From an uncultured Lachnospiraceae bacterium (GTDB taxonomy: Bacteria; Bacillota; Clostridia; Lachnospirales; Lachnospiraceae), in contig CACZBK010000027.1 in NCBI GenBank assembly GCA_902779395.1, positions 1 to 40,436 on the forward strand: a stretch of DNA of 40,436 bases, given 5' to 3'. Made by a program: the position numbers and the translations under genes. The notes beneath the pieces were generated by a model. That model worked only from the letters and a program-made list of their open reading frames with translations, did not search any database and was not told where the DNA came from. Below, one piece after another: positions 1 through 40,436 of this stretch (position 1 is its first letter; each line of letters opens with the position of its first letter).

Positions 1-89
1 ACAAAATGCGTGGAATAAGCCGGCGGAAGGAAGAAGAGAAGCTGGTTGATCCCGGATCGTATTCTGATGAAAAAAAGTTTAAGAATTAA
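1..89 (+). CDS. 3' end of an unidentified plus-strand ORF (partial)
   Basis: Reading frame 3 is open from the window edge to a TAA at 87-89 and gives a short, very basic and charged tail (about 28 residues ending EKKFKN). An ATG at 6-8 exists but has no visible ribosome binding site, so this is more likely the C-terminus of a gene that begins outside the window. No family can be recognised from so little. It could also be a chance open frame. Confidence 0.3.
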   Translation, partial: KMRGISRRKEEEKLVDPGSYSDEKKFKN

Positions 90-116
90 CATAGGTCAAT
101 GAAATGATAATTAAAA

Positions 117-148
117 TTGATATCCTCTCTTTCAGGAGGTGATATCAA
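117..148 (-). terminator. Hairpin: likely terminator of the NUDIX/membrane-protein operon, also covers a plus-strand SD
   Basis: Arms TTGATATC (117-124) and GATATCAA (141-148) are perfect inverted repeats, and CTC/GAG extends the stem inward past a 2-nt bulge. On the minus strand the stem is followed by TTTTAATT, so it can end transcription coming from the genes at 999-1454 and 220-999. Read on the plus strand, the same hairpin would pair over the Shine-Dalgarno of the small ORF starting at 148. Confidence 0.45.
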
Positions 149-240
149 TGGATACAACAAAACAAAACGCAAAACGTGCACTTACTTTAACAACAGTACT
201 TAGATTTATACGACATTTACTATGCATTCAACACCTTTAG
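148..240 (+). CDS. Small plus-strand ORF (30 aa) with a perfect Shine-Dalgarno, possibly a truncated gene start
   Basis: ATG at 148 is preceded by AGGAGGTGAT (134-143), fully complementary to the usual 3' end of 16S rRNA, with a short spacer. The 30-residue product begins MDTTKQNAKRALTLTTVLRF and stops at 238-240, overlapping the 3' end of the opposing membrane-protein gene. The N-terminus is polar/basic and then mildly hydrophobic. The unusually good start signal suggests a real translation start whose downstream part was lost when the opposing operon arrived, or a genuine small peptide. No family is recognised. Confidence 0.35.
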   Translation: MDTTKQNAKRALTLTTVLRFIRHLLCIQHL

Positions 241-999
241 TGCTCTTTTAAGTTTATCTTCTTTTCTCTGCATCCAAACTCTACTGTCTTCGTTCTTCCC
301 CGGCAGATCAACAGGAATTCCCGGTACAATATACGCATCAGCTTTCACCAGTCTCCTGGTTTCATCACTTGAATCGACAAACACAAAGTCCTTCATTGCA
401 TTTTGTAATGCCTGACCATCATAAAGTCTACAGAGGAAAGCTAAGGACTGGTCAGCACTCACCAATCGATTCTTTCGTACCGGAATCTTTTCCAGAACGA
501 TATTCTGAATCACTGTCACGGATTCATCTGTTACGGACGGATCAGTCATGTGATAGGTCTTAAAATCTGATTCTGCAGAAATGGTAATCTCGACAACAAA
601 TACCTGTCCGGCGCTGTACATCCTTACTATCCCCTGGTCGGTTTTTACAATCGCAACATTATTATGCTGGTTTGAAAGATACCGAACAACCCGCTGCGGA
701 TTATATTTCTTTCCTTTACCATCTACGCTTAAATCGATTTGCAGAGAAAGGTCATCATCACTCAATAAAATCTTTGTATAGATCACTGCGATCAGAAACC
801 CTATCCCCAGAAGAGAGATTAATACTGCAAAGAATAATCCACCCTCTTCTGCATCACCTTTTGCAATAGCTGATATAACAAATATCGTCCCCGCAACAGC
901 GAAAAACAGCCCGCATAATCCGCCGCTTATCCAAAACAACGGCCATGATCTGTGCTTAGTTCCGAATGTACTGCGAAAAGAGCTCAACACATCACTCAT
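220..999 (-). CDS. Hypothetical membrane protein with two N-terminal helices
   Basis: A 259-residue protein if started at the ATG whose A overlaps the TGA stop of the NUDIX gene (TGATG), a common coupled arrangement; a GTG one codon upstream is also possible. Two hydrophobic helices (roughly residues 20-45 and 54-78, separated by an acidic loop) anchor it in the membrane. The remaining 180 residues are soluble, start with an acidic DDD segment and contain beta-strand-like stretches; the C-terminus is very basic (KEDKLKRALK). No known family is recognised. It is probably co-transcribed with the NUDIX hydrolase, and the hairpin at 117-148 would end the transcript. Confidence 0.75.
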   Translation of the reverse strand: MSDVLSSFRSTFGTKHRSWPLFWISGGLCGLFFAVAGTIFVISAIAKGDAEEGGLFFAVLISLLGIGFLIAVIYTKILLSDDDLSLQIDLSVDGKGKKYNPQRVVRYLSNQHNNVAIVKTDQGIVRMYSAGQVFVVEITISAESDFKTYHMTDPSVTDESVTVIQNIVLEKIPVRKNRLVSADQSLAFLCRLYDGQALQNAMKDFVFVDSSDETRRLVKADAYIVPGIPVDLPGKNEDSRVWMQRKEDKLKRALKVLNA

Positions 1000-1454
1000 C
1001 ACTGTGTTCCTTTGGGATAACTAACTATATCTCCCCAGCTTAATACTTCGTCAAACATACCCTCCAGCTGGACCAGTCCATACTGCCACAAAAACACTCT
1101 GTCCTTTTCGGATATTTCTTCAAGCCTTTTCCATACAACATCCTTTATTGGCTGAGCATCCTTTGGTTCTTCCGGATCATACCCGACTATTGCTTCCTGT
1201 TCATCTGATACTTCTACCTCAAATGCATGTTCCGTCCTTCCGTTTGTATATGTTTCAGCAAGTTTTCTGACTACCTTTCCTTCCAGACCGCATTCCTCTT
1301 TCAGCTCTCTCAATACAGCCTCTTCCGGCGTTTCACCCTCTTCTATTCCTCCTCCAGGTACTGTATAAAAATACCGCCCATAGTAATTGACTTTTTCCAT
1401 CAGTATCTTTTTATTCCGAAGAACGATAGCGACACTACGATTTCTAAATCCCAT
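999..1454 (-). CDS. NUDIX hydrolase
   Basis: 151 residues containing a complete Nudix box: G, five residues, E, seven residues, REL, one residue, EE, one residue, GL (about residues 35-57, including RELKEECGL). This signature defines Mg-dependent hydrolases of nucleoside diphosphates linked to another moiety. The N-terminus (VAIVLRNKKILMEKVNYYGRY) and the PGGG ahead of the box resemble MutT/ADP-sugar-type members, but substrate cannot be told from sequence alone. A GAGGGG lies about 11 nt upstream of the ATG. The stop overlaps the start of the downstream membrane protein. Confidence 0.9.
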   Translation of the reverse strand: MGFRNRSVAIVLRNKKILMEKVNYYGRYFYTVPGGGIEEGETPEEAVLRELKEECGLEGKVVRKLAETYTNGRTEHAFEVEVSDEQEAIVGYDPEEPKDAQPIKDVVWKRLEEISEKDRVFLWQYGLVQLEGMFDEVLSWGDIVSYPKGTQ

Positions 1455-1519
1455 ATATTATTCATCCCCTCTTTACAGAGCTCATTTCTTCTGTTCCTAA
1501 TATTATTTCTTATTGCCGT

Positions 1520-1576
1520 TTACAAGATCCTTACCGCTAAGATAAGTATAATGATGCCAAGTGTTTTCATATTCAT
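1520..1576 (-). CDS. Possible 18-aa hydrophobic peptide
   Basis: Between the XRE regulator and the NUDIX gene, an ATG at 1576 follows GGAAGGAG by about 11 nt and encodes MNMKTLGIIILILAVRIL before TAA. The product would be a single short hydrophobic helix with a basic end. The ribosome binding site and composition make it a plausible small membrane peptide or leader, but with 18 codons chance cannot be excluded. Confidence 0.3.
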   Translation of the reverse strand: MNMKTLGIIILILAVRIL

Positions 1577-1640
1577 ATTTCCATTACTCCTTCCAAAATC
1601 AACAATAGTTCTATTATCATTCATTGGAATATGTACATAA

Positions 1641-2534
1641 TTATAATTTACTTTTTGTCATTCTCATGATCAACAATGCTATACACATCCCGCTCAGTAC
1701 AATTGCTGTTCTTATTGACAGATTTCCAAGGTATCCCTTCTGCTCATCCAGCCTGTGGAGCAGATCTCCGTACATCGCTGGCAAATATATAGCGGCAAGC
1801 TGCATTATATATCCCCAGTGAATCTCACCGCATCCCTTGCTCCATCGATATATTTCATATACCATCATCAAAAAGTTCAACGCAAAGATCATGGTAAGCT
1901 GAACATTCACAAACGGTCCTACTCTGCCCGGTTCCATGCCAAACGGCATTATCCCATCTGTAACAAGAGTTAATACCACATAAGTCATAGCAACTGCCCA
2001 AATAAGCGTGATACATGAAATGATCCTAATCCCCCTCTCAAGACTTATGAGCCGCGCAGCCTCACCTCCCTGTACAGACCACCCATACAGAATAAGCATT
2101 AATGTCAATCCGTACAGTATATAATATGCTATTCCGGAGGAACTTGCAAATATGCCCCAGGGACTTTGTAATCCTGCAATCCCTACAAAAACAGCACAGC
2201 TCAGAGCCACCACAGCCGCAACAATTCCAAAGATCCTTTTCTTCTTTTCCCTTAACTGGATCTTTGACTGACGAAGAAGCTCAGTCAACGCCTCTTCCAT
2301 GTCGATCTCATTTTTATCGTCCTGCTGTACTTCGCCTGTAACTATATCCTGAACCTTCAGATCAAGTACCTGCGCCAGGTTTTCCAGCACTCCGATATCA
2401 GGAAAACTCTCACCATTCTCCCATCGGGACACAGCTTTATTCGTGACTCCGATAAGATCGCCCAACTCACTCTGCGTATATTTCTTCGCTTTTCTGGCTT
2501 CCCGGATCAATTCTCCCGTTTTAAGCTTATCCAT
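1641..2534 (-). CDS. XRE-family regulator with C-terminal membrane domain
   Basis: A 297-residue protein starting MDKLKTGELIREARKAK; this ATG is preferred over one five codons upstream because GGGG lies about 9 nt before it. Residues 1-65 form a Cro/C1-type helix-turn-helix (TQSELGDLIGVTNKAVSRWENG is the classic recognition region, followed by FPDIGVLENLAQVL). After an acidic linker come about six hydrophobic helices, making this a membrane-tethered HTH protein of a type common in Clostridia. The ligand or partner sensed by the membrane half is unknown. A dyad immediately upstream may be its own operator. Confidence 0.88.
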   Translation of the reverse strand: MDKLKTGELIREARKAKKYTQSELGDLIGVTNKAVSRWENGESFPDIGVLENLAQVLDLKVQDIVTGEVQQDDKNEIDMEEALTELLRQSKIQLREKKKRIFGIVAAVVALSCAVFVGIAGLQSPWGIFASSSGIAYYILYGLTLMLILYGWSVQGGEAARLISLERGIRIISCITLIWAVAMTYVVLTLVTDGIMPFGMEPGRVGPFVNVQLTMIFALNFLMMVYEIYRWSKGCGEIHWGYIMQLAAIYLPAMYGDLLHRLDEQKGYLGNLSIRTAIVLSGMCIALLIMRMTKSKL

Positions 2535-2573
2535 ATACAAGCACCCCATTTTTTTGTTTTTGGTGCTTTCACC

Positions 2574-2589
2574 GTATCACAGCTGATAC
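2574..2589. promoter_or_regulatory. Dyad upstream of the XRE regulator, candidate autoregulatory operator
   Basis: GTATCA and TGATAC form perfect 6-bp arms around a 4-bp centre, 40 bp upstream of the regulator start. Size and position suit a Cro/C1-type dimer. The assignment to this regulator is inference. Confidence 0.4.
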
Positions 2590-2607
2590 TCTATATCAAT
2601 CCATTGT

Positions 2608-2640
2608 ACAGAGAATTCCTGATTTTACAGGATTCCCTGT
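2608..2640. other. Imperfect 13-bp inverted repeat in the XRE upstream region
   Basis: ACAGAGAATTCCTG (2608-2621) and CAGGATTCCCTGT (2628-2640) pair with one bulge and a GU pair around a 6-nt loop. No T-run follows on either strand, so it is not a convincing terminator. It may be a regulatory hairpin in the 5' region of the XRE transcript. The rest of 2641-2782 shows nothing I can name. Confidence 0.3.
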
Positions 2641-2782
2641 TAGATGGATTCAGTGCCGCACTATAATTATAATATCTTTCCTGCCAAAAAACTCCAAAGA
2701 AACATATCACTAATCTCTCTTATTCATCCTGGCTACATTTTACAAAACCTTCAAAACCATCATATTCTTCTCTTTTGCCCCT

Positions 2783-4204
2783 TCAGGGTCTTATCGCCGG
2801 TATATGTATCTCTTCCTGCACTCCATCAAGTATACACGAAAACACATAATCCGGTTGATAAAAGCCTTTCGAATCCAGCGAATAATCTATCCTGTATGAT
2901 TCAATGGTCATCTCAGATATGTCTTTATAATATGACCATCTGCCGGCATATATCTGTTCAAGAGCCTCATTGATATCATAAGTCTCAAAATCCTTATATC
3001 TGTTCAGATCCAGTATCCTGTTCTCTATTCTTCCTACTCCTACATCATGATACAGATTACACCTAAGAGTCCCACTCTGTATATCTTCACCCGACTCATG
3101 TAAACCCACAGTAAATTCATACATACCATTCTCCTGCTCTGTAAAAAAAGCATCCGCAGGTATCATAAGGGGAACTGCATTTCGTACCTCTTCCTCGGAT
3201 GCACCGATAAGCGGCCGGGATTCCTTTCCATCCTCCGTAAAAAAGACTCCGGGAAATGTCAACGTATACTTTCCTCCAAGATAATCTATCCATATACTGT
3301 TGCCACCGTCACCCGCAGAATACATAATCAGCGTTTCATCATATACAATAGTCCTGCTCTCATCGACATTAAGGCCAAATGAATTCATTACCTCTCTGCC
3401 TTTCGCTTCAGCCTCCTTTACAGACAAAACCTTTGCCTTATATACCGGCATGGAATGCACACACTCTCCCGGGATGATATTGTTCTTTACCGCAACCCGG
3501 TCCATATTATATTTTTTGACGGCAACAAATGAATTATTACCTAATTCCTTTACAGAATATTGGATAAAGATCATAGAAAACAGCAATATTGTGAGTATAA
3601 CAGGTATCTGACACAGAATCATATGTGTCTGTGCTGGTTTCTTGTCTTCTTTTTTTATCCTGGATATAATATAAGCCCCAAGCGTAAAGATACCATATCC
3701 TATCATAGTTCCAACAGTGTTTCCCAGAAGGTCATCAAATTCAAATAATCCCCTGTGCGTACACAACTGGACCAATTCAATAAAAGCAGAAAACAAAAAA
3801 CCTGCCAGATAACATACATAGCCTTTACGAAAGCTCTTCCCTAACAAAGGCAGAAGAATTCCCAAAGGTATAAACATCACATAATTTAGTATTATAGCTC
3901 TCCAGGATGCAGCTTTCCAATTCACCCACGCATCACGGTATGAATAGAATAACATCTGTATCTTCTGCGTTCCAAACACAGCCGAAGGCCTTGATAGCAT
4001 GGTAGCACCAATAACTATCATCAAATAAACCATCAACATTACACATACGGCAACCGTTCCGGCCTTAATATGCTTTTTTCCCTTAAGTATCTTTTTATAT
4101 ACCAGAAAATATCCTACAGCAAAACCCAATACAACTATAGCTGCAAGTATAAGGCTCGGTATTAAATATGTTATTCCCAGCCTTATAATATCTGTGATCC
4201 TCAT
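2783..4204 (-). CDS. VanZ-family membrane protein with extracytoplasmic C-terminal domain
   Basis: 473 residues. The first 185 hold about six transmembrane helices with the VanZ signature: NYVMFIPLGILLP, then FIELVQL, then a run ending in FDDLLGNTVG (acidic pair and NT-G). VanZ proteins are known from glycopeptide (teicoplanin) resistance clusters. A seventh hydrophobic helix near 195-215 leads to a roughly 250-residue C-terminal region, presumably outside the cell and absent from short VanZ proteins; its fold is not recognised. It is the last gene of the blaI-M56-orf-vanZ run, 23 bp after the preceding gene, and so probably under BlaI control. Confidence 0.85.
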   Translation of the reverse strand: MRITDIIRLGITYLIPSLILAAIVVLGFAVGYFLVYKKILKGKKHIKAGTVAVCVMLMVYLMIVIGATMLSRPSAVFGTQKIQMLFYSYRDAWVNWKAASWRAIILNYVMFIPLGILLPLLGKSFRKGYVCYLAGFLFSAFIELVQLCTHRGLFEFDDLLGNTVGTMIGYGIFTLGAYIISRIKKEDKKPAQTHMILCQIPVILTILLFSMIFIQYSVKELGNNSFVAVKKYNMDRVAVKNNIIPGECVHSMPVYKAKVLSVKEAEAKGREVMNSFGLNVDESRTIVYDETLIMYSAGDGGNSIWIDYLGGKYTLTFPGVFFTEDGKESRPLIGASEEEVRNAVPLMIPADAFFTEQENGMYEFTVGLHESGEDIQSGTLRCNLYHDVGVGRIENRILDLNRYKDFETYDINEALEQIYAGRWSYYKDISEMTIESYRIDYSLDSKGFYQPDYVFSCILDGVQEEIHIPAIRP

Positions 4205-4227
4205 TTTATTATTTCTCCAACACCTAA

Positions 4228-4728
4228 TTAAAAGCTTGTTTCTTCCTTCATAAAGATATACAAATACTCTTTACTCTCATCAAATAATACTACTATCCAA
4301 TCATCCTTTGTCTCTTTCGACCAGCTCATAGAACACGCTGAAGAATCCGGGAGATTTTTTATTTCGTCCCTATAATGTTCAATAACTGTTTTGCATCCAT
4401 CCACGTTATCAGGCGTGGCGTCAGCTAATTTCATACTCCCGGTTCCTATATTAGCTTTATAAACAGTATATCGAAGATCAGGCCCATGAAAAGAGCTTTC
4501 ATGGTGATCTTCAATGAGTATCATATTCTCCGGAAGTTTTGTCTTCCAAAAAGACTCATAGTATTCTTTGGGAGAATCCGGCTTGATATACAAAAATATC
4601 ATCATCCCAAACAAGATAATCGGAATGACTATAAGCAAAAAGCGGCGAATAATTGATATGATATCTTTCTTTTCCATAAAGCAATACTGACGCCTAAAAC
4701 AGGACTTCAAGCAATTCATCCTTATCAC
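4228..4728 (-). CDS. Small membrane-anchored protein of the BlaI operon, function unknown
   Basis: 166 residues if begun at the GTG that overlaps the TGA stop of the M56 gene by four bases (GTGA); ATGs at 4719 and 4677 are alternatives, and the one at 4677 gives a more typical start (MEKKD). One transmembrane helix (IIRRFLLIVIPIILFGMMIFLYI) is followed by about 115 soluble, probably extracytoplasmic residues. No family recognised. Tight linkage to the sensor protease and VanZ suggests a cell-envelope role. Confidence 0.7.
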   Translation of the reverse strand: MIRMNCLKSCFRRQYCFMEKKDIISIIRRFLLIVIPIILFGMMIFLYIKPDSPKEYYESFWKTKLPENMILIEDHHESSFHGPDLRYTVYKANIGTGSMKLADATPDNVDGCKTVIEHYRDEIKNLPDSSACSMSWSKETKDDWIVVLFDESKEYLYIFMKEETSF

Positions 4729-7586
4729 CCTAATATAGTAACTGATGTTGCGATTTTTTCAGCCTGTTCCTGTGTGAACTTATTCTTTGCAAAACTTATC
4801 ATGTAATAAGTCCCCGCATCTTCCTTTACATACCAGAAAACATAGTAGCTGCTGATCCGCTTATCCTCTTCGATCTCAACGCCCTGCTGTTTAAGCTCAT
4901 AAAGCTGCGCAGATGTATAGAGATCATGATCCTCCGAAAACTCCAGGGCATACCAGCCATCCGGGCGTCGTTCCAAATTGATGGTCTTTATATATTCCTG
5001 ATCGGTATGGTTGTCCATATAGAAATGGGAATCAGCCCCAAAATAAGGTGCGTGTTTATCAGTAAACACGAGTTGTACATTTGAAGCGGGCAGCCTGGTG
5101 ATCACTCCTGAATAAAGCCAGCTCCAGTTAACGCTATTAACATGATTGTCCACGGTGTAGGCCTGTGGCAGTATATTATAACCACCCATGTGTCCATTAT
5201 AATCTGAATATTGGCTTAGGATAAATCCTTCCGGCAATCTTATATCCATCCAGTCAGCTACAAACTCTCCGGCCGGTTCTTCCGGCATTATTGTGAAGTA
5301 ATAAGATGATGTTCCGTTCTTCCATTCTCCGCTGAGCTCAACTACTATTGGAACATCTTCCGGAATGTCAATGTTAAGGCTGCTTGGTCCGTCGACCGGG
5401 TCCGCATTGTAAATAAAATGACTTTTTGCAGACTTTTCGTAAGAATCAGGATCTCCCGCACATTCAAGTTTCCAATATCTCATAACCATTTTAACAGGAG
5501 TAAGCGAAAAATCTAATACAATATCGTCAACACTATTAACCTTATATACATGCGTTATTCTCTCTACCATATCAAGAGGGTGCGCAGTATCGGCACTGAT
5601 CTTAACTGCCTCATTGTCAGCATTTACATATGACCAGTCATATGTTCCCTGTGTTGCCACATATGCCCTTCCCGCGTATGTTATCGTAACCGTCGGTGGC
5701 TGCCAGAGTTTTGAATCAGCAGCTATCGTCTGAGCCGGCAAATACTCTGTATTAAGCTTATATTCCGTATCCTGCTGGCCTTCCACAACTTCTATATTAT
5801 TATCTGCTTCTTTGTTTGATCCAGTATCATTTTCCTGTTTTACCTGATCATAACGGTTCAATGTGAAAAAATCCACCGTATAACGCTCCTTATCGATCTC
5901 ACTTTCAAATTCACCATCAAGCACCTTCTGAAGATCATCATTAAGCCTCTCCACCACCTCATTTATATGATCCTGAGTTCCGTCCTCTTCGCGATATACA
6001 TACATGTGTGTAGATATATGTCCTCCATCCTGACCATATGACATATATTCGTATACGTAAACATCTTTGATCATAGGATCCGTATTTACAGTATCTAAAA
6101 ACCTCTTCATTATCTCTTCAGACTGTTCAAAAGTCCAGTTATCTGTCAGGGACAGCGGATCGATTGCAACACCATCTTCATATGCTGCATAATACAATCT
6201 GGCAACAGGAAGTGTTTCCCCCTTCTTAACCAGGCCGATTATCTGTCCCGGTTTAACAATATCACCTGTATATGTGTAATCAGATCCAAGCTGCCCGTAT
6301 TTCAACAAAATCCCATTTCCTATATCCTCTACAATATAATTTCCCCACTCATCATCATATCCTTTTTCTGCAATACTGCCTTCACAGGCTGCAAAAACCG
6401 GTGCACCATCCCTTCCAGATATTTCAACATGATCCAGAATGCCCCCATTCATTTTTGTACCAAACCGAAGGATCCCATCTATCGATGATACCGATGGCCA
6501 ATACCATTCCTTTGTGCCAACCTTATTTTCTTCAGTATCCTGTGACGACGCTAATGCTCCATCCTCTGTCGAAATTCCGACTTCTCCCTGCGCTGTCGTA
6601 TCCTCAACATTCTCCGGCTTTGTTGCAAAACATATCCCTACGATAACAACAACAGCCAGGGAAACTATACATATCCAAAATGCCGGTTTTTTATGATCTA
6701 ACACTTTTCTCACCCTTTCTTTTATACTGCCTTCCCCAAATGCAAGTGGACATACCATTACAAGTTTCTTTTGAATACTGTTTTCAAGCAGTGCTGTAGC
6801 ATATGCCTTCCTGTCTTTCATATCATATCCGGAAACAGTCCTTTCATCACAGGCGTATTCAATATCCCTGGAAAGAAGGCTGTATGCAAGCCACATGAGT
6901 GGATTAAACCAGTACACACAAAGCAGGAGATAAGCCAAAGGTTTCCAGAGATGATCCCCGCGTTTTATATGGGAATACTCATGCGCTATGACATAAGGGA
7001 TCTCCTCTTCATCGATACCTGAAGGCAGGTATATCCTCGGCCGGATCATCCCTAAGATAAATGCCGTTGCTGTCCTGTCACTCAGATAGATATTGTCCTT
7101 ATACTTTACAGACTCCGCCATGCGAAGCTTAAGCTTTATATATGAAAACAGGCTGAACATCAGCATCAGGCCTACACCTGCGATCCAGATATATCCGGCT
7201 ATTTCAAAAATTGATAGTTCCCGCTTAACAGGCTCTGTGATTTCCACGATCTCATATGGAATATATGTTACATCTTCCTGAATATCCCCGGTCGCTGTCA
7301 CCGACATATTGTTCGCTTCTGCCTGCGGTATCTGCTCCTGATCAGTATTCCGATCAATAACCGCTGCTTCAATACTCTCGATCTTTTCATCCATCCCACG
7401 CGGGATCAGACTGAACGCACTCTCTATCGAAACCGGTATCACGAGCCTTAATGCAACGATTGCCCACAGAAGCATCACACACCATTTAGGCGCTTTCTTT
7501 AAAAGCAAACGTGCTGCTATCACGACGATGATCAGTATGCTCGCCGATATACTGATATTAAGTACCTTTAAAAAGATCTGTTCCAT
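4725..7586 (-). CDS. M56/BlaR1-type sensor metalloprotease fused to an inactive M23-like domain
   Basis: 953 residues. Four hydrophobic helices in the first 320 residues flank the zinc site HEYSH (202-206), with downstream YACDE (245-248), as in M56 proteases (BlaR1/MecR1), which cleave a BlaI-type repressor after an extracellular signal. After the helix at about 303-320 comes an extracytoplasmic part that differs from the penicillin-binding sensor of BlaR1: residues 395-478 follow the pattern of M23 endopeptidases (GAPVFAACEG, then KYGQL, then VKPGQIIG, then DPL), but the metal histidines are replaced (YGQL for Y-HL, RLY for HLH). Some 470 further residues of unrecognised fold follow. The start overlaps the BlaI stop (TGATG). 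Confidence 0.88.
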   Translation of the reverse strand: MEQIFLKVLNISISASILIIVVIAARLLLKKAPKWCVMLLWAIVALRLVIPVSIESAFSLIPRGMDEKIESIEAAVIDRNTDQEQIPQAEANNMSVTATGDIQEDVTYIPYEIVEITEPVKRELSIFEIAGYIWIAGVGLMLMFSLFSYIKLKLRMAESVKYKDNIYLSDRTATAFILGMIRPRIYLPSGIDEEEIPYVIAHEYSHIKRGDHLWKPLAYLLLCVYWFNPLMWLAYSLLSRDIEYACDERTVSGYDMKDRKAYATALLENSIQKKLVMVCPLAFGEGSIKERVRKVLDHKKPAFWICIVSLAVVVIVGICFATKPENVEDTTAQGEVGISTEDGALASSQDTEENKVGTKEWYWPSVSSIDGILRFGTKMNGGILDHVEISGRDGAPVFAACEGSIAEKGYDDEWGNYIVEDIGNGILLKYGQLGSDYTYTGDIVKPGQIIGLVKKGETLPVARLYYAAYEDGVAIDPLSLTDNWTFEQSEEIMKRFLDTVNTDPMIKDVYVYEYMSYGQDGGHISTHMYVYREEDGTQDHINEVVERLNDDLQKVLDGEFESEIDKERYTVDFFTLNRYDQVKQENDTGSNKEADNNIEVVEGQQDTEYKLNTEYLPAQTIAADSKLWQPPTVTITYAGRAYVATQGTYDWSYVNADNEAVKISADTAHPLDMVERITHVYKVNSVDDIVLDFSLTPVKMVMRYWKLECAGDPDSYEKSAKSHFIYNADPVDGPSSLNIDIPEDVPIVVELSGEWKNGTSSYYFTIMPEEPAGEFVADWMDIRLPEGFILSQYSDYNGHMGGYNILPQAYTVDNHVNSVNWSWLYSGVITRLPASNVQLVFTDKHAPYFGADSHFYMDNHTDQEYIKTINLERRPDGWYALEFSEDHDLYTSAQLYELKQQGVEIEEDKRISSYYVFWYVKEDAGTYYMISFAKNKFTQEQAEKIATSVTILG

Positions 7587-7948
7587 CAGTTTTCCTCCGC
7601 TTCATCGATCATCCTGCGAATCTCTTCCGCTTCTTTTTGTGTAAGCTTTCTGCCCTTTGTGAATGCGGCAATAAATGCCGGCAGCGATCCGTCAAAGGAA
7701 TCATTCACAAACTGTTCACTCTGCAGCGAATAGAATTGTTCTCTGGATAAAACAGAAGTTACTGTACCTCCGTTATTCTGAAACACTCCCTTCGCACAGA
7801 GCTTACGTATCACGTTATGCGTAGTCGTTCTTGCCCAGCCGAATTCCTCCGCCGTAAGCTTGACCAGCTCATGGCTTGTAATAGGCTCCCTCTCCCATAT
7901 CATCTCTGCAAATCTGCTCTCGATAACTCCAAGCTGTATATCTCCCAT
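7586..7948 (-). CDS. blaI: BlaI/MecI-family transcriptional repressor
   Basis: 120 residues starting at the ATG six bases after GGAGG; a TTG two codons upstream is less likely. The sequence has the BlaI winged-helix pattern: an N-terminal EMIWEREPITSHELVK region, the recognition helix RTTTHNVIRKLCAKG, a beta wing, then a C-terminal dimerisation helix (QKEAEEIRRMIDEAEE). Repressors of this family bind dyads of their own promoter and are inactivated by cleavage when the partner M56 sensor is triggered. The M56 gene begins in the last base of this gene's stop codon. The symbol is by family; the natural inducer here need not be a beta-lactam. Confidence 0.9.
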   Translation of the reverse strand: MGDIQLGVIESRFAEMIWEREPITSHELVKLTAEEFGWARTTTHNVIRKLCAKGVFQNNGGTVTSVLSREQFYSLQSEQFVNDSFDGSLPAFIAAFTKGRKLTQKEAEEIRRMIDEAEEN

Positions 7949-7971
7949 GATCAACCTCCAAAAACATAATA

Positions 7972-7990
7972 AGACTATCCGCGGTAGTCT
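7972..7990. promoter_or_regulatory. BlaI-type operator 1
   Basis: AGACTATC and GGTAGTCT are 8-bp arms with one mismatch around a 3-bp centre, just upstream of the blaI ribosome binding site. The dyad matches the second site at 7997-8015 in arm sequence and length; centres are 25 bp apart. Dyads of the form ACTA..TAGT are typical for BlaI/MecI repressors. Confidence 0.8.
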
Positions 7991-7996
7991 ATTGTT

Positions 7997-8015
7997 AGAC
8001 TATCACTGATAGTCT
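7997..8015. promoter_or_regulatory. BlaI-type operator 2 (perfect dyad)
   Basis: AGACTATCACTGATAGTCT has perfect 8-bp arms around ACT. It lies inside the spacer/-10 region of the predicted promoter, so bound repressor would exclude RNA polymerase. Confidence 0.85.
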
Positions 8016-8025
8016 TGCATGTCAA
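8003..8025 (-). promoter_or_regulatory. Probable promoter of the blaI operon
   Basis: On the minus strand a perfect -35 TTGACA (8020-8025) is followed, after 17 bp, by a weak -10 (TAGTCT, 3 of 6 matches) that lies within operator 2. The -35 is clear; the -10 assignment is tentative. Confidence 0.5.
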
Positions 8026-8136
8026 TAGTTTTTTAATAGACTTCATCTTTTTTTTCTTCACGCACATCATTCACTTATATAACAGGGATACTATGGAAAA
8101 TATTGCGGGCAGATATCACCGCATGTGAAATCACAC

Positions 8137-8490
8137 TTATCTTTTTCCGTCCTGCATACTTCTTTTCCACTCCAGAAGGTTCACCGCAGCTATGATACCG
8201 AACATACCAAATACGATAAGTATCGCAGCTCCAACCGGCCACGCAAAAATATATCCCTCTGCTCCGGCGGCATCGATTATCCATTTTTGAAATACTATAT
8301 AGCTTACCAATAAGCTTATAACCACTCTAAGCAACGCGGACATAACTACTCCGAAGCCATGCTCGATAAGCATCATCTTAAGCTTCTGCGCAGGCTCCAT
8401 ACCAACCACATCATAAAGCCAAAGCTCCCTTTTCCGTATACGCATAGCCTCAAGATAGCCTCAAGATAGCGCTGCAAGTTAACGGCAAGC
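8137..8490 (-). pseudogene. C-terminal remnant of an FtsX-type ABC transporter permease
   Basis: The frame up to 8445 encodes RIRKRELWLYDVVGMEPAQK followed by two hydrophobic helices; this is the last part of FtsX/MacB-type permeases, where an R-R-E-L...L-G-M motif precedes the third and fourth transmembrane segments. Upstream, the same protein frame continues as GLAVNLQRYLEA, but an 11-bp direct duplication at 8448-8469 shifts it and creates a stop. The rest of the permease (N-terminus, large extracellular domain) is absent, and the sequence runs into tandem repeats at about 8495. No ATPase partner is nearby. It is a decaying fragment, though the short ORF at 8137-8445 could still be translated. 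Confidence 0.65.
8448..8469. repeat. 11-bp direct duplication causing a frameshift
   Basis: CCTCAAGATAG occurs twice in immediate tandem. Removing one copy restores a continuous minus-strand frame across the permease remnant, so this looks like a recent slippage duplication. Confidence 0.75.
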
Positions 8491-8494
8491 CCAT

Positions 8495-8560
8495 CACAAA
8501 TATGTCCGTCAAAACGCCACAAATCTATCCGTCGAAATACTACAAATCTATTCGTCGTCC
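8495..8560. repeat. 23-bp tandem repeat, about three copies
   Basis: Units start at 8495, 8518 and 8541 with CACAAATATG, CACAAATCTA and TACAAATCTA, each followed by a TCCGTC or TTCGTC block; the third is cut short as the ATPase remnant begins. The array sits at the junction of the permease remnant and the DUF4143 ATPase remnant. Unit size and the CACA start resemble the arrays in front of the two intact ATPase genes downstream. Confidence 0.75.
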
Positions 8561-9076
8561 CTTGCAAGTGCCCGAAAAGAATCAGGTGAATCCAACGGTA
8601 CAATCTCCTTATCTGCATTATTCAGGGATAAAGAACTACCAAACGACGAGTGTATCTCCAATCTTACTATTGATAACCTGATCCTGGCAGCGTGTCGTGG
8701 TGGATGGCCTTCCGTCATAAACAAGAAAACTGATAAGGCCAAATTAATGATAGCCAATAGTTATTTTGATAGTCTCTGTAGAGATGACATCTGCAATGTC
8801 GACAAAGTAAAAAGAGATGAACAGGGAACCCGCCTTTTGTTAAGATCATATGCAAGAAATATTTCAACTTTTGCCAGCAATAAAACAATCCTCAAAGACA
8901 TTAATGCAAACTTCCCGATGAGTGACACAACGTTTTACGATTATTTAAAAACTCTTCAGGAGATGCAAGCTCCTCTCCGTTTACCGGATCTAAAGATAAT
9001 CCTCACCGGTACTCCATACGGATACAAGCGCGAAGACGGCGTATTTGTAATCCCGATCGGATGTCTAAAAGATTAA
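8561..9076 (+). pseudogene. Remnant of a DUF4143-type AAA ATPase
   Basis: The plus frame from 8561 reads ESGESNGTISL, then NLTIDNLILAACRGGWPSV, then DDICNVDKVKRDEQGTRLLL, RSYARNISTFASNKTILKDI and finally YKREDGVFVIPIGCLKD. These blocks follow the order of the middle and end of DUF4143 ATPases. Missing are the N-terminal P-loop ATPase module and, after LKTLQEM, most of the nuclease-like domain, where the frame jumps directly to the last 35 residues. So it is 5'-truncated and internally deleted. A 109-codon ORF (8747-9076) remains open but cannot be a working ATPase. It differs from the intact ATPases downstream, so it is not a partial copy of them. Confidence 0.75.
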
Positions 9077-9099
9077 CCTAAGATTATAAATATATTAAA

Positions 9100-9121
9100 G
9101 CGGGTGACATCCATCACCCGC
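9100..9121 (+). terminator. Terminator hairpin after the ATPase remnant
   Basis: GCGGGTGA (9100-9107) and TCACCCGC (9114-9121) form a perfect 8-bp GC-rich stem with a 6-nt loop, followed on the plus strand by a T-rich stretch (CATTTTCTCTTT). Nearly the same hairpin recurs at 13946-13967. Confidence 0.65.
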
Positions 9122-9180
9122 GCCATTTTCTCTTTCTGATAATAGGTTTTCTCTGCTATGTTTATAATATTATGACTCGT

Positions 9181-9240
9181 GGGCAAAAATGGGCTCGCCG
9201 TAGGCAAAATTTGCCAATTTCTGCCAATTTTTGCAAATTG
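9181..9240. repeat. AT-rich short repeats with 10-bp period
   Basis: Three consecutive 10-mers, TTGCCAATTT, CTGCCAATTT and TTGCAAATTG (9211-9240), are preceded by GGCAAAATTTGCC (13-bp palindrome) and GGGCAAAAATGGGC. They lie just beyond the 3' end of the ATPase gene at 9242. A 10-bp period places each unit on the same face of the helix. No gene is visible in 9122-9241. Confidence 0.6.
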
Positions 9241-9241
9241 T

Positions 9242-10615
9242 CTATTCTATGGGGTATATTTTAGGAACAAAGGATAAATTTCTGCATTTTGCACTTAAAT
9301 ATTCTTTTATTTTGAAAGAACAAAAATACGGAAATGTATAAATACTATTTGAATGGCCTATATTAAAATCTCCCAGCTTTATTCCGCAGGAAATATCTCT
9401 GTAATTTTTGTTTTTTATCAAAGAAGATAAAGATTTGGATTGAGCATTATTCGATTTTACCTCTACAGGGATCAGCTCATTCTGAGTTCTTACAAAAAAA
9501 TCCTCTTCAAGAGTGGAGTTTTCTTTTTTGTAGTAGAAAAGACCAAGCCCCTGCTTAATAAATGCCTCTGCAACAAAATTCTCATAAAGCGCTCCTTTAT
9601 ATACTCCAAGGTTTTTATTCACTCTCAGATCTTCCTGTGCTTCTTCATCTAATGCCGATACCAATAAGCCTGTATCAGGGTAATAAAGCTTATATTTGCC
9701 CTCCTCAATATTTCCTTTTAACGGAAGCTCAGGATACTGCAGGCAATTGCATTCAACGATGACTCCGGCATCCTTTAACCACTCAATACAGCCTGTATAT
9801 TCCCTGGATCTGGCATTTTTCTCTATTTTATTAAACTGAAACTTCTTGTTTTCTTTCGCAAGCTGTGCCGGAATGCTTCTATATACACTTATGATCTTTG
9901 CCTGGTCAAGGCCTTCGGCATATTTCCTAACATCTTCCTCATAATCAAGTCTGATCTGTCCCTGAACTTCAAGTGTTCCCGAGAAAGTACCGGTTTCGAT
10001 ATAAAGCTTAACAACATCCGGCATTCCGCCCAAAACGCAGTAATCTAAAAAGAGACTTTTAAAAACAGCCAATTCATTGTCATTGAACGGTTTGTTCTCT
10101 AACATATGTGTAAGTATCGAATCTATCTGTTCTTGATGGTAGCCTTTCGCCCAAAGAAATTCTTCAAAGTCCATTGAGTACATTTCATAATCTGTTTTGG
10201 CACCAACACTATTACTGTGGATTTTCCTGTAGTTAATTCCAAGCATCGAGCCACTGCAGATGACATCATAGTTCCCATCTATCTTGAATGCCTTTAATGT
10301 GGTCGCAACATCAGGATTCTCCTGTATCTCATCAAAAAGAATGACAGTTTTTTGTGGGATGAACTTAAGCGATGGATCTGCCAGAGAAATATTCCTGATA
10401 ACACTGTCCACATCATATCCATCGGCAAGTATATGCATGAATTTTTTATCTAAAGCAAAGTTTATATATACAATATTCTCATAGTTTTCCCTGGCAAAAT
10501 GCAAGATGGATTCTGTCTTGCCGATCTGCCTTGCACCTTTTACTATAAGTGGCTTATGTGACCGGTCCGCTTTCCAGTTTTTCAGATAATCATCTATTTT
10601 CCGTCTGTAATACAT
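9242..10615 (-). CDS. AAA ATPase with DUF4143-type nuclease-like domain
   Basis: 457 residues from the ATG that follows GGAGG (7-nt spacer); longer in-frame starts lack such a site. Walker A is GARQIGKT (27-34), Walker B VILFDEIQ (91-98), and SGSMLG (121-126) is the sensor stretch typical of the family. Near the C-terminus come EEDFFV and then VEVK (384-387), the D...E-x-K spacing of a PD-(D/E)XK-like fold in DUF4143 proteins. The family is very widespread and often multi-copy in anaerobic bacteria and archaea, with unknown role. The gene stands alone, preceded by a 32-bp tandem array and flanked downstream by 10-bp repeats. Confidence 0.88.
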   Translation of the reverse strand: MYYRRKIDDYLKNWKADRSHKPLIVKGARQIGKTESILHFARENYENIVYINFALDKKFMHILADGYDVDSVIRNISLADPSLKFIPQKTVILFDEIQENPDVATTLKAFKIDGNYDVICSGSMLGINYRKIHSNSVGAKTDYEMYSMDFEEFLWAKGYHQEQIDSILTHMLENKPFNDNELAVFKSLFLDYCVLGGMPDVVKLYIETGTFSGTLEVQGQIRLDYEEDVRKYAEGLDQAKIISVYRSIPAQLAKENKKFQFNKIEKNARSREYTGCIEWLKDAGVIVECNCLQYPELPLKGNIEEGKYKLYYPDTGLLVSALDEEAQEDLRVNKNLGVYKGALYENFVAEAFIKQGLGLFYYKKENSTLEEDFFVRTQNELIPVEVKSNNAQSKSLSSLIKNKNYRDISCGIKLGDFNIGHSNSIYTFPYFCSFKIKEYLSAKCRNLSFVPKIYPIE

Positions 10616-10641
10616 AACATCTACCTCCAGAGATATGATAT

Positions 10642-10720
10642 CACATTTTATTAGGCACTTCAAGCCGATGCCCCACATTTTATGAGGCACTTAAGTTGCT
10701 CTGCCCACATTTTATGAAAC
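10642..10720. repeat. 32-bp tandem repeat upstream of the DUF4143 ATPase
   Basis: Units start at 10642, 10674 and 10706, each with CACATTTTAT; the first two share the following (T/G)AGGCACTT(C/A)AAG and then diverge, and the third breaks off after about 12 bp. The array begins 27 bp upstream of the ATPase start, so it covers the promoter region. Period is exactly 32. Confidence 0.8.
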
Positions 10721-10754
10721 GGTGCGTAGCAGTCTTATACATCACAGTGCAAAC

Positions 10755-10787
10755 AAAAAAGCGCCGGTGTTATACAACCCGACGCTT
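10755..10787 (-). terminator. Rho-independent terminator of the ATPase gene at 10841-11872
   Basis: On the minus strand AAGCGTCGG pairs with CCGGCGCTT (one GU pair), followed directly by TTTTTT. It lies 54 bp past the stop of the ATPase gene. Confidence 0.8.
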
Positions 10788-10840
10788 ATTTAGTCATTAA
10801 TCTTATGCAAAAAAACTTAGGTTTTGCAATCCGGAAATCA

Positions 10841-11872
10841 TCAAATATAATTCTTCACTATCTCATAAAAACGCGGCAATGAAAGGCTGACATAGCCATA
10901 CTCAGGTGTATTTATAATCCCTTTCCTGATCAGCCCCTCTCTGTATCTGGAAAAAGTGCTGTTATTTACCGACGCCCTTTTACAAATATCTCCTGTCTTC
11001 ACTTTATCTTCTGATATCGCAAGAACGATATCTTTTTCTTTTTTAGTCATTGATGTCCACAGTTTTTTATATACAAAATCATCAAGCAGATCATCAAATT
11101 CATCAAGTGTCTTTGACAATCCTTTTTTTCTGTTATTCCAATAAGAAACGCCCAAGGCCTGGAACGCAAATGCATATCCTTTTGTTAGCTCAGCAAGTTC
11201 CTTTGCTGCGCTGTCGTCAATTCCAAATATCTCTCTATACTGTTTATAAATCTGCAGAATACTTAACGGCCCGGTTTCGATCTTAGGAGAGCGAAGGAGA
11301 AAGGTCAATGCCGGATCATTCTGTATACTGTTTATGTTTTCATACAAGCCGGTCATTATAAGAAATATGGGGTAATCCTGTCGGACAAATATCTGAAACT
11401 GACTCGCGAATATTTTCATATTATTATCGTGTATTACTTCATCTATTGTTACCAGGACTCTTTTCTTTTTTCTGATGATAGTTCTAAACGCTTTCTCAAT
11501 TTCACCCACAGGATCATTGCTTTTCTCCTCACCATTCAGGCCTATCCCAAAGCCTGCAGCTGATACATTAAATCCTTTTTCAAACACATTGGTTTTTGAA
11601 CTGCAGGCTTCCCTTAATCTCAATGCCAAAGAAGAAAGCAGATCCAAGACCGGATTCAAATTTATAATGATCCAATCCTTTTCTTTTGCCAGTGCATTTG
11701 CAACTGTTGTCATCAATACAGTTTTACCGCTCCCACGGATACCCTCGATCATAAATGTCTGACAAACGGGATTTGATGCATTAAAGCTGCTTAAAATACT
11801 GTCCATATCCTCCAGACGTGATATCAATTTATTAGGTTCTTTTCCAAATGTTATTGTAAAAGGATTCTCCAT
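10841..11872 (-). CDS. P-loop ATPase of the archaeal-type AAA/MNS group with C-terminal winged helix
   Basis: 343 residues. Walker A GIRGSGKT (44-51), Walker B VLVTIDEV (139-146) and a later RSPKIET that may supply an arginine finger identify an ATPase of the group sometimes called archaeal ATPases. The last 70 residues look like a winged helix (DICKRASVNNSTFSRYREGL, then a strand pair), so it may bind DNA. Unlike its neighbour at 9242 it has no nuclease-like tail. GAAGGGGG lies about 10 nt upstream of the ATG, and a 29-bp tandem array lies 44 bp upstream. Function of these lone ATPases is not established. Confidence 0.82.
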   Translation of the reverse strand: MENPFTITFGKEPNKLISRLEDMDSILSSFNASNPVCQTFMIEGIRGSGKTVLMTTVANALAKEKDWIIINLNPVLDLLSSLALRLREACSSKTNVFEKGFNVSAAGFGIGLNGEEKSNDPVGEIEKAFRTIIRKKKRVLVTIDEVIHDNNMKIFASQFQIFVRQDYPIFLIMTGLYENINSIQNDPALTFLLRSPKIETGPLSILQIYKQYREIFGIDDSAAKELAELTKGYAFAFQALGVSYWNNRKKGLSKTLDEFDDLLDDFVYKKLWTSMTKKEKDIVLAISEDKVKTGDICKRASVNNSTFSRYREGLIRKGIINTPEYGYVSLSLPRFYEIVKNYI

Positions 11873-11915
11873 GTGTGTAATACCCCCTTCTCCAATACGC
11901 CGTATAATTTTCTAT

Positions 11916-12002
11916 GCACATCTCACCATAACTCTTATATTTATGCACATCTTACCATAACTTCCGAAACAATGCAAATCTTACCATAACTTCAAAAAAT
12001 AC
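11916..12002. repeat. 29-bp tandem repeat upstream of the winged-helix ATPase
   Basis: Three full units start at 11916, 11945 and 11974: GCACATCTCACCATAACT, GCACATCTTACCATAACT and GCAAATCTTACCATAACT, each with an AT-rich, less conserved remainder. Period is exactly 29. The array lies just upstream of the ATPase gene on the opposite strand, where its promoter must be. Confidence 0.82.
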
Positions 12003-12022
12003 TGAAGATGTCAGCATTGCCA

Positions 12023-12042
12023 GAGGAACGTCCCCTGTCCTC
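12023..12042. repeat. Short inverted repeat beside the intron 3' end
   Basis: GAGGA (12023-12027) and TCCTC (12038-12042) flank a central ACGTCCCCTG. It lies 9 bp from the intron 3' boundary in the 3' exon. A short element, possibly part of a former terminator or repeat; weak evidence. Confidence 0.3.
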
Positions 12043-12050
12043 ACATATCA

Positions 12051-13935
12051 ATCGAGTAGGAGGGGAAATTGAATAATTTCCCCGACCTCTCACACCACCG
12101 TGCGTACCGTCCGGTACACGGCGGTTCCTTAGTTTTCACATATTTGCAGATAAAAGCCAGTCAAGGACATATATCCGAGATTGGCTAATTCTTTGTTGGT
12201 AAGCGCCTGGTTTAACACCAAAGCTGACCGCCATATTCCTTTGCGGCAGTTGGCTATCTCAGATACCGCCCATTCGAGTAAGCCCAAGCTACGCAGTTTC
12301 CTTATTCTCGTCCGAACTTTCTTCCATTGTTTCCAATAGATTGCCCTTATCCTGTGGCGTAGCCATTCGTCCGTGTCTTGTAACAGTCTCTTCATATCTG
12401 CCAACTTAAAGTAATTAACCCATCCACGGATGAATTGTTGTAGTTTCAGTATACGATACTCATTACTCCAAGCATTATTTCTATCCGTTAACTCCCGCAG
12501 TTTCTTCTTCATCTTTTCCACCGACTTTGGGTGTACTCGGAATCGCAGTCCCTTGTGGTTGTAAAACGTATATCCCAGATACTTTACCCTGCTGATATGC
12601 GCTACACTTGTTTTATCCCTGTTCACCTTGAGAAATAATTTATCCTCGATGTACGGCAGGATATTTTGAAGCGTACGCTCGGCACTTTTTCGGCTTTTAC
12701 AGAAAATCATGCAGTCGTCTGCATAACGGACAAATCTGTGCCCTCTGCACTCCAACTCCTTGTCTAACTCATTCAGCATTATGTTACTTAACAGTGGACT
12801 AAGTGGTCCGCCTTGTGGCACGCCGACTTCTGTCTTTTCAAACAACCCATTTGCAACTACTCCGGCATTCATATATTTATGAATAAGTGAAATAACTCTG
12901 CCGTCTTTTATGGTTTTCGACAAGACCTCGATAAGCTTGCTTTGGCATACATTGTCAAAGAACTTCTCCAAGTCCATATCCACCACATAGACATAGCCGT
13001 CGTTTGCATTCTTTTGGCATTGCTTTAAGGCGTCGTGTGCCCCTCTGTTTGGGCGAAAGCCGAAACTGTTTTCTGAAAACTGCGTCTCAAAAATCGGTGA
13101 TAATACCTGTGCGATTGCCTGCTGATATACGCGGTCAACTACTGTCGGTATTCCCAGTTTCCTAACCTTTCCCTTTTCTTCTTTGGGTATTTCTACCCGT
13201 CTGACTGGATTCGGCTTATATTTTCCGTCTAAAATCTGTTGGTTAAGCTCCTTGCCGTGCTTTCGCAAGTACGTTAGAAGTTCTTCCACGTCCATTCCGT
13301 CCACACCGCCCGAACCTTTGTTGGATTTCACTTTCTTATACGCCGCATTAAGGTTGTCGTTATGCAAAATCTCTTCCAACAGTCCAGCCTTCTGCAAGTC
13401 TGTGATGATGTCGGTGTTTTCAGCAATCCTTGAACAAGCGGACGCCTCTGCATACTCTTTCTGTTCCGCAGATACCATTTGCAGATGACCTTCTGTATGA
13501 AGTTGTCTGTCCTTAAATTTGTCCTCGGTTACATTCATTTCCTAACATCTCCTAAAGTTCAGCCCTTCGCCGATGTTTGCAACCATCGGTTTACTATGGC
13601 TTCAGCTGACTTCTCGCCATTCGTTGTTACTACGGTTTCTTACTCTGTTTCCACCGCTGACGAGACCTCCCTGGGTACCACACGTTTCTTTCCCTCCACG
13701 TATCTGCCACATTTACTATGCACAGTTCCGTACAGTTATTGGGTTTCGGTGTGTTAGGCCACCTTACCCCCATACATAGCCTGATGTGATTTCTGTTCGT
13801 CAGACCAGAGGTTTGCTTACAGCTTCCTTCAGATTCCACCTCACGATAGACACCCTTGCTGTTCAGCTATATCCTTCCCACTGTCGGGCGGATTCGGGAC
13901 TTTCACCCGTTAGAAACGTGCGCCGCCAGGCGCAC
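12051..13935 (-). mobile_element. Complete group II intron, probably class C (about 1885 nt)
   Basis: The minus-strand 5' end is GTGCGCC (the group II GUGYG start), reading on through the conserved GGGTGAAAGTCCCG block. At the 3' end a domain V-like hairpin (GAACCGCCGTGTACC to GGTACGCACGGTG) is followed by a domain VI stem (GGGGAAATT/AATTTCCCC) and the end CTACTCGAT, with a candidate branch-point A seven bases from the terminus (12057). The RT gene sits in domain IV. It is inserted six bases downstream of a perfect terminator hairpin (13942-13971), the target preference of class C introns. All recognisable parts are present, so it may be active. Confidence 0.85.
12129..13538 (-). CDS. ltrA: Group II intron reverse transcriptase/maturase
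   Basis: 469 residues. An N-terminal region precedes RT blocks NKGSGGVDGMDVEE, GKVRKLGIPTVVDRV, NSFGFRPNRGAHDAL and DMDLEKFFDNV, with the catalytic YADD at 272-275. A maturase (X/GIIM) domain follows (RGWVNYF, then WKQWKKVRTRIRKL). There is no C-terminal HNH endonuclease, as in class C introns, which use other routes to prime. AGGAGATGTTAGGAA precedes the ATG. The protein splices the intron RNA and carries out retrohoming. No frameshift or missing catalytic residue seen. Confidence 0.95.
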   Translation of the reverse strand: MNVTEDKFKDRQLHTEGHLQMVSAEQKEYAEASACSRIAENTDIITDLQKAGLLEEILHNDNLNAAYKKVKSNKGSGGVDGMDVEELLTYLRKHGKELNQQILDGKYKPNPVRRVEIPKEEKGKVRKLGIPTVVDRVYQQAIAQVLSPIFETQFSENSFGFRPNRGAHDALKQCQKNANDGYVYVVDMDLEKFFDNVCQSKLIEVLSKTIKDGRVISLIHKYMNAGVVANGLFEKTEVGVPQGGPLSPLLSNIMLNELDKELECRGHRFVRYADDCMIFCKSRKSAERTLQNILPYIEDKLFLKVNRDKTSVAHISRVKYLGYTFYNHKGLRFRVHPKSVEKMKKKLRELTDRNNAWSNEYRILKLQQFIRGWVNYFKLADMKRLLQDTDEWLRHRIRAIYWKQWKKVRTRIRKLRSLGLLEWAVSEIANCRKGIWRSALVLNQALTNKELANLGYMSLTGFYLQICEN

Positions 13936-13941
13936 CTACAG

Positions 13942-13971
13942 AAAAGCGGGTGACTCTCATCACCCGCTTTT
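13942..13971 (-). terminator. Terminator hairpin used as intron target
   Basis: AAAAGCGGGTGA and TCACCCGCTTTT form a perfect 12-bp stem with a 6-nt loop. It follows the stop of the surface-protein remnant (14010) by about 38 bp on the minus strand. The intron begins six bases past it. The AAAA/TTTT ends make it functional in both directions. Confidence 0.85.
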
Positions 13972-14009
13972 GCATTTAGTCCCTCATTCTGTTGAAACCA
14001 ATCATTCTT

Positions 14010-14358
14010 TTACAGCCAGTTGAACACGCCCTTTTCGATCTTGAAGCTGACCTTCTTGCTGCCGTAGTACCTGGTGGTTCCCGTTCCGCTGTCTCCAAGT
14101 CCGGTGATCACGATGGTCCCCTTGCCCTTGTTTACGTTGGCGAAGTACTCTACCTTGTAGTCTACACCTTCCTTAAGGGTAACGGCGTTAGCTCCCTTAC
14201 CGATATGCACGGTCACAACAGGCTTTAGCTTCTCGCCGGTAAATGCGTAGCTCTTCTTATCAAGCTTTACGCCTGCCTTCGAGATGTCTTGGGTCTTTTC
14301 GGCCTTGCTGATATTGTAGCTACCGGTTACGGTGCCGGTATAGTTGCCCTTACCGCTA
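14010..14358 (-). pseudogene. C-terminal remnant of a repeat-containing surface protein
   Basis: The frame ending at 14010 can be followed upstream to about 14358 and reads GKGNYTGTVTGSYNISKAEK, then YAFTGEKLKPVVTVHIGKG, then TLKEGVDYKVEYFANVNKGK and so on. This is the pattern of small Ig-like repeats (Y-TG-x-x-K-P-x-V-x-V ... L-x-x-G-x-D-Y-x-V-x-Y ... GKG) found in large clostridial cell-surface proteins. No start codon or signal peptide exists; the frame runs straight into a histidine-kinase fragment in another frame. It is the broken 3' end of a bigger gene, keeping its terminator. Its GC content is visibly higher than the neighbours. Confidence 0.65.
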
Positions 14359-14752
14359 CCGCGCTCTCGTCTTCGATCCAGAAGGCGTAACCGCCGCGTA
14401 TCTTCCTGGCCATGAGCTTCTTATCGGGCTGTATATAGACAGGCTCGTCGATAGCTGCTTTCAGCTGATCTTCTTCAGCCTCTATGATATTTGCCGAATG
14501 ATGCACGGGCTTAAGACTTATATCTGTTATCATAACCGGCATCGGCAGCTTTGAGAAAAAGCCGGCGTAATTTTCATTATGAGGGATAAGATGCTCACGG
14601 ATACAGATCTCGAAGATGGCCACGATGGCAAAGATATTCGCCTCCGGCGTTTCATAAGGCGGTATGAATTCGAACAGGCGCTTAAGGTTATGAAGCTGCA
14701 GGAGCATCATCCAGACAACAATGACTATCCTGTTATGCTTTTCAAACTCTTA
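14355..14752 (-). pseudogene. Internal remnant of a sensor histidine kinase-like protein
   Basis: The minus frame reads IVIVVWMMLLQL, then FEFIPPYETPEANIFAIVAI, then PVMITDISLKPVHHSAN and KKLMARKIRGGYAFWIEDES. The PVMITD, LMARKI-GG and WIEDES stretches resemble the region before the dimerisation helix in a group of clostridial histidine kinases. No start precedes it (a TAA lies directly upstream), and no catalytic HATPase domain follows: at about 14355 the sequence switches to the surface-protein fragment in another frame. It is a deletion scar; the exact family is inference. Confidence 0.5.
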
Positions 14753-14764
14753 AGATACCCGTAG

Positions 14765-14796
14765 AAAAAAACAGGAGCGTTTTCTCACGCCCCCGT
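14765..14796 (-). terminator. Rho-independent terminator after the lipoprotein gene
   Basis: On the minus strand ACGGGGGCG pairs with CGCTCCTGT (two GU pairs) around TGAGAAAA and is followed by a T-run. It probably ends the long operon that starts near 26.3 kb. Confidence 0.75.
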
Positions 14797-14833
14797 TAGA
14801 TGCCTTATCTCTCAGAACTCCGTACAGATACCT

Positions 14834-15730
14834 TTACTCAGAAATATATTCCGCCAGCTTTTCTCCCTGTGGCAGCTTTATGGGATCATCCTTCGGAATA
14901 ATACTGTTATATTCCTCTTCAGAGATCATATCTGACCATTCACCGATCCAGACCGGATAACTCCCGATCATTTCATAAGAATCTACTATTTCCGCTTTTT
15001 CTTCATCGCTCAGATCATAATAACAGTATGTATAACACTCAGTTCCCGAATCAGATCGTATCGCGCAAAACACGGGAAAATAATCGCCAAGAACAGTATC
15101 AAACTGATACCATCCGGTACTGCTGTTATTCATTCCTGCAGCACTGTCACACCGCAGCATACCACCCGGATAGAGCTCCGATATCGACCTGTAAGGCGTT
15201 GAAAATGCCATCCTTACCTTACTCCCGTCGTAACCGTATATATCGATCACTGCCCCATAGTATGTTATGATCAGTTCTTCCTCTCCATCAGAGTCAACAT
15301 CATAATAAAGATATCCCACTTCATCATTATTGCTTGCGAAAGGCCAGCCATGCTGTATCAGCTCCGTTTGGAAGCCCATATTCTCAAGCTCTTCTTCGGA
15401 ATATCTGTTATCCTGCGCCTCCTTATATCTGTCCAATATCTCCATATACCCTTCTTTTCTTGCAGTATGCAGCTGCGCGACAGCCGGTTCAGGTTCATTT
15501 TCCCCGCCATTCACTTCATTCTCACCATCACCGGGTGTAACATTTTCCAAAACTGCTTCAGTGGGTTTATTTTCCGTTTCGGCTTCAGTTGGCTTCGCTT
15601 CGGCGGGCGATGCTTCTGCCGGCGTAACTTTATATGTACCTCTGCTTTCCGATGTGTTGGCATCATCACAGGATGCTAACAGCATGCAGCCCAATCCGGC
15701 CAGTATTATCCGTAAAACTCTCTTTTTCAT
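14834..15730 (-). CDS. Lipoprotein of unknown function
   Basis: 298 residues from the ATG preceded by GAGG (7-nt spacer); seven residues upstream an in-frame ATG exists but is less well placed. MKKR and a hydrophobic stretch end in a lipobox LASC (Cys21). A Pro/Glu/Thr/Ala linker (about residues 30-90) carries the globular part: a helix with YSEEELENMGFQTELI, then a beta-rich module with DVDSDGEEELIITYYG, a D-x-D-x-D-G-E pattern seen in bacterial VCBS/FG-GAP-like or calcium-binding loops. Family not recognised. No clear promoter or terminator separates it from the gene 86 bp upstream, so it may be the last gene of the operon. Confidence 0.75.
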   Translation of the reverse strand: MKKRVLRIILAGLGCMLLASCDDANTSESRGTYKVTPAEASPAEAKPTEAETENKPTEAVLENVTPGDGENEVNGGENEPEPAVAQLHTARKEGYMEILDRYKEAQDNRYSEEELENMGFQTELIQHGWPFASNNDEVGYLYYDVDSDGEEELIITYYGAVIDIYGYDGSKVRMAFSTPYRSISELYPGGMLRCDSAAGMNNSSTGWYQFDTVLGDYFPVFCAIRSDSGTECYTYCYYDLSDEEKAEIVDSYEMIGSYPVWIGEWSDMISEEEYNSIIPKDDPIKLPQGEKLAEYISE

Positions 15731-15781
15731 AGCAAACCTCTGCATCATCATTCAACGATATTTTCTGCCGATCGTTATATC

Positions 15782-15792
15782 AGACTATCAGT
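15782..15792. promoter_or_regulatory. Possible BlaI-type operator half-site
   Basis: AGACTATCAGT here equals one arm plus centre of the operator at 7997-8015 (read on the minus strand). The opposite arm is not conserved. It lies 52 bp upstream of the lipoprotein start. Could be chance. Confidence 0.2.
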
Positions 15793-15815
15793 AAATGTAT
15801 CTGTAAAAATACAGC

Positions 15816-16667
15816 TCATTTTTCCTCTCTCTCTCCGTATATCCCGGGTTCTCCTTTTGCCCCCGGAAAGAAATAGCCCACAAGTTTCTCCGCCGATTCA
15901 TCCCGCCTGGGCAGTATGATCTCAGTTTCTTTAGGATATTTTTCTATAGCTCTGAAAGCTGAAAATCTTATCATATTGATCAGATCTATCCTGGCATCCG
16001 GTCCCACAGCAGCCATGAATTCAACCCTGAGCCTCCCGGAAGACAGCCTGTGAACAAGAAAGAATCCATCTATTCTGTCATCCGATGTCACACAACAGGA
16101 AACATCCGTATCATACCAATCTATAGGAAGCGTTGCCAGATCCTCAAGGTGCTCCCTTTTCGTATGAAAAATGCAGTTCATTATCCCGCGTCTGAAGATC
16201 CGTACCTGCAGATCATCAAGCGGCCTCAGATTTGCTGCTGTTTTTTTCTTCTTCAGGACATCCAGCTTTTCCAGGTCTCCTATGGTGACGTGGATGTTAC
16301 TGACCTCTTTCTCGGTAATGCTAAAGCCTGCAGCCTTCAGGATCTCCACCATCTCCCCGGCCTCGGAAGCAGCAAATGAAGCTACGCTCTTAACTATCCC
16401 CTCTTCACTGATATCCTTAGCATACTCCGTAAAAAGGTTCTCTCCTGCCTTGTTATCCTTCGCAATGATCCAGGAAAGATGTGACTGGGGATCCCTGTTC
16501 TCATCCTCAAGATACCTGTATTCCCATACCATGGCAGCTGATGTTTCGGTCCCTTCTTCCATGGCAATGGCCTGGTAAGACGAGCGTCCTATGTTCTCGG
16601 CTATATCCTCCGGTAAAAGCTCATCCAGTTCTTCAATATTCTCTTCAGTGATCACTTGTTTCTTCAT
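15816..16667 (-). CDS. GNAT-like protein, paralogue of the one at 24826-26265
   Basis: 283 residues; AAGGG 10 nt before the ATG, 13 bp after the preceding stop. Its C-terminal 110 residues (from about 170) line up with the C-terminal part of the 479-residue protein at 24826: EDLATLP with EDIRSLP, DVSCCV with DLSCVI, LVHRLSSGRLRVEFM with LFHRLSGGNLKLELL, YFFPGAK with KIIPKAK. Alternating strands and helices in both halves suggest two GNAT-fold modules, but the acetyl-CoA loop (R/Q-x-x-G-x-G/A) is not seen here, so catalysis is doubtful. It may be a structural or regulatory partner of the giant protein's operon. Confidence 0.65.
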   Translation of the reverse strand: MKKQVITEENIEELDELLPEDIAENIGRSSYQAIAMEEGTETSAAMVWEYRYLEDENRDPQSHLSWIIAKDNKAGENLFTEYAKDISEEGIVKSVASFAASEAGEMVEILKAAGFSITEKEVSNIHVTIGDLEKLDVLKKKKTAANLRPLDDLQVRIFRRGIMNCIFHTKREHLEDLATLPIDWYDTDVSCCVTSDDRIDGFFLVHRLSSGRLRVEFMAAVGPDARIDLINMIRFSAFRAIEKYPKETEIILPRRDESAEKLVGYFFPGAKGEPGIYGEREEK

Positions 16668-16680
16668 ATCTGCTTACCCT

Positions 16681-17715
16681 TTATAATCCCTGTATAATTC
16701 CGGCGGCTGCCGTCCCGTCTTTAAAAACACGGCACTGTATGTCATCAGATAACAGTATCTTATCGCTGTGAGATCCATCATAGTCATCCACACCATCCCT
16801 GACCAGTTCCGAAAGAGCTTTAAGCTCAGTCATACTTCCCGTATCCGACAGAAAAACAAAACGACCGTCCTCCAGACAAACCACCTCACTGTGTGCAGGG
16901 AGCTCGGTTCTTAAGATATCCGAAAATGCCATCCTGTCCCCTTTTGCCTCAAAAAGGATCATACTGCTTCTCTTAAGCGTTCCTCCTGATAGCATCTCCC
17001 TGACATATCCCAGATAAGCCCTGTTGAAAAAGGCCGTATCCTTATCGATAAAACGCCTTGAATCTGCACTTGAAAACGCCATGAATCCCATTCCTATGGC
17101 AAAGCCCAGGAAAACACAGTTATACCCCAGATAGTAAGTGATCACAGCACCGCAAAGGACCGGAGCATATATGCTGAAGGGATGGAAAAACGGCTTTTTC
17201 CCGAATACTATATAGTATTTTATAAGATGAACTGCAGTCATGAACAGATAAGCAAGCTCCATCAGCACCGAATAATAATACATATCCGCGAGAAAATGTG
17301 TATCCGTCCCGAAAAGCTTTCTGGTAACAGGCCAGAGCAGGCATAGGATTACGAAAATGAAAGCCGGCATAAGATACAGCACGATATGCCTCCGCTGATG
17401 ATCCCTGCTGGCATAGAGCTTATAGTCCATGTACAGGAAAAACAGAAAGAGTAACGCGGCTATCAAAAGCTCAACGATAACATCTGCGATCACTACGACA
17501 TAAATCCCAAATTTAGATACCCCTTCAGGCATTAATACCCTAATAAGCTCAAATATGATACCCAGTACTATGCATACCGCCATGGAAACAAATATCCTGA
17601 CTCCGGTATCCCTGCCTTCCCTTTTATCCTTTGGGATAAGGCACATACCAAACAGTATCATGAACGCAACCAGATCAAATCCGAGAGTTATCTGATAATC
17701 TTCTCCTAGGATCAT
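16681..17715 (-). CDS. Seven-helix membrane protein with degenerate GGDEF-like tail
   Basis: 344 residues. Seven hydrophobic helices fill residues 1-220. The remaining 120 residues begin with DKDTAFFNRAYLGYV, which has the spacing of the D-x-L/T-G-x-x-N-R-R start of GGDEF domains, followed by strand-helix alternation (SMILFEAKGDRMAFSDIL, then EVVCLEDGRFVFLS). There is no GGDEF motif: its place is taken by LEDGRFVFL. So it cannot make c-di-GMP but could still bind a ligand or partner. GGGGAGG lies about 11 nt upstream of the ATG and only 3 bp separate it from the preceding gene. Sensor role is inferred from architecture. Confidence 0.6.
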   Translation of the reverse strand: MILGEDYQITLGFDLVAFMILFGMCLIPKDKREGRDTGVRIFVSMAVCIVLGIIFELIRVLMPEGVSKFGIYVVVIADVIVELLIAALLFLFFLYMDYKLYASRDHQRRHIVLYLMPAFIFVILCLLWPVTRKLFGTDTHFLADMYYYSVLMELAYLFMTAVHLIKYYIVFGKKPFFHPFSIYAPVLCGAVITYYLGYNCVFLGFAIGMGFMAFSSADSRRFIDKDTAFFNRAYLGYVREMLSGGTLKRSSMILFEAKGDRMAFSDILRTELPAHSEVVCLEDGRFVFLSDTGSMTELKALSELVRDGVDDYDGSHSDKILLSDDIQCRVFKDGTAAAGIIQGL

Positions 17716-17718
17716 CTT

Positions 17719-18384
17719 TTATGCTACCTCCCCGTAGAAAGAATCCCTCATGGCAAAAAGGTGGGCGTATATAAGATATACGGCAAATACCAGAGGAGTG
17801 ATGTTGCTGACGATCGTAACATTCAGGAAAACATGTGCGGCAAATACCGGGATAAAAAGCGCAAATACCCGCGTTCTTCTCCTGTATGCGATGATAAGCG
17901 TAAATATCGCGTATATAAAGATGGGGATAAAGGTAAGGAGCTGATACAGGGTGGCCTCCAGTCCTCCTATGGTGATCACCACGGAAAGCCCTGCCAGTGA
18001 CCCGTTCATCACTGCGATAATGCCCGCTATGACTGCCGGCAGCCAGAAAAGCGGCATAAACCGTTTAACGGCCTTCTCCTCCCATCCCGTTCTTAAAGCC
18101 AGATACAGGCACCACAACGCACAGAAAACATCAAGCGCCACAAAAAATAACGTAAAGCAGAAGGTATAATACACCGATTCAATATCTTCCAGTCCCGTCC
18201 CCTGAAGGATATAAACAGCTGCGTCTGAAACAGCCATTACAATATCCGTCAGTATCAGCGCAAAATACACCTTATCCTCCGGCTTTCCTCTTCTGCGGTA
18301 TAACGTAGTATAGAAGATCATCCCAAACAGGATAAAAAGCGCAGCCCCGTCAACTATTGAAGCAAGCTTACCATAATATGTCAT
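17719..18384 (-). CDS. Seven-helix membrane protein without output domain
   Basis: 221 residues, almost all of it seven transmembrane helices (for example LFILFGMIFYTTLY, FCFTLFFVALDVFCALWCLY, VFAVYLIYAHLFAM) with short loops; the chain ends 8 residues after helix 7. Layout equals the membrane half of the next gene downstream, so the two look like a related pair, one with and one without a cytoplasmic tail. AAAGGA sits directly before the ATG, with GAGAGG further up. No family recognised with certainty. Sits 47 bp after the giant gene. Confidence 0.65.
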   Translation of the reverse strand: MTYYGKLASIVDGAALFILFGMIFYTTLYRRRGKPEDKVYFALILTDIVMAVSDAAVYILQGTGLEDIESVYYTFCFTLFFVALDVFCALWCLYLALRTGWEEKAVKRFMPLFWLPAVIAGIIAVMNGSLAGLSVVITIGGLEATLYQLLTFIPIFIYAIFTLIIAYRRRTRVFALFIPVFAAHVFLNVTIVSNITPLVFAVYLIYAHLFAMRDSFYGEVA

Positions 18385-18431
18385 ATCCTTTGTATCCTCT
18401 CTGTTTTTTCACCGTTACGTCGCCTTCAACC

Positions 18432-21400
18432 TCACTCAGGAAGATCATCCTTTAAAAAGCTGTTCAGATTCTTCGCAGCCTCTAAAAAGTTACCTCCGAT
18501 CCGACTTACAATGTAGCCCATTCCCACATTTCCTATATACTTAGCCCAGTTGTTTCTTATGACATTCTGCATGACCCTTCCGAAATCATAGCTCTTAATG
18601 TCGACCTTTTCATTAAACCTGTCTTTACAGAACCGCTTTAACTGTATCTGTGAGATCCTGATATGATAGTCAGCTATATCTTTCCGCTTCTCTTTGATCT
18701 TCTTTTTGATTTCGGCTGGTATATCATCACTAAGCCCATTATTCTCAGTTATATACGGTTCGGTATACGTAATATACTCCTCGACCTTCTCCCTGAACAG
18801 CTCTCCCAGCTTTTTATCGACCTCTTTCTCAATCTCCTTATCGCCCTCTTTAACAACCACTTTAACCTTTGTTGTCGTCTCCTCGTCAAAAAGGCCTTGC
18901 AAATGAAACTTGGTCACCTTCTGCTGATCTTTCAGATCAAGCCTCATTAAAAGCTCCTGCGTAGCATCATTTTTGGCAGCCAGCCCGGCATGTCTCTCGT
19001 TATAAAGCTTATATATCTCCTCGGTAAGCTTCTGTTTTTTTTCTTCAGAAAGTTCATTCCGATCCTGCAGACTTCGCAGCTCTTTTATCTTTCTTTCCAG
19101 CTTTAAGACCCTTGGTATATCTTTTTCATATACTGTAAGTCTCTCTTCGACCTCTGCTGCGTCCATTTTCTCCAATGCATCCATAAGGCCCGCATAAAAA
19201 AAGCTGCTTCCTCCGAACTGCTTGTATATATCATCCGAGACATTAGTCGGAACCAGTTTACCAAAAACAGCATGTGCTGCATCCAACTGTTCCGCGGTTC
19301 CCTTTTTTGAGATCCATTCTTTATAATAATCTTCCCAGATCTTTCTGAAGCCTTTAAAATCCGGCATCACCTTCTGTAACCCTTCCTTACCCTTTATATA
19401 TATCTCTTCCGTAAGCTGCTTTTCTGCGTCCAGTATCCCGTCAAGATACTTCTTATTAAAATCTGACCTCTTGTCAACCTCAGCGATCCCCTTAGATTTC
19501 TTTCCCTTAATATGAGTATTATCCAGCAATTCAGCGATAAATTCATTCTTGTCTACATGGTCGAATTTGTCGATCGCTGACTTGAATATGGCTCCCCTGT
19601 CCAACTCTCCAAAATCATAATCATCATCTGAAATACGTCTCGCCTCACGTTGACTAATATCAGACATGACAGAACTTATCATATCAACTTTGTTATGCCT
19701 GTCCCCGAAGGTATCCAACCCGGCGATGTCACTCTTGATCTTGTCGATCATATCATTGATATCATTGATGGATTTCTGAAGTCGCAGCTGTCCCTGTGAA
19801 AAATTGTAGATGGAAGACGGAAGCTTTATTCCAAGCTCCTGTGCCTTGATAAGGGCTACGGATATCCTTTCTCCGGTCTGATCATCTTCCCCCATTTTGA
19901 GAACCTTTGCAAAAGCAGCCTTAACCTCTCTCTTCTTAGCATCATTATAAAAAGCTGCAAATTCCTGATCCTTCATATCGAGCAGGCTGTTAAAGGAATC
20001 AAAGAACAGATCGACATCGCCATCTGCCGCTGATGTCATCATCTTTGTAATGGCCGCCTGCTGTTCCTTATTAAATACTGACGCATTACCATAGTCTATC
20101 AGTGTTCCCTTATCATCGCTTATCATGATATTACCGGCATGAAGATCCGCATGGTAATAACCGCCGCCAAAGATTGCCTCCGTCAGCCATGTTTCCGTGA
20201 GATCAGCCATGATATCACGCTTTTTGATGAGCTCATTAGCCTTTTTGATAAGAAGCTTCTTTGTCTGAAGTGTCTTGGCAAATTTCTCATGTGAAAAAGG
20301 TATATCACTGCGAACCCGCTCGCTTCCGTCAGGATTCTTCACCTTACCGTTTACTTCTTCTCTTAACCGTTGTCTTAAGCTCTCCGTCTCAAGCAGTATA
20401 TCATCAAGGTTCTTACCATCCGCCAGTTCAAGAACAAGCGAATTCACCGTAGGCGCTATGAGATTGTTGACTTCCTCCGATCTGACATCTTTATGCTTTT
20501 CGGTGTTGTATACAGCACCTTTACTGATATTTTCACACTCGTTGGTAAGATCCAGCTCTTTATAGTAGTTTTCCAGCTGTCCCTTATAGGTTGCCTCCAT
20601 TCCGGGATCTGTATCCTTTGCGCATTTGAGCATTATCTTTTCCTCACGCTTCATGCGGTTCTGCACATCAGGCCGCAGGAGCTTTATGACTACCTGCTTT
20701 CCTTCAGCAGGCAGCTTGGGGCCATACATACGGCAGAGGAAGGTCTGTCCTACGGAAGCCGCACCAAGATTCTTTACAACATCTATCTTTTTAACTGTCC
20801 CTCCCGAGCGTTCTATCATGGCATTTATCTGAGTTTTAACAACACGCTCAGGGATAGGCGGCAGCTTAGACTTAACATCCCTTAAAGCAAGCCTTATCTC
20901 CACGGGAAGCGTTTCCTCAGGCAGGCCCTGCATCATCTTCTGGAAAAGCGGGCCCGCTCCGCGGATGAGTCCGGCCAAGTAATTCGCCCCCACAGCGGTC
21001 CGGATCTTTTCCTTACGATACTTGTCCAGCAGCTGCTTATCCTGTTCAGTCAGCTTATCCTTATCCTGAGCATTCAGCCTATTCTTAAGCTGAGCAGGTT
21101 GATATTCAAGATACTCCTTATACTCTTTGGAAAGCTCAGCTTCTGACTTACCCATCAGTGAGGAATACTCCTTTAGATTCCTTTCCTCTATCTCCTTTAT
21201 AAGCTCATTATTCGAATATTGCCGCTCCTGGATATGTCTGGCCCCTCTGAGCACGGAAGCTAACATAGCCCGCTGATCCAATACCGGCATTTGCTTAAAG
21301 TAATTATCAAATACCTTTCGGATAAACTTACCCTGCCCTTTCTTTGAACGCGCGGTGTTCTTCATTATGCTCTCAAGGTTCTCCCTGCTATCCTTCTGTG

Positions 21401-24400
21401 ATTCAGCAAAAACATTATCAGCAAACTCTGACACATCTCTCTGAAGCATAGCGCAGGCCTTTGACACACTTGCATTCATAGAATTGTGCATTGATGATAA
21501 CAGACCTGAGAAATCTTTATCTTTCTTATTCTTAAGTATCTGCTCAAGTTTACTCTCTATATCCTCAAGGCTCGCAGCATCCCTGCATTTACCTTGACTC
21601 AGATGATGGCAAAGAGTATTTATGTTATCCGATATCACATTACATAAGCTTTCTTTATTATCACCGAATATCTTGTCCAGGGACATCTTCTTAAACAGTT
21701 CCCCGATGATATCCTTATTATCGTCCCTGCTGTCCCGGACCAGCTTAGCCAAAGCCGGTATATTCTGAAGGAGTATGGTCCGGACAAACTCTTCGGGTTT
21801 ATTGGCATACTTATCCATTATCATGGTATCCTGCGAATAAATGAACTCCGCAAGGAAATTCTGAACCTCTTTTTCTTCAGCGGTGAAATCGTTCTGCTCC
21901 GCGATCACCTCCGTTTTATACATGGATACATTTTTTTCCAGCTCCTGCATCCTATCGGCATCGATCGTCATAAGCTCGGTAAGCTCCACGCCGTTTATCA
22001 TCTGCTCGCTCTTTATGGAATTATTTATCATGTCTTTTACCGCTTTAACGGTCTTTGAACCGTCTACCAGCTCATAGGCATATCTGGCCATATCCAGACG
22101 GCTTATATCATTGAAATCCTCCCTCTTCATACCCAGTTTTTTAACAAGGAAATTTACGAGGTTGCTCCTGATCATCAGATGCTCTCCGCTCGTTAACCGG
22201 CGTTCTTCATTCGCATAATCCCGAATAATATTCTTGAGATCTGTGTTGCTGTAATTGTCAGGATTATCCATCATATTATTTTCTATACGCTGGACCAAAA
22301 GCTTTGCCGATGCCTCTACCGGGATCCTTGCATGATCTTCAATTATATATAAGCTTTTATCTTCCTTCTGAAGAAGACGCACCTTTCTGCCATACATCTC
22401 AACATCCACGACACCGGTGCCGCCGGACTGTAAGTCTTTGAGCGTATCCTTCATCTTTATCAGGTTTGTGATCGCCTTAGCTTTAGTCTTCCGATCGACT
22501 TTAGGCCCGGTAAACGCAGCAGTGAAATCATAATTTCCCTTTAATACGTTTATTGCAAATGCCGCATCAGCACTCACATTACCCTTCTGCTCATGATGGA
22601 CCATCTCTGTCCATTCTCCCGCGATAATGTTGTTTTCGGAATAATGGAGCAGCTGCCCCATCGAGACAGCATCATCATCCTGGTCCAGGCCATCTTTCAG
22701 GGTATTGAGGACATCTTTTTCATAACTCAGACTCATCCATAACTGACGGGCCAGCTCTTTCTCCTCAGTATTTTTTTTGCCATGGCTCCAATAATCCATA
22801 AGACTCTTTATGGTCAAGCTGTACTCTGCAGCCACCTCATCAACAGCATCCTTTGTAGCCCTTACATTCTTTATTGACTCAAGGGTATTATACAGTTTTA
22901 CCACATCATCCTTGGCTGCCTTAAGGCGGTCATCCTTCTTTTTCCTGTTGACAAGAAGCTTCATAAGCCCCACTGCCAGCTGCATGCGCGCCGTTCTTAT
23001 GACCGTTTGATCGTTCGTTTCTTTTTCTACTATCTCCCTGTTTTTCTCCACCTCTGTATTGGCCGCAGCGATCTCTTCCTGACTGAGATCGAAGAACTTA
23101 TCCTTATCCACCTCACCTTCATGGGCATTTAAAGACTCAGGATCTACTACACTTCCCTCCTTGAAGTTCGCCTCATCCTTCTCCAGATCCATATAACCGC
23201 CGGCCATATCCATATCTGCCTGAGCCCGCAGGTCGACATCATATTTAGAGTCGATCCCTATGCTTCTGAATACATTTTTTATATCTTCTCTGACACCTTC
23301 AGACCATTTGGAAGTACGTTTATAGACTCCTGATTTGAACTTGTGGCCTGCAAACAGATAGGGGATACCTCTGGTGACGGTCTCCACCACTGCAGCAGGA
23401 ATTGCACAGGCACCTTTAAGATATCTCCTGAATATCCTCCGCCCAGCCTCCAGATCCTTCCAGCCTTTGGTCAGGCTGTAATCTACCCTCCAGCGCTTTT
23501 TGCTTCCTGCAAGATACTTCGAGCCGAAATTAAAGACAGAAGACAATATCTTGATTGGCAGCTTTATAGCCTTTCCGGCAAGCTCTAAAGTATTGGCGGC
23601 CAGCATGGTCGCTGCTCCGACAGTTCTGTCAGCAAGGCCGCCTGTCAGCTGATATCCTTGAAGCACGCGGAGAGCGGCAATCTTCATGTACCGCGCCACA
23701 TTCTTCTGGAACCTTATCCCTAACGGATCAAGCGTCCCCTGCTCCCGCTGATATTGTCTTATTTCATCAATAAACCTATTCCTGATATAGATATTATCAT
23801 TTAGAGCTACAAAATTCTTCCAGGTGGGTAGTAACCCAGTTCTATCCCAAGTCTCCATATCATTTCCAGACTGAATCCTGTGATCATTATCCAATGAATT
23901 TATCAGCCCTCTTCTGACAGATGAAAGCTGAAATCTGATATTATCCAGCTTCAGCTGATCCTTTATAGCCTTTATCTGCGCAAGGCGGACTCTGCGCCTT
24001 TTTGTCATGAACAGCGTACCACGTTCAAAAGTATATTTATCTATACGCGCCATTAACGCATCGTAGACTTTACCCAGGTTTTCCCGTTCCGACTCATTTA
24101 TCTTGCCTTGTCTTTCCTCTCGGTTGATAAGTTCGCCTGACTTTCCCGGCTTATACGCGTTGATGCCATGAAATATATCTGCGGCAGTCTGTTCATCAAA
24201 GGAGTGTCTCTCAAAAAGATCCCTCCTGATCTTAAGATAAGCAGAAAGAGCCTCTTTTATCGATTTCATATACGAACTGTCACCGGAGTTAATGTCCACG
24301 CTCTTAAGATCAAAAGCTATACCAAAGGTACCGTAATCACCGGTTCGCTTCTCATATTCTTTAATAAGCTTCTTGTCCTTTTTCTTCTGGGCGCTGGTCT

Positions 24401-24767
24401 TATCCTCAACCTCGCCACTGACCGCATCACGGGTAACCTTAGCCTTTTCTCTGAGTCTATCCCTCTCTGTCTGAGCATAGGCTCTTCTAGTTGCAACTTC
24501 CTTATGATACTCTGTTGCCAGCTTTTTTGAACTACGCGTGGCATAAGGTTCATCATCGTCGATCACCTCTATATTTCTGGCAGGAACCGCTCTCTCCGGT
24601 TCATTTATCCTCACATTCTTTTTCTCCGGTTCATTAATGTTGTCAGGAACATTGAGAACATTGCGACCCTTAATCTCCTCATTTGCAGCATCGATCCCCT
24701 TGTTCTTTTCGCCGTTTATCTTTAAAACTTTCAGTGAATTATTTTTTTCAATATTGATACCATCCAT
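18432..24767 (-). CDS. Giant protein (2111 aa) with embedded UbiB/ABC1-type kinase domain
   Basis: AGGAGG lies 8 nt before the ATG. No signal peptide. The first 80 residues are polar with NEPE repeats; 355-420 is a mildly hydrophobic helical stretch; most of the rest is charged, helix-rich and largely unrecognised. Residues about 1265-1600 follow the UbiB/ABC1 (ADCK) atypical kinase family: GPLFQKMMQ (KxGQ region, K1277/Q1280), LGAASVGQTF (the Ala-rich loop, Q1341), VVIKLLRP (K1362), HADLHAGNI (D1541) and LIDYGN (D1558, metal site). Canonical UbiB proteins are about 500 residues and act in quinone or lipid metabolism; 1250 extra residues before and 500 after the kinase are unusual. Catalytic Lys and Asp are kept, so ATP binding is likely. 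Substrate unknown. Confidence 0.85.
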   Translation of the reverse strand: MDGINIEKNNSLKVLKINGEKNKGIDAANEEIKGRNVLNVPDNINEPEKKNVRINEPERAVPARNIEVIDDDEPYATRSSKKLATEYHKEVATRRAYAQTERDRLREKAKVTRDAVSGEVEDKTSAQKKKDKKLIKEYEKRTGDYGTFGIAFDLKSVDINSGDSSYMKSIKEALSAYLKIRRDLFERHSFDEQTAADIFHGINAYKPGKSGELINREERQGKINESERENLGKVYDALMARIDKYTFERGTLFMTKRRRVRLAQIKAIKDQLKLDNIRFQLSSVRRGLINSLDNDHRIQSGNDMETWDRTGLLPTWKNFVALNDNIYIRNRFIDEIRQYQREQGTLDPLGIRFQKNVARYMKIAALRVLQGYQLTGGLADRTVGAATMLAANTLELAGKAIKLPIKILSSVFNFGSKYLAGSKKRWRVDYSLTKGWKDLEAGRRIFRRYLKGACAIPAAVVETVTRGIPYLFAGHKFKSGVYKRTSKWSEGVREDIKNVFRSIGIDSKYDVDLRAQADMDMAGGYMDLEKDEANFKEGSVVDPESLNAHEGEVDKDKFFDLSQEEIAAANTEVEKNREIVEKETNDQTVIRTARMQLAVGLMKLLVNRKKKDDRLKAAKDDVVKLYNTLESIKNVRATKDAVDEVAAEYSLTIKSLMDYWSHGKKNTEEKELARQLWMSLSYEKDVLNTLKDGLDQDDDAVSMGQLLHYSENNIIAGEWTEMVHHEQKGNVSADAAFAINVLKGNYDFTAAFTGPKVDRKTKAKAITNLIKMKDTLKDLQSGGTGVVDVEMYGRKVRLLQKEDKSLYIIEDHARIPVEASAKLLVQRIENNMMDNPDNYSNTDLKNIIRDYANEERRLTSGEHLMIRSNLVNFLVKKLGMKREDFNDISRLDMARYAYELVDGSKTVKAVKDMINNSIKSEQMINGVELTELMTIDADRMQELEKNVSMYKTEVIAEQNDFTAEEKEVQNFLAEFIYSQDTMIMDKYANKPEEFVRTILLQNIPALAKLVRDSRDDNKDIIGELFKKMSLDKIFGDNKESLCNVISDNINTLCHHLSQGKCRDAASLEDIESKLEQILKNKKDKDFSGLLSSMHNSMNASVSKACAMLQRDVSEFADNVFAESQKDSRENLESIMKNTARSKKGQGKFIRKVFDNYFKQMPVLDQRAMLASVLRGARHIQERQYSNNELIKEIEERNLKEYSSLMGKSEAELSKEYKEYLEYQPAQLKNRLNAQDKDKLTEQDKQLLDKYRKEKIRTAVGANYLAGLIRGAGPLFQKMMQGLPEETLPVEIRLALRDVKSKLPPIPERVVKTQINAMIERSGGTVKKIDVVKNLGAASVGQTFLCRMYGPKLPAEGKQVVIKLLRPDVQNRMKREEKIMLKCAKDTDPGMEATYKGQLENYYKELDLTNECENISKGAVYNTEKHKDVRSEEVNNLIAPTVNSLVLELADGKNLDDILLETESLRQRLREEVNGKVKNPDGSERVRSDIPFSHEKFAKTLQTKKLLIKKANELIKKRDIMADLTETWLTEAIFGGGYYHADLHAGNIMISDDKGTLIDYGNASVFNKEQQAAITKMMTSAADGDVDLFFDSFNSLLDMKDQEFAAFYNDAKKREVKAAFAKVLKMGEDDQTGERISVALIKAQELGIKLPSSIYNFSQGQLRLQKSINDINDMIDKIKSDIAGLDTFGDRHNKVDMISSVMSDISQREARRISDDDYDFGELDRGAIFKSAIDKFDHVDKNEFIAELLDNTHIKGKKSKGIAEVDKRSDFNKKYLDGILDAEKQLTEEIYIKGKEGLQKVMPDFKGFRKIWEDYYKEWISKKGTAEQLDAAHAVFGKLVPTNVSDDIYKQFGGSSFFYAGLMDALEKMDAAEVEERLTVYEKDIPRVLKLERKIKELRSLQDRNELSEEKKQKLTEEIYKLYNERHAGLAAKNDATQELLMRLDLKDQQKVTKFHLQGLFDEETTTKVKVVVKEGDKEIEKEVDKKLGELFREKVEEYITYTEPYITENNGLSDDIPAEIKKKIKEKRKDIADYHIRISQIQLKRFCKDRFNEKVDIKSYDFGRVMQNVIRNNWAKYIGNVGMGYIVSRIGGNFLEAAKNLNSFLKDDLPE

Positions 24768-24825
24768 ATCCCCATCCTCCTGATTTCCGCTCCCGACGTT
24801 TTACTTTGTCGGGGCATGATCTGAT

Positions 24826-26265
24826 CTACTCTGTATCTGAACCGGTCAGAAAACGCTTAAGTATTTCTATTTCTTTTTTCGTCATATTCTCATCATCCAG
24901 CGCATCCTCATCCCCGGGAAGCTTGTCATCCGACAGCCCTGCAGCCCTGCGCATCTCATCCCATTCCTCATTGCTTATCTCTGCCTTATCGGCGCGTAAA
25001 TATCCGCTCGTCATCATCGGCACCTTGGCTTTGGGTATGATCTTTCTGGCCAGTTCAAAACCCGCTTCGCTGTTAAAATAGCCGTATACCAGTTTATCTT
25101 CATCACCGAGATACACCGCAGTCTCATAAGCATATCCGAGAAGCTGCATCATCATTTCAACCTCGGTTTCCCCTGTTGCCTTAAGCAGTTCAAGCTTAAG
25201 GTTGCCTCCCGACAGCCTGTGAAAGAGCAGTGCCGCCATAATATGTTTTTTCTCCACGATAACGCAGCTTAAATCCTGATCAAAGACACTGCAGGGAAGT
25301 GATCTGATATCCTCTCCGATCTCCGCCTCCGGCTTGTTTAAAAAAGCCCTGATCATGCTTTCCCCTTCGCTTCCAAGTGAACTTAAGGGCGATACCTTAC
25401 TGCTTCCGGTTTCAAGATACTTATTTCCTTTCATGTCACCGATCCTGATCACATACATCCTGCCGGTGGTGAAATTGAACTCAAACCTCCAGGAATCAAG
25501 GAAATCCTCGAGTATGGCCTGCTCCACATCCTCTTCTTCACTGCCTGCTTCATTTATGAATAGATCGGTCGTGACCATTGTCCCCTCATTCTGAAGTGCC
25601 ATATCAAGTATCATTGCCATAAGGAAATTCCCGACTCCGGTCTGCCTTATCTTCTCATGTACATATAACCAGTCGATCCTGATAACGGGTGCTTCGGCCT
25701 CTTCGGGATGAAGTATAGTGTAAACCACAACTCCCGCAGCACACATGGAATCTCCCATGTGCCTCAGGGCGCCGACAGCATGCTTTCTGTCAGTCTGTAT
25801 ATCATAATAAAGCTGCTCCGGTATGAGATTCTCGAAAGCAGATATGTTTTCAGAAGTGATCCTTGTAGAGACCGGCCAGTAGCGCTCTTCAAAATCCCTT
25901 ATAAGATCAAGTGCCGATCTTAAGCGTTCTTTGTTAAAACCTGATAGAGGATTGATCGTCTTTGAAAGACTCAGAAGTGTATCTATCATAGAAAGATAAG
26001 CTTTTTCTATATCGGAAGCATCAAGCTTCCCTGCCTGCTCACAGATATTGACCAGTGACAGCCTGTCGACGAATTCTTCCAGAAGTGCATCATCCGCCTT
26101 CAGGATCCCTTCCAGGCTTTCCGCCCGGTCATCCTCATCCCCTGCAAGCTCTTCAAGCTGCGATTCCAGCTCCTCCCTGATCTCCTGCGCAAGGGCAGAT
26201 GTTTTTTCATCGACATCCCTGCTCCCGTCATCTAGCATTTCATATATCTTTTCAAGCTCGGTCAT
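24826..26265 (-). CDS. Two-module GNAT-like protein, first gene of the giant-kinase operon
   Basis: 479 residues. Residues 1-125 are helical and acidic. A GNAT module follows (about 135-290) with the acetyl-CoA motif: strand IRIDWLYV, then RQTGVGNFL (207-215; R/Q-x-x-G-x-G) leading a helix. A second, GNAT-like module (about 320-445) contains LLFHRLSGGNLKLELL and YGYFNSEAGFELAR and is shared with the protein at 15816. The C-terminal 35 residues are acidic and end EILKRFLTG. The first module could be a working N-acyltransferase. GGAGG lies 8 nt before the ATG; an extended -10 promoter is found 37 bp upstream. The giant gene follows after 58 bp. Confidence 0.72.
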   Translation of the reverse strand: MTELEKIYEMLDDGSRDVDEKTSALAQEIREELESQLEELAGDEDDRAESLEGILKADDALLEEFVDRLSLVNICEQAGKLDASDIEKAYLSMIDTLLSLSKTINPLSGFNKERLRSALDLIRDFEERYWPVSTRITSENISAFENLIPEQLYYDIQTDRKHAVGALRHMGDSMCAAGVVVYTILHPEEAEAPVIRIDWLYVHEKIRQTGVGNFLMAMILDMALQNEGTMVTTDLFINEAGSEEEDVEQAILEDFLDSWRFEFNFTTGRMYVIRIGDMKGNKYLETGSSKVSPLSSLGSEGESMIRAFLNKPEAEIGEDIRSLPCSVFDQDLSCVIVEKKHIMAALLFHRLSGGNLKLELLKATGETEVEMMMQLLGYAYETAVYLGDEDKLVYGYFNSEAGFELARKIIPKAKVPMMTSGYLRADKAEISNEEWDEMRRAAGLSDDKLPGDEDALDDENMTKKEIEILKRFLTGSDTE

Positions 26266-26302
26266 ATTATACTTTCCTCCACTTCAGATAATAATTCATT
26301 CT

Positions 26303-26311
26303 ATTATATCA
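26303..26311 (-). promoter_or_regulatory. Extended -10 promoter of the giant-kinase operon
   Basis: On the minus strand TGATATAAT is a perfect extended -10 (TG-n-TATAAT). The -35 region (TAGAAA at 17 bp) is weak, as expected with an extended -10. It lies between the terminator at 26333-26377 and the GNAT gene. Confidence 0.7.
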
Positions 26312-26332
26312 TTCTGCTGATGAGTTTTCTAC

Positions 26333-26377
26333 AAAAAATGCGATGCATAGATGTGATCAGACTATGCATCGCATTTT
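26333..26377 (-). terminator. Strong Rho-independent terminator ending the c-di-GMP/metalloprotease operon
   Basis: A perfect 16-bp inverted repeat (ATGCGATGCATAG core with AAAA/TTTT ends) around an 11-nt loop is followed on the minus strand by six T. It begins 5 bp past the stop of the metalloprotease gene. Opposite-strand A/T ends make it usable in both directions. Confidence 0.9.
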
Positions 26378-26381
26378 ATTA

Positions 26382-27875
26382 TCATGGATCTACAGCTTCT
26401 ATGATCCAGTTCTGTACTCCGTCTGCCCCGGGGCTGCACAAAAGAGCCTGCTCACCTTTTTTTGCAGTAAGAACACGGCCGCTCTCGTACGGAGTCTGAA
26501 TACAATAACTGCCATCCGCATTTCCCGGCAGATGCCAGCTCTGCGCATCGGCATAGCCGGTATATACCCAGATCCCTATGGTATTGCCTTCATTATCCCA
26601 CGCATTCCCCAGATCGATCAGCTTATCCGGATACTCTTTTGGTACCAGTGTAAATCTGCCATCCGAGGTATAACGAATATTCCATACGCACGGATCATCA
26701 TCCAGCGTAAGGCTGATATCGCCTTCTTCAGCACATAAATATCCTGATGCATCCGCAGCCCTGATAGTAAAACTGCCCATATTATAGACGTTACCCTTGA
26801 TAAGCGGCCACATCTTCGGATACATGCCTACATACTCGGTTTCCCCTCCGTTATCATAAGGGAGCTTGCCGTTTAATACCAGCTTATAAAATTCAAAGAA
26901 GTCATAATCGTTTTTATCCGCTGTATACTCCTGATATCCGGGAAACTGCTCAGGTCCCATATATGCATGAGTATCAGGATATTCAATCTCCAGTATCGTT
27001 CCCATATACTCAAGCTGATGCATCCATTCGTGAACCGCCACAGCCGTCGCACTCAGAGAGGGTATCTCAGGATCTTCAAGAGGCATAGTTCCCGGCTTCG
27101 GCTCCATAAGATTAAAAGTGGAATACCCTCTGGATGACGATAAACCTGCTGTTTCCAGACCAAGCATCACGTAATTGACACCAAATCCGTCTTTATCTGC
27201 GTTCCTCTTTACGTTTTCTTCACCTTCAGTCTGTACTGTGGTAAGCACTGTATCCACTTCTTTACCGGCCACATACCGGTCAATATATGGCTGTGCCGTC
27301 TCCTGAGCCAGAAACAGCCAGTCATCTCCATCGGCCTGCGTAAGCTCTGTCTCATCATCCACAAAATACAGATCTACTGCAATATCCAGGTTATGCCCTG
27401 TAATGCTCTCAAGGCTCTTTTCATAATTAAGGGCTACGGCCTCTAGATACTCCTTATCATCATCCGTCATTCTGAAGTCCAGATCCTCGAACGTGACATG
27501 AGTAAATCCCAGCCACAGAACATTATATGCTACCGGTTCACTTAAAGCGGTGTAGTCACCGGAATCATACTGATCCTTTGCCTCCTGTATCAGCTGATCA
27601 GCCTTCGCTGCCGCCGACACAAAGTATGACTCATCCTCCGGTTTTACAGACTCCGCACCTTCAGCCCCGGCTTCCTCTTCATCACCGTCACTTATTTCAT
27701 CCCCGGATATTTCATTATCTTTTTTGCTTTCACTTTCCCCGCCATCCTCATACTTCTGCTGAGGCACCAATGCTTCTTCGCTCTCTGACTCCGCCTTTTC
27801 TTTTGCGCATCCCGATATCAGAAACGCGGCACATACTCCTCCGTATATGAGCCTGATCAACTTCTGCTTTTTCAT
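26382..27875 (-). CDS. Lipoprotein zinc metalloprotease with ricin-B-like lectin tail
   Basis: 497 residues. Lipobox ISGC with Cys23 after a basic, hydrophobic signal. Residues 25-85 are a Glu/Ser/Asp linker. The middle domain holds HEWMH (282-286), a zincin HExxH motif in a helix, followed by EYPDTHAY and YQEYTA, which may give the third ligand. From about 365 the pattern is that of a ricin-B beta-trefoil: repeated strands with W in CVWNIRY, AQSWHLP and VQNWIIE (Q-x-W-like). It would sit on the outer face of the membrane and bind glycan near its substrate. GGAGG before the ATG; 25 bp after the GGDEF gene, and followed by the terminator. Peptide substrate unknown. Confidence 0.82.
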   Translation of the reverse strand: MKKQKLIRLIYGGVCAAFLISGCAKEKAESESEEALVPQQKYEDGGESESKKDNEISGDEISDGDEEEAGAEGAESVKPEDESYFVSAAAKADQLIQEAKDQYDSGDYTALSEPVAYNVLWLGFTHVTFEDLDFRMTDDDKEYLEAVALNYEKSLESITGHNLDIAVDLYFVDDETELTQADGDDWLFLAQETAQPYIDRYVAGKEVDTVLTTVQTEGEENVKRNADKDGFGVNYVMLGLETAGLSSSRGYSTFNLMEPKPGTMPLEDPEIPSLSATAVAVHEWMHQLEYMGTILEIEYPDTHAYMGPEQFPGYQEYTADKNDYDFFEFYKLVLNGKLPYDNGGETEYVGMYPKMWPLIKGNVYNMGSFTIRAADASGYLCAEEGDISLTLDDDPCVWNIRYTSDGRFTLVPKEYPDKLIDLGNAWDNEGNTIGIWVYTGYADAQSWHLPGNADGSYCIQTPYESGRVLTAKKGEQALLCSPGADGVQNWIIEAVDP

Positions 27876-27900
27876 ATTTTATCCTCCACAAACTAACGTA

Positions 27901-30267
27901 TCAGCCGCCATCACCGGCAGATACGTATTTAACTTCAACCATATCCCTGTATTCCGATCCATTCCAGCGCTCCATCACACGCTCCATAACATCAGCAATG
28001 GTCTTATCTTCCATCTCCGGAAGAAGCAGCAGGAACCGGTCCGATTTATGCTGCATGATGATATCACTGCTTCGGAATGTCTTCTGCAAAACAAGCGCAA
28101 ACTCCCTTACTATGATATCCATGTCTTTATCTTTATATCCATCCTTAAGATCAAGGGAAATGATAGCCTTATCCGCCCTTTTCCCGTAACGTCTTATATA
28201 CCTCATGATATAGCGATAATTGACTGTAAAGTCCTCCATCCCCAGGAGAAGAGCTCCGCTTCCGTCTCCGCGCTCTTCCATTATCTGAGTGAGGCGTATA
28301 AGCTCTTCATCCAGTTCTTTTCCTCCGCACACTTCATCAAAATGCTGTTTGTACACACAATAATCATGCTTTCCGTTCTTTTTTACTCGATACATGCTGC
28401 TGTCAGCATACTCAAAGAGTTTAGCATATTCATCAGAATGCTCCGGAGCAAATGCCGCACCCACGGAAACGCCTAACGGCACATCAAAATCCTCTCCCAT
28501 AAGCTCGCGGCACTTTTGCAGCAGTTCTTTATTAAGATTCTTTGTATAACCGTCCACTGCCTTCTCAGTCCTGATACCACCGGAAAAAACCATAAACTCA
28601 TCTCCACCTATCCTGCAAAGGACATCTTCCATTGAACTGTTATTTCGCAAAGTATCCGCAAATGAACAAAGCACCTTATCTCCCATATCATGTCCGTACA
28701 GGTCATTGATAAGCTTAAAGTTATCCAGATCGACCACCATCAGGGCACCCTTTCTGTCACGGCACAACCCGGAAATGATCTCGCTGCCCTTCATTTTATT
28801 ATAAAAACCCGTAAGATTATCCTGAGCCGCTTCCTCGGTAAGAGTCTCGATCTGCTCATTCATGCTTTTTACCGAATTCAGGATACTGTCGCGCTCACGA
28901 TGCTCTTCGTCTATGTCTTCTATCAGATACATGGCCCGGGCTACTCTGCCATCCTCAAGTCGTTCAGAAACGATATAACGTGCTCTCCTCCACAATCCTT
29001 CCTCATTTTTAAACTCTACGGTTACGGTATTTCTGTCCTTAAGCCTCTGGTCGATCTTATTGAAATCCACAAAGTCCAATATCTGATCCCTGCTTGATTC
29101 ATCGGAAAAACATGACATAACCTTTCTTATCACATTCTGGCAGTCTTTTCTGTTTTTCCCCAGTATCCTTACGGCATCTTCTCTGTTGTTACGCACTTCG
29201 ATAAACGTATTATTTATAAAATCTATCTCATGAAGCGAAATATAGATATCCGCAGTTGAAGAAAGCTGTCCTGTAAGGCGCTTTGCCAGGTCGGAACGCT
29301 TTTGTGAATTGATCATTATCACAACGATTATCACTACCATCGATATGATGACAGCTATAGTAGCTCCCAGAAACAGATATAAAGACCTGAAAGTTGCTGT
29401 AGCATCGATAACAGAAATGCATTCCCAGCTGTCACCTATATCAGTGACATAAACCATATAATGATAACCGCTGTGCTGACATTCGAACGAAGTTTCCTTA
29501 GCAGAACTGATCTCCTGATATATATGATCACCTATACTGTCCCCGCCACGGCTGTACTCCTTTCCTATCTCTTCCCGGTCGGAATGAGCGACAACCATGC
29601 CGCTTTCATTAAGTATCATCATTATATCTGCTTTTTGAGAACTTACAGCCTCCTCCGTTATCGCCTGTATCCTTGCCAGCGATACATCAACGGATATGAC
29701 ACTCACATCATCACTGAGAGTCTTTCCTATAGCAAGCATGATGGCTCCGGTCTGTGCATCCTCATAGGGTTCAAGCATCGTAAGTACGCCTTTTTCCGAC
29801 ATGGCCTTGGTATACCACGGCCGCTCTGTGGCAACATAATCAGCCGGTGGCTCCCATCTGGTACCGCTGAAAAACCGGCCGTTGATATAGCCGTATAATC
29901 CCGTGGCATTTTCCGATACCACACTCCTTATCGCTGCGGTCTCCCCAACTAAATATGCCTGTATTTCCTCATCACTACGGCCTCTCTCTATCATATCTTC
30001 TACAGCAAGAGCCGAAAACCTGACCGAGTCAAAATAGGTTTCCAGATATTTTTCAACCTCGTCTGCCAATTCTCTGGCACTGATCTCCCCATTCAAAAAA
30101 ATACGGTCACGCCGCTCTGAATAGACCATACTGTAATAAACCAGTACTATGCATACAAAGAAAGCGATCACGAGAATATTGATCAAAAGAGAACGTAATC
30201 CGACAAATGCAGATCCTGTTTTTTTTATTTTTGATATCGATCCGTTTTCATTATCCGACAAACCCAT
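27901..30267 (-). CDS. Membrane dCache-GGDEF diguanylate cyclase
   Basis: 788 residues. TM1 (about 25-47), a dCache-type extracellular domain (about 50-290, with GLYGYINGRFFSG and ERPWYTKA, typical small-molecule pocket region), TM2 (about 297-320), a PAS-like region (about 340-460), coiled segment, then a GGDEF domain with intact GGDEF at 554-558 and DNLTGFYNK start. The inhibitory RxxD site is absent (SMED in its place). The last 150 residues look like a second, degenerate GGDEF module (FRSSDIIMQHKSDRFLLLLP, with KSDRF for GGDEF). It should make c-di-GMP in response to an outside ligand. In an operon with the EAL protein and metalloprotease. Confidence 0.88.
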   Translation of the reverse strand: MGLSDNENGSISKIKKTGSAFVGLRSLLINILVIAFFVCIVLVYYSMVYSERRDRIFLNGEISARELADEVEKYLETYFDSVRFSALAVEDMIERGRSDEEIQAYLVGETAAIRSVVSENATGLYGYINGRFFSGTRWEPPADYVATERPWYTKAMSEKGVLTMLEPYEDAQTGAIMLAIGKTLSDDVSVISVDVSLARIQAITEEAVSSQKADIMMILNESGMVVAHSDREEIGKEYSRGGDSIGDHIYQEISSAKETSFECQHSGYHYMVYVTDIGDSWECISVIDATATFRSLYLFLGATIAVIISMVVIIVVIMINSQKRSDLAKRLTGQLSSTADIYISLHEIDFINNTFIEVRNNREDAVRILGKNRKDCQNVIRKVMSCFSDESSRDQILDFVDFNKIDQRLKDRNTVTVEFKNEEGLWRRARYIVSERLEDGRVARAMYLIEDIDEEHRERDSILNSVKSMNEQIETLTEEAAQDNLTGFYNKMKGSEIISGLCRDRKGALMVVDLDNFKLINDLYGHDMGDKVLCSFADTLRNNSSMEDVLCRIGGDEFMVFSGGIRTEKAVDGYTKNLNKELLQKCRELMGEDFDVPLGVSVGAAFAPEHSDEYAKLFEYADSSMYRVKKNGKHDYCVYKQHFDEVCGGKELDEELIRLTQIMEERGDGSGALLLGMEDFTVNYRYIMRYIRRYGKRADKAIISLDLKDGYKDKDMDIIVREFALVLQKTFRSSDIIMQHKSDRFLLLLPEMEDKTIADVMERVMERWNGSEYRDMVEVKYVSAGDGG

Positions 30268-30324
30268 TTCTCACGCCTCATAAAAAGATTTATCAGGATT
30301 TTCCCCGGCGTTCATAAGCCGGTC

Positions 30325-30639
30325 TCATTCCCCGCTCTCAGGTGTATCCTCCTGCTGAGGGATATCTTCAACCGGCGTCTGCTGCTGTGAAGCTTCCTTC
30401 GCCATCGCAGCGCCTCCTATCTCTCTTATCATCCGAAACAGCTCTATATCATTGGCTGTGAGCTTCATATTACTCTCCAGTACCTGCCCTTCCGGCGTGG
30501 TAACTTTCATCTCCACTATGGTACCTTCTCTCGCTCCGGCCGCACTCACGGCTTTCATAAACGGAAACAGCTTGGGATGTTCCTCTCCCAGTTTACCCAG
30601 TCCTGCCTTAACCTTAAAGAAATCTAACGGATTTATCAT
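30325..30639 (-). CDS. Small conserved-looking protein between two c-di-GMP enzymes, function unknown
   Basis: 104 residues; its ATG overlaps the TGA of the GGDEF-EAL gene by four bases (ATGA), so translation is coupled. Residues 1-80 could form two helices around a beta pair (GTIVEMKVTTPEGQVLESNM); the last 25 are a Gln/Glu/Pro tail. No transmembrane helix or signal. Family not recognised. Its position suggests it serves one of the neighbouring c-di-GMP proteins. Confidence 0.65.
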   Translation of the reverse strand: MINPLDFFKVKAGLGKLGEEHPKLFPFMKAVSAAGAREGTIVEMKVTTPEGQVLESNMKLTANDIELFRMIREIGGAAMAKEASQQQTPVEDIPQQEDTPESGE

Positions 30640-32348
30640 TCCTCTCTCCTGCCTCCCTCGAAGTAAATTTCTTTTTGATGATCTATCCTCTTTTCAAATT
30701 CGTAGACCGGAAGCGGTCTGTCAAAATAGAAGCCCTGTGCCAGGAAGCAGTTGTTCTTCTTCAGCAGATCTACCTGATCCCCGGTCTCAACTCCTTCCAC
30801 TATACACTCCAATCCCATATCCGTAGCCATGGCAACTACGTATCTCAGCATTATGCTGTCGTTTGAAAATTCGCTCTGCGCCATTATCGGTAATATGGAC
30901 TTATCCAGTTTCAGTACATTCCAGGATATCTGCTTGATCAGATTAAGCGAAGAATAGCCTGTTCCGAAATCATCAACGGAAGTACAGATACCGTTTTCCT
31001 GCAGACTGTTAACAACACGTTTCAGATCTGCAAACTCAACGTCCGTAGTCGTCTCGGTAAGTTCTATCTCTATCAGGCTGTGTGGCACATAATTTCTGTC
31101 GATGATATCTATGATATGCTCCACCAGATCCATATCCCCCAGATGACGTCTGGAGAAATTAACCGACACCCTCACCGGTTCTTTCCCCTGATCCAGCCAG
31201 CGCCGGATATCCTGGCATACATGCTCGAGCATATAAAAATCCAGGAGACAGATATTGGTACTCTGTTCAAGAACAGGTATGAAAGCCCCCGGCGGTATCA
31301 CCTCTTTGTCTTTTATCCAGCGGCAGAGAGCTTCCGCCCCTGCCAGACTGTAATCCTCCAGATTAACCTTTGGCTGGTAATATACCTTGAACATGCATTT
31401 GGCTATAGCGTCGGGGAACTGCCTCTCTATGATCTTCTGTTCGGTCTGTTTCTCCAAAAGCTCCGGACTGAAGAACAGCTCCTTCACTTCCTTTGTATGT
31501 CTGGCTACATTGACAGCCATCATCACCCTGTCCATCATATCATCGGCATTGTTTATCTCTTCTTTTCCATCAGGGATATAATACCCGGCAACAGCACTTA
31601 TAAGCACACGTTCATTTGTCTCGTCATTATATATTACACCGATGCCGCCTAAATGTGTTCTGATCACATCCAGATCTTCTTTTTTGAATATACCTACAAA
31701 ATTATCTCCTCCCATGCGGCCCATAACCCCGGGCACGCAGAGCTTTTCCTGCAGCATCTTAATATACCGGGACATTACCTTTGTCCCGGCTTCCCTGCCT
31801 ATTCTGGAATTTACCAGTGAAAACCCGGCCAGATTGAAGCACACCATACCATATGAAAGTATCTCGTGCCGGGCAATGATCTGCGAAACCTGTTTTAAAA
31901 CATACAAATGGTTACGAACATTAAGCTGCTGGTCTGTATATGTACGTTCTTCCACAAGATTTCTGAGGATCGCTCTCCCATGAAAGGCATACAGCATTTT
32001 CTCAAATAAATGCAGCTGTTCTATATCATCCGCGTCCCATTCTGCTTTATCTGCATCTGCATAAAAGCTGTATACGGACACGTTACCTGTTGCATTCACT
32101 TCTCTGCCCACAAAAGGTCTGCTCATATCGGGCGTTCCGTTGTCGATAAGAATATACTCACGTCCCTGACGTTCAGCCTCCGCACGGGCATTGGGATAAA
32201 ATTCCTGTTTTAAGCGTGCCATGTGCAGCACCCTGCACATAGGTGCTATTATCTTTGCTACTTCCTGTACTTTCCATTCAGTAAGTTTCTCCAGCTCAAG
32301 AAGCATATCCCGGAGCATACTTTCATACTCAAGAAACTCGATCGTCAT
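30636..32348 (-). CDS. GGDEF-EAL protein, probable c-di-GMP phosphodiesterase
   Basis: 570 residues, no transmembrane helix. The N-terminal 135 residues may be a GAF-like sensor. The GGDEF module is degenerate (GGDNF at 213-217), so it is probably regulatory. The EAL domain keeps AEALCRW (E339), LTETTTD, DDFGTGYSS (D459/D460), LKLDKS and EGVET, the residues that bind metal and hydrolyse c-di-GMP to pGpG. It would work against the dCache cyclase two genes downstream. It is the first gene of the run 32348-26382; 53 bp follow the MalY stop, with no clear promoter or terminator. Confidence 0.9.
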   Translation of the reverse strand: MTIEFLEYESMLRDMLLELEKLTEWKVQEVAKIIAPMCRVLHMARLKQEFYPNARAEAERQGREYILIDNGTPDMSRPFVGREVNATGNVSVYSFYADADKAEWDADDIEQLHLFEKMLYAFHGRAILRNLVEERTYTDQQLNVRNHLYVLKQVSQIIARHEILSYGMVCFNLAGFSLVNSRIGREAGTKVMSRYIKMLQEKLCVPGVMGRMGGDNFVGIFKKEDLDVIRTHLGGIGVIYNDETNERVLISAVAGYYIPDGKEEINNADDMMDRVMMAVNVARHTKEVKELFFSPELLEKQTEQKIIERQFPDAIAKCMFKVYYQPKVNLEDYSLAGAEALCRWIKDKEVIPPGAFIPVLEQSTNICLLDFYMLEHVCQDIRRWLDQGKEPVRVSVNFSRRHLGDMDLVEHIIDIIDRNYVPHSLIEIELTETTTDVEFADLKRVVNSLQENGICTSVDDFGTGYSSLNLIKQISWNVLKLDKSILPIMAQSEFSNDSIMLRYVVAMATDMGLECIVEGVETGDQVDLLKKNNCFLAQGFYFDRPLPVYEFEKRIDHQKEIYFEGGRREE

Positions 32349-32401
32349 CCTTTATCCCCCTGATAAAATGACTTTAACAGAAGTATCTGCATATCCCCTG
32401 T

Positions 32402-33535
32402 TTAATTAAAAAACTCTGAAAGCCTCTTTAAACCTTCCATAAGCATTTTCCTGCTGCAGGCAAGATTCATCCGCAAAAACCACTCTCCGCCTCTGCCATA
32501 TATCCGGCCATCCGAAAGATACAGGCCCGTTTTTTCCCTTATGGGCTTCTGCATATCAGCTTCCGGCATCTTCATCCACATAAGATAGGTGGCATCCGAT
32601 GCAATTGTTTTTATCTGCGGAAGCTCAGCTTTTATATAATCTTCTGCTATCCTGCGGTTTTCAAATACATAGGCGCACATTTCATCAAGCCACTCCGCTC
32701 CCTGTGTAAATGCCGCTATGGCAGCCACACAGGCAAAGCTGTTAGGTTCTGCCGCCTCATCAGTATTAAGCGCTCTCCACATCTTATGGCGCAGGAATTC
32801 ATTTTCCGAATAAACTGCCGCAGTATGTATCCCGGCGATATTAAATGCCTTAGTGGGAGCTATGCAGGCTATCCCGGTATCTCTGCACTCCTGTGAAACA
32901 GATATATACGGGGTATAGTTTTTCCCCGGTCTGGTTATATCACAGTGTATCTCATCAGAAATGACTGTAACGCCATACTTTTTTGCCAGCCGTCCCACCT
33001 CCGCCAGCTCATCCCTGCTCCATATCCTTCCAGAGGGATTCTGCGGGTTACACAGAAGCATAAGACTCACCTGCGGATCCGACATGTCTTTTTCCAGCCG
33101 CTCAAGATCCATACCGTACCCCTCGCCGTCAAAAGCAAGCGGACTTTCAAGGGCCGTACATCCGTTATTCCGTATGCTGTTAAAAAAGATATTATAAACC
33201 GGAGTCTGTATCAGTACCTTCTCCCCGGGGGTGGTAAGCTTTCTTACTGCCGAGGATATAGCCGGAATGACCCCGGTACAAAAGATAAGTCCTTCTTTCC
33301 GGAGCTTAAAATCATGCCGCTTATCCCACCAGCCGGAATACGCATCGTACCACTCATCAGGGATCTCATCATAGCCGAAGATACCATGCTCCAGCCTTTT
33401 TCGAAGCGCTTCCATGACAGGCGGAGCAGCAGGGAAATCCATATCCGCCACCCACATAGGAAGCTCATTATCACCTACCATCCATTTGGATGCACAGGTT
33501 CCTCTCCGGTCGGGAAGCCGGTCAAAATCAATCAT
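32402..33535 (-). CDS. patB: MalY/PatB-type PLP-dependent C-S lyase or aminotransferase
   Basis: 377 residues, typical size. The family features are present: PMWVADMDFPAAPPV near the N-terminus, CTGVIPAIS, CNPQNPSGRIW, SDEIHCD, and the PLP lysine in APTKAFNIAG (K229). Fold-type I members of this class cleave cystathionine or cysteine-type substrates to pyruvate, ammonia and a thiol; a direct role in methionine/cysteine turnover is the usual reading. The ATG overlaps the 3' end of the DUF3737 gene by eight bases, so the two are translationally coupled. The symbol is by family. Confidence 0.92.
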   Translation of the reverse strand: MIDFDRLPDRRGTCASKWMVGDNELPMWVADMDFPAAPPVMEALRKRLEHGIFGYDEIPDEWYDAYSGWWDKRHDFKLRKEGLIFCTGVIPAISSAVRKLTTPGEKVLIQTPVYNIFFNSIRNNGCTALESPLAFDGEGYGMDLERLEKDMSDPQVSLMLLCNPQNPSGRIWSRDELAEVGRLAKKYGVTVISDEIHCDITRPGKNYTPYISVSQECRDTGIACIAPTKAFNIAGIHTAAVYSENEFLRHKMWRALNTDEAAEPNSFACVAAIAAFTQGAEWLDEMCAYVFENRRIAEDYIKAELPQIKTIASDATYLMWMKMPEADMQKPIREKTGLYLSDGRIYGRGGEWFLRMNLACSRKMLMEGLKRLSEFFN

Positions 33536-34418
33536 CCTCTTTTTCCTTTACCCATTCGGGAGCATCCAGACGGATATCTACGGCATCGCAGACTATCCTC
33601 GTCTTGGAAGGATCCACCTTATCCTTTTCGACTATAAGTTCCTTTATGCCCGTAGCTTTTATACGTCCGCTGCCTGGATTAAATACGCTGTCTATCTTAG
33701 TCCTTATCTCAGCATCTACATTCGAATACTCAAAGGCCAGAGTAGTATTTATGAGCTTGCAGTTCTTCATCACCAGCTCATCGATATAACATAAGCCCTG
33801 AAGACTTTCTATCGTGCAGTTGATAAATGTAAGTCTCTTTGAATTCCAGCCAAGATATTCGCCGCAGATATATGAGTCATATACTGTCACATCCGTGCTG
33901 TTCCAGAACGCATCCTTAGAAAGGAGCCTGCTGTTCTGCATTTCCACATTATTGACTCCGTCAAATGCATAGTTGCCGTCCAGGTTAAGGCGGTCGATAT
34001 CCATCCCATCACAGTTCATGGCGAAATAATCGCCTTTCGCAGTAACATTTTTCAATTCGACGTTATTACAGTTCCACAAAGTTTCCTTTGCATCTGTGAA
34101 AACCACATCCTTAAGGCTTAACTTATTGCATCTGCGGAAGTTCTTCGGAGCCTGAATAAGCGCATCCTTAACACTGATGTCATCCGAATACCATACCCCT
34201 GCCCTGGCCATATCCATCCAGGTGCAGCGTTCTGTCTTAACATCCTTACAGTACCACAGCGGATATTTCCAGCCAAATCTGCTGTTATAGATCCTTAAGT
34301 CACTGCTCTCCTTAAGCGGTGACTCACCGTTATCAAAAATGCAGTCCTTAAGCATCAGCCCTTCGCTGCCAAACAGTGCCCTCTCCCCCACGAAGCTTGC
34401 CTGTCTGATCTCTTTCAT
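33528..34418 (-). CDS. DUF3737 beta-helix protein
   Basis: 296 residues made of repeated short strands of the kind SDLRIYNSRF, NVELKNVTAKG, NVEMQNSRL and RLTFINCTIES, forming a right-handed beta-helix; the start MKEIRQASFVGERALFG and the GWKYPLWYC block are typical for DUF3737. No signal peptide. AAGGAG lies 7 nt before the ATG. The function is unknown. It is repeatedly found beside MalY-type enzymes in Firmicutes, and here the coding regions overlap, which suggests joint work. Confidence 0.85.
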   Translation of the reverse strand: MKEIRQASFVGERALFGSEGLMLKDCIFDNGESPLKESSDLRIYNSRFGWKYPLWYCKDVKTERCTWMDMARAGVWYSDDISVKDALIQAPKNFRRCNKLSLKDVVFTDAKETLWNCNNVELKNVTAKGDYFAMNCDGMDIDRLNLDGNYAFDGVNNVEMQNSRLLSKDAFWNSTDVTVYDSYICGEYLGWNSKRLTFINCTIESLQGLCYIDELVMKNCKLINTTLAFEYSNVDAEIRTKIDSVFNPGSGRIKATGIKELIVEKDKVDPSKTRIVCDAVDIRLDAPEWVKEKEDD

Positions 34419-34467
34419 TTTCTTCTCCTTAATTTATAATTATCCTGATATAAAGCTCAGGATTATC

Positions 34468-36132
34468 CTACCTTAATAATTGTCCCCAGTCACTGATACC
34501 TATTACGCTCTTTGCCCAGGCATCGTATTCCGCATCATTCGGACCACCCATATTGTTGTATATTTCCCATGCCTTTTCCGTAAAACGTGCTCCTGTAGAA
34601 TCATCAAATGAATAGATCATTATATCCACATACGGATTACGTATGCACGCCTGATATGAAGCATATACAGCCGCCGCCTGAACCTCAGCACCCTGATTTG
34701 CGGAGATACCGGTCTCACTCGCTATCATGGCACGTACTGCTCCCGAAGGAGAACGCAGCGATGCGGAAGTCATGTAATTGGTCAGCGCGCTCATATTCTG
34801 GAAACTTATCATTGAATTGGTATTCACCATACGGGCATATATGGGATCTATAGCCCCCATATCCCATATCTTCGCATAAGTAAGCGGTACAGGATGAGGA
34901 TGGAATGCCAAAGACCAGTCGATATTTCCCTCCGCGCATACCATTGCGTTGAATTTATTGATAAAATCCTTTCCGTCAATAAACCAGAATGCTTCAATAT
35001 TGGTCATATTTCTGTCCCAGTTCTGGTCCAGACATATAAACACACGTGCATTGGCATTAACACTCTTGATAGCATTATATGCCACACGGAAGCCCTGCAT
35101 ATACTCTCTCACATATGTATCCCAGTCAGCATACGCTATATAACACCATTTACGGACATTCACCTCATTCCCGATGATATAGTCCTGTGTACCTTCCATG
35201 CTGGCAACACCCTTCATCGCATTTGCCAGGGCATTGACACCGTCAGCGTTTGCCGCATTGAACATATACTGAAGAGGTCCCTCGTCAACCATATGGCTGT
35301 CAGCCTGATTTGCACGGGGATGCTTTAAGGTTCCGTTATTACCATAGTTGTTTATCTGCATTATATAAGCAGGAATACCGTTATTGGTGTCCAGATTCCA
35401 GTTATAGAAATAGTCCGTCAGGCCTTTCTTAGGATAGCTTACACGGGGTCTGGTATTGGTTGCCAGTATCTCGGGATTCGTTATGTACTGGGGTTCATTC
35501 TGCATTACCGCAGTTCCGCCCTGAATGGCAGCGAACACGTATTTACAATAAAGCCCCGGAACAGCTCCGTTACCCATACCGAATTCCGCAGATGCATCTG
35601 CAGTACTTGGAATAGTCGCCACTTCCAGCGCACCGTCGAGACTGTACTGATACGGCGCCAGCTGATATATATGCAGCTGACCATCCTCTGAAGCAGGCGC
35701 CGTGGCAAACGGAACCTTCAGACTTACCCTTGTCCTGTCAAGCAGCTTACAGGAAGCATTTGAAGTCTGTACAGGGGGTGCTCCTCCCGCCAGGATCTCC
35801 GTTTCATTCTCCGAGATCGAATTATCGCTTACCGCTTCATTATCGGATACGGCATTATCGCTTACTGCTTCATTATCTGAAAGACTTTCCCCATCTGACG
35901 CTTCATTCTCCGAAACCTCCTCATCTGCAGGGGTCAGCTCCCTGACCACTATCTCATCGGCTGAGGCTGAAATCCCATTATCGCTAGCAGATGCATTTTT
36001 ATCATCCGGATCATCAGAAGAACCGTCGGCAAAAAGGCTGGCCACAGCCACTCCCAACACCACTACAACTGCAACAACAGCGACAAAAACCCCTATCCAC
36101 GCCGGCTTAGAAAGTCTCAGCTTTTTTTTCAT
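34468..36132 (-). CDS. Membrane-anchored DUF5722 protein, glycosidase-like
   Basis: 554 residues. A basic N-terminus and one hydrophobic helix (about 10-35) anchor it; residues 38-115 are a Ser/Asp/Asn/Glu linker with SDNEAVSDN repeats; the rest is the DUF5722 module. IIGNEVN (E323) and IASETGIS (E473) sit where acid/base and nucleophile glutamates stand at the ends of strands 4 and 7 in TIM-barrel glycoside hydrolases, so carbohydrate cleavage is plausible but unproven. TAGGAGG precedes the ATG; the folD terminator ends 31 bp upstream. The DUF3737 gene follows after 49 bp. Confidence 0.85.
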   Translation of the reverse strand: MKKKLRLSKPAWIGVFVAVVAVVVVLGVAVASLFADGSSDDPDDKNASASDNGISASADEIVVRELTPADEEVSENEASDGESLSDNEAVSDNAVSDNEAVSDNSISENETEILAGGAPPVQTSNASCKLLDRTRVSLKVPFATAPASEDGQLHIYQLAPYQYSLDGALEVATIPSTADASAEFGMGNGAVPGLYCKYVFAAIQGGTAVMQNEPQYITNPEILATNTRPRVSYPKKGLTDYFYNWNLDTNNGIPAYIMQINNYGNNGTLKHPRANQADSHMVDEGPLQYMFNAANADGVNALANAMKGVASMEGTQDYIIGNEVNVRKWCYIAYADWDTYVREYMQGFRVAYNAIKSVNANARVFICLDQNWDRNMTNIEAFWFIDGKDFINKFNAMVCAEGNIDWSLAFHPHPVPLTYAKIWDMGAIDPIYARMVNTNSMISFQNMSALTNYMTSASLRSPSGAVRAMIASETGISANQGAEVQAAAVYASYQACIRNPYVDIMIYSFDDSTGARFTEKAWEIYNNMGGPNDAEYDAWAKSVIGISDWGQLLR

Positions 36133-36163
36133 TTTTTCCTCCTATGGTAGTACATGCGAGCGC

Positions 36164-36210
36164 AAAAGTAACAGCATACCCGCCTATTTTACAGGCATGC
36201 ACGCTGTTAC
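36164..36210 (-). terminator. Rho-independent terminator of the HD-GYP-fchA-folD operon
   Basis: On the minus strand GTAACAGC and GCTGTTAC are perfect outer arms, GCAT/ATGC extends them inward, and TTTT follows. It starts about 9 bp after the folD stop. Confidence 0.8.
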
Positions 36211-36218
36211 GTCAATAA

Positions 36219-37076
36219 TTATTTTTTGTCATTTGCAGCTGCGGCCGCCCTGACCACATGTGCCAGAAGTACGGAGGTGGTCACACTTCCCACTCCGCCC
36301 GGAACAGGAGTGATGGCATCCACCAGTGCTTCAGCCTCATCATACCTGACATCTCCGCAGAGCTTTCCCTCTTCATTTACGTTGATCCCTACATCTATGA
36401 CTACCTGTCCTGCCCTGAGATATGAGGCATCTATAACACCCGCACGTCCGGCAGCCACCACTACTATATCAGCTTCCCTTACAACGGAAGGCATATCCTG
36501 TGTTTTTGTATGGCAGATGGTGACTGTAGCGTTCTTTTTTATCAGCATCATGGCTGCAGGCTTGCCTACAACCAGACTGCGGCCTATCACCACGCACTTT
36601 TTGCCCGCCGGGTCTATACCGTAATGATCCAGTATCTCCATGACCGCAGAGGGTGTACAGGGTGCATAACCCTTATCCTTTCCCGCAAATACTCCGGCGA
36701 GTGAGATATCTGTTATCCCATCTACATCCTTTGCAGGATCGAGTATATTGATTATCTTTTCTTCGTTAAGATGCTTAGGCAGGGGTCTGAACAAAAGCAC
36801 ACCGTGTATGGAATCATCCGCATTTACGGCTTTAATCAGGTCGATCAGTACCTCTTCGGATACATCCGCATCAAGCACAAATTTCTGATATGAAACTCCC
36901 AGTGTATCGCAGCGTTTGGTCGCTCCTCTCTCATAAGAAAGATCATCCTCTCTTTCACCCACCCTTATTATACCCAGGCAGGGCTCAATACCTCTCTCCT
37001 TCAGAGCCTGTACTTCACTCTTTATGCGTTCGTTAAGCGAAGCATTTACTTCTTTGCCAAGCAGTTGTTTTGCCAT
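36219..37076 (-). CDS. folD: FolD: methylenetetrahydrofolate dehydrogenase, cyclohydrolase activity doubtful
   Basis: 285 residues, full length. GVLLFRPLPKHL (substrate loop), DVDGI, PCTPSAVMEIL, VIGRSLVVGKPAAMMLI (dinucleotide region) and TPVPGGVGSVTTSVLL are typical FolD blocks. The YxxxK motif needed for cyclohydrolase activity in the bifunctional enzyme reads YERGA: Tyr48 is kept but Ala52 stands where the lysine (K54 in E. coli, K56 in human) should be; a lysine two residues on (K54 here) aligns with the next position. So this is probably a monofunctional NAD(P)-dependent dehydrogenase, with cyclohydrolase supplied by FchA next door. GGAGG precedes the ATG; 45 bp after fchA. Confidence 0.93.
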   Translation of the reverse strand: MAKQLLGKEVNASLNERIKSEVQALKERGIEPCLGIIRVGEREDDLSYERGATKRCDTLGVSYQKFVLDADVSEEVLIDLIKAVNADDSIHGVLLFRPLPKHLNEEKIINILDPAKDVDGITDISLAGVFAGKDKGYAPCTPSAVMEILDHYGIDPAGKKCVVIGRSLVVGKPAAMMLIKKNATVTICHTKTQDMPSVVREADIVVVAAGRAGVIDASYLRAGQVVIDVGINVNEEGKLCGDVRYDEAEALVDAITPVPGGVGSVTTSVLLAHVVRAAAAANDKK

Positions 37077-37121
37077 TATTTAAAAACCTCCGTATTTCTT
37101 TTCCTGATCCTGATGAAATGC

Positions 37122-37760
37122 TCAGGCCTCAAGACTTTTCTTTACCGTATCAAATACCCTGTCGGCACGGCTGCCGTATTCCTCCATCATCTCCAGTGCT
37201 TCTTTATTAAACTTCCCGGCAGTTTCCCTGTCCGTCATGGCTTTAGTATTTATAAACACGTTAAGTGATGCACCGTAAAGAGCCGCTTTACAGAATGATG
37301 CCCCCACTCCCGCATCGGAAAGCGCAAGCCTGCTGCCTTTAGCTGCAAACTGCTCTATCAGTTCTATAGCTTCCGCACACTTTCTCATTATCTCAAGCGG
37401 TACCCCGCAGGCCGTTTTTAAGGCAGCTTCCATAACTTCAGCCTTCTTAGCTTTTTCTTCATCCGTTTCCTTTGGCATACCGTATGCCTTTGCCAGAGGC
37501 TCAAATGCCTCTGCATCCTTATCTACCAGCTCAAGCAGCTGTGCCTGCAGGATATCCGCTTTTTCCTTAAGAGCTATGATATCCGCCTCCACATCGGCAT
37601 ATTTCTTCTTTCCGACTGTAAGGCTGCCGACCATGTTTCCCAGGGCACACCCTACCGCTCCGACCAGAGCGCTGGCTCCTCCGCCTCCCGGCACAGGCTC
37701 CTTTGAAGAAAGCACCTCAACAAACTCTCTTGAACTTTTCTCAGTAAAACCGTACATCAC
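37122..37760 (-). CDS. fchA: FchA: methenyltetrahydrofolate cyclohydrolase
   Basis: 212 residues of the FTCD-C/cyclodeaminase fold: PVPGGGGASALVGAVGCALGNMVGSLT near the N-terminus, then helices with ADVEADI, LVDKDAEAFEPLAKA and ADAGVGASFCKAAL-like blocks. It hydrolyses 5,10-methenyl-THF to 10-formyl-THF in one-carbon metabolism. No formiminotransferase domain. It lies 35 bp after the HD-GYP gene and 45 bp before folD, in one operon. Confidence 0.9.
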   Translation of the reverse strand: MMYGFTEKSSREFVEVLSSKEPVPGGGGASALVGAVGCALGNMVGSLTVGKKKYADVEADIIALKEKADILQAQLLELVDKDAEAFEPLAKAYGMPKETDEEKAKKAEVMEAALKTACGVPLEIMRKCAEAIELIEQFAAKGSRLALSDAGVGASFCKAALYGASLNVFINTKAMTDRETAGKFNKEALEMMEEYGSRADRVFDTVKKSLEA

Positions 37761-37795
37761 AAACCTCCATATCTTTCATTCCCGGACCAAGAGTA

Positions 37796-39937
37796 TCATA
37801 TGGTACTGTCGTTCCAGTGTGTGTTGTATATTTCCCTTACCCTGTCAGCATTCTGCACAAACAGATCCGCTATCACCGGATCAAAATGCGTTCCCGAACC
37901 TTCTTCGATGATCTTCATGGCATCCTCAAAAGAAAACGGTTTTTTATAGCTTCTCTTTGATACAAGTGCATCGAACACATCCGATACAGCCATGATACGG
38001 GCGGATAAGGGTATCTCTTCACCTTTGAGTCCGCAGGGATATCCTTTACCGTTCCATTTCTCATGATGGTAAGCTGCCAGGTTCAAGGCTTCTTTAAGAT
38101 ACCCCGGATCGGTAGTCAGTTTCATGGCACTCTCAACAACTTCCTTTCCGGCAAGCGTATGGTTCTTCATTATCTCAAACTCTTCATCAGTAAGCTTTCC
38201 GGGCTTGTTAAGGATCACATCGGAAACCTTTATCTTTCCCACATCATGTAACGGTGCGGAATTACACACATCCTCGATATATGCATCGGTGATCACATCC
38301 GGAAACTTCCCGTTCTCTTTTAGGATCTGAAGTATAAGCTTAACATATGCGGCTGTCTTACGCACATGATCGCCTGTATTTTTATCACGGCTCTCCACCA
38401 GATCCGCCAGGATATAGATCAGGCCGTTCTGCATGTGTGCTATCTCTTCGCCTTTTTTCTGCACTTCATCCAGATAGGCCACGGTCTTTCCTATTGTTTC
38501 GGACAAAGCGCCATACAGATTTTCTATTTCATCCTTAGTATTTATTTCCAGGGCTTTGAGGCGTTCGACACCGGTTTCCAGCGCTTCTTCACTGTCATAT
38601 ACGAATTTCTGTGCCGAAAAAGTCATTGCATCGATGGGATAGACCAGATGATAGTCCGAAAGCCACATGCCCAGCACCAGTATCATTATAAAGAATCCGA
38701 TAAACAGTGAAGTAACCTTGGTAAGGAAACGTATCCTGTCATGATTTACTTCCTGCATATTTATATCAGTGCAGGCATAACATACGCACTCACCGTTCGA
38801 ATCATACACCGGCTCATAGTCGGTAAGCAGCCAGCCATATGTATCGTTGGTTATCATAGGCTCGATGTTTTTTCCTGCCAGAAGATCAGGTATACTGTCC
38901 GAAAATGATTCATCAAAAGGTACCAGATCTCCAAGTACTCCTCCGGCAAGCTCCTCCGTATCCAGATCAAATACAACATGGCAGCCGTCAGGTCTTATCT
39001 GATATACGTAAACATACTCTATATAAGGTGAACTGTTCCTTATCTTGTAGAGCTGGTCCAGTGTATCCTTATAATCCTTAACCTCCGGACCTTCTTCAAA
39101 ATAATCATTTACCCTGTCCGGATTTATTGCACTGGCTGCCAGGCTGGCAACATTCCTGCCTATAGTGGTATACTGCTCTCGCGCAAACGATCTGTAAAGG
39201 ATGAAACTGATGGTAGTGGTCACCACGGCTATCACCACCATTATCACACCTATTATGACTATTATCTTGGTTCTTAAGGAAAAACCACTCGTGTCACTTT
39301 TTCTTGAGTGTTTTACCTCTTCATGGCTCATTGGTTTCTGACGCCAGCCGGTCAGCTCAAAAGATTCCTTAAGGTGTTCCGGCATTAACTTAAGTATGAT
39401 AAATACCGGTATCACCGTAATGAGCTTATCTACCAGATCTATCGATACATCAGATACCATCTGCGCCCAGAATACACTAAGCTTACCCTGTTCTAAAAGG
39501 GCTGCCGCAAAGGGTGCGGATATGCCTTCTCCCATTCCGAATCCGGACAGAAGATATGTAAGTACCGAACCAAGACATCCACCCAGAAAAGCGAAGATCG
39601 GAACCGTAAGCAGTGTCTTAAGCGGAGACTTAAAAAAGCCTCTTCTGTACATAAATGTTCCTGCCACTGCTATCAGCACGCTTATCACTGCATAATATGC
39701 ATTTGATGAATCCACCGTGGCATTGATTATATTGGTGCAATATCCCACCACGATACCGGGGAGATACCCTCCCAGGGTTGCTGCCAGCAGAGTTCCGATA
39801 TTGTCAAGATATAGCGGAAGCCCAAGAGCCCCCATCAGACGATTGAGCGATATATTTATCAGCACAAACAAAGCATATACGACAAAGAGCCGTAAAAGTG
39901 AGTTATTCCTGACGGGCCGCTCACCCTGTTTCTCCAT
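37796..39937 (-). CDS. Membrane HD-GYP phosphodiesterase with ECF-S-like N-terminus
   Basis: 713 residues from the ATG 8 nt after GGGGG; two ATGs upstream are less well placed. Residues 1-200 hold about six helices with LGLPLYLDNIGTLLAATLGGYLPGIVVG, the pattern of ECF transporter S-component-like modules. Two further helices flank an extracellular dCache-like domain (about 240-400). After a coiled stretch comes HD-GYP: HDVGK (H564/D565), the ILNKPGKLTDEEF block and HHEKWNGKGYP (624-634), which are the metal-binding signatures of c-di-GMP-degrading HD-GYP proteins. Heads the operon with fchA and folD. Confidence 0.88.
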   Translation of the reverse strand: MEKQGERPVRNNSLLRLFVVYALFVLINISLNRLMGALGLPLYLDNIGTLLAATLGGYLPGIVVGYCTNIINATVDSSNAYYAVISVLIAVAGTFMYRRGFFKSPLKTLLTVPIFAFLGGCLGSVLTYLLSGFGMGEGISAPFAAALLEQGKLSVFWAQMVSDVSIDLVDKLITVIPVFIILKLMPEHLKESFELTGWRQKPMSHEEVKHSRKSDTSGFSLRTKIIVIIGVIMVVIAVVTTTISFILYRSFAREQYTTIGRNVASLAASAINPDRVNDYFEEGPEVKDYKDTLDQLYKIRNSSPYIEYVYVYQIRPDGCHVVFDLDTEELAGGVLGDLVPFDESFSDSIPDLLAGKNIEPMITNDTYGWLLTDYEPVYDSNGECVCYACTDINMQEVNHDRIRFLTKVTSLFIGFFIMILVLGMWLSDYHLVYPIDAMTFSAQKFVYDSEEALETGVERLKALEINTKDEIENLYGALSETIGKTVAYLDEVQKKGEEIAHMQNGLIYILADLVESRDKNTGDHVRKTAAYVKLILQILKENGKFPDVITDAYIEDVCNSAPLHDVGKIKVSDVILNKPGKLTDEEFEIMKNHTLAGKEVVESAMKLTTDPGYLKEALNLAAYHHEKWNGKGYPCGLKGEEIPLSARIMAVSDVFDALVSKRSYKKPFSFEDAMKIIEEGSGTHFDPVIADLFVQNADRVREIYNTHWNDSTI

Positions 39938-39963
39938 CTTCATGTCCCCCGATAAACGCAAAC

Positions 39964-39999
39964 AAAAAAGTGCTAAGATACTCCTGTATTTTAACACTT
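39964..39999 (-). terminator. Hairpin plus T-run before the HD-GYP gene
   Basis: On the minus strand AAGTGTTAAAATAC and GTATCTTAGCACTT pair over 14 bp with one mismatch and one GU pair around AGGA, followed by TTTTTT. It ends transcription from the gene at 40093. The candidate -10 of the HD-GYP promoter lies in its 5' arm. Confidence 0.75.
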
Positions 40000-40015
40000 A
40001 TCAGACATTTTGCAA
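39988..40015 (-). promoter_or_regulatory. Candidate promoter of the HD-GYP-fchA-folD operon
   Basis: Minus-strand TTGCAA (40010-40015) and TAAAAT (39988-39993) are separated by 16 bp. A transcript starting about 7 nt on would hold only one arm of the terminator, so it would escape termination. Confidence 0.45.
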
Positions 40016-40045
40016 ATATACCGGCCACCAAAAGCTTGTATATCA

Positions 40046-40078
40046 GCGGGATGAGCCATATATCATCACTCATCCCGC
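40046..40078. other. 10-bp perfect hairpin after the edge gene
   Basis: GCGGGATGAG (40046-40055) and CTCATCCCGC (40069-40078) are perfect inverted arms, 15 bp past the stop at 40093. No T-run follows on either strand. It may protect a 3' end or be a repeat; the true terminator is likely at 39964-39999. Confidence 0.5.
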
Positions 40079-40092
40079 CAACAGTCAGATCA

Positions 40093-40436
40093 TCATTTCC
40101 TGTAATCCCTTAACAGATATATAAAGCCGTATACTCTTGCCGAAGGAACAAAGGCCCCACTCTTAAATCCGACGGGAACAGTCCTTACTTCTTCCCCGGC
40201 AGCAACTCTCTTTTCAATACTTTTACTTATGAGTGCGCTGTTTATCTTTATCTCTACAGTATACTCCTCACTGCCCCCTGTATAATGAAGGCGTGTACCA
40301 TATACCTTCTCATCTCCCACAAATACCTCGATCGGCTTTCCGTTATCTTCACGAAGGAATGTCAGCTCAAGTATCAGATCCTCTCCTTCGATCGCTTTCA
40401 TATGATAGGTAAAGCCTCCGCCCGGAAGGGCTATCC
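40093..40436 (-). CDS. C-terminal part of an unidentified protein (cut by window edge)
   Basis: The minus frame is open from the edge (ALPGGGFTYHMKAIEGED) to TAA at 40093; an internal ATG at 40401 has no ribosome binding site and codes through without a break, so the gene starts beyond the window. The visible 113 residues are beta-rich with ELTFLREDNGKPIEVFVG and YGFIYLLRDYRK at the end. No transmembrane helix. No family recognised. Confidence 0.6.
   Translation of the reverse strand, partial: IALPGGGFTYHMKAIEGEDLILELTFLREDNGKPIEVFVGDEKVYGTRLHYTGGSEEYTVEIKINSALISKSIEKRVAAGEEVRTVPVGFKSGAFVPSARVYGFIYLLRDYRK

What the first reader, a model, noticed from the sequence alone, without database searches (positions are those of the whole stretch)
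14834..26265. Unrecognised operon: giant UbiB/ABC1-kinase protein bracketed by two GNAT-like paralogues, two seven-helix proteins and a lipoprotein
Five genes run with gaps of 3-58 bp from one extended -10 promoter at 26303, between a strong upstream terminator (26333-26377) and one at 14765-14796; a sixth, the lipoprotein, follows after 86 bp. Combination of an atypical kinase of 2111 residues, acyltransferase-like proteins first and last, membrane sensors and a surface lipoprotein matches no pathway I know. Together they could form a membrane-linked modification system in which the kinase and GNAT parts act on a common, unknown target.
Basis: partly seen in the sequence, partly recalled or inferred. 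Interest (0 to 1): 0.8.

Follow-up and report, generated by a model that had tools for sequence, protein, structure and literature searches.

The report
Predicted cargo of bacterial contractile injector
A giant kinase protein and its acetyltransferase-like partners from a gut bacterium look like payload and helper proteins of a phage-tail-like molecular syringe, rather than a membrane modification pathway.

Summary
In detail: five co-directional genes plus a lipoprotein gene lie between two strong hairpins, a 2111-residue ABC1-kinase protein among two tandem-GNAT-like and two seven-helix proteins. Comparative genomics points to an extracellular contractile injection system (eCIS). The giants share a ~130-residue N-terminal domain (ND) after a very polar N-terminus and mostly sit beside a tandem-GNAT gene (45 of 65 interior giants). 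In the window's genus strong ND hits occur in 12 of 12 genomes with the eCIS sheath and 1 of 23 without, but on a tree this is only two or three independent contrasts. Among 397 family genomes 11 of 12 with strong ND hits carry the sheath. In three relatives giants or GNAT-paired large proteins abut eCIS genes; in a fourth, a similar gene set runs into two eCIS_core (PF13699) genes. The window genome encodes the eCIS and a loader-like AAA ATPase on other contigs. Best reading: the giant is an eCIS payload with an intact-looking ABC1 domain, the GNAT-like proteins its dedicated partners, the 7TM pair regulatory. Loading is inferred, GNAT function open; the lipoprotein is not a conserved partner.

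The parts
26303..26331 (-). promoter-like site (TAGAAA, 17 nt, TG-extended TATAAT) upstream of the first gene
   Evidence: sites of this kind are not more frequent than chance in the region
24826..26265 (-). tandem-GNAT-like partner, 479 aa, helical-looking N-terminal extension; first GNAT half keeps an RxxGxG loop
18432..24767 (-). giant protein without membrane segments, 2111 aa: predicted eCIS payload
24588..24767 (-). polar N-terminus of the giant (residues 1-60), candidate loading signal
   Evidence: family-wide property; 12% of soluble controls are more hydrophilic than this protein's first 35 residues
23838..24356 (-). ND domain, first copy (residues 138-310)
23007..23687 (-). N2 module (residues 361-587), also in relatives without a kinase match (L044, L047, L048)
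22632..22991 (-). ND domain, second copy (residues 593-712)
19773..21044 (-). ABC1-type kinase domain (residues 1242-1665); catalytic motifs kept, KxGQ changed to KMMQ
17719..18384 (-). seven-helix protein TM221, profile-related to the next gene
16681..17715 (-). seven-helix protein TM344; its end resembles a degenerate GGDEF domain (my reading, no Pfam match)
15816..16667 (-). second tandem-GNAT-like partner, 283 aa, acyl-CoA loop degenerate
14834..15751 (-). lipoprotein in the same stretch, not a conserved partner
14770..14797 (-). intrinsic-terminator-like hairpin after the lipoprotein gene
26333..26377 (-). strong hairpin ending the upstream unit

Best explanation
The window operon encodes a payload set of an extracellular contractile injection system encoded elsewhere in the same genome (sheath on G000:C17, loader-like AAA ATPase on G000:C38). 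The giant is made in the cytoplasm; its polar N-terminus and ND domain mark it for the particle (inferred). The tandem-GNAT-like proteins are dedicated partners that hold, deliver or acylate the payload before loading (inferred). An AAA ATPase of the Pvc15 kind loads it into the tube (inferred by analogy). After firing, the ABC1 atypical kinase domain acts inside an unknown target cell (inferred). The two 7TM proteins probably feed a signal into a SpoIIE/STAS-type partner switch found with this eCIS lineage (inferred). Shown by computation: the family, its shared N-terminal domain, the kinase motifs, the GNAT pairing, co-occurrence with the eCIS, and adjacency to eCIS genes in relatives.
For: Linkage: in G251 the eCIS runs on, same strand, into about 45 kb of large proteins interspersed with eight tandem-GNAT genes, with ND proteins, a kinase giant and AAA ATPases among them. 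In G028 tandem giants lie 270 bp from the terminal eCIS gene; on the other side follow an ND protein, AAA ATPases and two eCIS_core proteins. In L140 a giant and its GNAT precede eCIS genes. In L133 a gene set like the window's is followed by STAS and two eCIS_core genes, E 5.7e-16 and 6.2e-15. In G007 GNAT genes flank an eCIS_core gene. Family: 11 of 12 genomes with strong ND have the sheath. Own genome: sheath, AAA ATPase 67% identical to the one beside the G034 eCIS, further ND proteins beside GNAT genes on C9, C11, C23 and C29. N-termini: first 35 residues of 47 ND/kinase proteins far more hydrophilic than 167 soluble controls, p 5e-17, as reported for eCIS toxins (PMC11297309, passages).
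Against: No eCIS gene adjoins the operon in the window. On an rpoB tree of 30 genus genomes the sheath changes only 3 times, 2 independent contrasts on well supported branches, all in the same direction as ND but too few for a test. A control gene (DUF5722 protein) is not associated by presence (10 of 12 against 14 of 23, p 0.26), but its six closest non-self matches are all in sheath-positive genomes, and the lipoprotein leans the same way (4 of 12 against 1 of 23, p 0.04): lineage matters. Own genome has no eCIS_core match. Aromatic residues, part of the published signal score, do not differ (p 0.80). 11 of 22 close-sheath genomes and all 23 other sheath-positive genomes lack a strong ND hit. 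G185 and G014 have strong ND but no sheath; those ND proteins have no GNAT neighbour. 20 of 65 interior giants have no adjacent GNAT. No experiment shows loading, and 240 kDa is large for a payload.
Confidence: 0.68

Rival explanations
1. The GNAT-like proteins are acyltransferases that modify the giant (or an eCIS part) before secretion, as toxin-activating acyltransferases do (recalled), rather than non-enzymatic chaperones. The giant is still a payload.
For: 25 of 44 family members keep a [QRK]xxGxG loop and 33 of 44 at least a near form; the 479-aa window protein keeps it. Pairing with large proteins fits a dedicated modifier.
Against: The 283-aa window protein and ten others have lost the loop (11 of 44 degenerate). 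Substrate and acyl donor are unknown.
Confidence: 0.4
2. Giants and GNATs are not payloads but producer-side parts of this eCIS lineage: assembly, storage, membrane anchoring or regulation of firing.
For: SpoIIE and STAS genes nearby; ABC1 proteins are mostly intracellular lipid-linked ATPases or kinases (recalled).
Against: Multi-copy, modular, divergent proteins, some without a kinase, are unlike conserved assembly factors; polar N-termini and eCIS_core neighbours fit payloads.
Confidence: 0.2
3. One reading: a membrane-linked modification system in which kinase and GNAT parts act on one target, with the 7TM proteins as sensors.
For: Operon structure in the window; 7TM pair with GNATs and giant also in L133, L177, L182.
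Against: A TM344-type protein is near only 5 of 84 giants and the lipoprotein near none, while the eCIS association is general.
Confidence: 0.07
4. Co-occurrence with the eCIS reflects only shared ancestry of a few lineages.
For: Few independent contrasts within the genus; close copies of a control gene also track the sheath-positive lineages.
Against: The pattern recurs in other genera, and there is direct linkage in G251, G028, L140 and L133.
Confidence: 0.08

Closest known systems
Payloads of PVC/Afp-type extracellular contractile injection systems
   Same: Polar N-termini; encoded in genomes with an eCIS and an AAA ATPase; in relatives encoded beside eCIS genes
   Different: A definable ND domain, an ABC1 kinase domain, a dedicated tandem-GNAT-like gene, many copies per genome; no eCIS_core domain in the window genome
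UbiB/COQ8/ABC1 atypical kinases (PF03109, TIGR01982)
   Same: ABC1 profile match, Ala-rich loop, catalytic Lys, ExD, HxDxHxGN, D[FY]G
   Different: Part of a 2111-residue protein; KxGQ without its Gly in 24 of 24 giants; 73 bits against the UbiB cut-off of 487.55
GNAT acetyltransferases (best solved match 7wx5_A, E 2.1e-8)
   Same: Sequence profile of the family matches GNAT structures
   Different: Loop degenerate in 11 of 44; the second half has no Pfam match in the window proteins; seen here mainly beside large ND proteins
eCIS_core / DUF4157 proteins (PF13699)
   Same: Share arrays with ND proteins or GNAT genes in G028, G007 and L133; proposed in print as payload helper in cis or trans (PMC11297309, passages)
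   Different: No PF13699 match in the window genome
Pvc15-type loader ATPase
   Same: Large AAA protein next to eCIS and payload genes; related to the AAA gene beside the eCIS_core-bearing eCIS of G055
   Different: Not compared with Pvc15 itself here

Membership tests
eCIS payload | eCIS encoded in the same genome | tested here: met
   sheath at G000:C17:14290-16041 with gp25-, baseplate- and Pvc16-like genes around it
eCIS payload | family co-occurs with the eCIS across genomes | tested here: met
   12 of 12 against 1 of 23 in the genus, 11 of 12 in the family sample; few independent contrasts in the genus
eCIS payload | encoded next to eCIS genes | tested here: inconclusive
   yes in G251, G028, L140; not in the window
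eCIS payload | hydrophilic, disordered N-terminal signal | tested here: met
   family level: hydropathy p 5e-17, disorder-promoting residues p 5e-4, aromatic count not different p 0.80
eCIS payload | eCIS_core domain | tested here: not met
   no PF13699 in the window genome; toxins without the domain themselves are described (PMC11297309, passages)
eCIS payload | present in purified particles or delivered | not testable with these tools
   needs experiment
ABC1 atypical kinase superfamily | PF03109 above curated cut-off | tested here: met
   68.1 against 22.9 bits
ABC1 atypical kinase superfamily | Lys, ExD, HxDxHxGN, DFG residues (motifs recalled) | tested here: met
   window giant and 24 of 24 giants, except ExD Asp 22 of 24
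UbiB proper | KxGQ motif and equivalog score | tested here: not met
   KMMQ; no Gly in 24 of 24; 73 against 487.55 bits
GNAT acyltransferase | GNAT profile match with acyl-CoA loop | tested here: inconclusive
   met for the 479-aa protein, not for the 283-aa protein
payload chaperone | binds the payload and is needed for loading | not testable with these tools
   only gene pairing is shown

The most novel reading that the evidence does not exclude
An undescribed payload class of contractile injectors in rumen and gut Lachnospiraceae: giant ABC1-kinase effectors marked by a new N-terminal domain (ND) and served by dedicated tandem-GNAT-fold chaperones or acylating partners, possibly aimed at rumen protozoa, fungi or competing microbes.
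Probability: 0.4. Interest if true: 0.9.

Novelty: new variant of a known kind. Interest (0 to 1): 0.75.

Why it matters
If true, it names payloads for a contractile-injector lineage in a main bacterial family of rumen and gut, offers a recognisable domain for loading where a specific conserved signal sequence had not been detected (PMC11297309, passages), puts an ABC1-type kinase into an injected protein, and suggests a GNAT-fold partner class. It makes testable what these bacteria inject and into whom.

Tried and rejected
Phage, plasmid or virus origin: no tblastn match of the giant in phages or plasmids, no relative in viral contigs. Anti-phage defence: no PADLOC match for the five core proteins. 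RiPP pathway: the Nif11 and HaaN matches are far below cut-offs. UbiB housekeeping enzyme: rejected by score and motif. The G054 match is an ordinary-looking 525-aa ABC1 protein with KFGQ; it was left out of the motif and N-terminus counts but is one of the 40. ADP-ribosyltransferase reading of the short ND proteins L035_15452 and two in L091: by eye only, not borne out by Pfam or a PDB profile search, dropped. Fam20C hint in L088_4018 (E 0.0024, below cut-off): not used. The first genome-contig scan with the whole giant found no relative; the kinase alignment gave 164 stretches, of which the best 80 (77 loci) were returned. ND has no significant match among solved structures. 14 of the 77 kinase-found loci have the contig length of a G-handle contig seen earlier, so the adjacency counts overlap. 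The GNAT profile was trained on the loci. The acyl-CoA loop count used wrong columns and is replaced. The Fisher value for all relatives used a wrong cell; the corrected count is 12 of 17 against 1 of 81. My note says all 77 loci are Lachnospiraceae; five records are named only 'bacterium' or 'Clostridiales'.

Full report
What is in the window. The giant carries one ABC1 domain and no membrane segment. The 221- and 344-residue proteins are related seven-helix proteins; the end of the longer one reads like a degenerate GGDEF domain (DxETGLYNR in the consensus of four sequences), which is my reading; no Pfam match was found.

A family, not a single gene. The window genome has two more ABC1 giants, 2653 and 1975 residues in my ORF calls, on other contigs. 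Of 98 genomes (own included) 12 match the giant: own, nine of the same genus, and G054 and G065, whose matches lie in short frames (532 and 416 codons). In the genus the matches of G001, G003 and G026 cover only the N-terminal part, so seven of the ten have the kinase part. In 24 giants the catalytic Lys, HxDxHxGN and D[FY]G are present in 24 of 24, the ExD Asp in 22 of 24, and KxGQ has lost its Gly in 24 of 24. A kinase alignment used on named genomes gave 77 loci (best 80 of 164 stretches), all with record titles of Lachnospiraceae, Butyrivibrio, Pseudobutyrivibrio, or only 'bacterium' (three) or Clostridiales (two); many titles name the rumen or another ruminant gut site.

A shared N-terminal domain. 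Iterated profiles found a domain of about 130 residues (ND) near the N-terminus of most giants and of shorter neighbours; the window giant has two copies. In 44 sequences the invariant residues are D, S, M and K of DSxxMxxxK, a Tyr and an Arg. It has no significant match among solved structures. Of 69 giants whose N-terminus is on the locus 58 have ND. The first 35 residues of 47 ND/kinase proteins have mean hydropathy -1.21 against -0.26 in 167 soluble controls (p 5e-17), are richer in disorder-promoting residues (p 5e-4), and do not differ in aromatic residues (p 0.80). 25 of 47 begin Met-Asp against 13 of 247 controls.

The GNAT partner. 24 of 40 ND/kinase proteins not cut by a locus end have a tandem-GNAT-like gene within 300 bp on the same strand, against 36 of 691 other genes of the same loci (Fisher 1.7e-18). 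In the kinase-found set it is 45 of 65. The profile was trained on the first set and 14 loci are in both. 25 of 44 members keep a [QRK]xxGxG loop, 33 at least a near form; the 479-aa window protein keeps it, the 283-aa protein does not.

The link to a contractile injection system. Reading outward from the tandem giants of genome G028 showed eCIS genes: sheath (PF04984, PF17482), tube (PF06841), gp25, two baseplate-J proteins, Pvc16_N, DUF4280/PAAR and a STAS protein. The sheath was then sought in the same 98 genomes: 17 have it, 12 of them in the genus, the window genome among them. The ten genus genomes that match the giant are all among those 12; none of the 23 sheath-negative genomes matches. 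With the ND profile the genus count is 12 of 12 against 1 of 23 at E<1e-7, and 12 of 17 against 1 of 81 over all 98. ND was then sought in 397 family genomes, and the sheath in the same genomes afterwards: 21 had ND at E<1e-3, of which 11 have the sheath; of the 12 with E<1e-7 (a threshold set after seeing the hits) 11 have it, while none of the nine weaker ones does. Of 22 genomes with a sheath at least 62% identical 11 have strong ND, of the other 375 one (G185).

How far relatedness explains this. On an rpoB tree of 30 of the 35 genus genomes the sheath needs three changes; the two pairs of contrasts on well supported branches both go with ND and with the giant, which is too few for a test. 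A control gene of the window, the DUF5722 protein, is present in 10 of 12 sheath-positive and 14 of 23 sheath-negative genomes (p 0.26), but its six closest matches outside the window genome (G031, G020, G001, G030, G029, G007) are all in sheath-positive ones; the lipoprotein is strongly matched in 4 of 12 against 1 of 23 (p 0.04). The Fisher values therefore overstate the case, and linkage carries more weight.

Physical linkage. In G251 the eCIS at about 102-137 kb of contig C1 continues, on the same strand, into about 45 kb of large proteins interspersed with eight tandem-GNAT genes, with ND proteins, a kinase giant and AAA ATPases. In G028 the giants end 270 bp from the terminal eCIS gene, and beyond the other end follow an ND protein, AAA ATPases and two eCIS_core proteins. 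In L140 a giant and its GNAT precede eCIS genes. In L133 the order is GNAT, ND-N2 protein, GNAT, kinase giant, GNAT, TM221, TM344, STAS, then two eCIS_core proteins, E 5.7e-16 and 6.2e-15, above cut-off: the locus most like the window operon that I saw. In G007 GNAT genes flank an eCIS_core gene. In the window genome an AAA ATPase 67% identical to the one beside the G034 eCIS is on contig C38, with two related AAA genes, a weak ND hit (4.5e-5) and a 7TM-SpoIIE protein.

How it most likely works. Published passages say that eCIS payloads carry a polar N-terminal signal for which no specific conserved sequence was detected (PMC11297309), that the AAA ATPase Pvc15 associates them with the particle (PMC11495950, abstract and passages), and that toxins tend to lie at the 3' end of eCIS operons, often with DUF4157 in them or nearby (PMC8213781). 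The family here fits that pattern and adds a definable domain and a GNAT-like partner. What the ABC1 domain does in a target is unknown; because its motifs are kept I expect ATP-dependent activity. Whether the partner is a chaperone or an acyltransferase is open.

What is in print. Searches of the held library: contractile injection with two of ABC1 kinase, UbiB, AarF (32 papers hold two of the four terms; none of the 20 listed holds contractile injection); with rumen (three listed, none by title on this); with Butyrivibrio (none); with Lachnospiraceae and effector (one listed, a cockroach hindgut paper); with Clostridi, eCIS, toxin, effector and acetyltransferase (none). These were listings only. 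PMC12210884 reports human-gut CISs mainly in Bacteroidota and its main text does not hold Lachnospir- (passages); PMC12923769 does not hold it either (passages); nor do PMC11297309 and PMC8213781. Most subscription papers and preprints are not in the library.

Limits. No experiment, no structure prediction, no family-wide phylogenetic correction; many genomes are fragmentary assemblies; the window operon itself does not touch an eCIS gene. Labels such as spike, 617YYPGK, TolC688 and RsbW-like are mine, from sequence, not from a curated family.

Noticed in passing
window 12129-13538: A reverse transcriptase/maturase-like ORF of 469 aa (my reading of the translation), probably a group II intron, lies downstream of the operon's terminator; boundaries not determined.
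   Followed up: no
window 27901-32348: A GGDEF protein with a Cache-like region and a GGDEF-EAL protein lie upstream of the operon; by BLAST clustering related proteins also sit next to giants in L032 and L047.
   Followed up: partly
window 26382-27875: A 497-aa protein with a ricin-type lectin domain above cut-off, lipoprotein-like by eye, ends at the strong hairpin before the operon.
   Followed up: no
window 4725-7954: M56 (BlaR1-type) peptidase fused to an M23 peptidase, preceded by a penicillinase-repressor-type gene.
   Followed up: no
L051, L060, L071: This eCIS lineage has large proteins with N-terminal hydrophobic stretches (my labels 1023, TolC688 and the 412-aa protein); it may be membrane-linked rather than released. 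Not scanned against Pfam.
   Followed up: no
L046, L047, L048: Several tandem proteins of one cluster (c2), which look like B12-binding radical-SAM enzymes by eye, lie near the N2-type ND proteins and their GNAT genes.
   Followed up: no
L190 (G014) and L096 (G185): ND-containing ORFs of 780 and 954 aa in genomes without a sheath match and without a GNAT neighbour: exceptions to the rule.
   Followed up: partly
L054 7670-17767: An ORF of at least 3366 aa with an ND domain reaches the end of the contig that holds the G029 giants.
   Followed up: no
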